The notes under the pieces were generated by a model. That model was not told where the DNA came from and searched no databases. It was given only the letters and a program-made list of their open reading frames with translations. Position numbers and translations under genes: made by a program. Positions 1 through 64,000 of a stretch of DNA of 64,000 nt are shown here, one piece after another (within the stretch, counting starts at the first letter, position 1; the number at the start of each line of letters is the position of its first letter). The stretch comes from Lutibacter maritimus (lineage in GTDB: Bacteria > Bacteroidota > Bacteroidia > Flavobacteriales > Flavobacteriaceae). The DNA lies in NCBI RefSeq assembly GCF_900116115.1, contig NZ_FOZP01000006.1, forward strand, positions 62,001 through 126,000. The letters run 5' to 3'.

Positions 1-1
1 A

Positions 2-199
2 AATATTGGTATAACATATATAAGATTTGCATTCAAAGAGTTGATTGATTCTTTACATTCTAAAAAATCAAGACCAAAAACGTTTTATGAATTAGTGTCA
101 AAATGTTTTTCAGCACTTAGTAATGACACTGAAGAATTAATTCAGCAAACCTCAAAACCAGGAGGTTATGACCGATTAATGAAGCGAAATTCATATTAA
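2..199 (+). CDS. C-terminal fragment of an unidentified protein
   Basis: An open frame enters from the left edge and ends at TAA 197-199, giving 65 residues. The fragment is basic and contains KKSRPKTFYELV and a C-terminal KPGGYDRLMKRNSY. I do not recognise the family. Its place directly upstream of an excisionase-type gene suggests it belongs to the same mobile element, but that is inference. A short GC-containing hairpin follows the stop (233-254). Confidence 0.5.
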   Translation, partial: NIGITYIRFAFKELIDSLHSKKSRPKTFYELVSKCFSALSNDTEELIQQTSKPGGYDRLMKRNSY

Positions 200-232
200 T
201 TTTCGTTCACCCGTCAACTATTTTAGTTTTCG

Positions 233-254
233 CGGGAACACGTGTCTCTTCCCG
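233..254 (+). terminator. Possible hairpin terminator after the first gene
   Basis: CGGGAA at 233-238 can pair with TTCCCG at 249-254 around a loop containing CACGTG. Only a weak T-rich stretch follows, so this may be a terminator or another structured element. It separates the left partial gene from the excisionase-type gene. Confidence 0.3.
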
Positions 255-336
255 TTAGATTTAAATATTCATTCAATATAATTTTGGAACTGTTCAAATG
301 CAAAGAGTATTTGACATAATTTAAAATTATATTATA

Positions 337-672
337 ATGAGTAGAATACCTTTCGATTCACTACCGCAAGTAGTGCAAGAACTAAATGCTAAAATTGACA
401 ACATTACTTCGTTGCTTCAATTTCCAAAACAAAATGTTCAGCAAACTGATCTTCTAGTAATTAAAGATGCTGCAAAATTCTTAAACCTTTCCGTAAATAC
501 TTTATATGGCAAAGTTAGTAGAAGAGAAATACCTTATATGAAACAAGGTAATAGGCTTTACTTCTCTAAAATGGAACTAACAGACTACATTAAATCAGGT
601 AAAGTTTTATCTGACAGTGAAATTCAAGAACAAGCAAATAACTTTTTATCTAAAACAAACATTAAAAATTAA
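337..672 (+). CDS. Excisionase-family helix-turn-helix protein (HTH_17)
   Basis: The protein has 111 residues. A MerR/excisionase-type HTH spans about residues 45-92: the typical 'IKDAAKFLNLSVNTLYGKVSRR' arrangement, then 'IPYMKQGNRLYFSK' and 'ELTDYIKSG'. Such small HTH_17 proteins are common in Bacteroidota integrative elements, where they act as recombination directionality factors or transcription regulators. Residues 1-40 could form a short coiled coil. It lies 4 bp upstream of the next gene and probably heads the mobile-element module. No integrase is visible; it may lie left of the window. Confidence 0.8.
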   Translation: MSRIPFDSLPQVVQELNAKIDNITSLLQFPKQNVQQTDLLVIKDAAKFLNLSVNTLYGKVSRREIPYMKQGNRLYFSKMELTDYIKSGKVLSDSEIQEQANNFLSKTNIKN

Positions 673-676
673 ATTT

Positions 677-1174
677 ATGGAAACAATTAATAAAAGAGTA
701 TCAATTTACCAGCAATTAATTTCAAGGAATTATGAAAATGAATTCACTATTGATTATTTAGTAGAAATGGATTTAGGATTTAAATGGCCCGATAAACTTG
801 AACTAAAAAAGAAGAAATCTATTTCCAATAATTTTAGAGATGTAGTAAGGGAGATTGAAAAATATTCAATGGATTTAGCCCCTGATTATAATCATAGAGT
901 TGTAATTGGTCTTGCAATGGCCTTTCAATATGGGAAAAAAGCAAGAAATCTCTATCATAGAATCTGTAAAATCAATGAAAATTATGATAAAGAATTATGT
1001 AATAAGGAGTTTTCCAAATGTTTACAAAATAACACATCATTTTTTTCAATAGACATTGTCCACACATTATTTTCTGCCACTTATTTTGAAGCAATGCGCT
1101 CTTTTAATATGAAACGCTTAAATAAAGCTAATAGTCAAAAGAATGACAATATACAGACAACTATTAACAATTAA
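677..1174 (+). CDS. PriCT_2-like small protein, copy 1
   Basis: The protein has 165 residues. I chose ATG 677, 4 bp after the preceding stop, over an upstream ATG at 617 that would overlap the HTH gene. Residues about 79-116 carry a pattern of the form 'GLAMAFQYGKKAR..YHRIC...NYDKELCN.EF.KCL'. This resembles the primase C-terminal 2 (PriCT_2) domain found at the end of Bacteroidota mobile-element primases. The rest of a primase is absent. The next gene shares the same motif, so the two are paralogues. A role in element replication is inferred from this similarity and from the adjacent helicase. Confidence 0.6.
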   Translation: METINKRVSIYQQLISRNYENEFTIDYLVEMDLGFKWPDKLELKKKKSISNNFRDVVREIEKYSMDLAPDYNHRVVIGLAMAFQYGKKARNLYHRICKINENYDKELCNKEFSKCLQNNTSFFSIDIVHTLFSATYFEAMRSFNMKRLNKANSQKNDNIQTTINN

Positions 1175-1178
1175 TATT

Positions 1179-1541
1179 ATGAGAAACCTTATTAGATTAA
1201 GTAAACCAACTGAAGCGTTTTTTAGAAAATCTATTAAAGATATAGATAAAAACTCTAGAGATATTACCAAGAATTATAAATATAAAAATCAACTAGGGCT
1301 AGCTTTTGCTAATACTTACGGTGAACAAGCGCGGGATTTCTTTCATATAATTTGTAAACCTAATGCTAATTATGATAAACTTAAGTGTAATGTAGAATAT
1401 ACAGAATATCTAAAAGTTAAAGATAATAGAGAAGACCTAAGTATTTTCTTTCACCTATACGGTAAAGACCTTATGAGGAGATTAAATGAAATAATGAAAG
1501 CAGTCGAACTAGAAAATAACGCAAAAAATAATCAATTATAA
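1179..1541 (+). CDS. PriCT_2-like small protein, copy 2
   Basis: The protein has 120 residues. ATG 1179 lies 4 bp after the previous stop and is preferred to an upstream in-frame ATG at 1143 that would overlap copy 1. Residues about 40-78 ('LAFANTYGEQARDFFHIIC...NYDKLKCN') match the motif of copy 1 position by position, including the paired Cys and the NYDK block. The N-terminal halves differ. It is followed after 1 bp by the helicase-like gene, so the three are very probably co-transcribed. Function is unknown beyond the PriCT_2 resemblance. Confidence 0.6.
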   Translation: MRNLIRLSKPTEAFFRKSIKDIDKNSRDITKNYKYKNQLGLAFANTYGEQARDFFHIICKPNANYDKLKCNVEYTEYLKVKDNREDLSIFFHLYGKDLMRRLNEIMKAVELENNAKNNQL

Positions 1542-1542
1542 A

Positions 1543-3432
1543 ATGAAAAACTATAATACCATTAACGGTAAAGGTTACCGTTATATTAGTGAAATTCCTG
1601 AAATAAAAAAAAATGGACTACCGAGAGGTATATTAAACAAGAAACGATCAGATGTTGGTGGTACTTACTCTGTATTGTCTAGTAAAGTAAATTATATCGT
1701 TGTTGTGCCAAATGTTTCACTTATTGATTCTATAATGGCAGACAAAAATATTACGTATCCCATAATTGCGGTAAAAGAGGGGTTTATTAGATCTGAATTT
1801 GTTCAATATATAGAAAATAATAATATCCATAAAATTATAGTGACATACGATAGTTTTTATAAAGTTGCTGATTTGCTAGTTGAACAGGATTTTAACTTGA
1901 AAGATTATAGGGTTCTTGTTGATGAGTTTCACAACATTTTAGGCAATTATGGATTTAGAAAACGAGCAATTGATAATTTAATTAAAACAACTGAAAGATT
2001 TAATTACGTCACTTATATGTCTGCCACCCCAATTAATAATATGTTTAATCCTAACTTCTTAAAGGATGAGCCACATACTATAATAGAATGGGACGATTTA
2101 CCTAAAGTCAAAGTATCATCATTAAATCACTACAACCCTATTGAATCTGTCCTTAAAATGATAGATAAATTTTTGGGAGTTGATGGATTGATTATTTCCC
2201 AAATTAATGGGAATCCAGAGAAAGTTGAAGAATTATTCATTTATGTTAACTCGGTGAAAGATATAGCAACTATCTGTAAAAGTTTAAAAGTTAGCTCTAA
2301 TAACGCTAAAGTCGTGTGTAGCGATAAAATCTGGAATGAAAGAATTTTGAAAAGGGTAAATCTTAAGATCTCAAAAATCAATGACCCAAACAAAAGATTA
2401 AACTTTTTTACTTCAAAGGCATTTGCTGGAGCTAATCTTTTTAGTAATAATGGATTGGTTATTGTGCTTTCCAATAGTGATAAAAGACATACTTTGATTG
2501 ATTTAGAGACATCTCTTTATCAAATACACGGTAGACTCAGAGAAAATGAGCAATATCAAAATGTTTTTAGGCATATACTAATTCATATAAGTGCAAGTAT
2601 TACAGCTAATCATCCTGGACTTATTGTGGATAATTACAAGAAAAAAGCACAACAAGAAATTGATGATAAAATAGCCAAGTCTAAGCATTTAATTAGTGGC
2701 TTCAACAAATTATCTTCAAAAGAGAAGGAATCCCTTAGGAAGCAATTCTTATCCAACTCATATTTTGCAGATTATGATGAAGAAAAAGATTCTTTTGAAT
2801 TGTCAGAACTGATGATAAATTTTGCACAATATCAAGCCAATCTTTTATATAATATCTATGCAGAAGGAGTTTCCGTTGTCTCAGCTTACCCTAAAGATCG
2901 CTTTGAGGTTTCTGGGCATAGTGCGCTTTTATTTAAAAATGAAGTGGAAATTAAATTGGCTACAACTGACAATTTTAGAAGCTTATTTGAGGATTATATA
3001 AAAATTAAAGTTAAGGATTCTGATGCTTATCTTATTGAAAGGTATGAACAAGAGTACCCAATCTTTGAAAAGGCTTATAGTCAATTAGGAGTATTTGTTT
3101 TATACAATTTAAAATTTTCTCGAACTTTGATAGAGCGATATATGGAAATATACTCTAGCTGGAGTATAGACAACTATCTGAGTAGCCTAATTGATAGTGA
3201 CGAAAACAACTTTATATCTACTAAAAATTTGAAACAGGGATTTATAAAATTCTTAAAGAGATCTAGGATTAATACTACAGGAATCGGGATTACAGCCTCT
3301 AATATCGTAAATCACGCTGTAGGGTTTGAAATAGAACTATCACAAAAGAGAATCAATGGCAAGCGAGTTCGGGGCTATGTGATAAAGAAAAGCTCTACTC
3401 ATCTATTAGACATAATGGGCTATACACCTTAG
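1543..3432 (+). CDS. SF2 helicase-like protein of a mobile element
   Basis: The protein has 629 residues. Superfamily 2 motifs are visible in order: a degenerate nucleotide-binding segment with 'NKKRSDVGGT' (about 32-41), a DExH box 'VDEFH' (D127-H130), motif III 'SATP' (160-163) and a motif VI-like 'QIHGRLRE' (327-334). The classical GxGKT is replaced by a GGT form, which I associate with Bacteroidota mobile-element helicase-like proteins. The C-terminal 230 residues are unassigned. It starts 1 bp after the PriCT_2-like pair and probably acts with it in element replication. Whether it hydrolyses ATP cannot be judged from sequence. Confidence 0.65.
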   Translation: MKNYNTINGKGYRYISEIPEIKKNGLPRGILNKKRSDVGGTYSVLSSKVNYIVVVPNVSLIDSIMADKNITYPIIAVKEGFIRSEFVQYIENNNIHKIIVTYDSFYKVADLLVEQDFNLKDYRVLVDEFHNILGNYGFRKRAIDNLIKTTERFNYVTYMSATPINNMFNPNFLKDEPHTIIEWDDLPKVKVSSLNHYNPIESVLKMIDKFLGVDGLIISQINGNPEKVEELFIYVNSVKDIATICKSLKVSSNNAKVVCSDKIWNERILKRVNLKISKINDPNKRLNFFTSKAFAGANLFSNNGLVIVLSNSDKRHTLIDLETSLYQIHGRLRENEQYQNVFRHILIHISASITANHPGLIVDNYKKKAQQEIDDKIAKSKHLISGFNKLSSKEKESLRKQFLSNSYFADYDEEKDSFELSELMINFAQYQANLLYNIYAEGVSVVSAYPKDRFEVSGHSALLFKNEVEIKLATTDNFRSLFEDYIKIKVKDSDAYLIERYEQEYPIFEKAYSQLGVFVLYNLKFSRTLIERYMEIYSSWSIDNYLSSLIDSDENNFISTKNLKQGFIKFLKRSRINTTGIGITASNIVNHAVGFEIELSQKRINGKRVRGYVIKKSSTHLLDIMGYTP

Positions 3433-3440
3433 GATTAAGT

Positions 3441-3500
3441 GTCACTATTTTTACGGTTGAGCCTCCTTATATAAGAAGATTTTAAATATAAAATAGTGAC
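3441..3500. repeat. Inverted repeat between helicase-like and DUF1643 genes
   Basis: GTCACTATTTT at 3441-3451 is repeated inverted as AAAATAGTGAC at 3490-3500, a perfect 11-bp match separated by 38 bp. A related AGTTACACT follows at 3507. The spacing is too wide for a normal terminator. It could be an operator, a recombination or replication site, or a long-loop hairpin. Confidence 0.6.
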
Positions 3501-3531
3501 ATAAAAAGTTACACTAAAAAAGAAGAAAATA

Positions 3532-4122
3532 ATGATAAAAAATCAATTCATAATAACAGGACTATACTATGAAGAGCTAGGATTTAAGTTCCGTAAGTAC
3601 TTAGATATTAAGAAAATCAATTCAGACATTTGTAAACCAGATATAATGGTAATAATGATGAATCCTGGCTCTTCAAGGCCTATAAATGGTATAGATAATA
3701 ATACAGAAGAATCACTAGCAATTCCTGATCGTACGCAAGACCAGATTATGGAGGTTATGCAAAATTGTGATTTTGAATATGCTCGAGTACTAAATTTATC
3801 CGATTACCGTGAAGCGAATAGCAATGAATTCTATAAAATGATTCCAGTACTAGAAACTGAGCAAATCTCACATTCTATTTTTGACGAATCACGCAAAGAA
3901 GATTTACAAGCACTTTGGGTAAACAAAGTCCCAGTTATTTTTTCCTGGGGCGTAAATCCAAAACTAAAATCATTAGCTTTAAATGCAATTAAGGCTATCA
4001 ATATCACAAATCCTATTGGTTGGCAAAAAACTGATTTTAAGTGGGCATATTACCACCCTTTGCCTAGAATACATAAGAATCAAATTGAATGGGTTACTCT
4101 AATTTCTAAAAAATTATATTAG
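3532..4122 (+). CDS. DUF1643-family protein
   Basis: The protein has 196 residues. The family pattern is visible: 'IMVIMMNPGSS' (about 41-51), 'PDRTQDQIMEVM' (about 67-78), 'ARVLNLSDYRE' (about 87-97) and a late 'YYHPLPR' block. DUF1643 proteins are widespread in mobile elements and have no settled function. The conserved 'NPS..D.T' layout suggests a small-molecule or nucleotide-binding enzyme, which is inference. It is preceded by the inverted repeat at 3441-3500 and followed by 158 bp of AT-rich spacer, so it may be its own transcription unit. Confidence 0.65.
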   Translation: MIKNQFIITGLYYEELGFKFRKYLDIKKINSDICKPDIMVIMMNPGSSRPINGIDNNTEESLAIPDRTQDQIMEVMQNCDFEYARVLNLSDYREANSNEFYKMIPVLETEQISHSIFDESRKEDLQALWVNKVPVIFSWGVNPKLKSLALNAIKAINITNPIGWQKTDFKWAYYHPLPRIHKNQIEWVTLISKKLY

Positions 4123-4280
4123 TGTATTTAAAGTGAGTCTAAACTAGCTTTACTACGATATAAACTTGAAAACACGACTTTAATACTTTATATTTGGTAG
4201 GTCTTTATGAAAAATTGCTACTAAGTTTCAAAAATGACAATTGCATTAGTTTTATTATTTATTTTGAAATTTTTACTTAA

Positions 4281-6032
4281 ATGAAATTAACTTCCAGAAT
4301 TGTACTAACTTTTAATGATATTTTTCCAGATGAGGAACCTAAAGGAATAAATGAATATCTGGATGGTATTGATAAAGATTTACTTATAAAATTCGGTTCT
4401 TTTATTTTAGGGTTTTCTAGAGACTCTAAGTACGAACATCCTGTAACGTTCTTGAAAATGTTTTTTTCTGAAGAAAACGATCAATTTTCTAGGGAAGTAT
4501 TTCTGAAATTACGAGCATTTGTTGGAGTTTCAGATAAACCAATTACAGATTACAGTTTTCCCTTTATTGTTAGTAGCTTGTCCTTTTTTGAAAATGCTTT
4601 TGCAGAAAATTTTGGCCTATTAAAAAATTATACAAACCAAGAAATTGAAATTAGAATTTTTAAGGCTTACTTATTATTAAATAAAATTAACACCACTAAT
4701 AGGACCTTCGTTTTAGATGAAAGTATAAGCTATTTAAAAGAAGATATCACCAAGTTTGCTACGGGTTACTGCATAGGTTTATTCTTAAATAGTTCAGATT
4801 TTGTTAACTATGATTTAAAAAAGGTATTTGTAACCCAAATAATTAGAGCAATATCATTTTTTGAATTTTTGGAAGGTATTGATAGTGCTCAAGAATTGTT
4901 AAAAGAATTCTATAAAGAATACAATGTATCAGGGTACTCCGCCTACTTAAAGGGATTATTACCTCTTGCAACTTCTGTTATTACTAACGAAAAAGAATCA
5001 CATACCGATATTATTATAACTGAAAACAAGAAAAAAGCATCAAATATCGAGTTCCTTGAAAAGTTTTCAATTGATCCATCTGAATTATTTGAAGCTTTTG
5101 ATTTCAATTATATGAGATCTGCTCCAGTTTATCGTTATGACGAAAATACATTTAGATTAACCTACCCTTTATTTGCACTTGAATTAATAGGTAATGGGTT
5201 ATATTTTAAGTTCAAAGCAATTAATGATGAACTACCCAAAGGAAAAAAAGTTAAAGACCTTTATGGTCTTAAAACTTATGATTTTTCTGAAAAATTTATA
5301 TTACATAAAGTTTTAAAAGATTATTTCGGAAATAGATTTTTCCAAAGAAATGGAGATGATTTAGATGCAGAATTTGAGGGGGCTCCAGATTACTATGTTC
5401 GTAATGGCAAAAAAATATTTCTATTTGAATCTAAAGACATATTGCTAAATGCAAAAGTAAAACAGTCGTCTGATTTTAACGAAATAAATAACGAGCTATC
5501 TATTAAACTTTATAAAAACGAAAAAGGAAAGCAAAAAGCAGTTTTACAAATTATTAATAATATTCGTAAAATTCTTACTAAAACATTAGAATTTGATTCA
5601 AAGTACAATCCAAGAAATATAATAATTCACCCAATATTAGTTTTGCACTATAGAATATTTAATACTACTGCTTTAAATAAATGGGTTAACTTTTGGTTTC
5701 AAGAAGAATTAAAAAATTTAGAACAAGAGGGGTTAGATGTGTCCAATGTAAAACCTTTACTTCTAATTGATATTGATACATTAATTTACAATAAAGATGT
5801 CTTCTCTGGCTGCAAGCTTTCATTAGAAGAAGTTTTAATTGAGTATCAGGAAGATTTTATAAATTTCAGTGTCAAAGATAAAAAATACAGAAGCGAAGAG
5901 GAAGCAACTCAAGCACTAAAGAATTCACTTATTCCTTTTGGGGAGTTTTTAGATAATAAAATAGATTTGAGTGGATTAAGAGTTGTACCTAAAGAATTTG
6001 AAGAGAAGACCTACGGATTATTTAAAGACTAG
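4281..6032 (+). CDS. Unknown protein with a PD-(D/E)XK nuclease-like motif
   Basis: The protein has 583 residues. The N-terminal ~330 residues are mainly helical and unassigned. A PD-(D/E)XK-type core is visible at 'APDYYV' (D370) followed by 'FLFESKD' (E383, K385). Conserved-looking K and Q residues follow in 'KGKQKAVLQIINNIRK', as in motif IV of this superfamily. There is no signal peptide or membrane segment. It lies 119 bp upstream of hsdM with its own leader, so it is next to but probably not within the restriction operon. A nuclease role in defence is inferred from the motif and context. I do not recognise the family. Confidence 0.5.
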   Translation: MKLTSRIVLTFNDIFPDEEPKGINEYLDGIDKDLLIKFGSFILGFSRDSKYEHPVTFLKMFFSEENDQFSREVFLKLRAFVGVSDKPITDYSFPFIVSSLSFFENAFAENFGLLKNYTNQEIEIRIFKAYLLLNKINTTNRTFVLDESISYLKEDITKFATGYCIGLFLNSSDFVNYDLKKVFVTQIIRAISFFEFLEGIDSAQELLKEFYKEYNVSGYSAYLKGLLPLATSVITNEKESHTDIIITENKKKASNIEFLEKFSIDPSELFEAFDFNYMRSAPVYRYDENTFRLTYPLFALELIGNGLYFKFKAINDELPKGKKVKDLYGLKTYDFSEKFILHKVLKDYFGNRFFQRNGDDLDAEFEGAPDYYVRNGKKIFLFESKDILLNAKVKQSSDFNEINNELSIKLYKNEKGKQKAVLQIINNIRKILTKTLEFDSKYNPRNIIIHPILVLHYRIFNTTALNKWVNFWFQEELKNLEQEGLDVSNVKPLLLIDIDTLIYNKDVFSGCKLSLEEVLIEYQEDFINFSVKDKKYRSEEEATQALKNSLIPFGEFLDNKIDLSGLRVVPKEFEEKTYGLFKD

Positions 6033-6151
6033 GAGAAAGAATCTAAAATTATTCACAAAAAGTTATAAAACATACACAAATCATTCAGTTCAAAAAAGTA
6101 CCTTTATAGCTAACATATTTTTATAAAAACAGAATACTCTAACAAAACAAA

Positions 6152-8863
6152 ATGGCAATAAAAAAATCCGAACTATACAGCTCATTATGGGCAAGTTGTG
6201 ATGAGTTAAGAGGTGGAATGGATCCAAGTCAATACAAAGATTATGTATTGGTAATGTTATTCCTAAAATACATAAGTGATAAATGGGCAGGCAAACCCTA
6301 TGCCCCAATTACAATTCCAGAAGGTTCTAGCTTTGATGATTTAAAAGCCCTTAAAGGGAATGATCATATTGGAGACCTTATAAATAAAAAAATAATTGGA
6401 CCTATTGCGAAAGCTAATCAGCTTTCTGATATGCCAGATTTTGATGATGTTACCAAATTAGGTGATGGAACAGAAATGGTAGAACGATTGACCAACTTGA
6501 TTGCAATTTTTGAAAAACCAGAATTAGATTTTAGTGGAAACCGTGCTGAAGGTGATGATATTTTAGGAGATGCCTATGAATACTTAATGCGGAATTTTGC
6601 TACGGAAAGCGGAAAAAGCAAAGGGCAATTTTATACACCTGCAGAAATCAGTAGAACAATGGCAATGATTATTGGAATTGATAAAGCCAATACAAGTGCC
6701 AACACCACTATTTATGATCCTACGTGTGGATCAGGTTCCTTATTGTTAAAAGTAGGTGTTACAGCAAATTCAAAATTAACATTATACGGCCAAGAAAAAG
6801 AAGCAACTACAGCTGGATTGGCACGTATGAATATGATTTTACACGATTATCCAACCGCTGAAATAAAACAAGGCAATACACTTTCCAAACCTTTATTTGA
6901 AGAAAATGGCAATTTAAAACAATTCGATTTTGTGGTAGCAAATCCACCGTTTAGCGACAAACGTTGGAGCAGCGGATTAACCTTGCCTGAAGATGGTAAA
7001 TACAATCGTTTTGCTGATTATGGTGTGCCACCATCTAAAAATGGAGATTTCGCCTATTTATTACATATTGTACGCTCGCTAAAACGTAACGGTAAAGGTG
7101 CCGTAATTTTACCTCACGGCGTTTTATTTAGAGGAAATGCAGAAGAAGTTATTCGTAAAAATTTAATTATAAAAGGCTATATAAAGGGAATTATTGGTTT
7201 GCCTCCAAATTTATTTTATGGTACAGGGATTCCTGCGAGTATAATTTTAATAGACAAAGAATATGCTGCAAACCGTAAAGGTATTTTTATGGTAGATGCA
7301 GGTAAAGGATTTGCTAAGGATGGTAATAAAAATAGACTGCGTGAGCAAGACATTCGTATGATAACCGATATTTTTAATAGCCAAATTGAAATCCCTGGAT
7401 ATAGTAAAATGGTGTCGGTTACCGAAATTCAAAATAATGAATACAATTTAAATATTCCTCGGTATATTGAAAGTCAAGATAAGGAAGATATTCAAGATAT
7501 TGAAGGACATTTAAAAGGCGGTATTCCAAACGTTGATATAGAAGATTTAAACAACTATTGGCAAGTGTACCCAAGTTTAAAAAGTAGTTTATTTCAACCT
7601 TTAAGAACCAAGTATTCAAGCCTGAAAATAAAAAAAGAATACATAAACCAAACTATTTTTGAACATCCTGAGTTTGTTACCTTTAGCAATCAAATGGACG
7701 AACTTTTTGCTACTTGGAAAACTGAAAGCATCACCTATTTAAAAGGGCAAGATGTTAACTGTCATCCTAAATCCATCATTAAAGAGTTAGATGAAAATAT
7801 ATTAACCAAATACCAAAACAAACCTTTGGTTAATAAATACAATATGTACCAACATTTACTAACCTATTGGAATGATACAATGCAAGATGATTGCTATATT
7901 ATTTCTTATGATGGTTGGAAAGCAGAAACATACCGCATTTATAAGGAGAACACCAAAAAGGTAATGGTAGATAAAGGTTGGACTTGTGACCTAGTGCCAA
8001 AAGACTTAGTTACAGATAGATTTTTCCCTGATGAAAAACTGGAAATTGACAATTTCAATGCCAATTTAGAAACAATTATAGCTGAATATACAGAGTTACA
8101 AGAAGAACATAGCGGTGAAGAAGCTGCGTTAAAAGATGTAACTAAAAAAACAGACGCACAAACAAACTTAATTGATTTTATAGATGTAGCCTTAAGCAAT
8201 TATTTTCCTAAGTTATTCACTTCAAGTGAAGATTTAAAAGAAGATTTGAGAATGTTAATTATTGAAGAGTTTCAATTGAAAAACAACGCCGCTTTAGAAC
8301 AATTAAAAAACGGAAAAGGCAACATCACCAAAAAAGCGATTACCGATAAATTAGCCAATGCTAATTGTAGTGACGATGAAAAAAAAGTGTTAAACAACTA
8401 TGTGAAAATTTTAGCTAAAAAAACTAAAGTAAATAAAGAGCTAAAAGCATTAAATGAAGCAATTGAAATAGCCATTAACAAGAAAATTGAAGAAGATAGC
8501 CAGTTAGAATATATTTTTGAAATTACCATTTTAAGAAAATACATTCAATTAAAAGATGATGAAACAGCTGTAAAAAAAGAAATAAAAGAGGCTGAAGATA
8601 AGTTGGATGCACTATTGTATGCCAAATACCCAACCTTAACTGCCGAAGAAATAAAAACATTAGTAGTAGTCGATAAATGGATGGTAGCTATTGAAAATGC
8701 AGTTAAAAGTGAAATAGACAACATTAGCCAACGTTTAACCAACCGTATAAAAGAATTAACGGAACGTTATGAAACACCTTTACCATTAATTAATACGGAA
8801 ACTTCTCTTTTAGAAAATAAAGTTTCAGAACATCTAAAAAAAATGGGATTTGTATGGAATTAA
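6152..8863 (+). CDS. hsdM: Type I restriction-modification DNA methyltransferase subunit
   Basis: The protein has 903 residues and transfers a methyl group from SAM to adenine N6 as the M subunit of the HsdRMS complex. The HsdM N-terminal helical domain occupies about residues 5-140. Then come 'GQFYTP' (158-163), SAM-binding motif I 'DPTCGSGSLL' (189-198) and catalytic motif IV 'NPPF' (264-267). Ordinary HsdM is about 500 residues. Here about 400 extra C-terminal residues, rich in Lys/Glu and predicted-looking coiled coils (about 640-870), extend the protein. It is the first gene of an ~14.8 kb operon and overlaps hsdS by 10 bp. The leader at 6033-6151 probably holds the promoter. Confidence 0.95.
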   Translation: MAIKKSELYSSLWASCDELRGGMDPSQYKDYVLVMLFLKYISDKWAGKPYAPITIPEGSSFDDLKALKGNDHIGDLINKKIIGPIAKANQLSDMPDFDDVTKLGDGTEMVERLTNLIAIFEKPELDFSGNRAEGDDILGDAYEYLMRNFATESGKSKGQFYTPAEISRTMAMIIGIDKANTSANTTIYDPTCGSGSLLLKVGVTANSKLTLYGQEKEATTAGLARMNMILHDYPTAEIKQGNTLSKPLFEENGNLKQFDFVVANPPFSDKRWSSGLTLPEDGKYNRFADYGVPPSKNGDFAYLLHIVRSLKRNGKGAVILPHGVLFRGNAEEVIRKNLIIKGYIKGIIGLPPNLFYGTGIPASIILIDKEYAANRKGIFMVDAGKGFAKDGNKNRLREQDIRMITDIFNSQIEIPGYSKMVSVTEIQNNEYNLNIPRYIESQDKEDIQDIEGHLKGGIPNVDIEDLNNYWQVYPSLKSSLFQPLRTKYSSLKIKKEYINQTIFEHPEFVTFSNQMDELFATWKTESITYLKGQDVNCHPKSIIKELDENILTKYQNKPLVNKYNMYQHLLTYWNDTMQDDCYIISYDGWKAETYRIYKENTKKVMVDKGWTCDLVPKDLVTDRFFPDEKLEIDNFNANLETIIAEYTELQEEHSGEEAALKDVTKKTDAQTNLIDFIDVALSNYFPKLFTSSEDLKEDLRMLIIEEFQLKNNAALEQLKNGKGNITKKAITDKLANANCSDDEKKVLNNYVKILAKKTKVNKELKALNEAIEIAINKKIEEDSQLEYIFEITILRKYIQLKDDETAVKKEIKEAEDKLDALLYAKYPTLTAEEIKTLVVVDKWMVAIENAVKSEIDNISQRLTNRIKELTERYETPLPLINTETSLLENKVSEHLKKMGFVWN

Positions 8864-10035
8864 AACAAAATGTTGCCCTAAGCGCGTTGAAGGGTTATAA
8901 AAATACAGTGATTGGTGTTATTCCAGAGGATTGGGTAGTAACTAGATTAGGTGATGTTTTAAAAATTAGGCACGGAAAAAGTCAAAAAGAAGTTGAAGTA
9001 ATAAATGGGAAGTACCCCATTTTAGGCACAGGTGGTATAATGGGAGCTACAAATACATATTTATATAATAAACAGTCTGTGTTAATTGGAAGAAAAGGGA
9101 CTATTGATAAGCCTAGATTTATGGATACTCCATTTTGGACTGTTGATACTTTATTTTATTCAGAAATATTTGAAAATGCTATTCCTAAATATTTATTTTA
9201 TAATTTTCTACTGATTGATTGGTATTCTCATAATGAGGCTTCTGGCGTACCGAGTTTAAATGCTTCAAAAATTGAAAACATTAAAATTCCGATGCCTTCT
9301 ACCAAAGAAGAACAAAAATCCATAGCCCAAGTATTAACCGATACTGATAACCTAATACAAACCATAGAACAAAAACTCTCTAAAAAAAGAAACATAAAAC
9401 AAGGTGCTATGCAACAATTGTTAACACCTAAAAAAGATTGGGAGGTTAAGAAGTTACCCGATGTTTGTTGGTTTCAAGAAGGTCCTGGATTAAGAAATTG
9501 GCAGTTCACTAAAAATGGAATGAAAGTGATCAATGTTACAAATCTTGTAAATGGTTATCTAAATCTTGATAAAACCGATAGGCATATTTCAATGAAGGAG
9601 TTTGAAAATATGTATAAACACTTTGAAATTGATGAGAATGATATTGTAATGGCTAGTTCTGGGAATTCTTATTCTAAAGTTGCAGTAGTAAGAAAACAAG
9701 ACTTGCGTTTACTAATGAATACTAGTGTAATTCGCTTTAAACCAATAAACGGTTTAGATTATAACTACTTATTAATTTTTCTAAAGTCAAACACTTTTAA
9801 AGATCAAATTGATTTATTGATAACTGGTGGTGCACAACCAAATTTTGGTCCATTCCATTTAAATAAGATTGATATTTTCTTACCACCAACAAAAAATGAA
9901 CAAACCAAAATAGCTACTATTCTTAAAGATATGGATAATGAAATTGAACAATTAGAAGAAAAATTATCAAAATATAAATTGCTGAAACAAGGGCTTATGC
10001 AAAATTTACTTACTGGTAAAATTAGGTTGGTATAA
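8854..10035 (+). CDS. hsdS: Type I restriction-modification specificity subunit
   Basis: The protein has 393 residues, the usual length. It has two target-recognition domains (about 20-150 and 200-340). Each is followed by a conserved helical spacer: 'EEQKSIAQVLTDTDNLI...KLSKKRNIKQGAMQQLL' and 'NEQTKIATILKDMDNEI...KLSKYKLLKQGLMQNLLTGK'. The two spacers are clearly related, as expected for HsdS, and set the distance between the two half-sites of the recognised sequence. The gene overlaps hsdM by 10 bp. No second hsdS, spare TRD cassette or recombinase is nearby, so there is no sign of shuffling. Confidence 0.95.
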   Translation: MELKQNVALSALKGYKNTVIGVIPEDWVVTRLGDVLKIRHGKSQKEVEVINGKYPILGTGGIMGATNTYLYNKQSVLIGRKGTIDKPRFMDTPFWTVDTLFYSEIFENAIPKYLFYNFLLIDWYSHNEASGVPSLNASKIENIKIPMPSTKEEQKSIAQVLTDTDNLIQTIEQKLSKKRNIKQGAMQQLLTPKKDWEVKKLPDVCWFQEGPGLRNWQFTKNGMKVINVTNLVNGYLNLDKTDRHISMKEFENMYKHFEIDENDIVMASSGNSYSKVAVVRKQDLRLLMNTSVIRFKPINGLDYNYLLIFLKSNTFKDQIDLLITGGAQPNFGPFHLNKIDIFLPPTKNEQTKIATILKDMDNEIEQLEEKLSKYKLLKQGLMQNLLTGKIRLV

Positions 10036-10054
10036 GTGTCAAAATTTAATTGCT

Positions 10055-11089
10055 ATGAAAATTGAAACCATAAACAACAAAGCGTATAAACTTCCAAATG
10101 AATTAAATAATTTTCAGAAAGAACTATATGTTCACCTCATCAACTATAAATGGAAATACATCACAAAAAAAGTAGGTTTATACAAGTATAGAAATACCTT
10201 TTTAGAATACGATGCCATTTTACCAGAAGAAGTTCAAGATAATTACCCAATAATTTATCCATCAGTATTAGCAGATGTATTGCAACATTTAAATAAATTT
10301 CCTTTTAAGTTACATACGCATTTTAATCATATGGCAAGCTCACAAGCTGCCAATGTAAATTTGTTTGTACCAATATTATTATCACCTAAAGCAAATGAAA
10401 TTCTAAAATTATTAAAGCCAGATTTTAAAGAATTAGCAGTTGCAGAATTGTACAAAGGATTTCGTATAGAATATTGGGATGGCAACAGTAATAAAGAAAA
10501 AGGCTTATTAGGAGATCATTCGGCCATTGCAGGTACTGATAGTGACATTGCAATTGCGTATTACAACCAAAGTAATGAGTTGTGTTTATGGTTAATTGAG
10601 CACAAATTAACTGAAGCTGAATTTTCTGTATGTGGAGGTGCTACAAGTAAAGGTAAAAAACCAGTACACAATTGCACTAAAACTTTTTCCGAAATTACAG
10701 AAAATAAAGAGACCTGTTATTACCATAGTGGTAGCAACTATAACTATTGGAACATTACAGAAAATCATAAAGATTTCTTTGTAAATAATAACAATAATTT
10801 AAGCTGTCCTTTTCAAAATGGGATGAATCAATTATGGAGAAATCAACTATTAGGTTTTGCCATTGAAGATGATAAAACAAATAATTTTAAAAATGTGGAC
10901 TTTTCAGTAGTGCATCATCCAGATAATCATTCTTTAGATGCTTCTATAAATGCCTACAAAAATTTAGTCGATAATAACTCAAAATTCTCATCATTTACTT
11001 CCAAAGATGTTATTGATAAAGCATTAATTGTAAAAGACAAAGAAATTGATAGTTGGATTACGTGGTATAGAGAATTGTATAATATTTAA
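10055..11089 (+). CDS. PD-(D/E)XK nuclease-like protein, PGN_0703-type
   Basis: The protein has 344 residues. A nuclease-like core is visible: 'AGTDSDIAIAY' (D162, D164) followed by 'LWLIEHKLTE' (E182, K184), which fits D-x(n)-E-x-K. Cysteines near residues 195, 208, 223 and 251 ('VCGG', 'HNCTK', 'ETCYY', 'LSCPF') could bind a metal or Fe-S cluster. The layout resembles the PGN_0703 family of putative restriction endonucleases of Bacteroidota, recalled from memory rather than searched. It lies 19 bp after hsdS and 19 bp before the next gene, so it is inside the operon. Confidence 0.6.
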   Translation: MKIETINNKAYKLPNELNNFQKELYVHLINYKWKYITKKVGLYKYRNTFLEYDAILPEEVQDNYPIIYPSVLADVLQHLNKFPFKLHTHFNHMASSQAANVNLFVPILLSPKANEILKLLKPDFKELAVAELYKGFRIEYWDGNSNKEKGLLGDHSAIAGTDSDIAIAYYNQSNELCLWLIEHKLTEAEFSVCGGATSKGKKPVHNCTKTFSEITENKETCYYHSGSNYNYWNITENHKDFFVNNNNNLSCPFQNGMNQLWRNQLLGFAIEDDKTNNFKNVDFSVVHHPDNHSLDASINAYKNLVDNNSKFSSFTSKDVIDKALIVKDKEIDSWITWYRELYNI

Positions 11090-11108
11090 TATAGTAAATA
11101 AAATTGGT

Positions 11109-11588
11109 ATGAAAGAATGCTTAATATTTATAATTGATGCTTTAAAAGATTTAGCACCATTATTTATATCTGTGATTGCAATTTGGTTAACGACACGTTA
11201 TCAAAACCACTCTAAGAAAATGGAAACAGATAGAATGCTTAAAGAATTATTCGCTGAATTTAATGAACGCTATGATAAAATCAACAATAAATTAGATGTA
11301 ATATCAAAATTAAGTGTTGAGCAATGGAATGAATTAAGTCAAACAAAACAATCAGAAAATGAAGGTGTTATTGTCGATTTTTTTAATATCTGTGCGGAGG
11401 AATATTATTGGCATAAGGAAGGTAGAATTAATGGTAATATTTGGACAAGTTGGGAAAAAGGAATGAATGACATCTACAATAGAAGCGAAATAATTCAAAA
11501 CATTTGGGAGCAAGAATGTCAAAATTCTGGCTTTCAATCGTATTACATAACAAAACCCAATACATTTTTTAAAGTATCTAAAATATGA
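11109..11588 (+). CDS. Small single-pass membrane protein of unknown function
   Basis: The protein has 159 residues from ATG 11109. The upstream ATG at 11046 would overlap the previous gene by 44 bp. One hydrophobic segment lies near the N-terminus (about residues 5-24), followed by a charged soluble region with 'DRMLKELFAEFNERYDKI' and later 'VDFFNICAEEYYWHKEGRI'. The layout recalls DUF4760-like membrane proteins, but I cannot confirm a family. It overlaps the following DUF262 gene by 4 bp, so translation may be coupled. A membrane-linked partner or effector for the restriction proteins is possible but unproven. Confidence 0.6.
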   Translation: MKECLIFIIDALKDLAPLFISVIAIWLTTRYQNHSKKMETDRMLKELFAEFNERYDKINNKLDVISKLSVEQWNELSQTKQSENEGVIVDFFNICAEEYYWHKEGRINGNIWTSWEKGMNDIYNRSEIIQNIWEQECQNSGFQSYYITKPNTFFKVSKI

Positions 11589-13366
11589 GTAAAAATAACA
11601 TTGAATTAAAAGCTATTAATGATGTTTTAGGATATAATTTTTACATCCCTTCATATCAAAGAGGTTATAGATGGACATCAGAACAGGTAACTGCATTATT
11701 AAATGATTTATGGGAATTCAAAGAAAATCAACCAACTCAAGAAGCTGGTAAAGAAGCCCCTTTTTATTGTTTACAACCTATAGCTGTTAAAAATTACAAA
11801 GAAAATGAAAAAGATTATTGGGAAGTAATTGATGGTCAACAAAGATTAACCACAATTTTAATTATTCTATATTATTTTAATGAAACGGAATTCAAAACGC
11901 CAAAACCAATATTTAATTTAAAATATCAAACTCGCAACGATAGTGAACAATTTTTAAAAAATATAAAAGACACTTCGTTAGCTGCTAAAAACGTAGATTA
12001 TCATCACATTAATCAAGCTTTTATTACAATCTCTGATTGGTTTTTGGAAAAGGAAAAATCCAATGCTGCAACTAAAAATTTATTCTACCCTATTTTAATA
12101 AATCAAACCAAAGTGATATGGTATGAAGTAAATGATGGTTCGGATTCTATTGATATTTTCACGCGTTTAAATATGGGAAAAATTCCATTAACAAATGCTG
12201 AGTTAGTAAAAGCTTTATTTCTTAGAAAAGGGAATTTCAAGAAAGAAAGCGAAGATAAAATCAGATTACGTCAATTACAAATTGCTTCCGAATGGGATAA
12301 AATTGAAAACACGTTACAAGATGATTCTTTTTGGTATTTCATTTACAATACTTCAAATCATTTTAAATACGATACACGCATTGAATACATTTTTGATTTA
12401 ATGAAAGATAAGAAAGTTGAAGATGAAAAATTATGTACGTTTTATAAATTTAATGATGCTTTTGAGGAAAGTAAAGCAAATAATAAAGACGTTCCAGATA
12501 TAGATAATTTATGGCTAGAGATAAAAAAGTATTTTTTAACTTTTGAAGAATGGTATAAAAATAGAGAATTATACCATTTAGTTGGTTTTTTAATTGCAAC
12601 AAATAGCGATATTAAAACTATAAAATTAGAAGCCGAAAGCAAAACTAAAACAGAGTTTAAAAAGTATTTAAAAAAGGAAATTAGAAAGAAAGTAAAATGT
12701 AAAATAAAGGATTTAAATTATAAAAATCCATTGGTTAAAACAATATTATTACTATTTAATATTCAAACTATTGTAAGCAACAAAGATTCCAATATGCGTT
12801 TCCCTTTTGATAGGTATGAAACAGAAAATTGGGATATCGAACATATTCGTTCTCAAACAGATAAATCTATTACTGGTAATTCAAGAAAAGATTGGGCTCG
12901 TGATATCCTAGAATATTTTACCGGTGAAAAAACGAAAGACAAACAGCAAGCAATAATTGATAATTCTTTGGTGGATAATATTAAAAAGTTTGCAATAAGA
13001 TTATTGCAAGTTAGTGAAGCAGATAGAATTATAGATGTTGAGTTTAATGATTTATATACTGAATTAGTTGAATATTTTAAGGAAGATAAAGAACCTGATG
13101 ATATTGATAGCATTTCAAATTTAGCCCTATTAGATGCCAGAACAAATAGAAGTTATAAAAACGCAATGTTCCCTATTAAGCGTAAAACAATTCTTGAAAA
13201 TGATATGACTGGTACTTTTATTCCTCTATGTACAAAAAATGTTTTTTTAAAATCATACAGTAAAAAATTAGATGAAATTATGTATTGGAAAAATACGGAT
13301 GCAAATGATTATTTAACTGCAATTGAAGATACACTAAAAATTTATTTACCAGATCAAAAAGACTAA
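11585..13366 (+). CDS. DUF262 + DUF1524 protein, GmrSD-like type IV restriction enzyme
   Basis: The protein has 593 residues. The N-terminal DUF262 (GmrS-like, ParB-fold nucleotidase) domain shows 'IPSYQRGYRW' (about 21-30) and 'DGQQRLTT' (D83-T90). The C-terminal DUF1524 (GmrD-like, His-Me/HNH nuclease) domain shows 'WDIEHI' (E419, H420) and 'NLALLDARTNRSYKN' (from N512). Single-chain fusions of these domains restrict DNA with modified bases, for example glucosylated hydroxymethylcytosine. Key residues appear intact. It overlaps the membrane-protein gene by 4 bp and ends 1 bp before a second DUF262 gene, inside the type I operon. Confidence 0.85.
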   Translation: MSKNNIELKAINDVLGYNFYIPSYQRGYRWTSEQVTALLNDLWEFKENQPTQEAGKEAPFYCLQPIAVKNYKENEKDYWEVIDGQQRLTTILIILYYFNETEFKTPKPIFNLKYQTRNDSEQFLKNIKDTSLAAKNVDYHHINQAFITISDWFLEKEKSNAATKNLFYPILINQTKVIWYEVNDGSDSIDIFTRLNMGKIPLTNAELVKALFLRKGNFKKESEDKIRLRQLQIASEWDKIENTLQDDSFWYFIYNTSNHFKYDTRIEYIFDLMKDKKVEDEKLCTFYKFNDAFEESKANNKDVPDIDNLWLEIKKYFLTFEEWYKNRELYHLVGFLIATNSDIKTIKLEAESKTKTEFKKYLKKEIRKKVKCKIKDLNYKNPLVKTILLLFNIQTIVSNKDSNMRFPFDRYETENWDIEHIRSQTDKSITGNSRKDWARDILEYFTGEKTKDKQQAIIDNSLVDNIKKFAIRLLQVSEADRIIDVEFNDLYTELVEYFKEDKEPDDIDSISNLALLDARTNRSYKNAMFPIKRKTILENDMTGTFIPLCTKNVFLKSYSKKLDEIMYWKNTDANDYLTAIEDTLKIYLPDQKD

Positions 13367-13367
13367 T

Positions 13368-15818
13368 ATGAGCACAAACGAAATACAAACGCAATCTGGT
13401 GAAAGATTAACTTTTTTCCAACTTTTCAATGAAAAGAAATATCAAATTGAAATTCCAATAATCCAAAGAGATTATGCGCAAGGTAGAAATTCAACTTCTG
13501 AAATTAGAAATCTATTTATAGATGCATTATATAATTATTTAGAAGAAAATAAAAAACACAGGGATTTAGACTTTGTTTATGGTAGTTTATTAAACGAAAA
13601 TAATGAGAACGACACCAAATTTATTCCGTTAGATGGCCAACAAAGATTAACAACTCTTTTCTTGTTGCATTGGTATTTGGCAAATAAAGATGGTGAAATT
13701 GATTTATTTCGTAAAAATCTCTCCATTGATAATAAATCTAAATTCACGTATGAAACTCGAACAAGTTCAAAGGAGTTTTGTGATGCATTAATCAATAGCA
13801 ACATCGATTTAGATAACTTACTACCTTCCGATAAAGACAAAAAAAATAATATATCTAAAACCATCCAAGACTGTGGATGGTATTATTTATCTTGGGAAAG
13901 CGATCCAACTATTAAATCTATGTTGGTTATGCTAGATACCATTCACGAAAAATTTAAAAATGCTTCCAATTTTTTTGAAAGATTAATAAGTGTTGACAAT
14001 CCAGTTATAACGTTTCAATTTTTAAATTTAAATGAATTTAAACTTACGGATGATTTATATATTAAAATGAATGCAAGAGGTAAACCACTTACACCATTTG
14101 AAAACTTTAAAGCCAAATTTGAACAATTAATAGCTAGGACAAATTTTACGGATCCACCAGTATATAAATTAGAACATAATGGAGTAGAAAAAGATGTTCC
14201 AGTTCAAGAATATTTTTCTTTTAAAATTGACACAGATTGGTCTAATTTGTTTTGGAATTACCGCAATGAAAAATATGTGTTTGATGATAAAATAATGAAT
14301 TTATTAAGAGCAACTATAGTAAATCATTATGCGAAACATTCATCAGAAAACAATGTTAAGTTTTTAATAGATAGGGATAAAAAAAATACGACTATTTCAT
14401 TTCAACAATATAAAAACTTAGCAGGTTTTGATGAAACTTTTATTATTCAGTTTATTGAATTGCTGGATAGCATTAAGAATGGTAATAATCCTATCAAAAC
14501 ATTTTTAAATGGTTCTTTTTACTACGACGAACAAGCTATTTTCAAAAAAGCAATTGAAAATGATTTTGATAATTTTACACAAAGAGTTCAATTTTACGCC
14601 TATTGTCAATATTTAATATTTTGGAAATCAGACAAGGGTTTGTTAGAATGGATGCGTGTAATTCATAATTTATCTGAAAATACAATTTATAATAGTGAAA
14701 GGGAATTTATAAGATCCATTAAGGGTATTTCTAAATTGTTACCATTTAGTAATAACATTCTTGCACATTTAATAAGTGGTTCAAAAATAGAAGGATTTAA
14801 TAATCAACAACTAATTGAAGAAGAAATAAAAGCGCTTCTTATTCAAGATGATAAATGGGAAAGTGCCATTTTAAAAATGGAACAACATAATTATTTTAAA
14901 GGTCAAATTAGCTTTTTATTGTATTTTTCAGGTATTTCAGATTATCACAATAATAATAAAGATTGCAATTGGTCTGGTGTTGATAATGATTTGTATTTTA
15001 AATCTTTTCAAAATTATGCAAAAAAAGCAACAACTATTTTTGACGAAAATGGATTAATTAAATTTAAAGATAATTTATGGCGTAGAGCCTTATTAACAAA
15101 AGGAAACTATTTATTGTCAGAAGGTAGTAATATTAGCTTTTTAATAGATTTCGATAGAGATATAAGTTGGAAAAGATTATTATTTGATGGAGGTAGCAGA
15201 GTAATCCCTTATGATAAAGGATTTCGCAGAGATTATATAAAACAAGTATTTGATGATGCTAATTTTGATGAAAACGAAATTGAAAACAGTTTAAGAACCA
15301 TTATAAAAGATTCAATATCTTCGGTTACTGATTGGAGAAGAAACTTTATTGATATACCTGAGTTATTGGATTATTTAGGGCCTAAAAATTACATTCGATT
15401 TATAAATGAAGACAGAATATTTTTATTGTCTAAAGAGCGTATGAATGGGATGCATAGTGAATATTATTCTCATAGCTTTTTTTATAAATATGTGAATAAA
15501 AAAGAGACAGTTCCTTTTAAAAGTTCTTTTTATTTCTATTCAAATAAAGATGAAGACTGGCCTTGTATTGTTATTTCTGATTGGAAATATGAAGGAGATA
15601 ATTTTGAAATACACATCAAGTATGATCCTCTAAAAAAACTATATGAACTAGTGTTTTTTGATACAGGTGAGAATGAGTTGAATAAAAAAGTAGATGAAAT
15701 TTTAAATTTAAATAATCTAAAGGATGATGATGGAGAAGGCTATTATTCTATATTCTCAACTGAATCAGATATAGCAAGTGTTTTAAATAAATTACTTAGC
15801 TCCTTTAAAAATTTATAG
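13368..15818 (+). CDS. Second DUF262 protein without a visible HNH domain
   Basis: The protein has 816 residues. DUF262 features are 'IPIIQRDYAQGR' (about 29-40), 'PLDGQQRLTT' (D89-T95) and 'KMNARGKPLTPFENFKAKFE' (about 233-252). The remaining ~550 residues do not show the 'EHI...N..LL...N' pattern of DUF1524. The C-terminal part has 'DYLGPKNYIRFINEDRIFLL' and a beta-rich end. It may be a sensor or regulatory partner for the adjacent DUF262-DUF1524 enzyme, or use an unrecognised effector domain. It sits 1 bp after that gene and 2 bp before hsdR. Confidence 0.75.
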   Translation: MSTNEIQTQSGERLTFFQLFNEKKYQIEIPIIQRDYAQGRNSTSEIRNLFIDALYNYLEENKKHRDLDFVYGSLLNENNENDTKFIPLDGQQRLTTLFLLHWYLANKDGEIDLFRKNLSIDNKSKFTYETRTSSKEFCDALINSNIDLDNLLPSDKDKKNNISKTIQDCGWYYLSWESDPTIKSMLVMLDTIHEKFKNASNFFERLISVDNPVITFQFLNLNEFKLTDDLYIKMNARGKPLTPFENFKAKFEQLIARTNFTDPPVYKLEHNGVEKDVPVQEYFSFKIDTDWSNLFWNYRNEKYVFDDKIMNLLRATIVNHYAKHSSENNVKFLIDRDKKNTTISFQQYKNLAGFDETFIIQFIELLDSIKNGNNPIKTFLNGSFYYDEQAIFKKAIENDFDNFTQRVQFYAYCQYLIFWKSDKGLLEWMRVIHNLSENTIYNSEREFIRSIKGISKLLPFSNNILAHLISGSKIEGFNNQQLIEEEIKALLIQDDKWESAILKMEQHNYFKGQISFLLYFSGISDYHNNNKDCNWSGVDNDLYFKSFQNYAKKATTIFDENGLIKFKDNLWRRALLTKGNYLLSEGSNISFLIDFDRDISWKRLLFDGGSRVIPYDKGFRRDYIKQVFDDANFDENEIENSLRTIIKDSISSVTDWRRNFIDIPELLDYLGPKNYIRFINEDRIFLLSKERMNGMHSEYYSHSFFYKYVNKKETVPFKSSFYFYSNKDEDWPCIVISDWKYEGDNFEIHIKYDPLKKLYELVFFDTGENELNKKVDEILNLNNLKDDDGEGYYSIFSTESDIASVLNKLLSSFKNL

Positions 15819-15820
15819 GT

Positions 15821-18800
15821 ATGGATACTATTGGGCAACGTGAAAAAGAAACTCAAAAAAGAGTTATTAAACTTTTTAAAGAAGAATTAAGCTACAATTA
15901 TTTAGGTGATTGGACAGAGAGACCAAAAAATAGTAACATTGAAGAAGAATTTCTTTCAAATTATTTAGTTCGTAAAGGATATAGTCAAACCCAAATTAAT
16001 AAAGCAATTTATGAATTAAAAAGGACCTCAATTAATTTTAACGATAGTCTATATACAACAAATAAAAATGTGTACCAATCTCTTAGGTACGGTGTAAAAG
16101 TGAAGGCAAATGTTGGTGAAAATTATGAAACTATAAAACTGATAAATTGGAGTGATTTTTCTGATAATGATTTTGCAATTGCAGAAGAAGTAACTATAAC
16201 AGGGAATCTTACAAAAAGACCAGATATTGTAATTTACGTAAATGGTATCGCTTTAGGTGTTATTGAATTAAAAAGGGGAATTGTTGATATTGGAGAAGGA
16301 ATTCGCCAAAACATTACCAATCAACAAGACCGTTTTATCCAACCTTTTTTTACAACTGTACAATTTATCTTTGCCGGTAATGATAGTGAAGGCTTGCGTT
16401 ATGGGACTATAAACACACCAGAAAAATATTATTTAAACTGGAAAGAAGATATTGAAGATAACAGCAGATTATTGTTAGATAAATATTTACTTAAAATGTG
16501 CTCTAAAGAGAGATTTATTGAGTTGATATATAATTTTGTGCTGTTTGATGGAGGTGTTAAAAAAGTTCCAAGAGTAAATCAATATTTTGGTATAAAGGAA
16601 GCTCAGAAATTTATAAACCGTTATGAAAGCGGAATTCTGTGGCATACACAAGGTAGTGGGAAAAGTATTATTATGGTACTCTTAGCTAAATGGATTCTAG
16701 CAAATAATCCAAAAGCAAGAGTTGTAGTTTTAACTGATCGTACTGAGTTAGACAAACAAATACAAGGTGTTTTTGAAGATGCAGGCGAAACAATATATAG
16801 AACAAAAAGCGGAAAAGATTTAATGTCACAATTAGGTGAGCCATCACCAAGACTATTATGCTCTTTAATCCATAAATTTGGCAAAAAAGATGTTACTAAT
16901 TTCAATAAATATATTGAAGATCTTATACAAAATCCAATAGATGTAATTGGTGAACTTTTTGTTTTTATTGATGAATGCCATAGAACGCACGGAGGCAAAT
17001 TAAACCGTGCAATGAAAGCGATGTTGCCTAATGCAGTTTTCATTGGTTTTACGGGAACTCCGTTGCTTAAAGCTGATAAAAAATCTAGTTTAGAAGTTTT
17101 TGGAAAATACATTCATACCTATAAATTTAATGAAGCCGTTATTGACAAAGTTATTTTAGATTTAATGTATGACCCTCGTGATATTGACCAAAAAATCACT
17201 TCACAAAAGAAAATAGATGAATGGTTTGAAGCTAAAACGAAAGGTTTAAATGACTTTCAAAAGTTTGCCCTTAAAAAGAAATGGGGTACGATGCAGCATT
17301 TATTGAGCAGCCAATCTCGAATGGATAAAATTGTAAAAGATATTATTTTTGATTTTGGCACCAAACCTAGACTAAGTTCAGAGTGTGGAAATGCAATATT
17401 GGTTACAAGTTCCATAAATGATGCGTGTAAGTACTATACATTATTTCAAAAAACAGGTTTTAAAAATCAATGTGCAGTTATAACATCCTATAGTCCTAAT
17501 AAAAATGACATCACAACTGAAGATATTGGGGCGAATACTGAAACCGATAAAGAAGCCATTTATAATTTATACGAAGAACTGTTAAAAGATATTAAAGTTC
17601 AACCAAATAAAACAAAAACAGAAAGTTATGAAGATTGGGCAAAACTAAAATTTCAAAAAGAACCAGCCAATATGAAATTACTTATAGTAGTTTCAAAATT
17701 GTTAGTAGGTTTTAATGCGCCAACTTGTACATACATATATCTCGATAAAAAAATGCAAGATCACGGCTTATTCCAAGCAATATGTAGGGTAAATCGTTTA
17801 GATACTGATGATAAAGAATTTGGCTATATAGTAGATTATCAAAACCTTTTTCAACCATTAGGTGATGCAATGGCAGTATATACATCAGAACTAGATGCCG
17901 ATAATTTCAATGCAGATGATATTAATGTATTATTAAAAGATCGTTTGAAAGCTGGAAAGGAAAGACTGGAAGGTGCTCTAGAAGAATTGGCCTTATTGTG
18001 TGAGCCTGTAAAACCACCTAAAGGCACGTTGGAATATATCCAATACTTCTGTGGAAATACTGAAATTGAAGACGATTTAAAATCAAGAGAACCTCAAAGA
18101 ATTGCATTATACAGAAATACTGTTTCACTAGTACGTGCCTATGCTAATATTGCTGATGATATTGATAATTTAGGCTATTCCACAAGTGAAATTACTAAAA
18201 TCAATACGGATATTGATTTTTATGCAAAATTACGTCAGGAAATCAAACAAGCAAGTGGTGAAACAATAGATTTAAAATCGTATGAAGCAGATATGCGTCA
18301 TTTATTGGATACTTATATCCAAGCAGAAGATCCTGAAAACATTTCCCCTTTTGGTGATATGTCTTTATTGGAAATAATTGAAAACTCAGGTATCGCAGAT
18401 GCTATAAGTTCATTAGGTAGTGGAATTAGAAAAAACAGAGGAGCAGTTGCAGAAGCTATTGAAAATAATATTAGAAGTAAAATAATAAATGAGCGCTTAA
18501 CAAATCCTGCATTTTTCGAGAAAATGTCAAAACTTTTGGAAGCCTTAATTATAGAGCGTAAGGAAGATGCAATTAGTTACGAGGAATATTTAAAAAAGAT
18601 AGCCATACTTGCAAAACAAGCCAATGCAGGTAAAACAGATGATACACCTGATATTCTAAAAACACCTGCATTAAGAGCTTTATACAGCTTCCTAAATAGT
18701 GAAGGAATGGCATTAGTTGTAGATGAGGTTGTAAGAGAAACCAAAAAAGATGGTTGGCGTGGTAATTCTGCAAAAGAGCAAGAAATAAAGTATGCATTAT

Positions 18801-18871
18801 ATATGGTTACTAATGATCACGAACAAGTAGAAAAGCTTTTCAATCTAATTAAAGAACAAAAAGAATATTAA
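15821..18871 (+). CDS. hsdR: Type I restriction endonuclease subunit
   Basis: The protein has 1016 residues and is the ATP-driven translocase and nuclease of the HsdRMS complex. The N-terminal PD-(D/E)XK nuclease has 'RPDIVIY' (D135) and 'VIELK' (E149, K151). The motor has Walker A 'TQGSGKS' (ending S282), 'DECH' (384-387) and 'GFTGTPLL' (motif III). A later 'LFQAICRVNRL' matches motif VI. The C-terminal ~300 residues are helical, as in EcoR124I-like HsdR. All key residues are present, so the enzyme looks active. It follows the second DUF262 gene by 2 bp and shares 1 bp with the next start. Confidence 0.95.
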   Translation: MDTIGQREKETQKRVIKLFKEELSYNYLGDWTERPKNSNIEEEFLSNYLVRKGYSQTQINKAIYELKRTSINFNDSLYTTNKNVYQSLRYGVKVKANVGENYETIKLINWSDFSDNDFAIAEEVTITGNLTKRPDIVIYVNGIALGVIELKRGIVDIGEGIRQNITNQQDRFIQPFFTTVQFIFAGNDSEGLRYGTINTPEKYYLNWKEDIEDNSRLLLDKYLLKMCSKERFIELIYNFVLFDGGVKKVPRVNQYFGIKEAQKFINRYESGILWHTQGSGKSIIMVLLAKWILANNPKARVVVLTDRTELDKQIQGVFEDAGETIYRTKSGKDLMSQLGEPSPRLLCSLIHKFGKKDVTNFNKYIEDLIQNPIDVIGELFVFIDECHRTHGGKLNRAMKAMLPNAVFIGFTGTPLLKADKKSSLEVFGKYIHTYKFNEAVIDKVILDLMYDPRDIDQKITSQKKIDEWFEAKTKGLNDFQKFALKKKWGTMQHLLSSQSRMDKIVKDIIFDFGTKPRLSSECGNAILVTSSINDACKYYTLFQKTGFKNQCAVITSYSPNKNDITTEDIGANTETDKEAIYNLYEELLKDIKVQPNKTKTESYEDWAKLKFQKEPANMKLLIVVSKLLVGFNAPTCTYIYLDKKMQDHGLFQAICRVNRLDTDDKEFGYIVDYQNLFQPLGDAMAVYTSELDADNFNADDINVLLKDRLKAGKERLEGALEELALLCEPVKPPKGTLEYIQYFCGNTEIEDDLKSREPQRIALYRNTVSLVRAYANIADDIDNLGYSTSEITKINTDIDFYAKLRQEIKQASGETIDLKSYEADMRHLLDTYIQAEDPENISPFGDMSLLEIIENSGIADAISSLGSGIRKNRGAVAEAIENNIRSKIINERLTNPAFFEKMSKLLEALIIERKEDAISYEEYLKKIAILAKQANAGKTDDTPDILKTPALRALYSFLNSEGMALVVDEVVRETKKDGWRGNSAKEQEIKYALYMVTNDHEQVEKLFNLIKEQKEY

Positions 18872-19584
18872 TGTCTCAAATTCAACTTGGAAATATTACT
18901 ATAGACGTTGTACAAAAGGATATAAAAAATATTCATTTGAGCATTCATCCACCAATAGGTAAAGTTACAATTGCTGCGCCGGAACAAATGAGTTTGGATA
19001 CAATTAGAGTATTTGCTATTTCAAAATTGCAATGGATAAAAAAACAACAAGAAATTATAAGAAGCCAACCACGTGAGGCACCAAGAGAATACATCAATAG
19101 AGAAAGTCATTATTTTTTAGGAAAAAGATACTTATTAAAAATAATCGAATGTAATAGCACACCAAAAATTATTTTAAAACACAGCCGAATAGAGCTGTAT
19201 ATTAAAGAAAATACAACTACTGAAAAAAGAGAAGAAATAATTGCAGAGTGGTATCGTAGTCAATTAAAAGAAATCATTCCTCCAATAATATCTAAATGGG
19301 AAAAGAAAATTGGAGTTAAATCAAACGAGTTTGGAATAAAAAGAATGAAAACAAAATGGGGCACTTGTAATATAGAAGCAAAGCGTATTTGGCTAAACCT
19401 TGAATTGGCAAGAAAACCATTAGAATGTTTAGAATATATTATAGTGCACGAACTAGTACATTTATTAGAAAGAAATCACAATCAACGCTTTATAAATTTT
19501 ATGGATGAATTTATGCCTAAATGGGAATTCTATCGGGATGAATTAAACAGGTTGCCATTCAGACATATCGAATGGAAATATTAA
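18871..19584 (+). CDS. YgjP/M48-type metallopeptidase (DUF45)
   Basis: The protein has 237 residues. The zinc-peptidase motif is 'HELVHLLERNH' (H193, E194, H197 and a possible third ligand H203), preceded by 'KTKWGTCN' (about 162-169), which is typical of the YgjP/DUF45 family. It starts on the last base of the hsdR stop codon. Genes of this family are often found beside hsdR in type I restriction loci, but their role there is not established. There is no signal peptide, so it is probably cytoplasmic. Confidence 0.9.
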   Translation: MSQIQLGNITIDVVQKDIKNIHLSIHPPIGKVTIAAPEQMSLDTIRVFAISKLQWIKKQQEIIRSQPREAPREYINRESHYFLGKRYLLKIIECNSTPKIILKHSRIELYIKENTTTEKREEIIAEWYRSQLKEIIPPIISKWEKKIGVKSNEFGIKRMKTKWGTCNIEAKRIWLNLELARKPLECLEYIIVHELVHLLERNHNQRFINFMDEFMPKWEFYRDELNRLPFRHIEWKY

Positions 19585-19596
19585 ATTAAATCAACT

Positions 19597-20664
19597 ATGA
19601 CATTAATTATTGGATGTATAACTCCTGAATATGGTATAATTGCTGGAGACACGCAGCTTACAACCACAGGACTTGATAGAGATGAAAAAGACAGGTTGAG
19701 TACTCAAATTAAGCTTAAATATTATTATCCAAACTTTATGACTGGTATTCTTGGAAAATGGAGCTGGTTTTCTGTTGGAGATAACGGTATTGCAAACTAT
19801 ATTAATGAATATGAAAATTTAATCAATTGTATTAATCCCAGAGAAGTTGAAAATAAATTAGATGGCGCAAGTAGGTTTCTTATTGGTCGTGAAAAAATTG
19901 ATGCAACATTAATATATATTAAAAAAGAAAATGATGATTTAGAGCTTAACGCTATATCAAATAATGGTTGTCATAAAGATTTGAAAAGATTGGAAATATC
20001 TAATTCCCAGTATCTTTTCAATGAACCCTTTAATAGTTTAAAGGATGATTTAGTAACAAATATAATTTACGAACTAATCGGAAAATATAATTTAACTGAA
20101 AGTTTACTAGATAATTTATTTTTAATTAATAATGCTATTTTAAAACTTATAACATTGGGCAAAACCCTTGATATATCTAACAAAACAGAAAATGTACTAG
20201 GGGTTAAAAATACCGTTGGTGGTTATGTTACAATACAGGTTTTACAAATGAATAAAACATTTAATTTTAATTATTTGTTTCAACCTTATAGCTCGGATTT
20301 CAATTGTCTTTTGGATAAAACATCGAATCCATTTTCAAACTACATTAATTGTAATTCTTATATTAGATATATTGATAATCTAGGGATGATATTTAAAAAA
20401 ATAAAATTTCCAGAATGCGCTGATCTAAAAAACACATTGATTGAATTAGGAATCAAGCAAATTAATTACATATCAGAAAATAATATTTTAATAGGAAGCG
20501 ATCTTAATGAAATTATAAACGTAATTAATAAAAAATATGATTTATCCATACCAACTATTGAAATAAAAATAGAAGATTCAGAAAGTGAATTTATAGGTTT
20601 AAATCTAGTTTTAGATGTTGAAGAAAATAATGTAAATATTGAATATTTAAAAAGATTTATATAA
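19597..20664 (+). CDS. Proteasome/HslV-like Ntn-hydrolase
   Basis: The protein has 355 residues. The N-terminus 'MTLIIGCITPEYGIIAGDTQ' follows the proteasome-beta/HslV pattern. Removal of Met would expose Thr2 as the N-terminal nucleophile, with Asp18 at the place of the conserved D17 of HslV. A Lys (K39 or K41) precedes 'PNFMTGILG', as K33 precedes the G-x-x-G turn in HslV. 'VGGYVTIQVLQ' near residue 208 is another Ntn-like strand. At 355 residues it is much longer than HslV (~175) or proteasome beta (~210-240), with ~140 unassigned C-terminal residues. It lies 12 bp after the metallopeptidase. The Ntn call is a motif reading, not a search result. Confidence 0.6.
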   Translation: MTLIIGCITPEYGIIAGDTQLTTTGLDRDEKDRLSTQIKLKYYYPNFMTGILGKWSWFSVGDNGIANYINEYENLINCINPREVENKLDGASRFLIGREKIDATLIYIKKENDDLELNAISNNGCHKDLKRLEISNSQYLFNEPFNSLKDDLVTNIIYELIGKYNLTESLLDNLFLINNAILKLITLGKTLDISNKTENVLGVKNTVGGYVTIQVLQMNKTFNFNYLFQPYSSDFNCLLDKTSNPFSNYINCNSYIRYIDNLGMIFKKIKFPECADLKNTLIELGIKQINYISENNILIGSDLNEIINVINKKYDLSIPTIEIKIEDSESEFIGLNLVLDVEENNVNIEYLKRFI

Positions 20665-20685
20665 TAAGTATTAAACAAAATAATT

Positions 20686-20916
20686 ATGAGAGAAATAGTA
20701 ATTGCAGCCTTTGAAAATCAAACAGACAATTTTAAAGCTGATTTAAAAAGAGAGTTTGAAAAAGAAATTCCTAGAGTTATTCATCCTCACATTTATAAAA
20801 CTAAAGTTATTTTATTAACTAAATTAAAGGATGAAATAGAGAGCACAAACGTAAATACAATTGTAGATATTAAAACGATTGAAAGCATTCTTTTTTCTTT
20901 TTTATTTGAAGATTAA
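20686..20916 (+). CDS. Small unknown protein at the end of the restriction operon
   Basis: The protein has 76 residues, with many charged residues and no membrane segment or known motif. It starts 21 bp after the Ntn-hydrolase gene on the same strand, so it is probably the last gene of the operon. It could be a partner, inhibitor or regulator of the Ntn-hydrolase, which is a guess from position only. Confidence 0.55.
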   Translation: MREIVIAAFENQTDNFKADLKREFEKEIPRVIHPHIYKTKVILLTKLKDEIESTNVNTIVDIKTIESILFSFLFED

Positions 20917-21123
20917 TTTTAATAAAAAAAAGTTTGAATGAAATACTTGTTAAACAATGTTAGCTGATCAACAATCTCCAGCATTATTCCATTCCGTTAA
21001 CTCTACATTACATAAAGCTTCCAATTCCTCACATTAAGAGCTTGAAAAAAGCACTTAATTTTTGCCTTTGCGCTTTTTTGATTCATTTTCATAAAGAGCT
21101 GCAGAACAAGGTGCAGACATTCG

Positions 21124-21260
21124 TGCAGGGAATAAGGAGTTCTTCATTCCCTTAGCTTTGTTACAAAAAATATATCTGCAAGGGAATTAGAGTGATTGTA
21201 CTATTTTAGAAATTTTAGGTTTATATAGTTTCAAATAAATACATTGGAAATTCCCTTGCA
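21124..21260. repeat. Cluster of TGCA(A)GGGAAT inverted repeats
   Basis: TGCAAGGGAATT at 21177-21188 pairs perfectly with AATTCCCTTGCA at 21249-21260 (12 bp, 60-bp spacer). A second, looser pair, TGCAGGGAATAAGG (from 21124) and CATTCCCTTA (from 21145), lies just upstream. Four copies of one motif in both orientations within 140 bp point to a protein-binding or processing site, such as an oriT or integrase arm sites. Confidence 0.55.
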
Positions 21261-22082
21261 TATACCACAATAGCCCTACTGCGGTGAAACATCCTCGCAC
21301 GGGCTATTTGTTTATTTTTTTTCACACGCACGCTCATTCCTCACCCGCAGCTACTTTTTCACCCAAACCCTTTAATGATATGCTGCGCAAGTCTTTTTAT
21401 TGGGTGAAACCGCTGCTTAATAATTTGCGCTCGCCTGCTGCTCACTGCGGGCTTATCGGGTTGTCACAGTTTTTGATAGCATCCATTTTGCATATAATTT
21501 AATCACTCCTTATCACTCGCAATTAAAACATATTGCAAACGCGCACAAGAGTAAATATTCCGTTCATCATTCATCGTTTTGGCACTTCTTAAATTTAAAT
21601 AAGTATCGTAATTAGATTTCTCTTAAGCATCGATGAAGAGATAATTAATTGAGTTCCAAAGTGAAGTGCACAGCACTCTTCATTCTTCTCTACATATCTA
21701 CACTTGTCTTTCCTACAGCTTCAAAAACTCCGCCAACCCTGTGTTTTCAACATAGTCGTGGCACGCAGTTATGCTGAAAAAGCAACCTGCTCTTGCCACA
21801 ACACCCTCCGTTCAACGAGCTGGCGGCGAGCTCCCGCTTACGCAAAATATTTCTTTCACGATAAACATTTTTTAAAATACAATAATTCAGTTTTTTAACT
21901 TTTAACTAACAATACTGCATTTAGTTCATTAAGATATAACAAGTGTTAGAATCTCACATTGCATCTCTTATAACTAATAAAACTTCAAACATCTTAAACA
22001 TTCATTCAACTAATTTTTGATCCGAATAAAAAGTATGCAAATTTAATTTCCTCCCTTTCGCCAGCCGCATATTTTGTTGTAA

Positions 22083-22177
22083 AGGTCAAGATGAATTCCC
22101 TGGAGAACCTCCACCTATAAAAATTAGTTTTCAAATCATATTTATAACTCAGGTTGTGTTCTCTAGGGAAACCTTGA
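22083..22177. repeat. Imperfect inverted repeat
   Basis: GTCAAG..(G)AATTCCCTGGAGAAC (22084-22107) faces GTTCTCTAGGGAA..CTTGAC (22158-22177) with a few mismatches. The arms are separated by about 50 bp of AT-rich sequence. A spurious minus-strand frame crosses it. The ATTCCCT core resembles the cluster at 21124-21260. Confidence 0.45.
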
Positions 22178-22258
22178 CAACAAATCCTCGGAACTAATAC
22201 AGTCATTCTTTTTTCTAATTCGGCTCAAAAAATAGATGAGCCATTAAATTCCAACAAG

Positions 22259-22669
22259 ATGACTGAACTAAGGTACACAATCAAATCTCACAAAATCGGT
22301 AGAACCTATAACCAACCACATTTTTACATCCAAAATAAAGGCTTGAATAGTGGTAGAGCTCTTCATAAACCTATACCAAATTGTTTCGTTGTAACAACAG
22401 AAACAGAAGAACAGCGTAAATCACTATACTATCTATGTCAAACATTACAGGTAGGAAGGTATTTTAAATATTACATCATTGGAAGTGTAATACCTTTTAT
22501 TAGAATAGATGATACCAGAAAAGTGCTTAATACAGCAATTCAAAATTATAAGGAACAACAGTGGCAGTTAAAGATAGAGAAGCTTAAAAAGGTTACAGCT
22601 TATGAGAAAAATCTAAGGCAACAACTCGAAACTATAGGACAATTAAAGTTAGCTTTGTTGAGGACTTAA
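22259..22669 (+). CDS. DUF6943-type protein
   Basis: The protein has 136 residues. 'FYIQNKGLNSGRALHKPIPNCFV' (about 22-44) and 'GSVIPFIRIDDTRKVL' (about 77-92) match my recollection of the Bacteroidota family DUF6943, found in conjugative and other mobile elements. The C-terminal 40 residues form a Lys/Gln-rich probable coiled coil. It stands alone between long non-coding stretches near the tRNA-Ala end of the island. Function is unknown. Confidence 0.65.
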   Translation: MTELRYTIKSHKIGRTYNQPHFYIQNKGLNSGRALHKPIPNCFVVTTETEEQRKSLYYLCQTLQVGRYFKYYIIGSVIPFIRIDDTRKVLNTAIQNYKEQQWQLKIEKLKKVTAYEKNLRQQLETIGQLKLALLRT

Positions 22670-23282
22670 TTAATTAGGTGAGCTCATCGCTCTTCTGTTA
22701 TTTGTTCCCGCCCACCCAACCCTTTCCACTTCGTGGAGGAGTAATTGCGTGCGCAGTAGCTAACTTCTAATAAGCATTTATACAGACTATATTGACTTAT
22801 ACAATGAACCTTGTTCAGTATTATAAGTAGTACCTCTGAACTTCTATAGATCGTAATAAATTAAGAGATATAAAAACCAGAAATTACTCCAGCCATAACA
22901 GTATTATTACTCCATTTATTCTATTAACATCATTTTAATATGTGAATAGCTTCATTTTTATCAATCTTATAATAAAAAAATTAAATTTTATATATGCGAT
23001 TACCCACTCTATAGCCCCCGGCCCCGCCAAAATTTAGGGAAAAGTGAAAGTGCAAGAGAGGATTTGAATTCTTATAATTATAATATTTCAAAAAGAGAGG
23101 ATGGTGTAGTCATTTTATTTTAATAGTAAAAACCTGTCTTATATTTTATACAAAAAAAATATTAATAATATAAATTTATAACCGTTTGATTATATGATTC
23201 TTACTCATCAAAAAAGAAAGAAGATTATCCAACTTGTTTAATCTCCATAATTTTAAAATGTTCTGCAAATATTCTGCAAATG
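22670..23282. other. Non-coding stretch at the tRNA end of the island
   Basis: I see no gene. There is a short GC-rich patch near 22685-22760 (with CCACTTCGTGG) and a C-rich run near 23010-23030 in otherwise AT-rich DNA. The direct repeat ATTCTGCAAAT occurs as adjacent imperfect copies near 23258-23281, just outside the tRNA-Ala terminator. Short direct repeats beside a tRNA are typical integrase arm-site candidates. Confidence 0.4.
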
Positions 23283-23315
23283 AAAAATAAAAAAAGCTTT
23301 CAATCTCTTGAAAGC
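23283..23315 (-). terminator. Terminator of tRNA-Ala
   Basis: On the minus strand GCTTTCAA (23315-23308), a 4-base loop and TTGAAAGC (23303-23296) form a perfect stem followed by a T-run. It lies directly downstream of tRNA-Ala. Confidence 0.85.
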
Positions 23316-23329
23316 CCTTGTTTTACTAG

Positions 23330-23403
23330 TGGAGAAGATGGGAGTCGAACCCACTACCTCTTGACTGCCAGTCAAGCGCTCTAGCCAGATGAGCTACATC
23401 CCC
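23330..23403 (-). tRNA. tRNA-Ala (anticodon GGC)
   Basis: A 74-nt cloverleaf reads on the minus strand from GGGGATGTAGCTC to the discriminator A. The anticodon loop is CTGGCAG with a 5-bp stem CTTGA/TCAAG, and the T-arm is GTGGG-TTCGACT-CCCAT. CCA is not encoded. Its 3' end faces the accessory island, the usual geometry for tyrosine-integrase insertion at a tRNA. Confidence 0.93.
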
Positions 23404-23433
23404 AATAAAAATTAATTATTTTCAAAAATAACT

Positions 23434-23471
23434 AAAAAAGCTTTGCTAATAAATATTAACAAAGCTTTTTT
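23434..23471 (-). terminator. Terminator of ahcY
   Basis: AAAAAAGCTTTG (23434-23445) and CAAAGCTTTTTT (23460-23471) form a 12-bp stem. On the minus strand the stem ends in a T-run, 18 bp after the ahcY stop. The structure is symmetric enough to act in both directions. Confidence 0.8.
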
Positions 23472-23488
23472 TATATAATTATTTCAGA

Positions 23489-24805
23489 TTAATATCTATA
23501 ATAGTCTGGTTTAAAAGGACCTTCAACCTCAACACCAATATACTTTGCTTGGTCTTCACGTAAAGTTTCTAATTCAACACCAATTTTAGCTAAATGTAAA
23601 CGTGCTACTTTTTCATCTAAATGCTTTGGTAACATATATACTTTATTTTCATAAGCATCTCTATTATTCCAAAGTTCTAATTGTGCTAGTGTTTGGTTTG
23701 TAAAAGAATTACTCATTACAAAACTTGGATGCCCAGTTGCACAACCTAAATTTACCAATCTACCTTCAGCCAATACAATAATTTCATTGTCACCAACAGT
23801 GTATTTATCTACTTGTGGTTTAATTTCAACTTTTGTATTTCCGAACGTTTTGTTTAACCAAGCCATATCAATTTCATTATCAAAATGACCAATGTTACAA
23901 ACAATTGTTTTGTCTTTCATTGCTTCAAAATGATGCGACTGTACAATATCTTTATTTCCTGTAGTTGTAATCACAATATCAGCATTACCTACAACGGTAT
24001 CTAAACGTTTTACTTCAAAACCATCCATTGCCGCTTGTAATGCACAAATTGGATCAATTTCAGTAACGGTTACTATTGAACCCGCACCTCTAAAAGAAGC
24101 TGCTGTACCTTTACCAACATCACCATAACCACAAACAACAACTCTTTTACCTGCTAACATTACATCCGTTGCGCGTCTAATAGCATCAACTGCACTTTCT
24201 CTACAACCGTATTTGTTATCAAATTTAGATTTTGTTACTGAATCATTTACATTAATTGCAGGCATTGGCAATGTTCCTGCTTTCATTCTGTCGTATAAAC
24301 GGTGAACACCAGTTGTGGTTTCCTCACTTAAACCATTAATTCCTGCAGCTAACTCTGGGTATCTATCCAAAACCATATTGGTTAAATCTCCCCCGTCATC
24401 TAAAATTAAATTTAATGGTTTTTTATCTTCACCAAAAAATAAGGTTTGCTCAATACACCAGTCAAATTCTTGCTCATTCATTCCTTTCCAAGCGTACACA
24501 GAAACTCCTGCAGCAGCAATTGCCGCAGCAGCTTGGTCTTGTGTAGAGAAAATATTACAAGAACTCCACGTAACCTCAGCACCTAAATCTACCAATGTTT
24601 CAATTAAAACAGCAGTTTGAATAGTCATGTGTAAACAACCCGCAATTCTTGCTCCTGCTAAAGGTTTTTGTCCTTTAAACTCTTCTCTCAAACTCATTAA
24701 ACCTGGCATTTCTGCTTCCGCTAATTGAATTTCTTTACGCCCCCAATCTGCAAGATTGATGTCTTTTACTTTATATTTTACGTAAGTTGATGTTTCTGTA
24801 CTCAT
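23489..24805 (-). CDS. ahcY: Adenosylhomocysteinase
   Basis: The protein has 438 residues, standard for the family. It hydrolyses S-adenosylhomocysteine to adenosine and homocysteine, clearing the product of methyltransferases. The NAD-binding glycine motif 'CGYGDVGKG' is visible near residue 225. '[13 protein letters not shown]' carries the conserved substrate-site Lys, and the C-terminal '[10 protein letters not shown]' is the family signature. It is transcribed away from the PPTase cluster from a good Bacteroidota promoter in the shared 91-bp gap. Confidence 0.97.
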
Positions 24806-24865
24806 ATTTATTAAATTTGCTTGTTTATTTAAAACAATTAAAAGTTTATAATTTTTTTAGATTTT

Positions 24866-24892
24866 GCAAAAGTACAAAATCCATTTGACAAA
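24866..24892 (-). promoter_or_regulatory. Promoter of ahcY
   Basis: On the minus strand the segment contains TTTG, about 14 bp, then TTTTGTACTTTTGC, which includes the Bacteroidota -7 element TAnnTTTG (TACTTTTG). Position and orientation fit ahcY, whose start lies about 60 bp downstream. Confidence 0.6.
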
Positions 24893-24896
24893 CTAA

Positions 24897-25535
24897 ATGC
24901 CTTTATATAAAACAATTAAACCGAATGCTTTTACCTCAATTTTTGTATGGAAAATTGAAGAGTCTTTTGATGAATTAAATTCAGCTATTAAATTAACCGA
25001 TAGAAGTTTGGGCAGAATTCAATCCATGAAATCTGAATTACATCAACGTGGTTTTTTAAGTGTGCGTCATTTGCTAAAAGAAGCCGGATATACGGATGCT
25101 GATTTGTATTATAATGAAAATGGAAAACCTCATTTAAAAGATGGAAAACACATTTCTATAACGCATTCTTTTAATTTCTCTGCAATAATTATTAGTACTG
25201 TTGAAGTTGGAATTGATATTGAAAAGAACAGAGAAAAAATAAAAATCATTCAACATAAATTTGTCAATTTTGAACGTTGGTTTATTAGTAAAGATGACGA
25301 TTATATTGAACAATTAACCGTAATTTGGGGTGGAAAAGAAAGTTTGTATAAAATTTATCCGCACGGCGGATTAACTTTTAAAAATGATATAGATATTGAA
25401 TCTTTTAAAATAAAAGACGGAAAAACCAAAGGGCATATAAAAGCGTATGATATTGATAAATTTTATGCTATTTATTTTGAAATATTTAATGGTTTTACCT
25501 TAGTTTATGCTTTAGATACTTTAAAAAATGACTGA
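24897..25535 (+). CDS. 4'-phosphopantetheinyl transferase superfamily protein
   Basis: The protein has 212 residues. It should transfer the phosphopantetheine arm from CoA to a carrier protein. The Sfp-type motifs are 'ISITHSFNF' (about 82-90), 'VGIDIEKNRE' (about 104-113, Mg-binding D and E) and 'WGGKESLYK' (about 144-152). The length is typical. It overlaps the GGGP synthase gene by 8 bp and begins a plus-strand gene run. Its carrier protein could be fatty-acid ACP. No secondary-metabolite genes are near. Confidence 0.9.
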   Translation: MPLYKTIKPNAFTSIFVWKIEESFDELNSAIKLTDRSLGRIQSMKSELHQRGFLSVRHLLKEAGYTDADLYYNENGKPHLKDGKHISITHSFNFSAIIISTVEVGIDIEKNREKIKIIQHKFVNFERWFISKDDDYIEQLTVIWGGKESLYKIYPHGGLTFKNDIDIESFKIKDGKTKGHIKAYDIDKFYAIYFEIFNGFTLVYALDTLKND

Positions 25536-26235
25536 TTCTATTTTAGCCTACATACAAAAAGCATCAAAAAAAGGTGAAAAATTATTAGCCATTTTACTAG
25601 ATCCTGACAAAACTACTTTTGAAGAAATTCCTGTAATTTCAAAAAAAATTGAAACCTTAAAAGCTAATTTTATTTTTGTTGGCGGAAGTTTTGTTGAAAA
25701 AGGAGTAACATCCGTTTTTGTTAAAAAATTAAAAGAAAACACACAAATTCCTATCGTACTTTTTCCTGGAGATTATAGTCAAGTAACCAATAAAGCGGAT
25801 GCATTGTTGTTTTTATCGTTACTTTCTGGTAGAAATCCAGAATATTTAATTGAACAACAAATTAAATCCGTTCCGTTTTTAAAAAATTCCACCTTAGAAA
25901 TTATTCCAACAGGGTATATTTTAATTGATGGTGGTACAAATTCATCAGTACTAAAAGTGAGTAAAACAACTCCAATTGCTCAAAATAATATAGATTTAGC
26001 TGTTTCCACCGCAATTGCTGGAATGTACAAAGGCAAACAATTAATTTATTTAGAGGCCGGAAGTGGTGCAAAAATACCTGTTAACTTAGATTTAATTTCA
26101 GAAGTTAAAAAAAATATTACTATTCCATTAATTGTTGGTGGTGGAATTAAAACCAAAGAACAACTAAATAATGCCTTTAAATATGGTGCAGATTTGGTAG
26201 TTATTGGAACTGCATTTGAACAAAATAATTTTTAA
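25528..26235 (+). CDS. Geranylgeranylglyceryl phosphate synthase family protein
   Basis: The protein has 235 residues with a TIM-barrel pattern: 'LAILLDPDK' (about 20-28), 'VGGSFVEKG', 'LFPGDYSQVT' (about 87-96), 'YLEAGSGA' and 'IVGGGIKTKEQL' (phosphate-binding end). The family joins a polyprenyl diphosphate to glycerol-1-phosphate and has a bacterial branch in Bacteroidota. Its product in Flavobacteria is not settled. It overlaps the PPTase gene by 8 bp and touches pnuC with no gap. Confidence 0.9.
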   Translation: MTDSILAYIQKASKKGEKLLAILLDPDKTTFEEIPVISKKIETLKANFIFVGGSFVEKGVTSVFVKKLKENTQIPIVLFPGDYSQVTNKADALLFLSLLSGRNPEYLIEQQIKSVPFLKNSTLEIIPTGYILIDGGTNSSVLKVSKTTPIAQNNIDLAVSTAIAGMYKGKQLIYLEAGSGAKIPVNLDLISEVKKNITIPLIVGGGIKTKEQLNNAFKYGADLVVIGTAFEQNNF

Positions 26236-26865
26236 ATGATAGAAATTTTCAACTTTTTATTTGGACAATATTCCACATACGATTCTTTAGACATTGTGTT
26301 AGAAATTATAGCTGTTATTTTTGGTTTCTTATCAGTTTGGTACTCAAAACAAAATAACATTTGGGTTTTCCCAACAGGAATGATTAGTACTTCTATTTTT
26401 GTATATTTATTGTTAAAATGGGGGTTGCTTGGCGACATGATGATTAATGGATACTATTTTATTATGAGCGTTTATGGTTGGTATATTTGGACACGAAAAG
26501 TAGATGCAACGCACGTTACCCCAATTTCTAAAACAAGTTTAAAAGAACATTTACTAAGCTTTCTAATTTTTATTGGCACACTATTTTTTGTATACGTTGT
26601 ATATAATTATTTTGATAAATGGACGAGTTGGGTAGCTTATGTAGATTCCATTACAACAGCTATTTTCTTTGTAGGAATGTGGTTAATGGCAAAAAGAAAA
26701 ATAGAAAACTGGATTTATTGGATTATTGGAGATATTATATCAATTCCTTTGTATTTTTATAAAGGATTTACATTTACAAGTCTTCAATATTTTGGATTTA
26801 CATTTATAGCAATATTTGGATATTTAGCGTGGAAAAAACACTTAAACAACAACCCAGCAACTTAA
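26236..26865 (+). CDS. pnuC: PnuC-family vitamin transporter
   Basis: The protein has 209 residues with about seven hydrophobic segments. Family features include 'FGFLSVWYSKQNNIWVFPTG' (about 31-50) and 'YGWYIW' (about 80-85). PnuC proteins take up nicotinamide riboside, but close relatives (PnuT) carry thiamine. It starts on the base after the GGGP synthase stop and overlaps the kinase gene by 37 bp. The kinase favours nicotinamide riboside, while the thiamine-regulated receptor downstream leaves thiamine possible. Confidence 0.88.
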   Translation: MIEIFNFLFGQYSTYDSLDIVLEIIAVIFGFLSVWYSKQNNIWVFPTGMISTSIFVYLLLKWGLLGDMMINGYYFIMSVYGWYIWTRKVDATHVTPISKTSLKEHLLSFLIFIGTLFFVYVVYNYFDKWTSWVAYVDSITTAIFFVGMWLMAKRKIENWIYWIIGDIISIPLYFYKGFTFTSLQYFGFTFIAIFGYLAWKKHLNNNPAT

Positions 26866-27401
26866 TAAAAGTTGTGTTATTTGGACCTGAAAGTACAGGA
26901 AAAACTACCATTTCAAAAATGCTTGCTCGACACTATAATACAGTTTGGGTTCAAGAATATGCACGTGAGTATTTACAAGATAAATGGAATAATAAACGTG
27001 AATTATGTGCTGGAAGTGATCAACTTCCAATAGCTTATGGTCAAATTAAACTAGAAAATTCCTTAGCTAAAAAAGCCGAAAAACTCCAAATTTGTGATAC
27101 TGATTTACTAGAAACTGTAGTGTATTTTGAAAATTATTACGACAAAACCGTTGATCCTGAATTAAAAAAAGCCGCACTATCCAATAAATATGATTTGTAT
27201 TTACTAACCTATATAGATACAACTTGGGAAGCTGATGATATACGTGAAAACCCTCATCATCGTTTAGAAATGTTTAAAACTTTTGAAGCTGAATTAATAA
27301 AATATAATAAACCATATATTTTATTAAAAGGTAATTTAGACACACGTTTAAAAATTGCGACTAAACAAATTGATAAATTGTTAAAAGCTAAATTTATTTA
27401 A
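26829..27401 (+). CDS. NadR-like ATPase/kinase
   Basis: The protein has 190 residues starting at GTG 26829, inside the end of pnuC. The P-loop is 'GPESTGKTT' (about 19-27). 'VQEYAREYL' (about 40-48) and 'CDTDLLETVVYFENYY' (about 93-108) match the ribosylnicotinamide-kinase half of NadR. The adenylyltransferase and HTH domains of full-length NadR are missing. The gene overlap with pnuC suggests uptake followed by phosphorylation and trapping of the vitamin. A GTG further in would remove part of the first strand, so 26829 is preferred. Confidence 0.85.
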   Translation: MEKTLKQQPSNLIKVVLFGPESTGKTTISKMLARHYNTVWVQEYAREYLQDKWNNKRELCAGSDQLPIAYGQIKLENSLAKKAEKLQICDTDLLETVVYFENYYDKTVDPELKKAALSNKYDLYLLTYIDTTWEADDIRENPHHRLEMFKTFEAELIKYNKPYILLKGNLDTRLKIATKQIDKLLKAKFI

Positions 27402-27419
27402 TAAAAAACATTTAAAATA

Positions 27420-27821
27420 TTGAATCTGGAAAGAATTATACACGAACTAAATTTTAAAGCCGTTAGAAGTAGCGGAGCTGGTGGGCAACATGTAAACAAA
27501 GTTTCTTCAAAAATTGAATTAATTTTTGATCTTCAAAATTCTTCTGAATTAACTGATGATGAAAAAATACTTCTTACTAAAAATCTACAATCAAAATTAA
27601 CAAAGGAAAATGTGCTATTATTACAATGTGATGAAAGTAGAAGTCAGCATAAAAATAAAGAAATAGTTATTAAACGTTTTTTAGAACTTATTAAAAATGG
27701 TTTAAAAGTTCCTAAAAAACGAAAAGCTACAAAACCAACCAAATCTAGTGTAGAAAAACGGATTGAAAAAAAGAAAAACATTGCTTTAAAAAAGGTGTTA
27801 AGACAAAAACCTAAATTTTAA
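27420..27821 (+). CDS. arfB: Alternative ribosome-rescue factor ArfB
   Basis: The protein has 133 residues with an apparent TTG start at 27420. It carries the peptidyl-tRNA hydrolysis motif 'SSGAGGQHVNK' with GGQ at 21-23, then 'SRSQHKNKE' and a Lys/Arg-rich C-terminal tail (from about 95). That tail enters the mRNA channel of stalled ribosomes in this family. It frees ribosomes stalled on mRNAs lacking a stop codon. It lies 18 bp after the NadR-like gene. No ATG is available in frame nearby. Confidence 0.92.
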   Translation: MNLERIIHELNFKAVRSSGAGGQHVNKVSSKIELIFDLQNSSELTDDEKILLTKNLQSKLTKENVLLLQCDESRSQHKNKEIVIKRFLELIKNGLKVPKKRKATKPTKSSVEKRIEKKKNIALKKVLRQKPKF

Positions 27822-27869
27822 TTGTATAAATATTTTTCTAAAACTATTCTAAAATACAATTATTATAAC

Positions 27870-27877
27870 TAAGTTTG
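27870..27877 (+). promoter_or_regulatory. -7 element of the riboswitch/receptor promoter
   Basis: TAAGTTTG matches the Bacteroidota -7 consensus TAnnTTTG exactly and ends about 9 bp before the riboswitch. No strong -33 TTTG is seen. Confidence 0.5.
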
Positions 27878-27885
27878 CAGTGTCT

Positions 27886-27957
27886 CAAAAGGGGTGCCAA
27901 TAACGGCTGAGATCAAACCCAATGAACCTGAACAGGTAATGCTGTTAAGGGAAAACT
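27886..27957 (+). ncRNA. TPP riboswitch (THI element)
   Basis: The conserved blocks are in order: GGGGTGCC (27891-27898), GGCTGAGAT (27905-27913), ACCC then GAACCTGAACAGGTAATGCTG (about 27917-27945), and the closing AGGGAAAA. These form the thiamine-pyrophosphate aptamer. It ends about 88 bp upstream of the TonB-dependent receptor ATG and should reduce its expression when thiamine pyrophosphate is plentiful. Confidence 0.93.
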
Positions 27958-28044
27958 AAACACAACGTGTTTAATGGCAAACCAGTTAATTATTCAAATC
28001 ATCGATTAATTACCTCTTTTTAAATCGTTTTATTTTATAAAAAA

Positions 28045-30426
28045 ATGAAACAAAAATTTAATTATTATTTTCAAAAAGTGAAGCTATTAGTAGCTTTAGT
28101 ATTGATGGCATTTAGTGTTCAAACAAATGCACAAGAATTATTTAAACTATCTGGCAAAGTTACAGATGGAACAACTCCTTTACCCGGAGCCAGTATTTTA
28201 ATTAAAGGAACTACAAATGGAGTTGCTTCAGATTTTGAAGGAAACTTTACTATTTCCTTAAAAAAAGGAACGTACACTATAGTTGTAAACGCCATTAGCC
28301 AGCCAAAAGAAGTTATTGTAAACTTAAACAAAAACACTTTTATCACTATTGATATGGCTGATAGCTTTATTAATCTAGAGGAAGTTTTAGTTTCTGCCGT
28401 TCGTGTAAAAGGTTCTTCACCGGTTACACACAGCAATGTCACCAAAAAAGATCTTGAAAAACGTAACTTAGGACAAGACATTCCTGTTTTGCTTAATTAC
28501 TTACCATCAGTTACAAGTTCATCTGATGCGGGAGCTGGTGTTGGTTATACCTACATAAGAGTTAGAGGCTCTGACGCTTCAAGAATTAATGTTACTTTAA
28601 ACGGAATTCCTTATAACGACACTGAAAGTCAAGGTACTTTTTGGGTTAATTTAGGTGATTTCACCTCTTCTACTCAAAGTTTACAATTACAACGCGGTGT
28701 TGGAACCTCCACAAATGGATCAGGAGCTTTTGGAGCAAGTTTAAATTTATTAACAGATGCTATTTCGGAAAATCCTTACGGACAATTAAGTACTGCTTTT
28801 GGGTCATATAACACCCAAAAACATACCATAAAATTTAGTACTGGAAAAATAAATGACCATATTGAAATTGCAGGTCGTTTTTCTAAAATTGATTCAGATG
28901 GCTATATAGATAGAGCTTTTTCTGATTTAAAATCCTACTTTTTACAAGGATCATATATTGATGATAACACCTTAATTAAGGTGATAACTTTTGGAAATGA
29001 AGAAAAAACTTATCAGGCTTGGTATGGGTTAAGCGCAGAAGAACTTAAAGAAGATAGAAAGCAAAATCCATATACGTATGATAATGAAACTGATAATTAT
29101 TGGCAAGACCATTATCAATTGCATTGGAATGAGAAATTAAATGAAAAATGGTCTACAAATCTTGGTTTAAACTACACAAAAGGAAAAGGATATTTTGAGC
29201 AGTATAAAGAAGAAAGCGCTGTTTCAAAATACAATAATATTGTTGAAGCTACTAGCACCGACTGGTATGGAACTCCAGCAACCGATTTAATAGTAAGAAG
29301 ATGGTTAGATAACCATTTTTATGTTTTAAACTTTAATGCTAATTACAAAAATAAAGAGTATGAAGTAATTTCTGGAATATCCGCAAGTAATTATAAAGGC
29401 GATCATTTTGGTGAAGTAATTTGGGCAAAACAATTTGCAGAAAATGCTTCAATTAGAGATCGTTACTATTTTAGTGATGCTACAAAAAATGAATTTAGCA
29501 TTTACTCAAAAGCTTCTTTTAAATTAAATGAAAACTTAAGTGCGTTGGTAGATTTACAAGAACGATTTGTAAACTATAAAACAGACGGATTAACTTCCGA
29601 TAGAAATACGCTTGAAATTGATAAATCGTATAGTTTTTTCAATCCAAAATTAGGATTAACATTTAAAATCAACAATTTAAACAGTATTTACACTTCTTTT
29701 GCAAGAGCAAACAGAGAACCTAATAGAGATGATTTTAAAAATGGCGATGATGTTAAAAACGAAACTTTATACGATTTTGAATTAGGCTGGCGTTTAAGCA
29801 ACAATACCATAAGTTTAAACACAAATATGTATTATATGTTCTACAAAAACCAATTAATACAAACAGGTGGATTAAATGATGTGGGTGAGTATTTAAGAGA
29901 AAATGTTGAAGATAGTTATCGTTTAGGACTTGAAATTGATGCTAATATCAAACTTTCAAATATGCTTTCTATTAGTCCAAATATAACTTTAAGTTCAAAT
30001 AAAATTAAAAACTTCATTTTAGAAAGAGATGGTACAAGTAAAAATATTGGAACTACCAATATTTCGTTTTCGCCAAACTTAATTGCTGGAAATTCAATTA
30101 ACTACCAACCTACTAAAAATGTATCTGTAAACATATTATCTAAAATTGTTGGAGAACAATATTTAAGCAATACCGATACTGAAGCGTCAAAATTAGATAG
30201 CTATTTTACAACAGATTTAAATTTAGCTTATGAAATTGAACCAAAATCAATTTTTAAATCCATTACATTATCTGCTCTTGTAAATAACATCTTTAATAAA
30301 GAATATGTTGATAGAGGTTACACTTATTTAGATTATTGGTCGGAACCAGGAAATTCTTTTGAAGTTCAAGGATATTATCCGCAAGCAACTAGAAACTTTT
30401 TAGTAGGCGCAACTTTTAAGTTTTAA
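28045..30426 (+). CDS. TPP-regulated TonB-dependent receptor, probable thiamine importer
   Basis: The protein has 793 residues with a signal peptide (cleavage after 'VQTNAQ', about residue 29). A CarboxypepD_reg-like domain follows (about 34-110, 'GKVTDGTTPLPGASILIKGTT'), then the plug (about 125-235, with 'RVRGSDASRINVTLNGIPYND') and a 22-strand barrel ending in Phe ('VGATFKF'). It should bring a scarce ligand across the outer membrane using TonB energy. The TPP riboswitch in its leader makes thiamine or a phosphate ester the likely substrate. A perfect bidirectional terminator follows. Confidence 0.92.
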   Translation: MKQKFNYYFQKVKLLVALVLMAFSVQTNAQELFKLSGKVTDGTTPLPGASILIKGTTNGVASDFEGNFTISLKKGTYTIVVNAISQPKEVIVNLNKNTFITIDMADSFINLEEVLVSAVRVKGSSPVTHSNVTKKDLEKRNLGQDIPVLLNYLPSVTSSSDAGAGVGYTYIRVRGSDASRINVTLNGIPYNDTESQGTFWVNLGDFTSSTQSLQLQRGVGTSTNGSGAFGASLNLLTDAISENPYGQLSTAFGSYNTQKHTIKFSTGKINDHIEIAGRFSKIDSDGYIDRAFSDLKSYFLQGSYIDDNTLIKVITFGNEEKTYQAWYGLSAEELKEDRKQNPYTYDNETDNYWQDHYQLHWNEKLNEKWSTNLGLNYTKGKGYFEQYKEESAVSKYNNIVEATSTDWYGTPATDLIVRRWLDNHFYVLNFNANYKNKEYEVISGISASNYKGDHFGEVIWAKQFAENASIRDRYYFSDATKNEFSIYSKASFKLNENLSALVDLQERFVNYKTDGLTSDRNTLEIDKSYSFFNPKLGLTFKINNLNSIYTSFARANREPNRDDFKNGDDVKNETLYDFELGWRLSNNTISLNTNMYYMFYKNQLIQTGGLNDVGEYLRENVEDSYRLGLEIDANIKLSNMLSISPNITLSSNKIKNFILERDGTSKNIGTTNISFSPNLIAGNSINYQPTKNVSVNILSKIVGEQYLSNTDTEASKLDSYFTTDLNLAYEIEPKSIFKSITLSALVNNIFNKEYVDRGYTYLDYWSEPGNSFEVQGYYPQATRNFLVGATFKF

Positions 30427-30430
30427 TTAC

Positions 30431-30475
30431 TAAATAGCAGTTCGTGAAATTAATAATTTCACGAACTGCTATTTA
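30431..30475. terminator. Bidirectional terminator between the receptor and galactanase genes
   Basis: A perfect 20-bp stem, TAAATAGCAGTTCGTGAAAT (30431-30450) and its complement (30456-30475), is closed by a 5-base loop. It separates two convergent genes and can serve both. Confidence 0.85.
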
Positions 30476-30477
30476 AT

Positions 30478-31629
30478 TTATTCATTAAAAGAACCATTGT
30501 AAAAGCTCATTCCTAATGTGGCTTTTTTAGTATGATCAAATAACGTTGCATTATCCCAATGAGAACCTTGCGCCCATTGCGTACTGCAATTGGTAGCAAC
30601 CCAAGCAGGTTCCCAGTAAATAATACCTTCGCCCCCAGCATTTTTTACAATTTCTTTTAGTTTATTTAAATAATTTAATTGACCTATTTCGGTTGCAGGA
30701 TATCCTGTTACCAATGCATTGCTATCTAAAATATTATTTGCACTATCCGCATTTTCTAATGTAAATGGATACGCAGTTTCTACAATCATCAATCTTTTTT
30801 TATAAGTATCAACCAACGTTTTTAATGGCGTAGATAAATTATTTAGTTTATACTCCGACCAAATTGGATAATATGATAAGCCAATCCAATCAAAATCTGT
30901 AATACCATTTTCGGTTGCATCTTTAAACCACCACAAACCATTTTCAGGTTGGGCAATATGCAACATTACTTCAATATTTTTATTATGCTCTTTTGATATA
31001 TCCCGAACTGCTTTTATTCCATTATTTAGTAACGTAGAATTTCTAACCCAATCAATAGGCCATTTTAAATCGCCATGTTGTAAAATCATTGGATTTATTT
31101 CATTTCCAACTTGTACAATGTCTGGCAATAAATTTGCAACAGCTAACTTATTTAAAGTTTGGTAAGTATAATTGTATAGTTGTGTTGATAAAGCTTCTGT
31201 ATTATCAATGTTTGAAAGCCAAGCAGCTGGAATTTCCTGCTTTCCAGGATCTGCCCAAGTATCAGAATAATGAAAATCTAACAATACTTTCATTCCTTCA
31301 GCTTTTGCTTTTGAAATTGTTAGTTTAACATCTTCATAATTAGAATAGCTTGTCCAAGTTGGATTATTCCATAAACGAACACGAATTAAATTTGCACCAG
31401 CTTCACTAAAAATTGCATAAGGATTTTTTACAATTCCTTCACTATTTTTGTAGGTAGCTCCGCAATCTAACATTTCATTTACATAAGATAAATCAGCGCC
31501 ATAATAAAAACTAATTTCTTTATCTGGGTTTTGGTCAATAGTATCATCATTTTGAGCGATACTTGAATCTCCGCATGAAAAACAACAAATAAGCAGTATA
31601 AGTTGTATAATTTTTAATAGATATTTCAT
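30478..31629 (-). CDS. GH53 arabinogalactan endo-1,4-beta-galactanase, lipoprotein
   Basis: The protein has 383 residues. A lipoprotein signal ends at 'LLICCFSCGDS', so it is probably outer-membrane anchored. The GH53 fold spans about residues 42-378: 'GADLSYVNEM', 'NLIRVRLWNNP', 'LDFHYSDTWADPGKQ', 'QVGNEIN' (acid/base Glu) and 'MIVETAYPF' (nucleophile Glu). It cuts beta-1,4-galactan side chains of pectin or similar polymers. It stands alone, without SusCD genes beside it, unlike a full utilisation locus. Confidence 0.93.
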   Translation of the reverse strand: MKYLLKIIQLILLICCFSCGDSSIAQNDDTIDQNPDKEISFYYGADLSYVNEMLDCGATYKNSEGIVKNPYAIFSEAGANLIRVRLWNNPTWTSYSNYEDVKLTISKAKAEGMKVLLDFHYSDTWADPGKQEIPAAWLSNIDNTEALSTQLYNYTYQTLNKLAVANLLPDIVQVGNEINPMILQHGDLKWPIDWVRNSTLLNNGIKAVRDISKEHNKNIEVMLHIAQPENGLWWFKDATENGITDFDWIGLSYYPIWSEYKLNNLSTPLKTLVDTYKKRLMIVETAYPFTLENADSANNILDSNALVTGYPATEIGQLNYLNKLKEIVKNAGGEGIIYWEPAWVATNCSTQWAQGSHWDNATLFDHTKKATLGMSFYNGSFNE

Positions 31630-31763
31630 TTAATAAAATTTATAATTGTAATTTTTACATTTATAAAGATATGTAAAATATTTAATTAATTTATATTGAT
31701 CTTAATATAAAAGTAATTACTAAAATTTAGAAATATTACAAGTATTTTAACTACTTAAAAAAG

Positions 31764-31835
31764 TAGCTCCACCAGGACTCGAACCTGGATCAAAAGTTTA
31801 GGAAACTTCTATTCTATCCCTTGAACTATAGAGCC
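31764..31835 (-). tRNA. tRNA-Arg (anticodon CCT)
   Basis: A 72-nt cloverleaf reads on the minus strand, starting GGCTCTATAGTTCAAGGG. The anticodon loop is TTCCTAA within the stem GAAGT/ACTTT, and the T-arm is CCAGG-TTCGAGT-CCTGG. It decodes AGG. CCA is not encoded. Confidence 0.92.
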
Positions 31836-31866
31836 TTAAATGCTCAATAAAATTAGCAATAATATA

Positions 31867-32286
31867 TTAGCCTTTAAAACTATTTCCAAAAAGCTTTTCA
31901 ATTTCATCTTTCTTAAAAAATGAGCTTGATCCAAAGGTGTTTAATAATAAATTGTTTTGCATTATTTTAACCAAACGTTCACCGTCAATAATATTATATT
32001 GAAATTTAATTATAGTATCATTCCCAGTTTTTAAAATTATTTGATGACTTTTCTTATTTTTAAAACCATCCATTAAAATAGAATAAATACTTTCTTTAAA
32101 TGCAAAATGAAAGGTGTTTTCAACTACCTTACTTTCAGTAGAATTAATATCGGAATATGTTAAGGCATATTTATCGTTTAATTTTAAAAGCTTAAGGGTA
32201 TGTTTGCCATTATTTATAAACCCTATTTCTTGACTAGAAACAACATTTGAAAATAAAAATACAATTAGAATAACTATTATACGCAT
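31867..32286 (-). CDS. Exported protein of unknown function
   Basis: The protein has 139 residues. A clear Sec signal peptide (residues 1-18, 'VILIVFLFSNVVSSQ') predicts export to the periplasm or cell surface. The mature part is small and beta-rich, without a motif I know. A possible promoter element TATTTTTG lies about 50-60 bp upstream on the minus strand (near 32337-32345). Three spaced palindromes at 32653-32714 are further upstream and could control it. Confidence 0.65.
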   Translation of the reverse strand: MRIIVILIVFLFSNVVSSQEIGFINNGKHTLKLLKLNDKYALTYSDINSTESKVVENTFHFAFKESIYSILMDGFKNKKSHQIILKTGNDTIIKFQYNIIDGERLVKIMQNNLLLNTFGSSSFFKKDEIEKLFGNSFKG

Positions 32287-32403
32287 TTAAATGTGAAAAT
32301 TAACTTAAATTTTGTTTCAAATTAAATAAAAACTATCGCAAAAATAAACTTATCTTTCAGATATTGCCATAAAATATATAATAATTAAGAAACATTAAAA
32401 GAT

Positions 32404-32560
32404 TGCTTATTAAAAAAGAAAATATTTATTATCGTCCAAACTGCATTTACACTTTCTGGTGATAGAGAAAAATCAATTTCGGTAGGTTGTAATAATTACA
32501 TTCCAAAACCATAAAAATGACGAGTTACTTCCTATAATTCAAGAGCATTTATAATCATTC
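32404..32560 (+). pseudogene. Receiver-domain fragment, decayed copy 1
   Basis: The plus strand encodes 'KIFIIVQTAFTLSGDREKS' and 'GCNNYIPKP', then needs a one-base frame change to continue as 'KNDELLPIIQEH'. This matches the last ~45 residues of the receiver domain of the hybrid kinase at 34426-36210 ('AQTAYGLAGDREKS..GCNDYISKPINKSKLESLIQKYF'). The rest of the gene is absent and the frame is broken, so it is a remnant. It lies in the 763-bp gap 32287-33049, which has no intact gene. Confidence 0.75.
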
Positions 32561-32652
32561 CTGAATTTAAATTATTATAAATAACAAATTGATGTTTAAT
32601 GTTTGGTTTATTTCATTTATTAGTTTTCTTATTTTAATAGCAAAAATGTTAC

Positions 32653-32714
32653 AAAACATCTAGATGTTTTTGTAAAAATATCTAGATGTTATATCATAAA
32701 CATCTAGACGTTTT
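32653..32714. promoter_or_regulatory. Three palindromic sites spaced 22 bp
   Basis: AAAACATCTAGATGTTTT (32653-32670), ATATCTAGATGTTATAT (from 32677) and AAACATCTAGACGTTTTA (32698-32715) share the palindrome core ACATCTAGATGT. Their CTAG centres (32660, 32682, 32704) are exactly 22 bp apart, about two helix turns, which suits cooperative binding of a dimeric regulator on one DNA face. The regulator is unknown. Confidence 0.5.
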
Positions 32715-32993
32715 ATTTTAACTGCTTTGCTATTTAGCAAAACTTCTTATTAAATTTACACAATTAATTAGTTAAATAACCTATAAAACAATAGTATTAA
32801 AAGAGATATTTTAATAAACGTAGGGTATCTGAATTCTTAAAATTTAAATTAAATAGTTGTATTTATAAAAAATATGACCTAAAATGAGTTTATTAAAAGA
32901 CTGACCTTAAAATATTTAACCTCCATTCCAATATAAAAACATGAATTTCAACAAAAATTTTGCACAAACGTTGTGCATAAAAAAGGTTCAAAT

Positions 32994-33025
32994 AAAAACC
33001 CAACTTGTACAGGTTGGGTTTTTAT
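32994..33025 (-). terminator. Terminator of the DUF4382 gene
   Basis: AAAAACCCAAC (32994-33004) and GTTGGGTTTTT (33013-33023) form an 11-bp stem 25 bp after the DUF4382 stop codon on the minus strand. A second small hairpin, TGCACAA-ACG-TTGTGCA, lies at about 32961-32977. Confidence 0.8.
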
Positions 33026-33049
33026 AAATATGCTATTTCAATGTGTTTT

Positions 33050-33862
33050 TTAAATAGCTGGTACCATCACTATTGGAGTAATAGTAATTACTGTTCCTAA
33101 AGTAACGGTAATTAGCGGAGATTCATAATCTTCATAAGCTACTTGGTCAACAATTTTTAATTTATAATCTCCAGCTGCAAGTCCCTGAATTAAAAAGTCA
33201 CCTGTTAAATTAACACCTGTTTCTGTCACATACACATCATCGGCAGTATATACCTGAACAATAGTGTTTTCTAAAAATTCTCCTGATACATTTCCTGCAA
33301 TTGATCCTGAATTCACTTCAGCATTAACCCTAATTACAGGTTTTAAATTATACGTTCCAGCACCTGTCATTACAATTGATTTTTGCACATCCCAGTCCAG
33401 TATAAATGTATACGTAAAGCCAGCATCTAATGTGGTGTTCAAATTTAATTTTAAACCCGATTGCATAGCACTTGGTGTATTTAGAGGTTTCAAATCCGCT
33501 TCCCCGTCTATTTTAAGTGTATTGCCATCTCCTAAAACCAATCTTATTTGTTTTAACTTTCCAGAAGGAATTAATTGATCTGTTAATAAAAGGCTATTAC
33601 CTGCAATAAGTGTAGTTAAATTAACATTAATAGGGTAATCTTCTGGAGTTCCAAAACTTACCCAACCAGCTTCTTCACTATCACTATTGTTGTACTGAAT
33701 ATCTACAATATTAACATTCACTTCTAAATAATCTCCAGGCGCATCAACTAATTTTAATTGAATTCTTGCTGTATCGCCTTCATCATCATTAGCACATCCA
33801 TTGACTGCTAACATTACAACCATTACTGTAATTGCTACAAAATAATTTTTTTTAAATTTCAT
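33050..33862 (-). CDS. DUF4382 lipoprotein
   Basis: The protein has 270 residues. A lipoprotein signal ends at 'LAVNGCAND'. The DUF4382 domain covers about residues 32-175 ('IQLKLVDAPGDYLEVNVNIVDIQ', 'GKLKQIRLVLGDGN'). The last ~80 residues look like a carboxypeptidase-regulatory-type beta sandwich ('GSIAGNVSG', 'AAGDYKLKIVD'). It is a cell-envelope protein of unknown role. It is a single gene with its own terminator. Confidence 0.85.
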   Translation of the reverse strand: MKFKKNYFVAITVMVVMLAVNGCANDDEGDTARIQLKLVDAPGDYLEVNVNIVDIQYNNSDSEEAGWVSFGTPEDYPINVNLTTLIAGNSLLLTDQLIPSGKLKQIRLVLGDGNTLKIDGEADLKPLNTPSAMQSGLKLNLNTTLDAGFTYTFILDWDVQKSIVMTGAGTYNLKPVIRVNAEVNSGSIAGNVSGEFLENTIVQVYTADDVYVTETGVNLTGDFLIQGLAAGDYKLKIVDQVAYEDYESPLITVTLGTVITITPIVMVPAI

Positions 33863-34011
33863 CTTATGTATGTTTTAAATTAATAAAAAACTAATGTGTT
33901 ACAAATTTGAGAGGTTTAAAACACAAACATGTTACAAAACTTTATATAAAACTTATATAATTCACACATATATTTCTAAATGAAGACTAAAAATATTTAC
34001 TAAAGCCTTAC

Positions 34012-34159
34012 CTTTAAAAAAGATAGTTATTGTGGCTCAAACTATATTTGCGCTTTCTGGCGATAAAGAAAAAATAATTTCGGTAATTTGTAATGATGCT
34101 ATTGCAAAACCCACAAAAAAGACGACTTACTATCTATAATTCAAAAGGACTTAAAATAA
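34012..34159 (+). pseudogene. Receiver-domain fragment, decayed copy 2
   Basis: The plus strand encodes 'KKIVIVAQTIFALSGDKEK' and 'CNDAIAKP'. After a one-base frame change it continues 'KKDDLLSIIQKDLK' to a stop at 34157-34159. It is homologous to copy 1 at 32404-32560 and to the end of the neighbouring hybrid kinase. The flanking DNA after the stop (TTTTAAATTATTA, then a TTGCACAA..TGCATAAAAAA block near 34209) also recurs after copy 1. The rest of the gap 33863-34425 has no gene. Confidence 0.75.
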
Positions 34160-34242
34160 TTCTTGATTTTAAATTATTAGATAGCTAATTTTATTACTTT
34201 TTGAAAATATTGCACAAATTTTTTGCATAAAAAAACTTTTAA

Positions 34243-34345
34243 ATTGTTTTAAAGGCTTTAGCAAAAATTGCTCGCTCTATTACTCGAGATTGTAGCCAAC
34301 ATTTCGTAAATTTACGGTTTAAAGAGGTAATAAATATGTTTTAAA
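34243..34345. repeat. Decayed tRNA-Asn-derived repeat, copy D
   Basis: AAAGGCTTTAGCAAAAATTG, then CTCGCTCTATTACTCGAGATTG, resembles the tRNA-Asn terminator joined to a degraded tRNA 3' end. It is followed by CAACATTTCGTAAATTTACGG, with the perfect palindrome CGTAAATTTACG at 34305-34316. Related blocks occur at 36501-36630 and 41408-41632. Confidence 0.5.
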
Positions 34346-34425
34346 CCTATATTAAATGATGTAGCTAATTCACTTTTTACTGAGCATTTACTATGATAAT
34401 ATATTTATTATCAATCGTTTAATTA

Positions 34426-36210
34426 TTAATTCACAGTTTGTGGCTTTTGAAAATATTTTTGTATGAGTGACTCTAATTTAGATTTGTTAATAGGTTTTGA
34501 TATATAATCATTACATCCTGCATCCAACGATTTTTCCCTATCTCCGGCTAAACCATATGCCGTTTGTGCAATAATAATTACATCTTTATTAAACTTCCGT
34601 ATTTGACGTGCTGCTTCAAATCCGTTCACTTCAGGCATTTGAATATCCATTAAAACTAAATCAATATTAGGATTGTTCTGACAAGCTTCTATGGCTTCTT
34701 TGCCAGTTATTGCCGTTATAATTTCATTACTAAACTCACTTACGTTTAAAGAGAGCAACATTTCTGATGTTTCATCATCTTCGGCAATGAGTATTTTTAA
34801 ATTTTTAATATGATTTTCTGAATTGGAAGTAACATCAATTTCTTTGGTGTTCATTTTTACTTTCAGTTCTACATTGTAAGGTAATGTGAAATAAAATGTT
34901 GAACCAATACCTTCTTCGCTTTCAACCCATATTTTGCCTCCAAGCATTTCTACATATGCTTTGGTAATTGACAAACCAAGACCTGCTCCTTGCCTTGCCA
35001 TTGTATCTTCTATGTCAGCCTGAATAAAACGTTCAAAAACAGCTTGCTGCCTTTCTTTTGGTATTCCAATACCCATATCTTTTACAAAAAACTCTATGTA
35101 ACCTTCTTTTTTTTCATAACCAAATTCTATAACACCTTTATTAGAATATTTAATGGCATTTTTAACAAGGTTGGTTAATATTGCAAACAATTTTTCGCGG
35201 TCGGTTTTAATGATAACTTCTTTTGATGGTAAGGTCTTTTTCAAGAAAAGTTGCATTCCTTTTGCTTCAACCTCTGGTTTAAAAAAAGTATAAATGTATT
35301 CTACTTGTTCATTTATATTAGATTCCTTAAGGTCTAATTTCATTAAGCCAGCTTCTATCTTTGAAATATCAACAATATCATTGATGATGTTTAGCATTCT
35401 TTTTCCACTTTTCTCAATAACCCTAATGTAATTTTGTTGCTGTTCGCCGGAAAGGTTTGGTGTTTTTAAAAGTTCTGAAAACCCAAGGATTCCATTCATT
35501 GGCGTACGAATTTCGTGACTCATATTAGCCAAAAATGCAGATTTTAAACGATCGGCTTGTTCTGCTTTTTCTTTGGCTTTTATTAATTCTTGTTGAGTGC
35601 TATTTTGTCTTGTTATATCTCGGCCAATTGAAGTTATTTTAATTATTTCTGTTCCTTTTCGCTCAATATGTAAATTCCATTCCGTATCGGATATTTCTCC
35701 ACTTTTATTTATTTGTCTATTTTCAAAATAAAAATTGTTATTTTTTGAATTTATTAATTCTTCAAATTTGGATTGTGTATAATCTTTATCTTCTGGATGC
35801 ACAAAATCAAAAGTTCTCATACCTATGCACTCGTTTGGAGACAAACCATAGAATTTATTTGAAGCATGATTTACAAATAAAATCTTCCCTTGACCATCAA
35901 CAACTGTTATTAGGTCGCTGGAAGTTTCCACAACATCTTTATATGATTTTTCGCTTTTTTCTGCTTTTTCTTTGGATAAGATTAATTCTTGTTCTGTATA
36001 TCGTAATAAATTTAGATGTTTTTTAAGGAAAATGTAAAATATGAGTGCGGTAACAAATACAAAAAACCATCCTTTGTATGTTTGAATTTCGGTTAAAAGA
36101 TTTGCATTATCTATAATCAAATATAGAAGTTTGTCTGAAAATATTATCCAAACACCTCCTAAAAATAAATAGGCTAAGGTAATGCGATATTCAAATTTAA
36201 ATTTTTTCAT
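34426..36210 (-). CDS. Hybrid sensor histidine kinase with receiver domain
   Basis: The protein has 594 residues. Two membrane segments (about 11-30 and 44-62) anchor it. A PAS domain follows (about 85-200, 'VVDGQGKILFVNHASNKFYGLSP'). HisKA carries the phospho-acceptor His in 'NMSHEIRTPMNGILG' (about 230-245). HATPase_c has 'LVKNAIKYSNKG' and 'GAGLGLSITKAYV'. The C-terminal receiver (about 470-590) has 'LVLMDIQMPEVNG' with its phospho-Asp and 'SKPI'. No DNA-binding output domain is present and no response regulator is adjacent. Two decayed copies of its receiver end lie to the left. Confidence 0.93.
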   Translation of the reverse strand: MKKFKFEYRITLAYLFLGGVWIIFSDKLLYLIIDNANLLTEIQTYKGWFFVFVTALIFYIFLKKHLNLLRYTEQELILSKEKAEKSEKSYKDVVETSSDLITVVDGQGKILFVNHASNKFYGLSPNECIGMRTFDFVHPEDKDYTQSKFEELINSKNNNFYFENRQINKSGEISDTEWNLHIERKGTEIIKITSIGRDITRQNSTQQELIKAKEKAEQADRLKSAFLANMSHEIRTPMNGILGFSELLKTPNLSGEQQQNYIRVIEKSGKRMLNIINDIVDISKIEAGLMKLDLKESNINEQVEYIYTFFKPEVEAKGMQLFLKKTLPSKEVIIKTDREKLFAILTNLVKNAIKYSNKGVIEFGYEKKEGYIEFFVKDMGIGIPKERQQAVFERFIQADIEDTMARQGAGLGLSITKAYVEMLGGKIWVESEEGIGSTFYFTLPYNVELKVKMNTKEIDVTSNSENHIKNLKILIAEDDETSEMLLSLNVSEFSNEIITAITGKEAIEACQNNPNIDLVLMDIQMPEVNGFEAARQIRKFNKDVIIIAQTAYGLAGDREKSLDAGCNDYISKPINKSKLESLIQKYFQKPQTVN

Positions 36211-36719
36211 TTGTTTTACTTTGACACTCTATAAATAGATACTTTTTCGAAGAGAAAGTTATCATTTAACCAAATTTAAATTATTTTTTTTTTAAAATAC
36301 CCTATTTTTCAATTATTTAGAATTCATTTTTTAATACTATTTCGGCCTTTTAAAAAATAAATTCTCTGAAATCATCTGTAAAAAGTAGACTAAATTATCC
36401 TATCTAATTAAAGTATGTTTTCAACATCTTTAAATTTGAAAAATCTTAATATAAAAGGATTTCAAATCGATTTTCTTGAGACCTTTAGTATATTTTTAAT
36501 AACAAAAAAGCCTCTACATTTCTGTAAAGGCTTTAACAAAAGTTGTAACCAAGCTTCCGTATTTTTACGATTAATAGAGGTAAACCGAACTCTTTAAACT
36601 AAATTGTTAAAATCAGTCCACTTTTTTTAACGTCATAAATCTAATTATGAAGTTTAAAAGAATACTTGATACTTTTGTAAAATAGATTTTTTAGTACCAA
36701 GCACCCTAATTAGTCATTT
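36211..36719. other. Intergenic stretch with a tRNA-Asn-derived repeat
   Basis: No gene is evident. The stretch contains repeat copy C (36501-36627) and otherwise plain AT-rich DNA that includes the upstream region of the histidine kinase. Confidence 0.4.
36501..36627. repeat. tRNA-Asn-derived repeat, copy C
   Basis: Positions 36501-36545 are identical over 45 bp to 45281-45325, the terminator directly downstream of tRNA-Asn. The match stops exactly at the tRNA boundary. It is followed by AACCAAGCTTCCGTATTTTTACG (near-palindrome 36558-36569), then AAATTGTTAAAATCAGTCCA and CTTTTT (36601-36627), which recurs at 41607-41632. Confidence 0.8.
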
Positions 36720-37916
36720 TTATTTAAAAAGTAAAGGAACAAAATCTGAAAGGTAAACTCTCCAATTTCTCCAAATATGTCCACCTTCAGATTCTGAGTA
36801 TTGATAGTTCATATCTAAATCATCTAGTTTTTGTTTAAACTCTTGATTTGCATCGTAAAGAAAGTCTGACGTACCAATTGAAATCCAATAAAGTTTGTAT
36901 CCATTTTCTTTTTGAGATTTTAAAGTTTCATCAATATTTTCATAAACTTTTGAAGTAACACCATCTCTGGGTACAAAAGCTGCAGAAAACAATCCAACAT
37001 AATCAAAGGTATTTGGATAATATCTTGAAATATGCATTGAATGATAACCTCCCATTGAAAGGCCCGCAATGGCACGATGTTCTTTATCGGCTATAACTTT
37101 ATAGTTATTTTCTGTAAAATTAACAATGTCCATGAAATTCTCTTCATAGGTTCCATCCATTTGTTTTGAAACCATAAATTGAGGTTTGTAAAATCCATCA
37201 CGACCTTCACCTGGAGCAGCATCCTGAATTACATTTCCATTAGGCATAACAACTAGCATAGGTTTTGCCTTTCCTTGATTTATTAAGTTGTCCATGATTT
37301 GTGAAGTACGCCCCAAATCCATCCAAGCTTCTTCATCACCACCAGCTCCGTGAAGTAAATAAAGAACAGGATATTTTTCGGTTGATTGTTCATATCCCGG
37401 TGGTGTATAAACGGTTAATCTACGTTTCATATCTAGTCCTGAAGAAGCATACCATCTTTTGGCTACAGTACCATGAGGAATATCATTCACTTTATATAAA
37501 TCTGCTTGTTCACCACTAATAATAAAAACATTAGTAACAGTTCCAACATCTCTAATTAAAAAAGGATTATTAGGATCAGAAATAGTTAATCCTTCAACAA
37601 TAAATGAATAACCATATAATTCAGGAGTTAAAGCATTAGTTGTAAAAGACCAAATACCTTTTTCATCTTTTGCTAGTTCAGCTTTACCAGGTGCATCCAT
37701 TTCACCATAAGGTGTTTGTATTTTTTCAGTTGGTAAAAAATCTCCAGTTATTTGAACAGCAGTTACTTCTGGCGCAAATAATCTAAATGTTACTGAATTA
37801 TCATCATTTATTTCAGGCGAAATAATTTGTTGCCCACCCCACAATGCCTGTTGACTATATGTACTAATGTGCATGAAAATGATAGCGAAAATTAATAATA
37901 AGGTTTGTTTTTTCAT
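36720..37916 (-). CDS. CE1-type esterase with N-terminal CBM48-like domain
   Basis: The protein has 398 residues with a signal peptide (1-21). An Ig-like CBM48/E-set domain occupies about 28-130 ('VTFRLFAPEVTAVQITGDF'). The alpha/beta-hydrolase follows, with 'YLLHGAGGDEEAWMD', the nucleophile elbow 'GLSMGG' and a late catalytic-His segment 'EGGHIWRNW'. Similar proteins remove feruloyl or acetyl groups from xylan. It lies 36 bp downstream of the GH3 gene on the same strand and is probably co-transcribed with it. Confidence 0.9.
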   Translation of the reverse strand: MKKQTLLLIFAIIFMHISTYSQQALWGGQQIISPEINDDNSVTFRLFAPEVTAVQITGDFLPTEKIQTPYGEMDAPGKAELAKDEKGIWSFTTNALTPELYGYSFIVEGLTISDPNNPFLIRDVGTVTNVFIISGEQADLYKVNDIPHGTVAKRWYASSGLDMKRRLTVYTPPGYEQSTEKYPVLYLLHGAGGDEEAWMDLGRTSQIMDNLINQGKAKPMLVVMPNGNVIQDAAPGEGRDGFYKPQFMVSKQMDGTYEENFMDIVNFTENNYKVIADKEHRAIAGLSMGGYHSMHISRYYPNTFDYVGLFSAAFVPRDGVTSKVYENIDETLKSQKENGYKLYWISIGTSDFLYDANQEFKQKLDDLDMNYQYSESEGGHIWRNWRVYLSDFVPLLFK

Positions 37917-37952
37917 GATTTAAATTTATAATTAATATTTAAAATTGATACG

Positions 37953-40415
37953 TTATTTTTTTAATTCATTAATTTTTTGTTGTGGAATTAATGCTTTACT
38001 TACTGTTTCTAAATTTAAATCTTCTGATACTGTAAATGTATTTTTATCTCTAATATCTTTAGATGATGCACCTACTTTTAAAATATATTCGCCAGATTCT
38101 ACAACCCAACCAGAGTTTTTTTCATTAAAAGAAGCAAAATCCATTGCTGCTATTTTAAAAGTTATTCTTTCGCTTTCACCAGGTTGAAGTGATTTGGTTT
38201 TCGCAAACGCAACAAGTTCTTCTTCTGGTTTTCCAAGTTGTCCTTGAGGAGCGCTAATATAAATTTGAACCACTTCTCTACCGGCAATATGACCAGTGTT
38301 TTTAACATCAACATAAATTTGTAGGTTGTCTTCAAATTTGTTAGAATTTAAATGAAGATTGCTAAATTCAAAAGTACTATATGATAATCCATACCCAAAC
38401 TCATAAGCTACAGGAACACCAAAAGTATTGTAATAGCGATAGCCAACATATATACCTTCTTCATAAACAATTTCCCAAGGAACACGTTTCATAAATGAAA
38501 ATCCTGATTGGTCTGGCTTATCATCTTCTTCGCCTACTAATTTAACTTCTTGTCCAGGAAAATTTTTCGCTGTTGGTGTGTCATCATACGACATTGGGAA
38601 GCTTACTGCCAATTTTCCCGAAGGATTTACATCTCCTTTAAGAATATCAACAATGGAATTTCCTGCTTCTTGACCAGGTTGCCAAGCACAAAGAATTGCA
38701 TCTGGAAGACTATTCCAACTTGCTGTTTCTATTACGCCACCAATGTTTAAAATAACAATTACTTTTTTTCCATTTTTATGAAACGCTTCAGAAACATTTT
38801 GAATCATTTCTTTTTCATTTTCATTTAGATAAAAGTCACCAGATTCAGCTTTACGGTCACCTCCTTCACCTGAATTTCGTCCAATAGTAATTAGTGCTAT
38901 ATCATTTTTATTAGCCATTTTTGCTGCTATTTCTTTTGAAACTGACATTTCAGCTACAGGAACTGTACCTCCCATAAAATCGGTTAAAAAATTTCCTGAT
39001 TTTAAATTTTTAGCTTTTTCGTTTTCTATATGTTTTGTATATATTTCAGCCAATTCACTGTCTGGAGTAAGTCCGCCATTTATTAATCCGTCAAATAATG
39101 AAATTGTATAGGCTTCATTCACATCTCCACTACCAGTTCCTCCTGCAATAATATCTAAAGATGTTACTCCAAATGTTGCAATATTTTTAACTTCTTTTAA
39201 AATAGGAAGTGCTTTATTATCATTTTTTAATAAAACCATTCCATCAGTTGCAGCCTTGCGTGTAATAGAAGCATGAGCTTCTAAATTTGGTTTATTTGAA
39301 ATAGAATGATTGTTGAATCTTGGCGTTTTTAGCATTATATTCAAGATTCGTTCTAGATTTCTATCTAATATATTTTCGTCTAATTTTCCTGATTTAACAA
39401 GCTCAATAAGTTGTTCAACTTGCTGAGGTGTTCCAGGTTGAATCATATCGTTTCCTGCATTCATTTGTGCCACAAGGTCACTACCTCCGCCCCAATCAGT
39501 CATTACATAACCTTCAAAACCCCAGTCGTCTCTTAAAATTTTTGTCAGTAGATCTTCACTTTCAGAAGCATAAGTTCCGTTAATTTTATTATAAGAAGAC
39601 ATAACAGTCCAAGGTTGCGCTTCTTTAACTGCTATTTCAAATCCTTTTAAATAAATTTCTCTTAATGCACGTTCACTAACAATAGTGTTTACAGATAGGC
39701 GATTGGTTTCTGAATTATTAGCTGCAAAATGTTTAATTGAAGTTCCAACTTCATTTGATTGTACACCGTTAACCATGGCAGCAGCCATTTTACCTGTTAA
39801 TAATGGATCTTCTGAATAATATTCAAAATTTCGACCACATAAGGGATCTCGTTGAATATTTAATGCAGGTGCAAGCAAAATATCTGAACCATATTCTTTT
39901 ACTTCTTCTCCCATTGCTTTACCTACACTATAAACTAAATGAGTATCCCAAGTTGAAGCTAAAACAGTTGCTATAGGAAAAGCTGTACAATAAAAAGTTT
40001 GATTAGTATTTTTATGAATAGGCTTAATTCTTAAGCCTGCTGGCCCATCTGTAAGAACTTGACTTGTAATATTTAAAGAAGAAAATTCAGCAGTTACTCC
40101 AGCTGTTCCTGGAAGATAAGTCCATAGTTTTTCAACCATTTTTATATAATTAGTGTCTTTAGATTTTACAATTCCATTAAATCCTGAAGGCATTTTAGCC
40201 AATATAGAATCAGGCATAAATTTTGTCATTTCTTCAGGTAACTCTATGAGCATACCTGTGCCAATTACCAATTGTGCTTTTTGCTCTAGCGTCATTAATT
40301 TTAACATTTTTTGTACTTCACTAATTTCTTTTTCTTTTTTACAAGCTGTAAAAAGTGAAAAACTAAATATACATACAAAAATGAAGGTTGCGGTTTTTAG
40401 ATTTAGATGTTTCAT
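37953..40415 (-). CDS. GH3 beta-glucosidase/xylosidase-type lipoprotein
   Basis: The protein has 820 residues with a lipoprotein signal ('SLFTACKKEKE'). The GH3 N-terminal barrel (about 35-390) includes 'GPAGLRI', 'KHFAANNSE' and the nucleophile motif 'VMTDWGG'. The GH3 C-terminal domain follows (about 400-640), then a Fn3-like domain (about 690-800, 'VDVKNTGHIAGREVVQIYIS'). It releases sugars from the non-reducing end of oligosaccharides. The exact sugar cannot be read from sequence. It is divergent from the Nudix-type regulator only 16 bp upstream of the longest frame. Confidence 0.93.
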   Translation of the reverse strand: MKHLNLKTATFIFVCIFSFSLFTACKKEKEISEVQKMLKLMTLEQKAQLVIGTGMLIELPEEMTKFMPDSILAKMPSGFNGIVKSKDTNYIKMVEKLWTYLPGTAGVTAEFSSLNITSQVLTDGPAGLRIKPIHKNTNQTFYCTAFPIATVLASTWDTHLVYSVGKAMGEEVKEYGSDILLAPALNIQRDPLCGRNFEYYSEDPLLTGKMAAAMVNGVQSNEVGTSIKHFAANNSETNRLSVNTIVSERALREIYLKGFEIAVKEAQPWTVMSSYNKINGTYASESEDLLTKILRDDWGFEGYVMTDWGGGSDLVAQMNAGNDMIQPGTPQQVEQLIELVKSGKLDENILDRNLERILNIMLKTPRFNNHSISNKPNLEAHASITRKAATDGMVLLKNDNKALPILKEVKNIATFGVTSLDIIAGGTGSGDVNEAYTISLFDGLINGGLTPDSELAEIYTKHIENEKAKNLKSGNFLTDFMGGTVPVAEMSVSKEIAAKMANKNDIALITIGRNSGEGGDRKAESGDFYLNENEKEMIQNVSEAFHKNGKKVIVILNIGGVIETASWNSLPDAILCAWQPGQEAGNSIVDILKGDVNPSGKLAVSFPMSYDDTPTAKNFPGQEVKLVGEEDDKPDQSGFSFMKRVPWEIVYEEGIYVGYRYYNTFGVPVAYEFGYGLSYSTFEFSNLHLNSNKFEDNLQIYVDVKNTGHIAGREVVQIYISAPQGQLGKPEEELVAFAKTKSLQPGESERITFKIAAMDFASFNEKNSGWVVESGEYILKVGASSKDIRDKNTFTVSEDLNLETVSKALIPQQKINELKK

Positions 40416-40493
40416 TAATTATTAATTAGGTTTGGTTTTTAATTTGAAATATTTCCTTTTACTTTTTTTATTTTGTATTAATTATACTTTAAA

Positions 40494-40508
40494 GTGTCAA
40501 TACGACAC
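40494..40508. promoter_or_regulatory. Operator-like palindrome GTGTC-N5-GACAC
   Basis: A perfect 5-bp inverted repeat, GTGTC AATAC GACAC, ends 1 bp before the chosen start of the Nudix-type regulator. It also lies about 80 bp upstream of the GH3 start. It is a candidate site for autoregulation and control of the esterase/GH3 operon. Confidence 0.5.
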
Positions 40509-40509
40509 A

Positions 40510-41343
40510 ATGATACAAATTTCATTTGAAATTTCAAATGAAATTCATCATTTATTGCTATTTTGCGCTCATAAATTATTTAATAAAAAATTGGCTATTT
40601 CAATTACAAATACTGGAAAAAATTTTTTGAACCACATTTCATTAGATTGTGTAATTTTTGGATTTCATGAAGGTGAGCTAAAAGTGTTATCTCTTTTCTA
40701 TGAATCTTTAAAACTACATTCTTTACCTGGAGGGTTTATAGGAGTTAATGAGTCACTTGAGGAAGCGGCCCAAGTAGTTTTAAAAGAAAGAACTGGGTTA
40801 GATGCTATTTTTTTAAAACAATTTCAGGTTTTTAGTGACTTTGAGCGTTCTAAACAGAATCCCTTAGTTGAAAAAATTACTAAATCTAATACTACAATTA
40901 ATTCTGATTTTTTTGATCAGCGATTTATTACTGTTGGGTTTTACGCACTTGTAGAATATACGAAAGTGAATCCTACACCCGATTTTATCTCAGACAGTTG
41001 CAAATGGGTAAGTTTAAATGAAAAAATCGATTTTATATTAGATCATTCTAAAATAATTAACAAAGCACTCCAATCACTTCGAGAACAACTAAATAGTCAA
41101 CCAATAGGATACAATCTTCTGCCTGATAAATTTACAATGTCTGAATTGCGAGTACTTTATGAAACTATTTTGGGGAAAGAATTAGATAGAAGAAATTTTC
41201 AACGTAAAATAATGTCGTATAATATTTTAAATAAATTAAATGAACGCAGAAAAGGAGGAGCTCACAAATCGCCTTTTTTGTTTGAATTTAATCTTGAAAA
41301 TTATGAGAAAGCCCTTAATGATGGTTTACAAGGAGGGTGGTAA
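40510..41343 (+). CDS. Nudix-domain transcriptional regulator (NrtR/AraR-like)
   Basis: The protein has 277 residues from ATG 40510. A longer frame starts at 40432, but its extra residues are hydrophobic and run through a palindrome, so 40510 is preferred. The true start may be later still. The Nudix fold has 'LDCVIFGFHEGELKVL' and 'LPGGFIGVNESLEEAA'. The catalytic REUXEE stretch has become 'VVLKER', so hydrolase activity is probably lost. A C-terminal winged helix ('FTMSELRVLYETILGKELDRRNFQRKI') binds DNA. In Bacteroidota such proteins are sugar-responsive regulators. It probably controls the divergent GH3/esterase genes. Confidence 0.85.
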   Translation: MIQISFEISNEIHHLLLFCAHKLFNKKLAISITNTGKNFLNHISLDCVIFGFHEGELKVLSLFYESLKLHSLPGGFIGVNESLEEAAQVVLKERTGLDAIFLKQFQVFSDFERSKQNPLVEKITKSNTTINSDFFDQRFITVGFYALVEYTKVNPTPDFISDSCKWVSLNEKIDFILDHSKIINKALQSLREQLNSQPIGYNLLPDKFTMSELRVLYETILGKELDRRNFQRKIMSYNILNKLNERRKGGAHKSPFLFEFNLENYEKALNDGLQGGW

Positions 41344-41407
41344 TATATTGAGTTACTTTAAGTTTAAAATAATGAATTACATAAATAGTAAAGGCATTAA
41401 AGCAAAT

Positions 41408-41632
41408 AAAAAAGCCTCTACATTTCTGTAAAGGCTTTAACAAAAGTTGCTCCCCCTCTTGACAGAAGCTGCAGCTGGAATTCAATAATTCAAAACTCAA
41501 TTATAATAAAATTAATGAGTTAACTCTTATCATTCTAAAAGATGATCAACATTTCGTTAATTTCCGTTTATTGAATTTGTGATTTCTTATAATAACCACT
41601 AGCTAGAAATTGTTAAAATCAGTCCACTTTTT
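41408..41632. repeat. tRNA-Asn-derived repeat, copy A
   Basis: Positions 41408-41461 are identical over 54 bp to 45284-45337: the tRNA-Asn terminator plus the last 12 bases of the tRNA gene (CTCCCCCTCTTG). Divergent DNA follows, then CAACATTTCGTTAATTTCCG (41547-41566), and AAATTGTTAAAATCAGTCCA with CTTTTT (41607-41632), shared with copy C. Confidence 0.9.
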
Positions 41633-41654
41633 GCTGACGATTTACAATTTCATT

Positions 41655-41717
41655 GGCTTCTTAATAAATGAATTATTCTAAACTTTTATATTTATATGCA
41701 TCAGATGCGATAGAACC
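41655..41717 (+). repeat. Inverted repeat, left arm
   Basis: This 63-bp segment starts GGCTTCTTAA and ends GATAGAACC. It matches the reverse complement of 44985-45048 at about 57 of 64 aligned positions, counted by eye. The pair encloses the large type IX-sorted protein gene. Confidence 0.85.
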
Positions 41718-42087
41718 AAGAAGTATAGGTTTTAGAAATTTATCCGGCTTTTTGCTGCAAGTCTAGATGAAGTTTGAGGCCGAATGGGATGTTTAAGGTT
41801 TTTTAGCTTATAAAAAAATGAGAAGCGGTCTCATAAAATTAAATAAATGGTAATAAAATTGAAATAAGTGGTTTTTTATTGTAACTTTAAGGAAATCAAT
41901 GTATTGTAAAAACATCAAAAGAAAAGTAAGTTTAATATTATTTGTTACATCTAATATATGTTTAATGGGTTTTGTTGTTATTTTAAATTATAAGGAGAAA
42001 TAAATTATTATAAGTTACCTAAAGTTTTAATTAAAAGTCTAAGAACTATAATATAGACCTGTAGATCCCCGTAAAATAGTTAATAAG

Positions 42088-44931
42088 ATGAAGATATTTA
42101 TCAATATACTAATTCTTTGTTTATTAATATTTTCGACTGCCATAACGAAAATATATGGTCAGTGTGCACCAAACTCACTATCATTTGTAGGAGGAGAACC
42201 AATTTTCAATTCTGCCTGCGGTAATAACAGTTGGCAAAATCTTAATGGAACAACTCCTTCGGGTAGTACCCTAACCTATAGCTGGGAGGTTTCATTCTTT
42301 GGAGGAGCTTATACAACAATTGTAAATGCGAGCAATGTGCCTATCACAACTTCAAATTTAGCTCAAAAGGACATCACCGACTTTATATTAGTGCCTAATT
42401 CAAATGCCTCAGGTGATTACAGAATAAGAAGAATAGTTACCGACGCCTCTTCCGGATGTACTAATGTTTCAGAACCTGCTTTTTTATATTATTCAGATAA
42501 CTTGGGCAGTATTTCAGGAGGAATAATAACGGGTGAAAACCCAATTTGTTTAGGGTCTAGTGGTACTTTGACATTGCAAGGACATACTGGTCCGATTTTA
42601 AAATGGCAATCTGCACCAACAAGTACTGGTACCTGGACAGATATAGCCAACACTACATACCAATATTCATACTCCAATCTTACTTCGTCTACTTGTTTCC
42701 GTGCACTTGTTGATAATATTTGTGGCGGTACTATAGGCAGTATTGATATCAACGATAAATATTCAGAAACTTTCTGCGTAACTGTTCTAAATGGAACCGC
42801 TGGTTTATGGACCGGATTAGTAAGTACCGATTGGTTTGATTGTCTTAATTGGGACGGTGGTTTACCATCAAGTACCATAGATGCTCAAATTCCAACTACA
42901 CCTTCCGGAGGTTCAAGAATGCCGGTAATAAACAGAGATTCTCCGTTAGCGTCTTTGTATAGTTTTATAGCGAGTTCCCGAGATTTGATTATATCGCCTA
43001 GCGCTTCAGTTACCATGGTAAGTACCAGTAATTCAGAATTACAAGTAAGTCGTGATTGGAAAAACAGTGGAGCTTTTATTCCTGGAACGGGAACCGTAAC
43101 CTTTAATGGTGCCACTTTAAATCAAATTCAGACGATAAATGCAGGAATTAAAACCAATGAAACCTTTTACAATTTAACTACAAACAATTCGGGTGGAGCT
43201 TTAGGAATTAGTGTAGAGGATAAATTTGAATTAACGGTTTCAAATATTTTATCTTTATTAAGTGGTGATATCCGATTGACTGGTGAAGCTCAATTGGTTC
43301 AGGCAGGAATCGGAATAAATCCAAATCCTATTGGAGGCACGGGAAATATTTTGATAGACCAGCAAGGGCATAAAAATAGTTTTATCTACAATAATTGGTC
43401 TTCACCAGTAAGTGCCGATAATTTTACCTATTCAGTTGGTGGCGTATTAAGAGATGGAACATTAATGACAAATACTTTTACAGATGTATCTAATTTTAGT
43501 CCTGGTTCCATCACCTTTGGAGATGGCGCCTATTTTGCAGATACTTCAAATTCAGGAGCAATAAAAATAAGTAACCGATGGATATGGACTTACAATTCTA
43601 CGACTCCTAATACTAATACTGATTGGCAAAATTATTATCAGTGGAATTATGTTGGAAGTTCCGTTGCAATTAATGTAGGAGATGGATTTTGCATGAAAGG
43701 AAGTGGTGGAGCAGCAGCTATTGATGCACTTCAAAATTATGTTTTTATTGGTAAACCTAATTCCGGGGATATTATGACCTCCTATTTAAACGAAGATCAA
43801 ACTTATTTGATAGGAAATCCTTTTCCGTCGGCGCTGGATGCCAACGAATTTATAAGAAACAACATAAAGGATTGTACAGGCTGTACCGGAAGTGCTAATG
43901 TGTTTGATGGCACCCTTTATTTTTGGGATCATTTTGGTTTATCCAATAATCATTTATTGGCCCAATACGAGGCGGGGTATGCAATTTATAACTTAATGGG
44001 AGGTGTTAGTGCCAAGTCAGATGTTCCATTAACTGCAAGTACGGGTAATTTAGGTTCAAAAGTACCCGAACGGTATATTCCTGTTGGACAAGGGTTTTTT
44101 GTAAATGCTTTCGATACAGGAAATTTATATTTCAAAAACGGTCAGAGGGTATTTCAAAGAGAAGTTGTTACTGGAACAAACAGTGGATCGTTATTTATGA
44201 AAACAGTTATGTCCAAAAAATCGAAAACCCAGGAAAACCAAGAAACAACTACCGATATGAGACCAAAAATTAGATTGATATTTGATTCTCCATTAGGGTA
44301 TCGTCGTCCGTTATTGGTTGGTCTGGATGAATATGCTTCTAATCAATTTGATATTGGTTATGATGGCCCTCTCAATGAAGATGGTAAAGAGGATATGTTT
44401 TGGATTATTGATAATGGTAAATTTGTAATTCAAGGTGTAAATAACTTTGATTTGGAACAGGTTTTGCCTTTAGGATTTAAAATTAGTGAAACTGGCCTGG
44501 CAAGCATTAAAATAGAAGCACTTGAAAATATAGAAGAGGGTGTTGAGCTTTTTATTAAGGATCATTTAACGGGTGAAACTTATAAAATAAACAGTCAGCC
44601 ATTTGAAGTAATTTTGGAAGCTGGAGAATATTTGGAGAGATTTTCCCTTGTTTTTCAACCTTCTTTAAAAACATTGCAGGAAGTTGCTTTAGAGAATAGT
44701 ATTTTTATTTATATGAATAATAAGATTTCGGAATTGCAAATTAATAAAATTGTGAATACGGAAATAACAGGGGTAACCCTATTTAATTATTTAGGACTAA
44801 CCATGAAAACCTGGAAGACTGGCCTTAACAGAAGGATTATTTCTTTACCTCTAAAATTAGCAACAGGTGTTTATATAGTTCAAATAAATACCATAAATGG
44901 CACAATAAATAAAAGAATTATTATTGAATAA
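42088..44931 (+). CDS. Large secreted protein with type IX (type A) sorting domain
   Basis: The protein has 947 residues. A signal peptide (1-25, ending 'TKIYGQ') precedes beta-sandwich-like regions rich in Gly, Ser, Thr and Asn. The last ~80 residues form a type A T9SS sorting domain: 'NNKISELQINKIVNTEITGVTLFNYLGL', 'GVYIVQINTINGTINKRIIIE'. It should cross the outer membrane by the type IX system and be attached to the surface. The middle has no enzymatic motif I recognise, so adhesion or matrix roles are possible. It sits between the arms of an inverted repeat and between tRNA-Asn-derived repeats. Confidence 0.85.
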   Translation: MKIFINILILCLLIFSTAITKIYGQCAPNSLSFVGGEPIFNSACGNNSWQNLNGTTPSGSTLTYSWEVSFFGGAYTTIVNASNVPITTSNLAQKDITDFILVPNSNASGDYRIRRIVTDASSGCTNVSEPAFLYYSDNLGSISGGIITGENPICLGSSGTLTLQGHTGPILKWQSAPTSTGTWTDIANTTYQYSYSNLTSSTCFRALVDNICGGTIGSIDINDKYSETFCVTVLNGTAGLWTGLVSTDWFDCLNWDGGLPSSTIDAQIPTTPSGGSRMPVINRDSPLASLYSFIASSRDLIISPSASVTMVSTSNSELQVSRDWKNSGAFIPGTGTVTFNGATLNQIQTINAGIKTNETFYNLTTNNSGGALGISVEDKFELTVSNILSLLSGDIRLTGEAQLVQAGIGINPNPIGGTGNILIDQQGHKNSFIYNNWSSPVSADNFTYSVGGVLRDGTLMTNTFTDVSNFSPGSITFGDGAYFADTSNSGAIKISNRWIWTYNSTTPNTNTDWQNYYQWNYVGSSVAINVGDGFCMKGSGGAAAIDALQNYVFIGKPNSGDIMTSYLNEDQTYLIGNPFPSALDANEFIRNNIKDCTGCTGSANVFDGTLYFWDHFGLSNNHLLAQYEAGYAIYNLMGGVSAKSDVPLTASTGNLGSKVPERYIPVGQGFFVNAFDTGNLYFKNGQRVFQREVVTGTNSGSLFMKTVMSKKSKTQENQETTTDMRPKIRLIFDSPLGYRRPLLVGLDEYASNQFDIGYDGPLNEDGKEDMFWIIDNGKFVIQGVNNFDLEQVLPLGFKISETGLASIKIEALENIEEGVELFIKDHLTGETYKINSQPFEVILEAGEYLERFSLVFQPSLKTLQEVALENSIFIYMNNKISELQINKIVNTEITGVTLFNYLGLTMKTWKTGLNRRIISLPLKLATGVYIVQINTINGTINKRIIIE

Positions 44932-44984
44932 CAGCGAGTAAAAATTAACAAGGAAATCATTTTCTTTCAAAATCCGCAAAGCAC

Positions 44985-45048
44985 GGTTCTGTCGCATATA
45001 ATGCATATAAATATAAAATTTTGGAATAATTCAGTTATTTAAGAAGCC
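44985..45048 (-). repeat. Inverted repeat, right arm
   Basis: This 64-bp segment is the inverted partner of 41655-41717, about 89% identical with one gap. It lies 54 bp after the stop codon of the type IX-sorted protein. Confidence 0.85.
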
Positions 45049-45148
45049 TATGAGATAAATGATTTGTAGGTTGAACTTTTTGAGTTTAAGAGCTAATCTT
45101 TTTTAATCATTCTGACTACTTCTATTACTGAAATAGTTCTTTTGGCTA

Positions 45149-45307
45149 ATGGAAAGACAAAAAAAGATTCTTGGTTGCATCTTATATGAAAAATTCAAAA
45201 ATTTAAGAGCTGCAGCCACCCCATTCACTCCAGAGATTGTCTCTATACTCAATGCCAGTAAGGTTTTGGAAAAGTCTAAAAACAAAAAAGCCTCTACATT
45301 TCTGTAA
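45149..45307 (+). pseudogene. Possible truncated small gene ending in the tRNA-Asn repeat
   Basis: ATG 45149 opens a 52-residue frame. Its first ~45 residues look protein-like ('ILGCILYEKFKNLRAAATPF', 'PEIVSILNASKVLEKS'). The frame enters the repeat at 45281 and stops inside the terminator. It may be a gene cut off by recombination at the tRNA-Asn repeat, or a chance frame. No family is recognised. Confidence 0.25.
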
Positions 45308-45325
45308 AGGCTTTAACAAAAGTTG
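45281..45325 (-). terminator. Terminator of tRNA-Asn (repeat copy B)
   Basis: On the minus strand AAAGCCTTTACAGAAATGTAGAGGCTTT folds as a hairpin followed by a T-run, starting right after the tRNA 3' end. Identical copies are at 36501-36545 and within 41408-41461. Confidence 0.85.
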
Positions 45326-45399
45326 CTCCCCCTCTTGGGCTCGAACCAAGGACCCTCTGATTAACAGTCAGATGCTCTAACCAACTGAGCTAAGGAGGA
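45326..45399 (-). tRNA. tRNA-Asn (anticodon GTT)
   Basis: A 74-nt cloverleaf reads on the minus strand, starting TCCTCCTTAGCTCAGTTGG. The anticodon loop is CTGTTAA within the stem CTGA(C)/TCAG, and the T-arm is CTTGG-TTCGAGC-CCAAG. The discriminator is G and CCA is not encoded. Its last 12 bases and terminator are duplicated at 41408-41461. Confidence 0.93.
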
Positions 45400-45721
45400 A
45401 TTTATTCTCTTTTGCGAGTGCAAATATACAAGGTTTTCTTTTTTCTGCAACAATTTTCATTAAAAAAATTCATCTTTTTTTAAAATCATTTGTAAGTAAT
45501 TGAAAACTAAATTTAAACATCTTTAAAATTTTGTCATTTTTTTATTAACTTCATATTAATTCTTTTAAAAACACCGAGTTAAAATACACTTTTTTAGATT
45601 GAAGTGTTGTTTTTTGATAAAAATATAATTATTTCAAAAAAAAATCAATTAAAATGGTTGTTGTGCTAAAAATTGTATTTTTACCCCGTAAAATAATACA
45701 TATAGACTACTAACAAATACT
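45400..45721. other. Intergenic region between tRNA-Asn and sucA
   Basis: It carries the divergent promoters for tRNA-Asn (minus) and, presumably, sucA (plus). No gene or repeat is seen. A stretch near 45679-45690 (TTGTATTTTTAC) could be the sucA -7 region but is not a clean match. Confidence 0.35.
45421..45451 (-). promoter_or_regulatory. Promoter of tRNA-Asn
   Basis: On the minus strand TATATTTG (45428-45421) matches the Bacteroidota -7 element TAnnTTTG. TTG near 45451-45449 fits the -33 position. It lies 22 bp upstream of the tRNA. Confidence 0.55.
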
Positions 45722-48484
45722 ATGGATAAATTTTCATTTTTAAATGCTGTACATACTGGCTATATTGCCGATGTTTATGACCAGTATTTAATAAATCCTG
45801 ACTCAGTTGAGCCTAGTTGGAGAAGCTTTTTTCAGGGATATGATTTTGCTAACGAAAAATATTCTTTAGCAGATGATTCAGCAACTAACAATATAAATAT
45901 TAAAGTTCCTGAAAATGTTTTAAAGGAATTTAAAGTTATTGACTTAATTAATGGTTATAGAACCAGAGGACATTTGTTTACAAAAACAAATCCTGTTCGC
46001 GCCAGAAGACAATACACACCAACTTTAGCTATTGAAAATTTCGGACTCTCTGAAAAAGATTTAGAAACTGTTTTTGATGCAGGAGAATTAGTTGGATCGG
46101 GCAAAAACACTTTACGAAACATTATTAAACATTTAGAAACCATTTATTGCGATTCTATTGGTGTTGAATATATGTACATTCGTAATCCTGAAGAAATTAA
46201 ATGGTTTCAAAGTCAACTTACAAAAAACTCAAACCATCCTAATTATTCTACCGAATCAAAAAAATACATCTTAAAAAAATTAACACAAGCTGTTACTTTC
46301 GAAAACTTTTTGCAAACTAAATATGTTGGTCAAAAACGCTTTTCATTAGAAGGAGGTGAAACTTTAATTCCTGCAATTAGTGCAGCAATTAGAAATGCTG
46401 CTGAAATTTATGATGTTGATGAGTTTGTACTAGGAATGGCGCACAGAGGACGATTAAATACGTTGATAAACATTTTTAGAAAACCAATTCATGAACTTTT
46501 TAGTGAATTTGAAGGGAAAGATTTTGAAGATGAAACTATTGATGGTGATGTAAAATATCATTTAGGATTAACTACTTATAAAACCCTAAGAAACAATAAA
46601 GAACTAAAAATGAATTTAGTTCCTAACCCATCACATCTAGAAACCGTGGGCCCTGTGGTTGAAGGAATTTCACGTGCCAAAATTGACAAAGATTATGGCG
46701 GCGATAATTCTAAATTATTACCAATAATTGTTCACGGAGATGCAGCAATTGCTGGTCAAGGCTTAGTATATGAAGTTATACAAATGAGCAAATTAAACGG
46801 TTATACAACTGGTGGAACAATCCATGTAGTTGTAAATAACCAAATAGGTTTTACAACCAATTATTTAGATGCACGTTCAAGCACCTACTGTACCGATGTT
46901 GCTAAAGTAACGTTATCTCCAGTTTTACACGTAAATGCAGACGATGTTGAAGCTGTTGTTCACGCAATTGAATTAGCATTAGATTTTAGAATGAAATTTA
47001 AGCGTGATATTTTTATTGATTTATTAGGCTATAGAAAATATGGACATAATGAAGGTGATGAACCAAGATTTACGCAACCTAAATTATACAAAGCCATTGC
47101 AAAACATGATAATCCAAGAGATATTTATGCTAAAAAATTAATTGAAGAAGGTTCAATTGATATTACTTATTTAAATAAAACAATTGATGACTTTAAAAAT
47201 TTATTAGAAGAAGAATACCTTAAATCAAAAGAAGCAGAAACTTCCAAAGTAAGAGAATTTATGGAAGACGCTTGGAAAGGTTATACCCGAAGAGATTTAG
47301 AAGATATGCTAATTTCTGAAGATACTTCCTATGAAGAAGAAAAATTAAAATCAATTGCAAAAACCGTATCTACAGTTCCAGAAGGCGTTAAGTTTTTAAG
47401 AAAAGCTGAAAAAATATTAATGGACAGAAACAATATGGTTTTTGAAACCGATGCGATAGATTGGGGAATGGGAGAAACATTAGCATACGGAAGTCTGTTG
47501 CAAGAAGGTTATGATGTTCGTATTTCTGGACAAGATGTTGAAAGAGGTACTTTTAGCCACAGACACGCAATTTTACGTGATGAAATTTCTGAAGAACGTA
47601 TAAATTTATTAAATACAATAAATGATAAAAAAGGAAATATGACTATTTATAATTCCCTTTTATCAGAATATGGTGTACTAGGTTTTGATTATGGTTATGC
47701 CATGGCAAATCCTAATGCGCTAACCATTTGGGAAGCTCAATTTGGAGATTTCAGTAACGGCGCACAAATTATTTTCGACCAATATTTATCAGCTGCTGAA
47801 GATAAATGGAAACTACAAAATGGCTTAGTAGTATTATTACCACACGGTTACGAAGGTCAAGGTTCAGAACATTCATCTGCACGTATGGAGCGTTTTTTAC
47901 AATTATGCGCCATAGATAATATGATAGTTGCAGATTGTACAACTCCTGCAAACTTTTATCATTTATTACGTCGCCAAATGAAACGCGATTATAGAAAACC
48001 TTTAATTGTATTTACACCAAAAAGTTTGTTACGCCATCAATTGGCAGTTTCAAAATTAGATGAATTTGCAAATGGAAGTTTTCAAGAAGTAATTGATGAT
48101 ACAATTGATAAAAATAATGTAACTAAATTAGTATTTTGTACCGGTAAATTTTATTACGATTTAATTGCAGAAAGAACAACTTTAGAGAGAAATGATGTGG
48201 CTTTTGTTAGAATTGAACAATTATTTCCATTACATATAGAAAAATTAAAAGCCATCATTGAATCGTACCCAAATGTAAAAAAATATGTTTGGGCGCAAGA
48301 AGAACCAGAAAATATGGGCGCTTGGAGTTATATGTTGCAACGTTTTAGATTGGTGCATTTAGAAGTGGCTTCACAACCATTTTACGCTGTTCCTGCCGCA
48401 GGTTCAACAGCCAGATTTAAAAGAAGACACCAACGTGTTATTGATAAAGTATTTGAAACGAGCCATACAAATTTTGACTCATAA
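45722..48484 (+). CDS. sucA: 2-oxoglutarate dehydrogenase E1 component
   Basis: The protein has 920 residues, typical for the family. It uses thiamine pyrophosphate to decarboxylate 2-oxoglutarate and pass the succinyl group to E2 in the TCA cycle. The N-terminus ('YIADVYDQYLINPDSVEPSWRSFF') and the E1 blocks 'GMAHRGRLNTL', 'HGDAAIAGQG', 'RKYGHNEGDEP' and 'ISGQDVERGTFSHRH' are all present. The thiamine link fits with the TPP-controlled receptor in the same window. It is followed after 108 bp by its E2 partner. Confidence 0.97.
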   Translation: MDKFSFLNAVHTGYIADVYDQYLINPDSVEPSWRSFFQGYDFANEKYSLADDSATNNINIKVPENVLKEFKVIDLINGYRTRGHLFTKTNPVRARRQYTPTLAIENFGLSEKDLETVFDAGELVGSGKNTLRNIIKHLETIYCDSIGVEYMYIRNPEEIKWFQSQLTKNSNHPNYSTESKKYILKKLTQAVTFENFLQTKYVGQKRFSLEGGETLIPAISAAIRNAAEIYDVDEFVLGMAHRGRLNTLINIFRKPIHELFSEFEGKDFEDETIDGDVKYHLGLTTYKTLRNNKELKMNLVPNPSHLETVGPVVEGISRAKIDKDYGGDNSKLLPIIVHGDAAIAGQGLVYEVIQMSKLNGYTTGGTIHVVVNNQIGFTTNYLDARSSTYCTDVAKVTLSPVLHVNADDVEAVVHAIELALDFRMKFKRDIFIDLLGYRKYGHNEGDEPRFTQPKLYKAIAKHDNPRDIYAKKLIEEGSIDITYLNKTIDDFKNLLEEEYLKSKEAETSKVREFMEDAWKGYTRRDLEDMLISEDTSYEEEKLKSIAKTVSTVPEGVKFLRKAEKILMDRNNMVFETDAIDWGMGETLAYGSLLQEGYDVRISGQDVERGTFSHRHAILRDEISEERINLLNTINDKKGNMTIYNSLLSEYGVLGFDYGYAMANPNALTIWEAQFGDFSNGAQIIFDQYLSAAEDKWKLQNGLVVLLPHGYEGQGSEHSSARMERFLQLCAIDNMIVADCTTPANFYHLLRRQMKRDYRKPLIVFTPKSLLRHQLAVSKLDEFANGSFQEVIDDTIDKNNVTKLVFCTGKFYYDLIAERTTLERNDVAFVRIEQLFPLHIEKLKAIIESYPNVKKYVWAQEEPENMGAWSYMLQRFRLVHLEVASQPFYAVPAAGSTARFKRRHQRVIDKVFETSHTNFDS

Positions 48485-48592
48485 GAAAATATTTTAGAGC
48501 GAACAGTAAATGTTACAGCAAAAAAATAAAATGAAAACATTTAAAACTAACTAATAAAAATTCGTCTAGAAAAGACTAAAAAATAAAAAAAG

Positions 48593-49801
48593 ATGATTTT
48601 AGAAATGAAAGTTCCTTCTCCGGGAGAATCTATTACAGAAGTTGAAATTGCAACTTGGCTAGTTAAAGACGGAGATTATGTAGAAAAAGATCAGCCAATA
48701 GCTGAAGTTGATTCCGATAAAGCTACCCTAGAATTACCTGCTGAAGAAAGTGGAATTATTACTATTAAGGCTGAAGAAGGCGATGCTGTTGCTGTAGGTT
48801 CGGTGGTTTGTTTAATTGATTTAGATGGTAAAAGACCAGAAGGTACTACTCCAAAAAAAGAAGAAACAATTGCCGAAACTCCAAAAGTGGAGAAACCAGC
48901 TACAACACCAATTGAAAAAACATATGCAAGCGGAAGTGCTTCTCCTGCAGCCAAAAAAGTGTTAGCTGAAAAAGGTATTGCACCCTCTGAAATAGTGGGT
49001 ACAGGAAAAGATGGAAGAATCACAAAAGATGATGCTGTAAAAGCCGTACCAAGTATGGGAACTCCTGCGGGTGGAACTCGTAGTTCAGAAAAAACAAAAC
49101 TTTCTATGCTTCGTAGAAAAGTTGCTGAACGTTTAGTTGCTGTTAAAAATGAAACTGCTATGCTTACTACTTTTAATGAAGTAGATATGAAACCAATTTT
49201 TGATTTGCGTAATGAATTTAAAGAAGCTTTTAAAGCAAAACATAATGTTGGTTTAGGATTCATGAGTTTCTTTACTTTAGCAGTTGTAAGAGCCTTAAAA
49301 ATGTATCCAGATGTAAACTCTATGTTAGATGGTGATTATAAAATATCACATGATTTTCAGGATATTTCAATAGCAGTTTCGGGTCCAAAAGGATTAATGG
49401 TACCTGTTATTAGAAATGCTGAAAACTTAACATTTAGAGGTGTTGAAAATGAAGTAAAACGTTTAGCTATAAGAGCAAGAGACGGACAAATTACCATTGA
49501 TGAAATGACTGGTGGAACTTTTACCATTACCAATGGTGGTGTTTTTGGATCTATGTTATCTACACCTATTATTAATCCACCGCAAAGTGGAATTTTAGGA
49601 ATGCACAATATTGTTGAAAGACCCATAGCTTTAAATGGCGAAGTTGTTATTAGACCAATTATGTACGTTGCCCTATCTTACGATCACAGAATTATTGACG
49701 GAAGAGAATCTGTAGGATTTTTAGTTGCGGTAAAAGAAGCCCTTGAAAATCCAATTGAAAAATTAATGGATAACAACCCTAAAAAAGCTTTAGAATTATA
49801 A
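48593..49801 (+). CDS. sucB: 2-oxoglutarate dehydrogenase E2, dihydrolipoyl succinyltransferase
   Basis: The protein has 402 residues. One lipoyl domain (about 3-77) has the lipoylated Lys in '[10 protein letters not shown]'. A peripheral E1/E3-binding domain (about 117-152, '[14 protein letters not shown]') and the catalytic domain (about 170-400) follow. The catalytic domain ends with the active-site '[10 protein letters not shown]'. It transfers the succinyl group from E1 to CoA. A hairpin terminator follows. Confidence 0.97.
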
Positions 49802-49830
49802 AGTGTAACCAAACTTTATGATAGTAATGA

Positions 49831-49863
49831 AAAGGCCTAAATGTAATATTTAGGCTTTTTTTA
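49831..49863 (+). terminator. Terminator of sucAB
   Basis: AAAGGCCTAAAT and ATTTAGGCTTTT pair around a 5-base loop and are followed by a T-run, 30 bp after the sucB stop. Confidence 0.85.
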
Positions 49864-49938
49864 TTATCAATGATAAAAGTCATTTTTATTTAGACTAATT
49901 CTAGATAATTTTGTAACTAAAATTACATATTCACAAAA

Positions 49939-50676
49939 ATGACCAGACTTATCATCGTTTTAATCATAGTACTTTCGGCTAATTACTATGGTTTTTCACA
50001 AACTGTTGAACCTTCATCTTCTGTAAATAAAAACACTTTACAAATAGAACTAGAATCACTTTATGCTATACAAAAAGAAGCTAATATTGAACTAAAATCT
50101 TGGAGTATTCCTAGTGCACTTTTTAGATTTGGTTTATCAGAAAAAATAGAAGTTCAACTAAATACGCCAATTCTTAAAGAAGAACTTTGGGAAAATGACC
50201 ATTTAGTGCATTCCTTAAATAAATTTGATGATATTCAAGTAGGTTTTTCAGTTAATTTATGGGAAGAAAAAAAAATGCTTCCTGAAGCATCAATAATGAT
50301 TAGAGCAATATTACCAACCGACTCTGAATTTAAAATAAGTAAATTAGGAAAAATATGTTCTATAAATTTTTCTAACTCACTAACTAAGAAGTTAACATTA
50401 AATTACAATATTGGTTATGCTGTTGAAACCGACGCATCAAAATCAGGATTTTATATTGCTAATTTTACCTATTCATTTTCTGATAAAATGCGCTTTTTTG
50501 CTGAAAATTTTGGAGATTTTACCAATCGCAAATTAATATCTCAAAATATTAATATTGGTGCTGGTTACAATTTTTCTAATAATTTTGCATTTGATTTATC
50601 CGTTGCAAACGGAATAAATCATAATATGTTTTATGTTGGTGGTATTGTAACTTATGTTTTAAGTACTAAAAGTTAA
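49939..50676 (+). CDS. Outer-membrane beta-barrel protein (MetA-pathway transporter-like)
   Basis: The protein has 245 residues with a signal peptide (1-20, 'VLSANYYGFSQ'). The mature part alternates in beta-barrel fashion, with segments such as 'LRFGLSEKIEVQLNTPI', 'GFSVNLWEE' and 'NINIGAGYNFSNNFAFDLSVANGIN'. This resembles the Phenol_MetA_deg transporter family. It probably sits in the outer membrane and the substrate is unknown. Its end overlaps the convergent protease gene by 4 bp. Confidence 0.7.
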   Translation: MTRLIIVLIIVLSANYYGFSQTVEPSSSVNKNTLQIELESLYAIQKEANIELKSWSIPSALFRFGLSEKIEVQLNTPILKEELWENDHLVHSLNKFDDIQVGFSVNLWEEKKMLPEASIMIRAILPTDSEFKISKLGKICSINFSNSLTKKLTLNYNIGYAVETDASKSGFYIANFTYSFSDKMRFFAENFGDFTNRKLISQNINIGAGYNFSNNFAFDLSVANGINHNMFYVGGIVTYVLSTKS

Positions 50677-51125
50677 AACTTAAAAACTAACTTTTTTAAA
50701 TACAGACACTTACCATTATAATCAATAATTGCTTTTCCTCTTTCTAAAATATCAGCACCAATTATTCCATCTACAGCGTTGGCATTATGTTCTGTTAATG
50801 CAGTGTTTACGTGGGTTAAATCAAACAAAACAACGTTAAAATTACTGTATTTCCAATCTTTCATTTGAATGTGATTTTGCGATGAAATTTTTGTATCCAT
50901 TCCAATTGCACCTGCGCCTGCAGCCTTTGTATCAGAATCTTCAACTTGTAATTTAAATTTATCCGCCAACACTATATCAATACAAGAATTGGATGCGCCC
51001 GTATCTAATATAAATCTACCTTTTATACCATTTAAAGTTGCTTTAAGTTCAAAATGGTTGGTGTTAATTTTTTTAAGCTTTATAGTAGCATATCCTTTTC
51101 TTAAAAGAATTGTGGTTAATTTCAT
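50673..51125 (-). CDS. Retropepsin-like aspartic protease
   Basis: The protein has 150 residues with a single aspartic-protease half. It has the active-site 'FILDTGASNSCID' (about 39-51) and a later hydrophobic-Gly block 'DGIIGADIL' (about 121-129). Like retroviral enzymes it would work as a dimer. There is no clear signal peptide, so it is probably cytoplasmic. Substrates in Bacteroidota are unknown. It is convergent with the upstream barrel gene and separated by 55 bp from the CHAT gene. Confidence 0.88.
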   Translation of the reverse strand: MKLTTILLRKGYATIKLKKINTNHFELKATLNGIKGRFILDTGASNSCIDIVLADKFKLQVEDSDTKAAGAGAIGMDTKISSQNHIQMKDWKYSNFNVVLFDLTHVNTALTEHNANAVDGIIGADILERGKAIIDYNGKCLYLKKLVFKF

Positions 51126-51180
51126 TCTAATTTTTTAAAATTTTAATCCCTTTCGTTATCTGTTAACAAGAAAGTCAAAT

Positions 51181-53850
51181 CTAAGGTTTTTTAAAAACAA
51201 AATAAGCAACAATTAACATAAAACTCATCACTAACAACCACCAATATTTATAAAATAAATTCTCACTAACATTTACCTCTCCAATATAAATAAAACTCGC
51301 CCAATAATACGGTGATTTTTTGTTTGATGAAATAGAAAAATCATTTAAATAATTTAGTTTAGAAAGGTGTAATGCTTCATTTTTATTATTGTTGTTTTTA
51401 TAAAATTTATAAAAATTAGTCATTAATTTTTCAGTAGACTTATCATTTACTTTCCAAAGTGACACTATTAAATTTCTTACGCCTGCATATGAAAATCCAC
51501 GTGCTAAACTCATTGCTCCTTCACCTTTTCTTAAAGTCCCAATTCCAGTTTCACAGGCACTTAACACTAGTAAATCTGTATTTAAATTATAGCCGTAAAT
51601 TTCTGGCAAATACAAGGTTTCATCATAAAATTCAATAGCTGGTGGCTCAAAATAATCACCTGAAGTAGCGTGTGTAGATAGATGAATAATTGAATATTGG
51701 TTGGCCATTTTTTCAAATACACGTTTAGTTGCATTTGATTCTATTAAAAAATTTCCTTTAAACGTTTTTTTAATATTGGCAGATTCAATTAATGTATATG
51801 TTAATTGAGAAAGTCCTCTGTGATTATTTTCAAAAACAGGAAAAAATCCTAAGATCTTTTCATTTTCAGTTTTGTTATTTTTTTCTTGCAATAAAATTGT
51901 TGAAGAATATGCATAATTGATTGCACTCTGTTGTACCAAATAAGGCAAATTTTCAAAATTAGTACTAGTAGTTTTTTTAGTAATTAATGCGTCAAAAGGA
52001 ATAAAAGAAATAACACCATCAGGAATTAAAATGATATTTTTATTCGTTAAATTGTTGAATAATTTTTGATAAAGTTTATACCCAAGTGTTGTATATTCTT
52101 TCATATTATTTTGAAGCGTCACACCTCTTCCATCAGAAAAGAAATTTAAAAAAGCATTTATTTCCTGATTAAAACTAACATTTTTTTCAATTTTATGAAT
52201 TGCAATAGGTTTATCTTTTTCAATTGAAAAAATATACAAATTATAATTTCCATCAAAATATTCTAATAACAACTCATTATTTAAAAGGACGTTATTTTGG
52301 ATTATTTTTACTGAAATATCAGATGATTTAAAAGTTTTAAGTTGCGGATATTTTTTAAAAATTTGTTGATTTAATAATTGTAAATCCGTTGAAACCTGAT
52401 TTCGTTCATTTGTTAGTTTTGCTAACAAAGTAATATTGGCATTTGTATCTTTTAATTGCTCAATTGTAATTTTTTTATTTAGTTGTCCTTTTTTAAAAAG
52501 CAATGCATCATGTTTAATAAATAAGCTATCATTTCCAATTTTATTTCTTTTCGAAAGCAATTCTTTTGTCTCTAACAAAACAGCACTTTTCGTTTTTTCA
52601 GCATATAAAAAAGCCTGTTCAATCCATTCAACATCATTTGTGTTTTCAAATAAAAAATAACATAATTCAATACATTTTTCACTTCTATTTCTATTTTCTT
52701 GCTGTTGTAAAAGTTTAGCATTTTGATTTAAATAAACAGCTCTTAATTCATTTTCAACTAAAAAGGCCAAGTCGTAATTATTTAAAGCCTCCTTATAATT
52801 TCCAGTATCAATAAAAACTGCTGCTCTACCATCAAAACTATCTTTTAAAGTGTTTTCAGGATAAAAAAAGGCAGTTTTTGGGTTTTCCTCAATGGTATTT
52901 GGCTGAAAATTAGGCAATAAAACAGTTAGTGCTTTTTGATACATTTTCTGAGCTTCTACAACATCCTTTTTTAAATAAAAAACTTGCGCTAATTGATTGT
53001 ATATTTTTGCAACTTCTCTATCATGTTTTCCAAAAACAAGTTGAGCATTTTTTAAAGCTTTTTGGAATTGAAATAATGCATTTTCATATTCATTTTTATT
53101 AAGATATAAGCTTCCCAAATTAGTTGCATTTTTACATTGTATTGTTAAATCAGTTGGATTATTAAATTTGTCAGATAACCCAACATATTCTTCAACTTTA
53201 TTAAACTCATTTAGCATTAAATAATTGATTGCCAAATCTGAATACAAACGTGCTTTATCAACACTTTTGTTACTCAAATCTAACGCTAAATTTAAATAAT
53301 TTATGGCCGATGAATATGCACCTTTTGTCTTTAAAAGTGCTGCTAAATTTAAGTATGTGGCACTAATTTGGCTAGTTTTATTTTCGCTTATAGCTTTTTC
53401 AATAGTAACTTTTATAACATCTTCAGCACTGTCTACATCACCAATTCTAGTGTAATTATTTGCTAATGGTTTTAGGCAAAATTCAATAATATCGTAATTT
53501 TTAATGTGTTGTTTTTTATAAAAATTATAGGCTTTTTCATAATAAATAATAGACTGATTTATAAAACCAAATTCTTTTAAATAATAGGCATAATTAATAT
53601 AAAAATAGAGTTGAGAAGTTGCTTCTTTTTCATTGCTTGGCGCTCTCCAAAGTTTTGTAGAAAGCTGTTCAAAAATTGACAAATAATTACTTGTTGGATT
53701 TTTAGCAAACTCATCTATATGCACATAAATAAATTCCGATAAATTATCTTCATTTTTTAGTGAATCTATCACTTTTGAAAAACTTAAAGTTTGTGAAAAA
53801 AGTGATGTACAGCATAAAGTAGCTATAAAAAAAAGGCTTTTTTTAAACAT
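51181..53850 (-). CDS. Exported TPR-CHAT protease
   Basis: The protein has 889 residues from the ATG at 53850. The longer frame upstream overlaps the previous gene and hides the signal peptide. A signal peptide (1-19, 'FIATLCCTSLFSQ') precedes about 10 TPR-like repeats (about 40-380), a helical linker and a C-terminal CHAT domain (about 590-850). The caspase-like dyad is H727 ('STHAT') and C766 ('LSACETG'). A membrane segment ends the protein ('WWLLVMSFMLIVAYFVF'), so the protease should face the periplasm. It starts 7 bp after the PKD-barrel gene and is probably co-transcribed with it. Confidence 0.9.
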   Translation of the reverse strand: MFKKSLFFIATLCCTSLFSQTLSFSKVIDSLKNEDNLSEFIYVHIDEFAKNPTSNYLSIFEQLSTKLWRAPSNEKEATSQLYFYINYAYYLKEFGFINQSIIYYEKAYNFYKKQHIKNYDIIEFCLKPLANNYTRIGDVDSAEDVIKVTIEKAISENKTSQISATYLNLAALLKTKGAYSSAINYLNLALDLSNKSVDKARLYSDLAINYLMLNEFNKVEEYVGLSDKFNNPTDLTIQCKNATNLGSLYLNKNEYENALFQFQKALKNAQLVFGKHDREVAKIYNQLAQVFYLKKDVVEAQKMYQKALTVLLPNFQPNTIEENPKTAFFYPENTLKDSFDGRAAVFIDTGNYKEALNNYDLAFLVENELRAVYLNQNAKLLQQQENRNRSEKCIELCYFLFENTNDVEWIEQAFLYAEKTKSAVLLETKELLSKRNKIGNDSLFIKHDALLFKKGQLNKKITIEQLKDTNANITLLAKLTNERNQVSTDLQLLNQQIFKKYPQLKTFKSSDISVKIIQNNVLLNNELLLEYFDGNYNLYIFSIEKDKPIAIHKIEKNVSFNQEINAFLNFFSDGRGVTLQNNMKEYTTLGYKLYQKLFNNLTNKNIILIPDGVISFIPFDALITKKTTSTNFENLPYLVQQSAINYAYSSTILLQEKNNKTENEKILGFFPVFENNHRGLSQLTYTLIESANIKKTFKGNFLIESNATKRVFEKMANQYSIIHLSTHATSGDYFEPPAIEFYDETLYLPEIYGYNLNTDLLVLSACETGIGTLRKGEGAMSLARGFSYAGVRNLIVSLWKVNDKSTEKLMTNFYKFYKNNNNKNEALHLSKLNYLNDFSISSNKKSPYYWASFIYIGEVNVSENLFYKYWWLLVMSFMLIVAYFVFKKP

Positions 53851-53857
53851 TTTAAGC

Positions 53858-55852
53858 TTAAAATTTCCAGATTGCATACAAATGAATTTGCGAATGTGGT
53901 TCATTAAAATTGTAAATATAGCGTGCACCAACGCTTGGGCCAATTCTGGAAGCGCCAATGGTTATATCACTAAAAACACCATATTTAATATCTGAAAATG
54001 CGCCTGAAGTATCTACTTTTTCAACAGAATTTAGCTCTTCAATAGGGTCGCCTTTTCTACCGTTTACAAAAGAAAAATAGTTTGAAGAAATTGTACCAGT
54101 TTGTTTGTTTGAAATATCAAACGAAATTTGTGTCCCAACACCAGCAGCTATTACACCGTTAAAATTGTATCGGAATGAAATTGGAACCACATCAATATTT
54201 AATTTTTGATACGCTAAATCTATTTCACTTTCTAACAATGTGTTATCATATTTAACTCCATTTGCCGAATCAATAGGACCCGTTTCAGAAATTGTACTTT
54301 TAAATTTATCAAAATCGTGACTGGCTATCATAATTTCAGCCTGTAAATATTTTTTATAAGATTTATAAGGTGAAATTGTTGCACCAACAAAGTATGATTT
54401 AGAATTTTTTAAATCTGGAAAACTATTATATCCGGTTTTTGCTCCTATTGATATTCCTGGAGAGAAACGTGAAGTTGACGTATTTGTTATTATTGGATCG
54501 TTTTTATCGAAAATAATTGCGGTTTTACTTTTAGATTTTTGCTTGTGGAAATCTTTCCCAAACTTCAACGAGTACTTTACAAATCCTTTTGTAGAATCTT
54601 TATCATAAACTCCTTTTTGAGCAGTTCCTGGCAAATAAATATTTTTAAACTGAAAAGAAATTTGATCTTTATTAATTATAGTATCTAAACAACTGTAATT
54701 TACTTCTTCTTCAGGGCAAATTGGACATTTTGGATACATATCCAAAACTTCCAACGTTGATTTATCTAACATTTCTGGAATGTCAACATTAAGTTTTATT
54801 AAACGAGCAGGTCCTTCTCCATCATTTTGAAATTGCACTTTATATTTCAATCTTTTAAAACGCACCAATCTATAATTCAATCGAGTATCATAGACTGCCA
54901 TTTTGTTTGGATCGTGTGAAGTTACAATTTCCATTTCCTTTGTTCTTATTTTATGAGAATCGTTACCTCTTTCTGGCACATATATACTTCTTATGGTAAT
55001 TACAGCACTGGTATCTTTCAACATTTCAGGTGTAGTTTTAAATGTAAAAAACATATTTCGCTCCTCTTTAGATTGTAAATTATCAAAATCAAATAACTTA
55101 AAATCATGGTAATAATCTTTTGCTTTTTTTACTGATTCAGGTAAATTTTGATGTAAAGTATCAATTGCTGTTACATTTTCTTCTAAAAAAGTGGAAACTC
55201 CTGTAGTTTGAATTAATTCATTTTTAGATATATAACGTGTGCTTTCTGCAATAATTTCATCAGATATCTCTCGCTCATTATGATACAATCTGACATCTAG
55301 CAATTCAAAATTTTTAGATTTGTATTTTTTTTCATTAAAAAAAACATAGATTTTTCCACCGGTTGGATATTCTTTTTCGTTACCATAACTTAATACAAAT
55401 TGCATTTCTTCTTCAGGCACCGGATCTCTATTTGTTTGAATTCTAAAACCATCAAACGAAGCTAACAACTGGTGGTTTTCATTTTGGGTAGTATTAAAAT
55501 TATCATCTATAATTGAAACTTCAATAGGTCGTGTTGTTGGCGGTTTTCCATCATCATAATTATTGGTAACTGATAATCTTGTTTTATAGTTTCCTTTATT
55601 TTTATAGGTATGTGTTGGCTTTTCTTGCTTACTATAATTTCCATCACCAAACTCCCAGAAATAAGTGTAAAATGCTTTTGGAGCTCCAGCTACTTGATTA
55701 AGTTTAGGCACTTCTGGAGTGAATGAAACACTGTTTTTAGTGGCATTAAATTTAATTAAAGCCGTTCTAGTAACTGTGTCTTTCAATATGCTTTGCCCAA
55801 TAGAAAATTGAATGAAGAATAAAGTACAAAATAATGCAAAAACTTGTTTCAT
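53858..55852 (-). CDS. PKD-domain protein with C-terminal outer-membrane barrel
   Basis: The protein has 664 residues with a signal peptide (1-19). A PKD domain lies at about 65-115 ('YFWEFGDGNYSKQEKPTHTY'). A conserved Ig-like domain at about 310-460 ('HDPNKMAVYD', 'YKVQFQNDGEGPARLIKLNVDIP', 'KGFVKYSLKF') resembles the DUF7619 type. About 180 residues of barrel strands follow, ending 'IHLYAIWKF'. It is probably an outer-membrane protein with a periplasmic or surface Ig part. It is the upstream partner of the TPR-CHAT protease and may present its substrate or signal. Confidence 0.75.
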   Translation of the reverse strand: MKQVFALFCTLFFIQFSIGQSILKDTVTRTALIKFNATKNSVSFTPEVPKLNQVAGAPKAFYTYFWEFGDGNYSKQEKPTHTYKNKGNYKTRLSVTNNYDDGKPPTTRPIEVSIIDDNFNTTQNENHQLLASFDGFRIQTNRDPVPEEEMQFVLSYGNEKEYPTGGKIYVFFNEKKYKSKNFELLDVRLYHNEREISDEIIAESTRYISKNELIQTTGVSTFLEENVTAIDTLHQNLPESVKKAKDYYHDFKLFDFDNLQSKEERNMFFTFKTTPEMLKDTSAVITIRSIYVPERGNDSHKIRTKEMEIVTSHDPNKMAVYDTRLNYRLVRFKRLKYKVQFQNDGEGPARLIKLNVDIPEMLDKSTLEVLDMYPKCPICPEEEVNYSCLDTIINKDQISFQFKNIYLPGTAQKGVYDKDSTKGFVKYSLKFGKDFHKQKSKSKTAIIFDKNDPIITNTSTSRFSPGISIGAKTGYNSFPDLKNSKSYFVGATISPYKSYKKYLQAEIMIASHDFDKFKSTISETGPIDSANGVKYDNTLLESEIDLAYQKLNIDVVPISFRYNFNGVIAAGVGTQISFDISNKQTGTISSNYFSFVNGRKGDPIEELNSVEKVDTSGAFSDIKYGVFSDITIGASRIGPSVGARYIYNFNEPHSQIHLYAIWKF

Positions 55853-55927
55853 AGTAGTAGTGATTTAAACAAATATAAAAAAAGGAATCTAAATTTACTT
55901 TTTTGGTATAAATTTTTATATGAAACA

Positions 55928-55965
55928 AAAAAAAAGCCGTTTAAATATTTAAACGGCTCTTTTTA
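55928..55965 (-). terminator. Terminator of tonB
   Basis: The perfect palindrome AGCCGTTTAAAT/ATTTAAACGGCT (55935-55958) is followed by a T-run on the minus strand, 20 bp after the tonB stop. Confidence 0.85.
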
Positions 55966-55984
55966 AAAATATATAATTAAATTT

Positions 55985-56704
55985 TTATTCAACTTTAAAT
56001 GCAATTGGCAAACTATATTTTACACCAACTGGTCTTCCTCTTTGTTTTCCAGGAATCATTTTAGGTAAAGATTCTACAACTCTAATTGCTTCATCTTGTA
56101 ATCTTTTATGAGGTGCACGAGCTTGTACGTCAGTAATATTTCCTGTTTTATCAATTTTAAACATTACAAATATTCTTTTAATACCTGGTGTTAAACCTAA
56201 ATCAGATGCTAACTCAGAATTAAATTTTCTATTTACATGTTGAGTTATTTTATCTTGTAAACATTCTTTTAACTGTGCTTTAGTTCCTTTACAACCAGGA
56301 AAAACTGGTACATCTTCAATAATTGCGAAAGGAACATCTTCCATAATTTCCTCTTCTTCTTCAACCTCAACAATTCTTTCTACTTTTACAGCTTCTTTTT
56401 CATCTGTTTCTGTAGATTCTATAATTGTTTCTTCAACTTCTTTTTCATCTTCCACAACCTCAATTTTATCAGGTGTTGGTGGAGGTGGTGCTTGTTGCTC
56501 TGGTGGTTTTACTTGTTCAATTTCAACAATTTGCTCGTCATCTTCAATATTGTATGTTGCTATACCTAAATCGTTAATAACTCTATCATATGTTTTTTTC
56601 TCTATCGCTAAATAAACTACAAGTAGTGCTAAAACTAAGCCTAACTGCATAAATAACTTACTGTAGTTTTCTAGATTTGCTTTTGGGTTCTTTTTAATCT
56701 GCAT
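55985..56704 (-). CDS. tonB: Energy transducer TonB
   Basis: The protein has 239 residues. An N-terminal membrane anchor (about 17-37) is followed by a Pro/Glu-rich periplasm-spanning region ('KPPEQQAPPPPTPDK'). The C-terminal TonB domain (about 150-238) has 'GNITDVQARAPHKRLQDEAIR' and 'VGVKYSLPIAFKVE'. It passes proton-motive energy to outer-membrane receptors such as the thiamine-regulated one at 28045. ExbB/ExbD are not in the window. It is a single gene with its own terminator. Confidence 0.9.
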   Translation of the reverse strand: MQIKKNPKANLENYSKLFMQLGLVLALLVVYLAIEKKTYDRVINDLGIATYNIEDDEQIVEIEQVKPPEQQAPPPPTPDKIEVVEDEKEVEETIIESTETDEKEAVKVERIVEVEEEEEIMEDVPFAIIEDVPVFPGCKGTKAQLKECLQDKITQHVNRKFNSELASDLGLTPGIKRIFVMFKIDKTGNITDVQARAPHKRLQDEAIRVVESLPKMIPGKQRGRPVGVKYSLPIAFKVE

Positions 56705-56766
56705 TTGTGAAAAATTTTATAGTGTGCTAATTTAATAATTTTCATGTAACTTTTACAAGTATATTT

Positions 56767-57132
56767 TTATTTAATACATTTTTTTTTTGAAACGATAAAA
56801 AAAAGTATAAATGCTATGATTATTCCTACTAAATTGGCTAAAATATCAAAAAAATCAAATTGCCGATAGTTGGTGATAACTTTTTGTAATACTTCAATAA
56901 TTATGCCATAAAGCAATATTGAAAAAAATATTAAACTGCTTGTTTTAAGAACCTTATATTTTTGTTTAAAAGTTAACAACCAACTTAAACTTATTAAAAA
57001 ATATGCAGTTGTATGGATAAATTTATCGGAATTTTGAACTGTTGGAACTACTAGATTGTTTAATGAAATTAAACTACCAATAGCAACTCCAACAGTTAAA
57101 ATAATAGCAATGTATAAATATTTACTATCCAA
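56767..57132 (-). CDS. VanZ-like membrane protein
   Basis: The protein has 121 residues with four hydrophobic segments. The VanZ-family signature '[17 protein letters not shown]' (about 36-52) and '[26 protein letters not shown]' (about 75-106) are visible. The function of small VanZ-like proteins is not known. It overlaps gcvH by 8 bp and is probably translated with it, an arrangement common in Flavobacteriia. Confidence 0.88.
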
Positions 57133-57502
57133 TTAGTTCTTTGTATGCTTCTGGACTTAATAAATTATCTATTTGAGATGCATCAGCTATAGAAATTTTA
57201 ATCATCCATCCATCACCATACGGATCAGAATTTACTTTTTCTGGCTCATCTTCTAATAATTCATTAAATTCAATAACTTCACCTGTTAAAGGCATAAATA
57301 AATCTGAAACAGTTTTTACAGCTTCAACAGAGCCAAAAACTTCATCTTTTTCAACAGTTTCGTCTAAAGTATCAACATCTACATATACGATATCTCCTAA
57401 TTCACTTTGTGCAAAATGTGTAATTCCGATGGTAGCAGTTTCTCCTTCAACTTTTACCCATTCGTGATCTTTTGTGTATTTTAAATTTGATGGAACGTTC
57501 AT
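57125..57502 (-). CDS. gcvH: Glycine cleavage system H protein
   Basis: The protein has 125 residues, normal for the family. It carries the aminomethyl group on a lipoyl arm between the P, T and L proteins. The lipoylation site is the Lys in '[12 protein letters not shown]' (about residue 63). The ends '[12 protein letters not shown]' and '[11 protein letters not shown]' are typical. It lies 28 bp after sprA and overlaps the VanZ-like gene. Confidence 0.97.
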
Positions 57503-57529
57503 TATAATTTTTTATTAAATATTGGTTAA

Positions 57530-60500
57530 TTAATTTCCTAAAATATATCTTATACTAATTCCTGAGCTTACTGATTGCCTAGGAAAAGTAGTTGATATGG
57601 CGTATCTCGATGAACTTTGATCGAAGTAGAACGAGGCTGTTAAATTATTACTTATTGCGTAATCTGCAAAGAATTTTAACGATAATAATTTTTGTCCTCC
57701 TGTTACTTGATTATTATCTTCATCAATAGCTCTAATTATGGTTTCATTGTCTCTTAATGAAATATCAGCTCTTAAATCTAAATCTCCTTTTAATTTTGTT
57801 AATTCGCCACCAAATCTAAATTTCATGGCTAAGTCTTTAATTCTATAACCTAATCCTATAATATATTCTTTACCCTTTACTTGGGTTATTGTATTATTAT
57901 TAAAGTTTAATGTTAATCCTCTATCTTTATTTATTCTTCCTGAAAATGAAAAGGAGTTTTTCATTTTCACATCAACTTTTATAAGTGGTGAAAATTCTTC
58001 TAATAAATTAACATTAGTAAATAACGTTTTATTGAAATAATTTCCTGCAATATCTTTATTTTCATAAGGGCTATTCACATTATATTCTAAATTATTACTG
58101 AAACTTGTTATTGAATATAATGAGTTGTAGCTATGTGATAATGAGAAACTTCTAAATTGTTTTTTAAACCATTTATTTTTCATTAATCCTTTATAATTAA
58201 GTTGCCAACCAGGTATTGGAACTTCTCTAAAAGCATTTAAACTAATTTTTGAAGCATCTGTACCTGAATAAGCCGCCACAAATGCTGGTAAAGAAACTTG
58301 CTGACTTGTATTGCCAAATCCATCTATTGGTTGACCTGTACTTAAAGCTAATCTTTGTGCTATAATTGCTCTATTTGCTTTAAATTCTTCAAAATTTGCA
58401 TCGCTGTTGTTAAATGCAGTTTTTAACATGTTATGACTAATACTAAAATTACCAAACTCAGTTATTGGAGAATCGGTATTAAGTACATTATTTACTACAT
58501 CTAATTGTTGAGATGAATTTTTAGTGTAAGTTTTGCTACCTCTAAAATCTATATCTAAATCATTAAATGGTTCTACAGTTATATTTAAATCTAATTTATT
58601 AAAATGTGTATAACTGTATGTTTTGTTATAATATGGGTCATCAGCATTTCTAGATAAAAGCCAACCATTTTCAATTGCTTTTTGTCTGATATCAATTTGA
58701 CTACCAAAAACAAAACCTAGTGTTGGCGATAAACTACCGTTAAAATTATCTCTTCCTAAAAACCCAATTTCAGGAACATAACCAGGTAAGTATGTACCAT
58801 TATTTTCCGTATAATTAACTCTGGCTTTTTTTACTGAAGTTAAAATACCATAAAAGCTTTGGCCAATTTTTCCTCCTAAAGTTTTACTTTTTTTAGCATT
58901 TAAATTTGGTCGTGGAGTTGTTGGTGTGTTTAAATTTTCAGAATTTAAAGTCGCACTTTTTTTACTGAATAATCTTTCAATTCCTACTGTTTTATAAAAC
59001 AAATTAAAATCTATATCAACACCCAAAGTTTGTGTATTAGCATTTTGAATTACATTTCCAACCTTATCAATATACGATTGTGAAGATGCTTGCCAATCAA
59101 AATCTGCTGCATAGGTAAAATCTGCTTTCATAAAATCCATAAATGGAAATTTATTTAATGGTAATTTATAGGTTCCATTTAATGATTGATGGTAATGATC
59201 TGGTCTTCCTATTGAAAAGAAATTATCAAATAATTGAATATCATCAGCTCTGTCAAAATCATCATAAATATAATTATTGGCTGCTCTAAAATTAAGTTGC
59301 AAAGATTTTGTAAGGTTGTAACCAATATTATAATCCCAGTCAAATAAAAAATTACGTTGTGTTAGGGTTGGTAGTTGTGGTAAACCTTCTATTAAACTTC
59401 TTGATAGTTGCTCGTTGTAACTTCTAAAAATATTAGAACTTATAGAAATTGTTGACGGCAATAAGTTTACATTAAAATCTTTAATAAAATTCAAATATTT
59501 TCCGTTAACCGACTCCCAATTTTTAAAAGGCTCTAACGTAAATTCGTTAAAATTATAATTATAATTAGCTGAAGTTCTAACATTTTGATCTAAATATTTT
59601 TGAACATTATAATCTCTATGGTATGTTTCATTATACGCGTAAGAAACCGATAAATTTTCAACATTATAAAACTTCTTGTTTTTTTCTGAATTTGGATTAA
59701 ATTCTTTTCTAACATTTATTAAACTAATACTTCTTCGTTTTGTTAAATCTCTTGCTTTATCGCTATTTGGATTAATATTTTTTGCTTCTTCAAATAATAC
59801 ATCTTGATATTGAGGATCGTATTTTGGATCTTTAATTTCTTCAGAAATACTGTAACTTAATGGTAATTTAATTCCCCAATCCTTAGGTAACATTTGTCCT
59901 AAATTTACATTGGTTACTACATCATAAGTTTTAGTATCTTCTTGGCTACGTTCATTTACACGTTGTTCTATTCCTCCAAAACCTTTGGTTTCCATTCTTC
60001 CAGTAACCGAAACATTTGCAAAATCAGCAATATTTGCATCGGCACTAACAACTGCAGCCCAACCACCTTCATTATCAAATTCAGATACGCGCATTTCATT
60101 AAACCAAACTTCAGCACTTTGATTGGTGTTTGAAACGTTTTTAACACCTAGCATAATGGTTTTAATATTGGCTAAATTTGGATTTCCTTTCACTCGGATT
60201 TCGTAACCTTCTAGCCCTTCAATTGGTGATGGAGTATCTATTGCTGGATACAATTGATTTGGAGCAACACCTTCATCAAATCGCATTAATTTTAATTTTC
60301 CTAAATACTCTAAAAATACATCTAAATTATTTTCTTCTGGCCAAACTTCAAGCGCTGTAGAAACTCCATAATTTGAAATGGTTATCAGTTTTTCTAATTG
60401 ATAATAATTATCATTTAAATCGCTTCCAATTCTAACAATTGCTTTTATTTCATCATTTTGAACTTGAGGTTTTGTTTGAACACCTTCGGCATGAATAAAC

Positions 60501-63500
60501 AATTTTAAATGTTTATACATTCTTAAATCTACTTTAACATTTTTAAAAATTGCTCTAGTTTCTTCAGGTTCTAAATCTGTAACTTTTAAAGATAAAGATT
60601 GTTCATTTTGTTTTTGAAGTGTAGCACTACCTCTTAAAATTTCTCTTTCAATTCCTGGAGGCAATACGTAAGAAATTGGAGTTTTATCTTCATTTTCTTG
60701 AATATTTACAACACCTACTTCAAAATTTTGTAATTGCGTATTTGTTAAATCTTGTGGTGGAGTTATAGTTTCATCTAATGTTTTAGTGTAACGTCTCCAA
60801 TCCCCTCTAACTAACTGTAATTCTCCAAAACGCAAAACTACTGGCATTTTAAATTTTGTTAGAAAAATTCGCATAAAACGAATGGAATTAAAACCCGTTA
60901 TGTCATTAACAATCTCATCAGGAGTGCTTACTTGAATTCTAAATTGTAACCATCTAAATTCCTTTTCACTACCATCTTCTAACTTAACTTTAACACGTTT
61001 TTCATCAACAATGTTATTTTGTCCAACAACTAAATCATTTTTATTTAAAGATACTTTGTATTGATAATAGCTTTCAACAGAATTCATTGTTTGATCTTTA
61101 TCTATATCTTCAACATCTGGAAAAGTGGTTGCTGATGTTGGATAACTTTCTGTAGATAAATTATTTGTTGGTGAGTTTCCCTGTGTATTATTGAACTTTT
61201 TATATCTGGTTAAAATTGAGGCATCTGAATTATCATACTCGGTACTTCTAAAATAGGAATAGTTATCATTTGCAGGATCTGGTCCAAATGAATTTCCAAA
61301 TTGCGCAATTTCTTCTTCATCATTTAAACCATCAAAACCAACGTCTTGGCTTAATCTTTCGCTATCTTTATCGCTAAAAGCGTATAATAATGATTGATTT
61401 GTAGGAATTTTACCCCAAATAGTAGTGTCGGTATTATTGGTATTTAATGGATCTACAGGTAAACCATTTTCATACATTTTTCTACCATCTTTTAAAATAT
61501 CTTCAGAAATGTTTCCTAAGTTAAAATATACTTCTCCAACTTGATTGGTAGGATCATTTGGATTAACACCAACAGGTAAACCTTCTTCATTGGTTATTGA
61601 ATAATGATCATATGGATCCATTAACCAAAACTGTATGTATTCAACATTTGACTGCTCAAAATTTGTGGTTGTTAATGCTCTTGTAATACCTGCCCATCTG
61701 TCTTGAGGATCTGTAAATTTCCCATCAGGACCAACATTATTTGTATCAAAATTATAACTACCTCTTTCATTTGGGTAATATGCTAAATCCAACGTTCTTA
61801 CTACAGTAGATTGTGTTAAATCTAAATCTTGTTCAGGAAATAATTCTTCATATCTAATTCTTCTCACTTCAGCTCTTGAAAGATCAGTATTATTTATATT
61901 GCTAGGTTTTAGTGAAGAACCACCATAAAATAAAGGATCAATAATATACCAAGCTAATCGGGCTCTTTTATAACCATATGATAAATCTGAAGCACTTCCA
62001 CCAAAATTAAATTTGGTTTGATATTGAGGTGTGCTTGCCATATGCCATTGCTGAATTGATTTTATTTCTAAAGGAATTTGCGATCCTTCAAAATCATCAA
62101 CATATGATGTGGCTTCACCATTTTGCTCAATTCGTTTTGGCGAACCTGGTTTTAAATACGCAAAATCACCTCTAACCGAAATGTTTGACATTACATCAGT
62201 ATCAATATTAGGCAACTTGTTTACTAGTTTTGTTAAAAAAGGAACCTCAGTACCGTAACTAGCATTTAAACCAAAAATTGTATTATTTATAGGTTCTTGA
62301 TTAAATAAGGCTTTTTGAGTAATAGGCTTTTCATTTAAATTTAAAAAAGTAGCACCTGCAATAAATTTATCTGAAAATTTATGCTCTATATCTATTCCAA
62401 AAAAACGTTTAGTTTGTAAATTAAAAGCTGCATTATTTTCTACAGAAACTTGTATTGGTGCATTGGAAGCTTCTAAACTTGGATTTACAATTTGAACTCT
62501 ACCCATTTGATAATCTACTACATAATCTACACCTTCAACCAATTCTCTACCTCCGCTGGTAACTTTAACCGATCCTTGAGGCACATTAAATGCTCCTAAT
62601 GGTATTCCGTTAGCGCTTTCTGATTTATGATAACCTTTTAATAGATATTTATCTTTTTGCTGAAAATTATTTTTTGCTTCAGATTGCGTTATTTCATAAA
62701 GTTCTTTAAAAATATAATTAGCATCAGCAGCATTTGTTAGTTTTGATGCTAAATCATCTCCAAATGGTTGAACTGATGGAAAAATGATATATCCTTTTTC
62801 TGAATTTACTGTAGCTCCTTCAACATAATCAAAATAACCATCTCCTTCTGGGGTTAAAAATTGACTTTGGTCGAGTCTATCAATATCAAATAAGTTTAAA
62901 AGTGTTTTATCCGCCACTCCTGGTGTTTCTGCATTTTGCAAAATATTGATTGGAACTCCAGTAGCATCATCAGCATATAATAACTCTAATCTAAAACCTT
63001 CTTGTTGCATTCTAAAAGTTTGTAAAGAGTAGATGTTTTTCATCATTAAATCCCACATTGGAATTTTTGTGCTTATAATTTCACTGCGTAACAATTTTAC
63101 AACAATGTTATCTGGGGCAATAATTCCATCACTTGTAAACTCTCCAACTTTATACACTTTTGAATCTCCACTAATTGTATATTCAAATGCAACTGCTAAT
63201 ACATCAGAATCAGCTAATCTTCTATTTAATGAAATAAATCCTAATTGTGGATGTAATGTAAATTCATCAGGTCTTAATTTAATGGCATTTTCTAGAACCG
63301 AATAATCTCTACCTTGTTGCATTGAATATGGTGAAAGTCCGTTTCCTACTGTCGAAATTTTTCTAACAACATTATCTAATGTTAAAATATCTACAATATT
63401 ATTAGCACTATTTGACGGATAACTTGCTCCTGGATTTGGAACTACATTTGCTGGTCCAATATTTGTTGGGTCTGCTTCTCCAATATCAGCTAAGGCAACT

Positions 63501-64000
63501 ATATTTCTAACATCAATTGTTGTTGCATTTCTATTTGTTACCCAAACTTCAATTTTAGTGATATTTATTGGGCTATTTATTAGTGGGTAATCTTTTAAAG
63601 CAGTATTGTAATTATCTTTAAAATATTGTGATAGAAAAAAGTGACGGTTTTCATCATAATCTGTTGCTTGTAACTCAAATTCTTCTATTGTGGAGCCTCC
63701 TTGCGCAGCAACGGAACGAGATTGTGATTTTTGTTCAGCAAAAACACCCGTTACAGTAGTTTTTCCAAATTGTAATTGTGTTTTAACACCAAATAAACTT
63801 TGCGCGCCAACAATTAATGAATTTTTTATAGGCATACTTACGTTACCCACTTCTATTTTTTGAAGAATATCATCTTCGGTTGGTGTATATTCTAACTTTA
63901 TTTGATTTTGAAAATTAAATGTTGACTGTGTATCGTATTGTGCACCAACTTTTAATCTAGTTCCAACTTTAGCCTGAATACTAGCACTTATTTCTTGATT
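57530..64000 (-). CDS. sprA: Cell-surface gliding/type IX secretion protein SprA (5' part outside window)
   Basis: At least 2157 residues are in view. The frame stays open to the right edge: before the GTG at 63850 it continues as 'FNFQNQIKLEYTPTEDDILQ', typical SprA sequence, so the true start lies beyond 64000. SprA forms the giant outer-membrane translocon barrel of the type IX system and is needed for gliding. Repeats of the 'GNVSMPI..SLI.GAQSLFG..TQLQFGK' type and the C-terminal strand 'SSGISIRYILGN' are visible. It fits with the T9SS-sorted protein at 42088. Confidence 0.95.
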   Translation of the reverse strand, partial: NQEISASIQAKVGTRLKVGAQYDTQSTFNFQNQIKLEYTPTEDDILQKIEVGNVSMPIKNSLIVGAQSLFGVKTQLQFGKTTVTGVFAEQKSQSRSVAAQGGSTIEEFELQATDYDENRHFFLSQYFKDNYNTALKDYPLINSPINITKIEVWVTNRNATTIDVRNIVALADIGEADPTNIGPANVVPNPGASYPSNSANNIVDILTLDNVVRKISTVGNGLSPYSMQQGRDYSVLENAIKLRPDEFTLHPQLGFISLNRRLADSDVLAVAFEYTISGDSKVYKVGEFTSDGIIAPDNIVVKLLRSEIISTKIPMWDLMMKNIYSLQTFRMQQEGFRLELLYADDATGVPINILQNAETPGVADKTLLNLFDIDRLDQSQFLTPEGDGYFDYVEGATVNSEKGYIIFPSVQPFGDDLASKLTNAADANYIFKELYEITQSEAKNNFQQKDKYLLKGYHKSESANGIPLGAFNVPQGSVKVTSGGRELVEGVDYVVDYQMGRVQIVNPSLEASNAPIQVSVENNAAFNLQTKRFFGIDIEHKFSDKFIAGATFLNLNEKPITQKALFNQEPINNTIFGLNASYGTEVPFLTKLVNKLPNIDTDVMSNISVRGDFAYLKPGSPKRIEQNGEATSYVDDFEGSQIPLEIKSIQQWHMASTPQYQTKFNFGGSASDLSYGYKRARLAWYIIDPLFYGGSSLKPSNINNTDLSRAEVRRIRYEELFPEQDLDLTQSTVVRTLDLAYYPNERGSYNFDTNNVGPDGKFTDPQDRWAGITRALTTTNFEQSNVEYIQFWLMDPYDHYSITNEEGLPVGVNPNDPTNQVGEVYFNLGNISEDILKDGRKMYENGLPVDPLNTNNTDTTIWGKIPTNQSLLYAFSDKDSERLSQDVGFDGLNDEEEIAQFGNSFGPDPANDNYSYFRSTEYDNSDASILTRYKKFNNTQGNSPTNNLSTESYPTSATTFPDVEDIDKDQTMNSVESYYQYKVSLNKNDLVVGQNNIVDEKRVKVKLEDGSEKEFRWLQFRIQVSTPDEIVNDITGFNSIRFMRIFLTKFKMPVVLRFGELQLVRGDWRRYTKTLDETITPPQDLTNTQLQNFEVGVVNIQENEDKTPISYVLPPGIEREILRGSATLQKQNEQSLSLKVTDLEPEETRAIFKNVKVDLRMYKHLKLFIHAEGVQTKPQVQNDEIKAIVRIGSDLNDNYYQLEKLITISNYGVSTALEVWPEENNLDVFLEYLGKLKLMRFDEGVAPNQLYPAIDTPSPIEGLEGYEIRVKGNPNLANIKTIMLGVKNVSNTNQSAEVWFNEMRVSEFDNEGGWAAVVSADANIADFANVSVTGRMETKGFGGIEQRVNERSQEDTKTYDVVTNVNLGQMLPKDWGIKLPLSYSISEEIKDPKYDPQYQDVLFEEAKNINPNSDKARDLTKRRSISLINVRKEFNPNSEKNKKFYNVENLSVSYAYNETYHRDYNVQKYLDQNVRTSANYNYNFNEFTLEPFKNWESVNGKYLNFIKDFNVNLLPSTISISSNIFRSYNEQLSRSLIEGLPQLPTLTQRNFLFDWDYNIGYNLTKSLQLNFRAANNYIYDDFDRADDIQLFDNFFSIGRPDHYHQSLNGTYKLPLNKFPFMDFMKADFTYAADFDWQASSQSYIDKVGNVIQNANTQTLGVDIDFNLFYKTVGIERLFSKKSATLNSENLNTPTTPRPNLNAKKSKTLGGKIGQSFYGILTSVKKARVNYTENNGTYLPGYVPEIGFLGRDNFNGSLSPTLGFVFGSQIDIRQKAIENGWLLSRNADDPYYNKTYSYTHFNKLDLNITVEPFNDLDIDFRGSKTYTKNSSQQLDVVNNVLNTDSPITEFGNFSISHNMLKTAFNNSDANFEEFKANRAIIAQRLALSTGQPIDGFGNTSQQVSLPAFVAAYSGTDASKISLNAFREVPIPGWQLNYKGLMKNKWFKKQFRSFSLSHSYNSLYSITSFSNNLEYNVNSPYENKDIAGNYFNKTLFTNVNLLEEFSPLIKVDVKMKNSFSFSGRINKDRGLTLNFNNNTITQVKGKEYIIGLGYRIKDLAMKFRFGGELTKLKGDLDLRADISLRDNETIIRAIDEDNNQVTGGQKLLSLKFFADYAISNNLTASFYFDQSSSRYAISTTFPRQSVSSGISIRYILGN

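Follow-up and report, generated by a model that had tools for sequence, protein, structure and literature searches.

Proteasome-like proteins form a superfamily that is defined by Thr1, Asp17, Lys33 and an oxyanion glycine, Gly47 (PMC8665760). In bacteria, Anbu and 22 uncharacterised proteasome homologues are known as stand-alone proteins of this kind, and several of them carry extra C-terminal domains (PMC8665760). The main survey of these bacterial homologues, published by Fuchs et al. in 2021, gives no genomic context suggestive of function, and restriction is not mentioned in it (PMC8665760). Proteolytic control of a restriction enzyme by ClpXP is established for the HsdR subunit of EcoKI (PMC4231737). 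It is also known that unrelated immune systems have repeatedly taken up nuclease-protease pairs, in which a trypsin-like or caspase-like protease is joined by a partner nuclease (PMC12799240); this is a precedent for a shared proteolytic module.

The gene considered here lies at 19597-20664 (+) of the window, that is, the whole 64,000-nucleotide stretch of Lutibacter maritimus DNA that was analysed. Its family, for which an Ntn hydrolase reading is likely, though not proven, has in common with HslV and the 20S proteasome β subunits (PF00227) an N-terminal Thr, an Asp17, a Lys and an oxyanion Gly with matching spacing, and the order of elements in the modelled part appears alike. It differs from the PF00227 proteins in going undetected by that profile, in its length of about 355 aa and in an extra C-terminal region of some 130 aa. 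Unlike HslV, it has no HslU/AAA+ gene adjoining it or in its operon, and is linked to restriction-modification (R-M) instead. Like Anbu and the 22 homologues it seems to be a stand-alone protein. A recurrent R-M context is not reported for those 22 clusters, and the family may nevertheless coincide with one of them. In contrast to the nuclease-protease pairs, no constant partner gene accompanies it among the loci examined.

The type I operon and its last large gene

The operon runs on the forward strand in the order hsdM, hsdS, PD-(D/E)XK nuclease, small protein, two GmrSD proteins, hsdR, ygjP, Ntn gene and perhaps a 76-aa ORF. hsdM (6152-8863; PF02384, E 3e-102) and hsdS (8854-10035; PF01420, E 7e-43) are followed by the PD-(D/E)XK-type nuclease (REase-ARP/PDDEXK_13; 10055-11089; PF22558, E 1e-18) and, after the small protein, by a GmrSD/DUF262 protein with a GmrSD_C domain (11585-13366; PF03235, E 4e-33) and a further GmrSD/DUF262 protein (13368-15818; PF03235, E 9e-25). 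The type I restriction subunit, hsdR (15821-18871; PADLOC PDLC03044), is 67% identical to its counterpart at L049, a related locus. The ATG of the next gene overlaps the hsdR stop codon. This gene encodes a YgjP/SprT-like zinc metallopeptidase (18871-19584; PF01863, E 4e-61), which is the HExxH metallopeptidase of the first-pass annotation. The start on the stop codon and the 12-nt spacing between ygjP and the Ntn gene, both claimed there, are seen in the sequence. The 76-aa ORF (20686-20916) lies 3′ of the Ntn gene and may not belong to the operon; it is not conserved, and tblastn against the related loci gave no match. A scan for terminator-like sites counted no more in the operon than in shuffled sequence, and a single transcript is neither favoured nor opposed by it.

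The small protein (11109-11588), for which the start codon was inferred from the L049 homologue, has a hydrophobic N-terminus. It lies between hsdS, or the gene that follows hsdS, and GmrSD, and is 67% identical to the product of L049:1948-2421. Neither protein matches any family, and by sequence the pair appears to be a second undescribed cargo gene.

The Ntn gene begins with ATG and is the last large gene of the operon. Its sense frame is open over all 355 aa, while the antisense frame is rich in stops. The product has the N-terminus MT-LIIGC and contains D18, K39 and K41, just as was first described together with the coordinates of the frame. Residues from about 1 to 217 make up the putative catalytic domain, and residues 220-355 the C-terminal region. 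The closest pairs of relatives show dN 0.15 with dS 1.23 and dN 0.30 with dS 2.12 (dN/dS about 0.12-0.14); the gene is under purifying selection. The existence of full-length relatives and a dN/dS far below 1 establish that the frame is a real gene under selection.

Family members and the putative active site

As a single sequence, the Ntn protein found no match in Pfam, PADLOC, NCBIfam, PHROGs, PDB, plasmids, phages, viral_contigs or genome_contigs. PF00227 did not reach its curated cut-off for the family; its matches in the class were HslV, Anbu-like proteins and a few other Ntn proteins, and the present family was not among them. Scans were therefore steered with hand-made degenerate variants of the first 60 residues, each match then being checked and upheld in a tblastn search that used the unaltered protein. 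These N-terminal scans uncovered a full-length relative, 45% identical to the window protein, on a contig of a viral collection (L049), and four more in Flavobacteriaceae genomes (L050, L051, L052 and L053). A profile of the relatives added two others among 397 sampled genomes of the same taxonomic family, one at L067 (genome G903) and a divergent one at L066 (genome G863).

The total is eight members, the window protein and seven full-length relatives with 28-46% identity to it or to its kin. Pairwise identities over the whole family are 28-73%, and every known host belongs to the Flavobacteriaceae. No member was found in 109 genomes sampled across the phylum (its own excluded), nor in plasmids and phages when these were queried with two other family members. 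The remaining matches of the 397-genome search are weak and partial, and the one examined in context is due to chance. Weak, partial matches of E about 1e-3 in the sampled genomes were likewise discarded, since those checked (a secreted-type protein at L007, and L060 of genome G050) are chance matches. Judged by these searches, the family is small, rare, patchy and without a name until now. Its fold class is a known one, yet the family is not recognised by the libraries used; the lack of matches in Pfam, NCBIfam, PADLOC, PHROGs and PDB supports the earlier suggestion of an undescribed branch.

In an alignment of all eight members, T2, D18, K39 and G53 are invariant and correspond to proteasome Thr1, Asp17, Lys33 and Gly47; they make up the candidate active site. 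The first-pass annotation had named conservation of Thr2 and Asp18 beforehand as a point on which its reading could fail, and neither residue varies. K39 is the lysine; K41, offered as the other choice, was rejected as it is not conserved. The distance between T2 and D18 is 16 residues, exactly as between Thr1 and Asp17, and the K39-G53 spacing of 14 is that of Lys33-Gly47, the Thr-Lys stretch being 4-5 residues longer than in the proteasome. The invariant positions include M1-T2-L3-I4, G6, A16-x-D18-T19-Q20, K39, L52-G53 and W55, and further F141-N142, N178-N179, V207-G-G-Y210 and a DN pair at 260-261. For proteasome Ser129, Asp166 and Ser169, no clear equivalent is seen in the family.

The proposed resemblance to HslV is not significant for the single sequence but shows clearly in the family profile and in an N-terminal matrix. 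When the single window sequence was compared with HslV/Anbu, 22 residues were aligned at an hhalign probability of 1%. The profile-profile comparison, on the other hand, scored 37.8 (probability 51%), with an alignment that covers residues 1-27 in register from residue 1; 200 profiles with shuffled columns did not exceed 23.3. The HslV/Anbu profile used there includes L046, itself noticed through the same N-terminal motif, and without L046 the score is 26.6. An ungapped matrix was also built on the N-terminal 21 residues of HslV, Anbu-like and a single further Ntn protein, with 746 ORFs from the window and the loci as background. All eight members score above every non-Ntn N-terminus of these ORFs, and when the 21 residues of the window protein were shuffled 200,000 times, its score was reached 10 times. 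The N-terminal likeness to HslV/Anbu thus appears, at the sequence level, to be real and in register, but short and confined to about 27 residues.

Outside the training set, the only other high scorer was L046 (- strand, 323-1177), an orphan Ntn-like protein of 284 aa (MTFISSVIAKQGIILAADSK...) with a sub-threshold match to PF00227.

Genomic settings and the proposed role

The loci were found through the protein pattern only, and context played no part in their selection. Seven of the eight members end an R-M operon. Four kinds of R-M backbone that are unrelated to one another are represented, three of type I and one of type III; the members are not all independent. The window and L049 share the type I system with YgjP. 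L050 and L051 have a type I system with an M-S fusion and SIR2-like and HEPN-like genes, while L053 and L067 have a type I system with an EcoR124-like HsdR, the Ntn gene being preceded by a membrane protein in one and by pentapeptide and PIN genes in the other. At L052, the Ntn gene stands at the end of a type III mod-res operon. L066 has no R-M; an integrase precedes the Ntn gene there, and NACHT-like and P-loop genes follow. Where an R-M operon is present, the gap to the Ntn gene at its 3′ end is 2-17 nt and once 82 nt. Between the groups, the R subunits either show no detectable similarity or align in short or partial stretches in which identity does not exceed about 29%. In the tree, the member nearest to the type I pair L050/L051 is the type III member L052, with modest support (89/92), so that the gene has probably, as judged from sequence, moved between R-M classes.

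In three pairs, the identities of the Ntn protein and the R subunit are 46 and 68%, 60 and 87%, and 73 and 91%, respectively; the Ntn protein is the less conserved. This also holds against YgjP, HEPN and SIR2 wherever they were compared, and the one gene that diverges about as much is the M-S fusion, whose recognition domains are variable. Rapid divergence by itself is no proof of an effector role.

The Ntn slot in R-M operons is optional. Genome G879 (L013) holds an operon of the same type (HsdR 66%, YgjP 67%) in which the slot is filled by a different HExxH protein, and the hsdR-ygjP operons examined on plasmids, including L014 and L015, have no adjoining Ntn gene. YgjP, for its part, lies beside the Ntn gene in only the window and L049, and was rejected as an obligatory partner. 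A joint linkage to hsdR and ygjP is not seen in the other six, which sit in type III, EcoR124-like, non-R-M and other settings.

We give about an even chance to the reading that this new, rare Ntn hydrolase family is most likely an interchangeable defence hydrolase of R-M systems, probably a peptidase, and not a dedicated enzyme of HsdR turnover. An auxiliary defence hydrolase is favoured because the cargo-like exchange, the fast divergence and the NACHT-like neighbourhood fit it, and the 'effector' alternative of the first-pass annotation agrees better with the data than its HsdR control. The data show the gene and its family, the conserved residues, the R-M linkage over four unrelated backbones, the purifying selection and the fast divergence; fold, catalysis, substrate, trigger and effector role are what we infer. 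Removal of the methionine would expose Thr1 as the nucleophile, and in the mature numbering Asp17, Lys38 and Gly52 would equal proteasome Asp17, Lys33 and Gly47. Thr1 would then attack a peptide or amide bond, and the enzyme would act when the operon is engaged during infection or when restriction has been overcome.

A guard that comes into action upon a block of restriction has a precedent in toxins such as PrrC, the genes of which lie within type I operons. A more specific proposal, which is speculative and rather unlikely in its full form, is that the Thr peptidase is a reusable R-M module, kept silent by the restriction complex and cutting a host or phage protein once restriction is engaged or blocked. 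If true, it would be the first proteasome-type Thr peptidase to serve as an R-M immunity module, and would give type I and type III systems alike a second line of defence that is proteolytic. The family has no known phage-defence phenotype. It appears that bacterial antiviral defence has recruited a relative of the proteasome, and with this family the cargo of R-M operons would gain an enzyme class. Its recurrence at the 3′ end of four unrelated R-M kinds opens the function of a bacterial proteasome relative to direct testing.

It is doubtful that the protein instead guards against self-damage by trimming or degrading the R subunit (HsdR or Res), as a dedicated stand-in for ClpXP-mediated alleviation. 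The control of EcoKI HsdR by ClpXP mentioned above speaks for it, as does the position of the gene, the last one of an ATP-dependent translocating system in all seven R-M cases. Such a turnover enzyme is disfavoured because the gene is shared by systems with unrelated R subunits, a type III one among them, and because one copy, at L066, exists without R-M. EcoR124-like type I and type III systems are among the hosts, yet the alleviation of EcoR124I is reported to involve neither ClpXP nor proteolysis, and the need for alleviation is described as specific to type I (PMC4231737). Furthermore, the Ntn protein diverges faster than HsdR, and operons of the same type, hsdR-ygjP included, exist without the gene. 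The notion that it sets the level of HsdR together with YgjP, which accompanies only two of the eight, is not supported.

Behind the hsdR-ygjP genes of G879, the slot protein (L013:2760-3734, - strand) is 324 aa long, carries HEYIH and is zincin-like (SprT-like, E 0.02); the slot may be repeatedly occupied by peptidases. The hsdR-ygjP linkage is also seen on Enterobacteriaceae and Pseudomonas plasmids (L014, L015, L017), where the cargo between hsdS and hsdR differs (a DUF262 pair; a TrlF-type ATPase). No functional report on this linkage was found in the literature.

Fold model and alternative chemistries

An Ntn fold is probable for the family. AlphaFold gave an unusable model from the single sequence (pLDDT 36) and a weak one from six sequences (pLDDT 58, pTM 0.64), in which residues 1-44 stay below pLDDT 50 and are not resolved. 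Past residue 40, the weak model runs as strand, strand, helix 71-79, helix 87-96, four strands at 104-142, helix 152-163, helix 170-188 and strand, which is the proteasome-β order save for an extra hairpin (56-70). With this model, the best Foldseek match in the PDB was a 20S β subunit, at an E of 0.1 and a probability of 0.84, below significance. Among viral folds, no match was convincing.

A non-proteolytic Ntn enzyme, be it a connectase-like protein ligase or a small-molecule/tag amidohydrolase, acting on a defence protein or signal, is improbable. The best Pfam match of the divergent member is the N-terminal domain of connectase (MJ0548, PF09894), over residues 1-29 at E 0.1, and the large extra C-terminal region recalls some connectase variants (PMC8665760). 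This match, however, is confined to one of the eight members and lies below the curated cut-off (12.6 against 26.8 bits). Connectase is without H1 and H2 and has a two-helix insertion between S3 and S4, whereas in the weak model helices 71-79 and 87-96 fall between S4 and S5 and appear to occupy the place of H1/H2. The hosts differ too, connectase being found in methanogens and the Ntn family here only in Flavobacteriaceae. Connectase is not among the PDB fold matches listed, and its absence there proves nothing.

About as improbable is another alpha-beta-beta-alpha protein, such as a relative of PP2C/SpoIIE-type phosphatases, with a convergent N-terminal match. In VIA-align, the PP2C-type domain of RsbU scored like proteasome β (Z 7.7, rmsd 4.0, 171 aligned, and Z 7.5, rmsd 4.9, 152 aligned, respectively), and a Z under 8 may reflect a mere common arrangement. 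The alpha-beta-beta-alpha sandwich was the other point on which the first-pass annotation had staked its reading, and in the weak model the match to it is shared with PP2C folds. The invariant DN pair would also suit such a relative. Nevertheless, the PP2C metal-binding motif DGxxG is missing from all eight members, for which PP2C was rejected as the family, and the invariant residues are concentrated at the extreme N-terminus, in M-T-L-I and AxDTQ, as is expected of an N-terminal nucleophile.

It is improbable, too, that the gene merely travels with mobile defence islands and is functionally unconnected with R-M, or that its product is a homologue that has lost catalysis: the rarity and patchiness of the family (two carriers beyond the window among the 397 genomes) and the differing neighbours would suit this, but the tight 3′-end position behind four unrelated backbones, the invariant catalytic residues and the purifying selection speak against it.

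Two stretches of surrounding DNA may be recorded here. Upstream of hsdM, the window carries at 1543-6032 a helicase-like protein of 629 aa and an unannotated protein of 583 aa, which may belong to one defence island with the R-M operon. At L066:7368-16618 and L072:669-4619, a tyrosine recombinase, the divergent member, a NACHT-like protein of 1772 aa and a protein of 1316 aa with a P-loop-like motif make up a candidate defence island.
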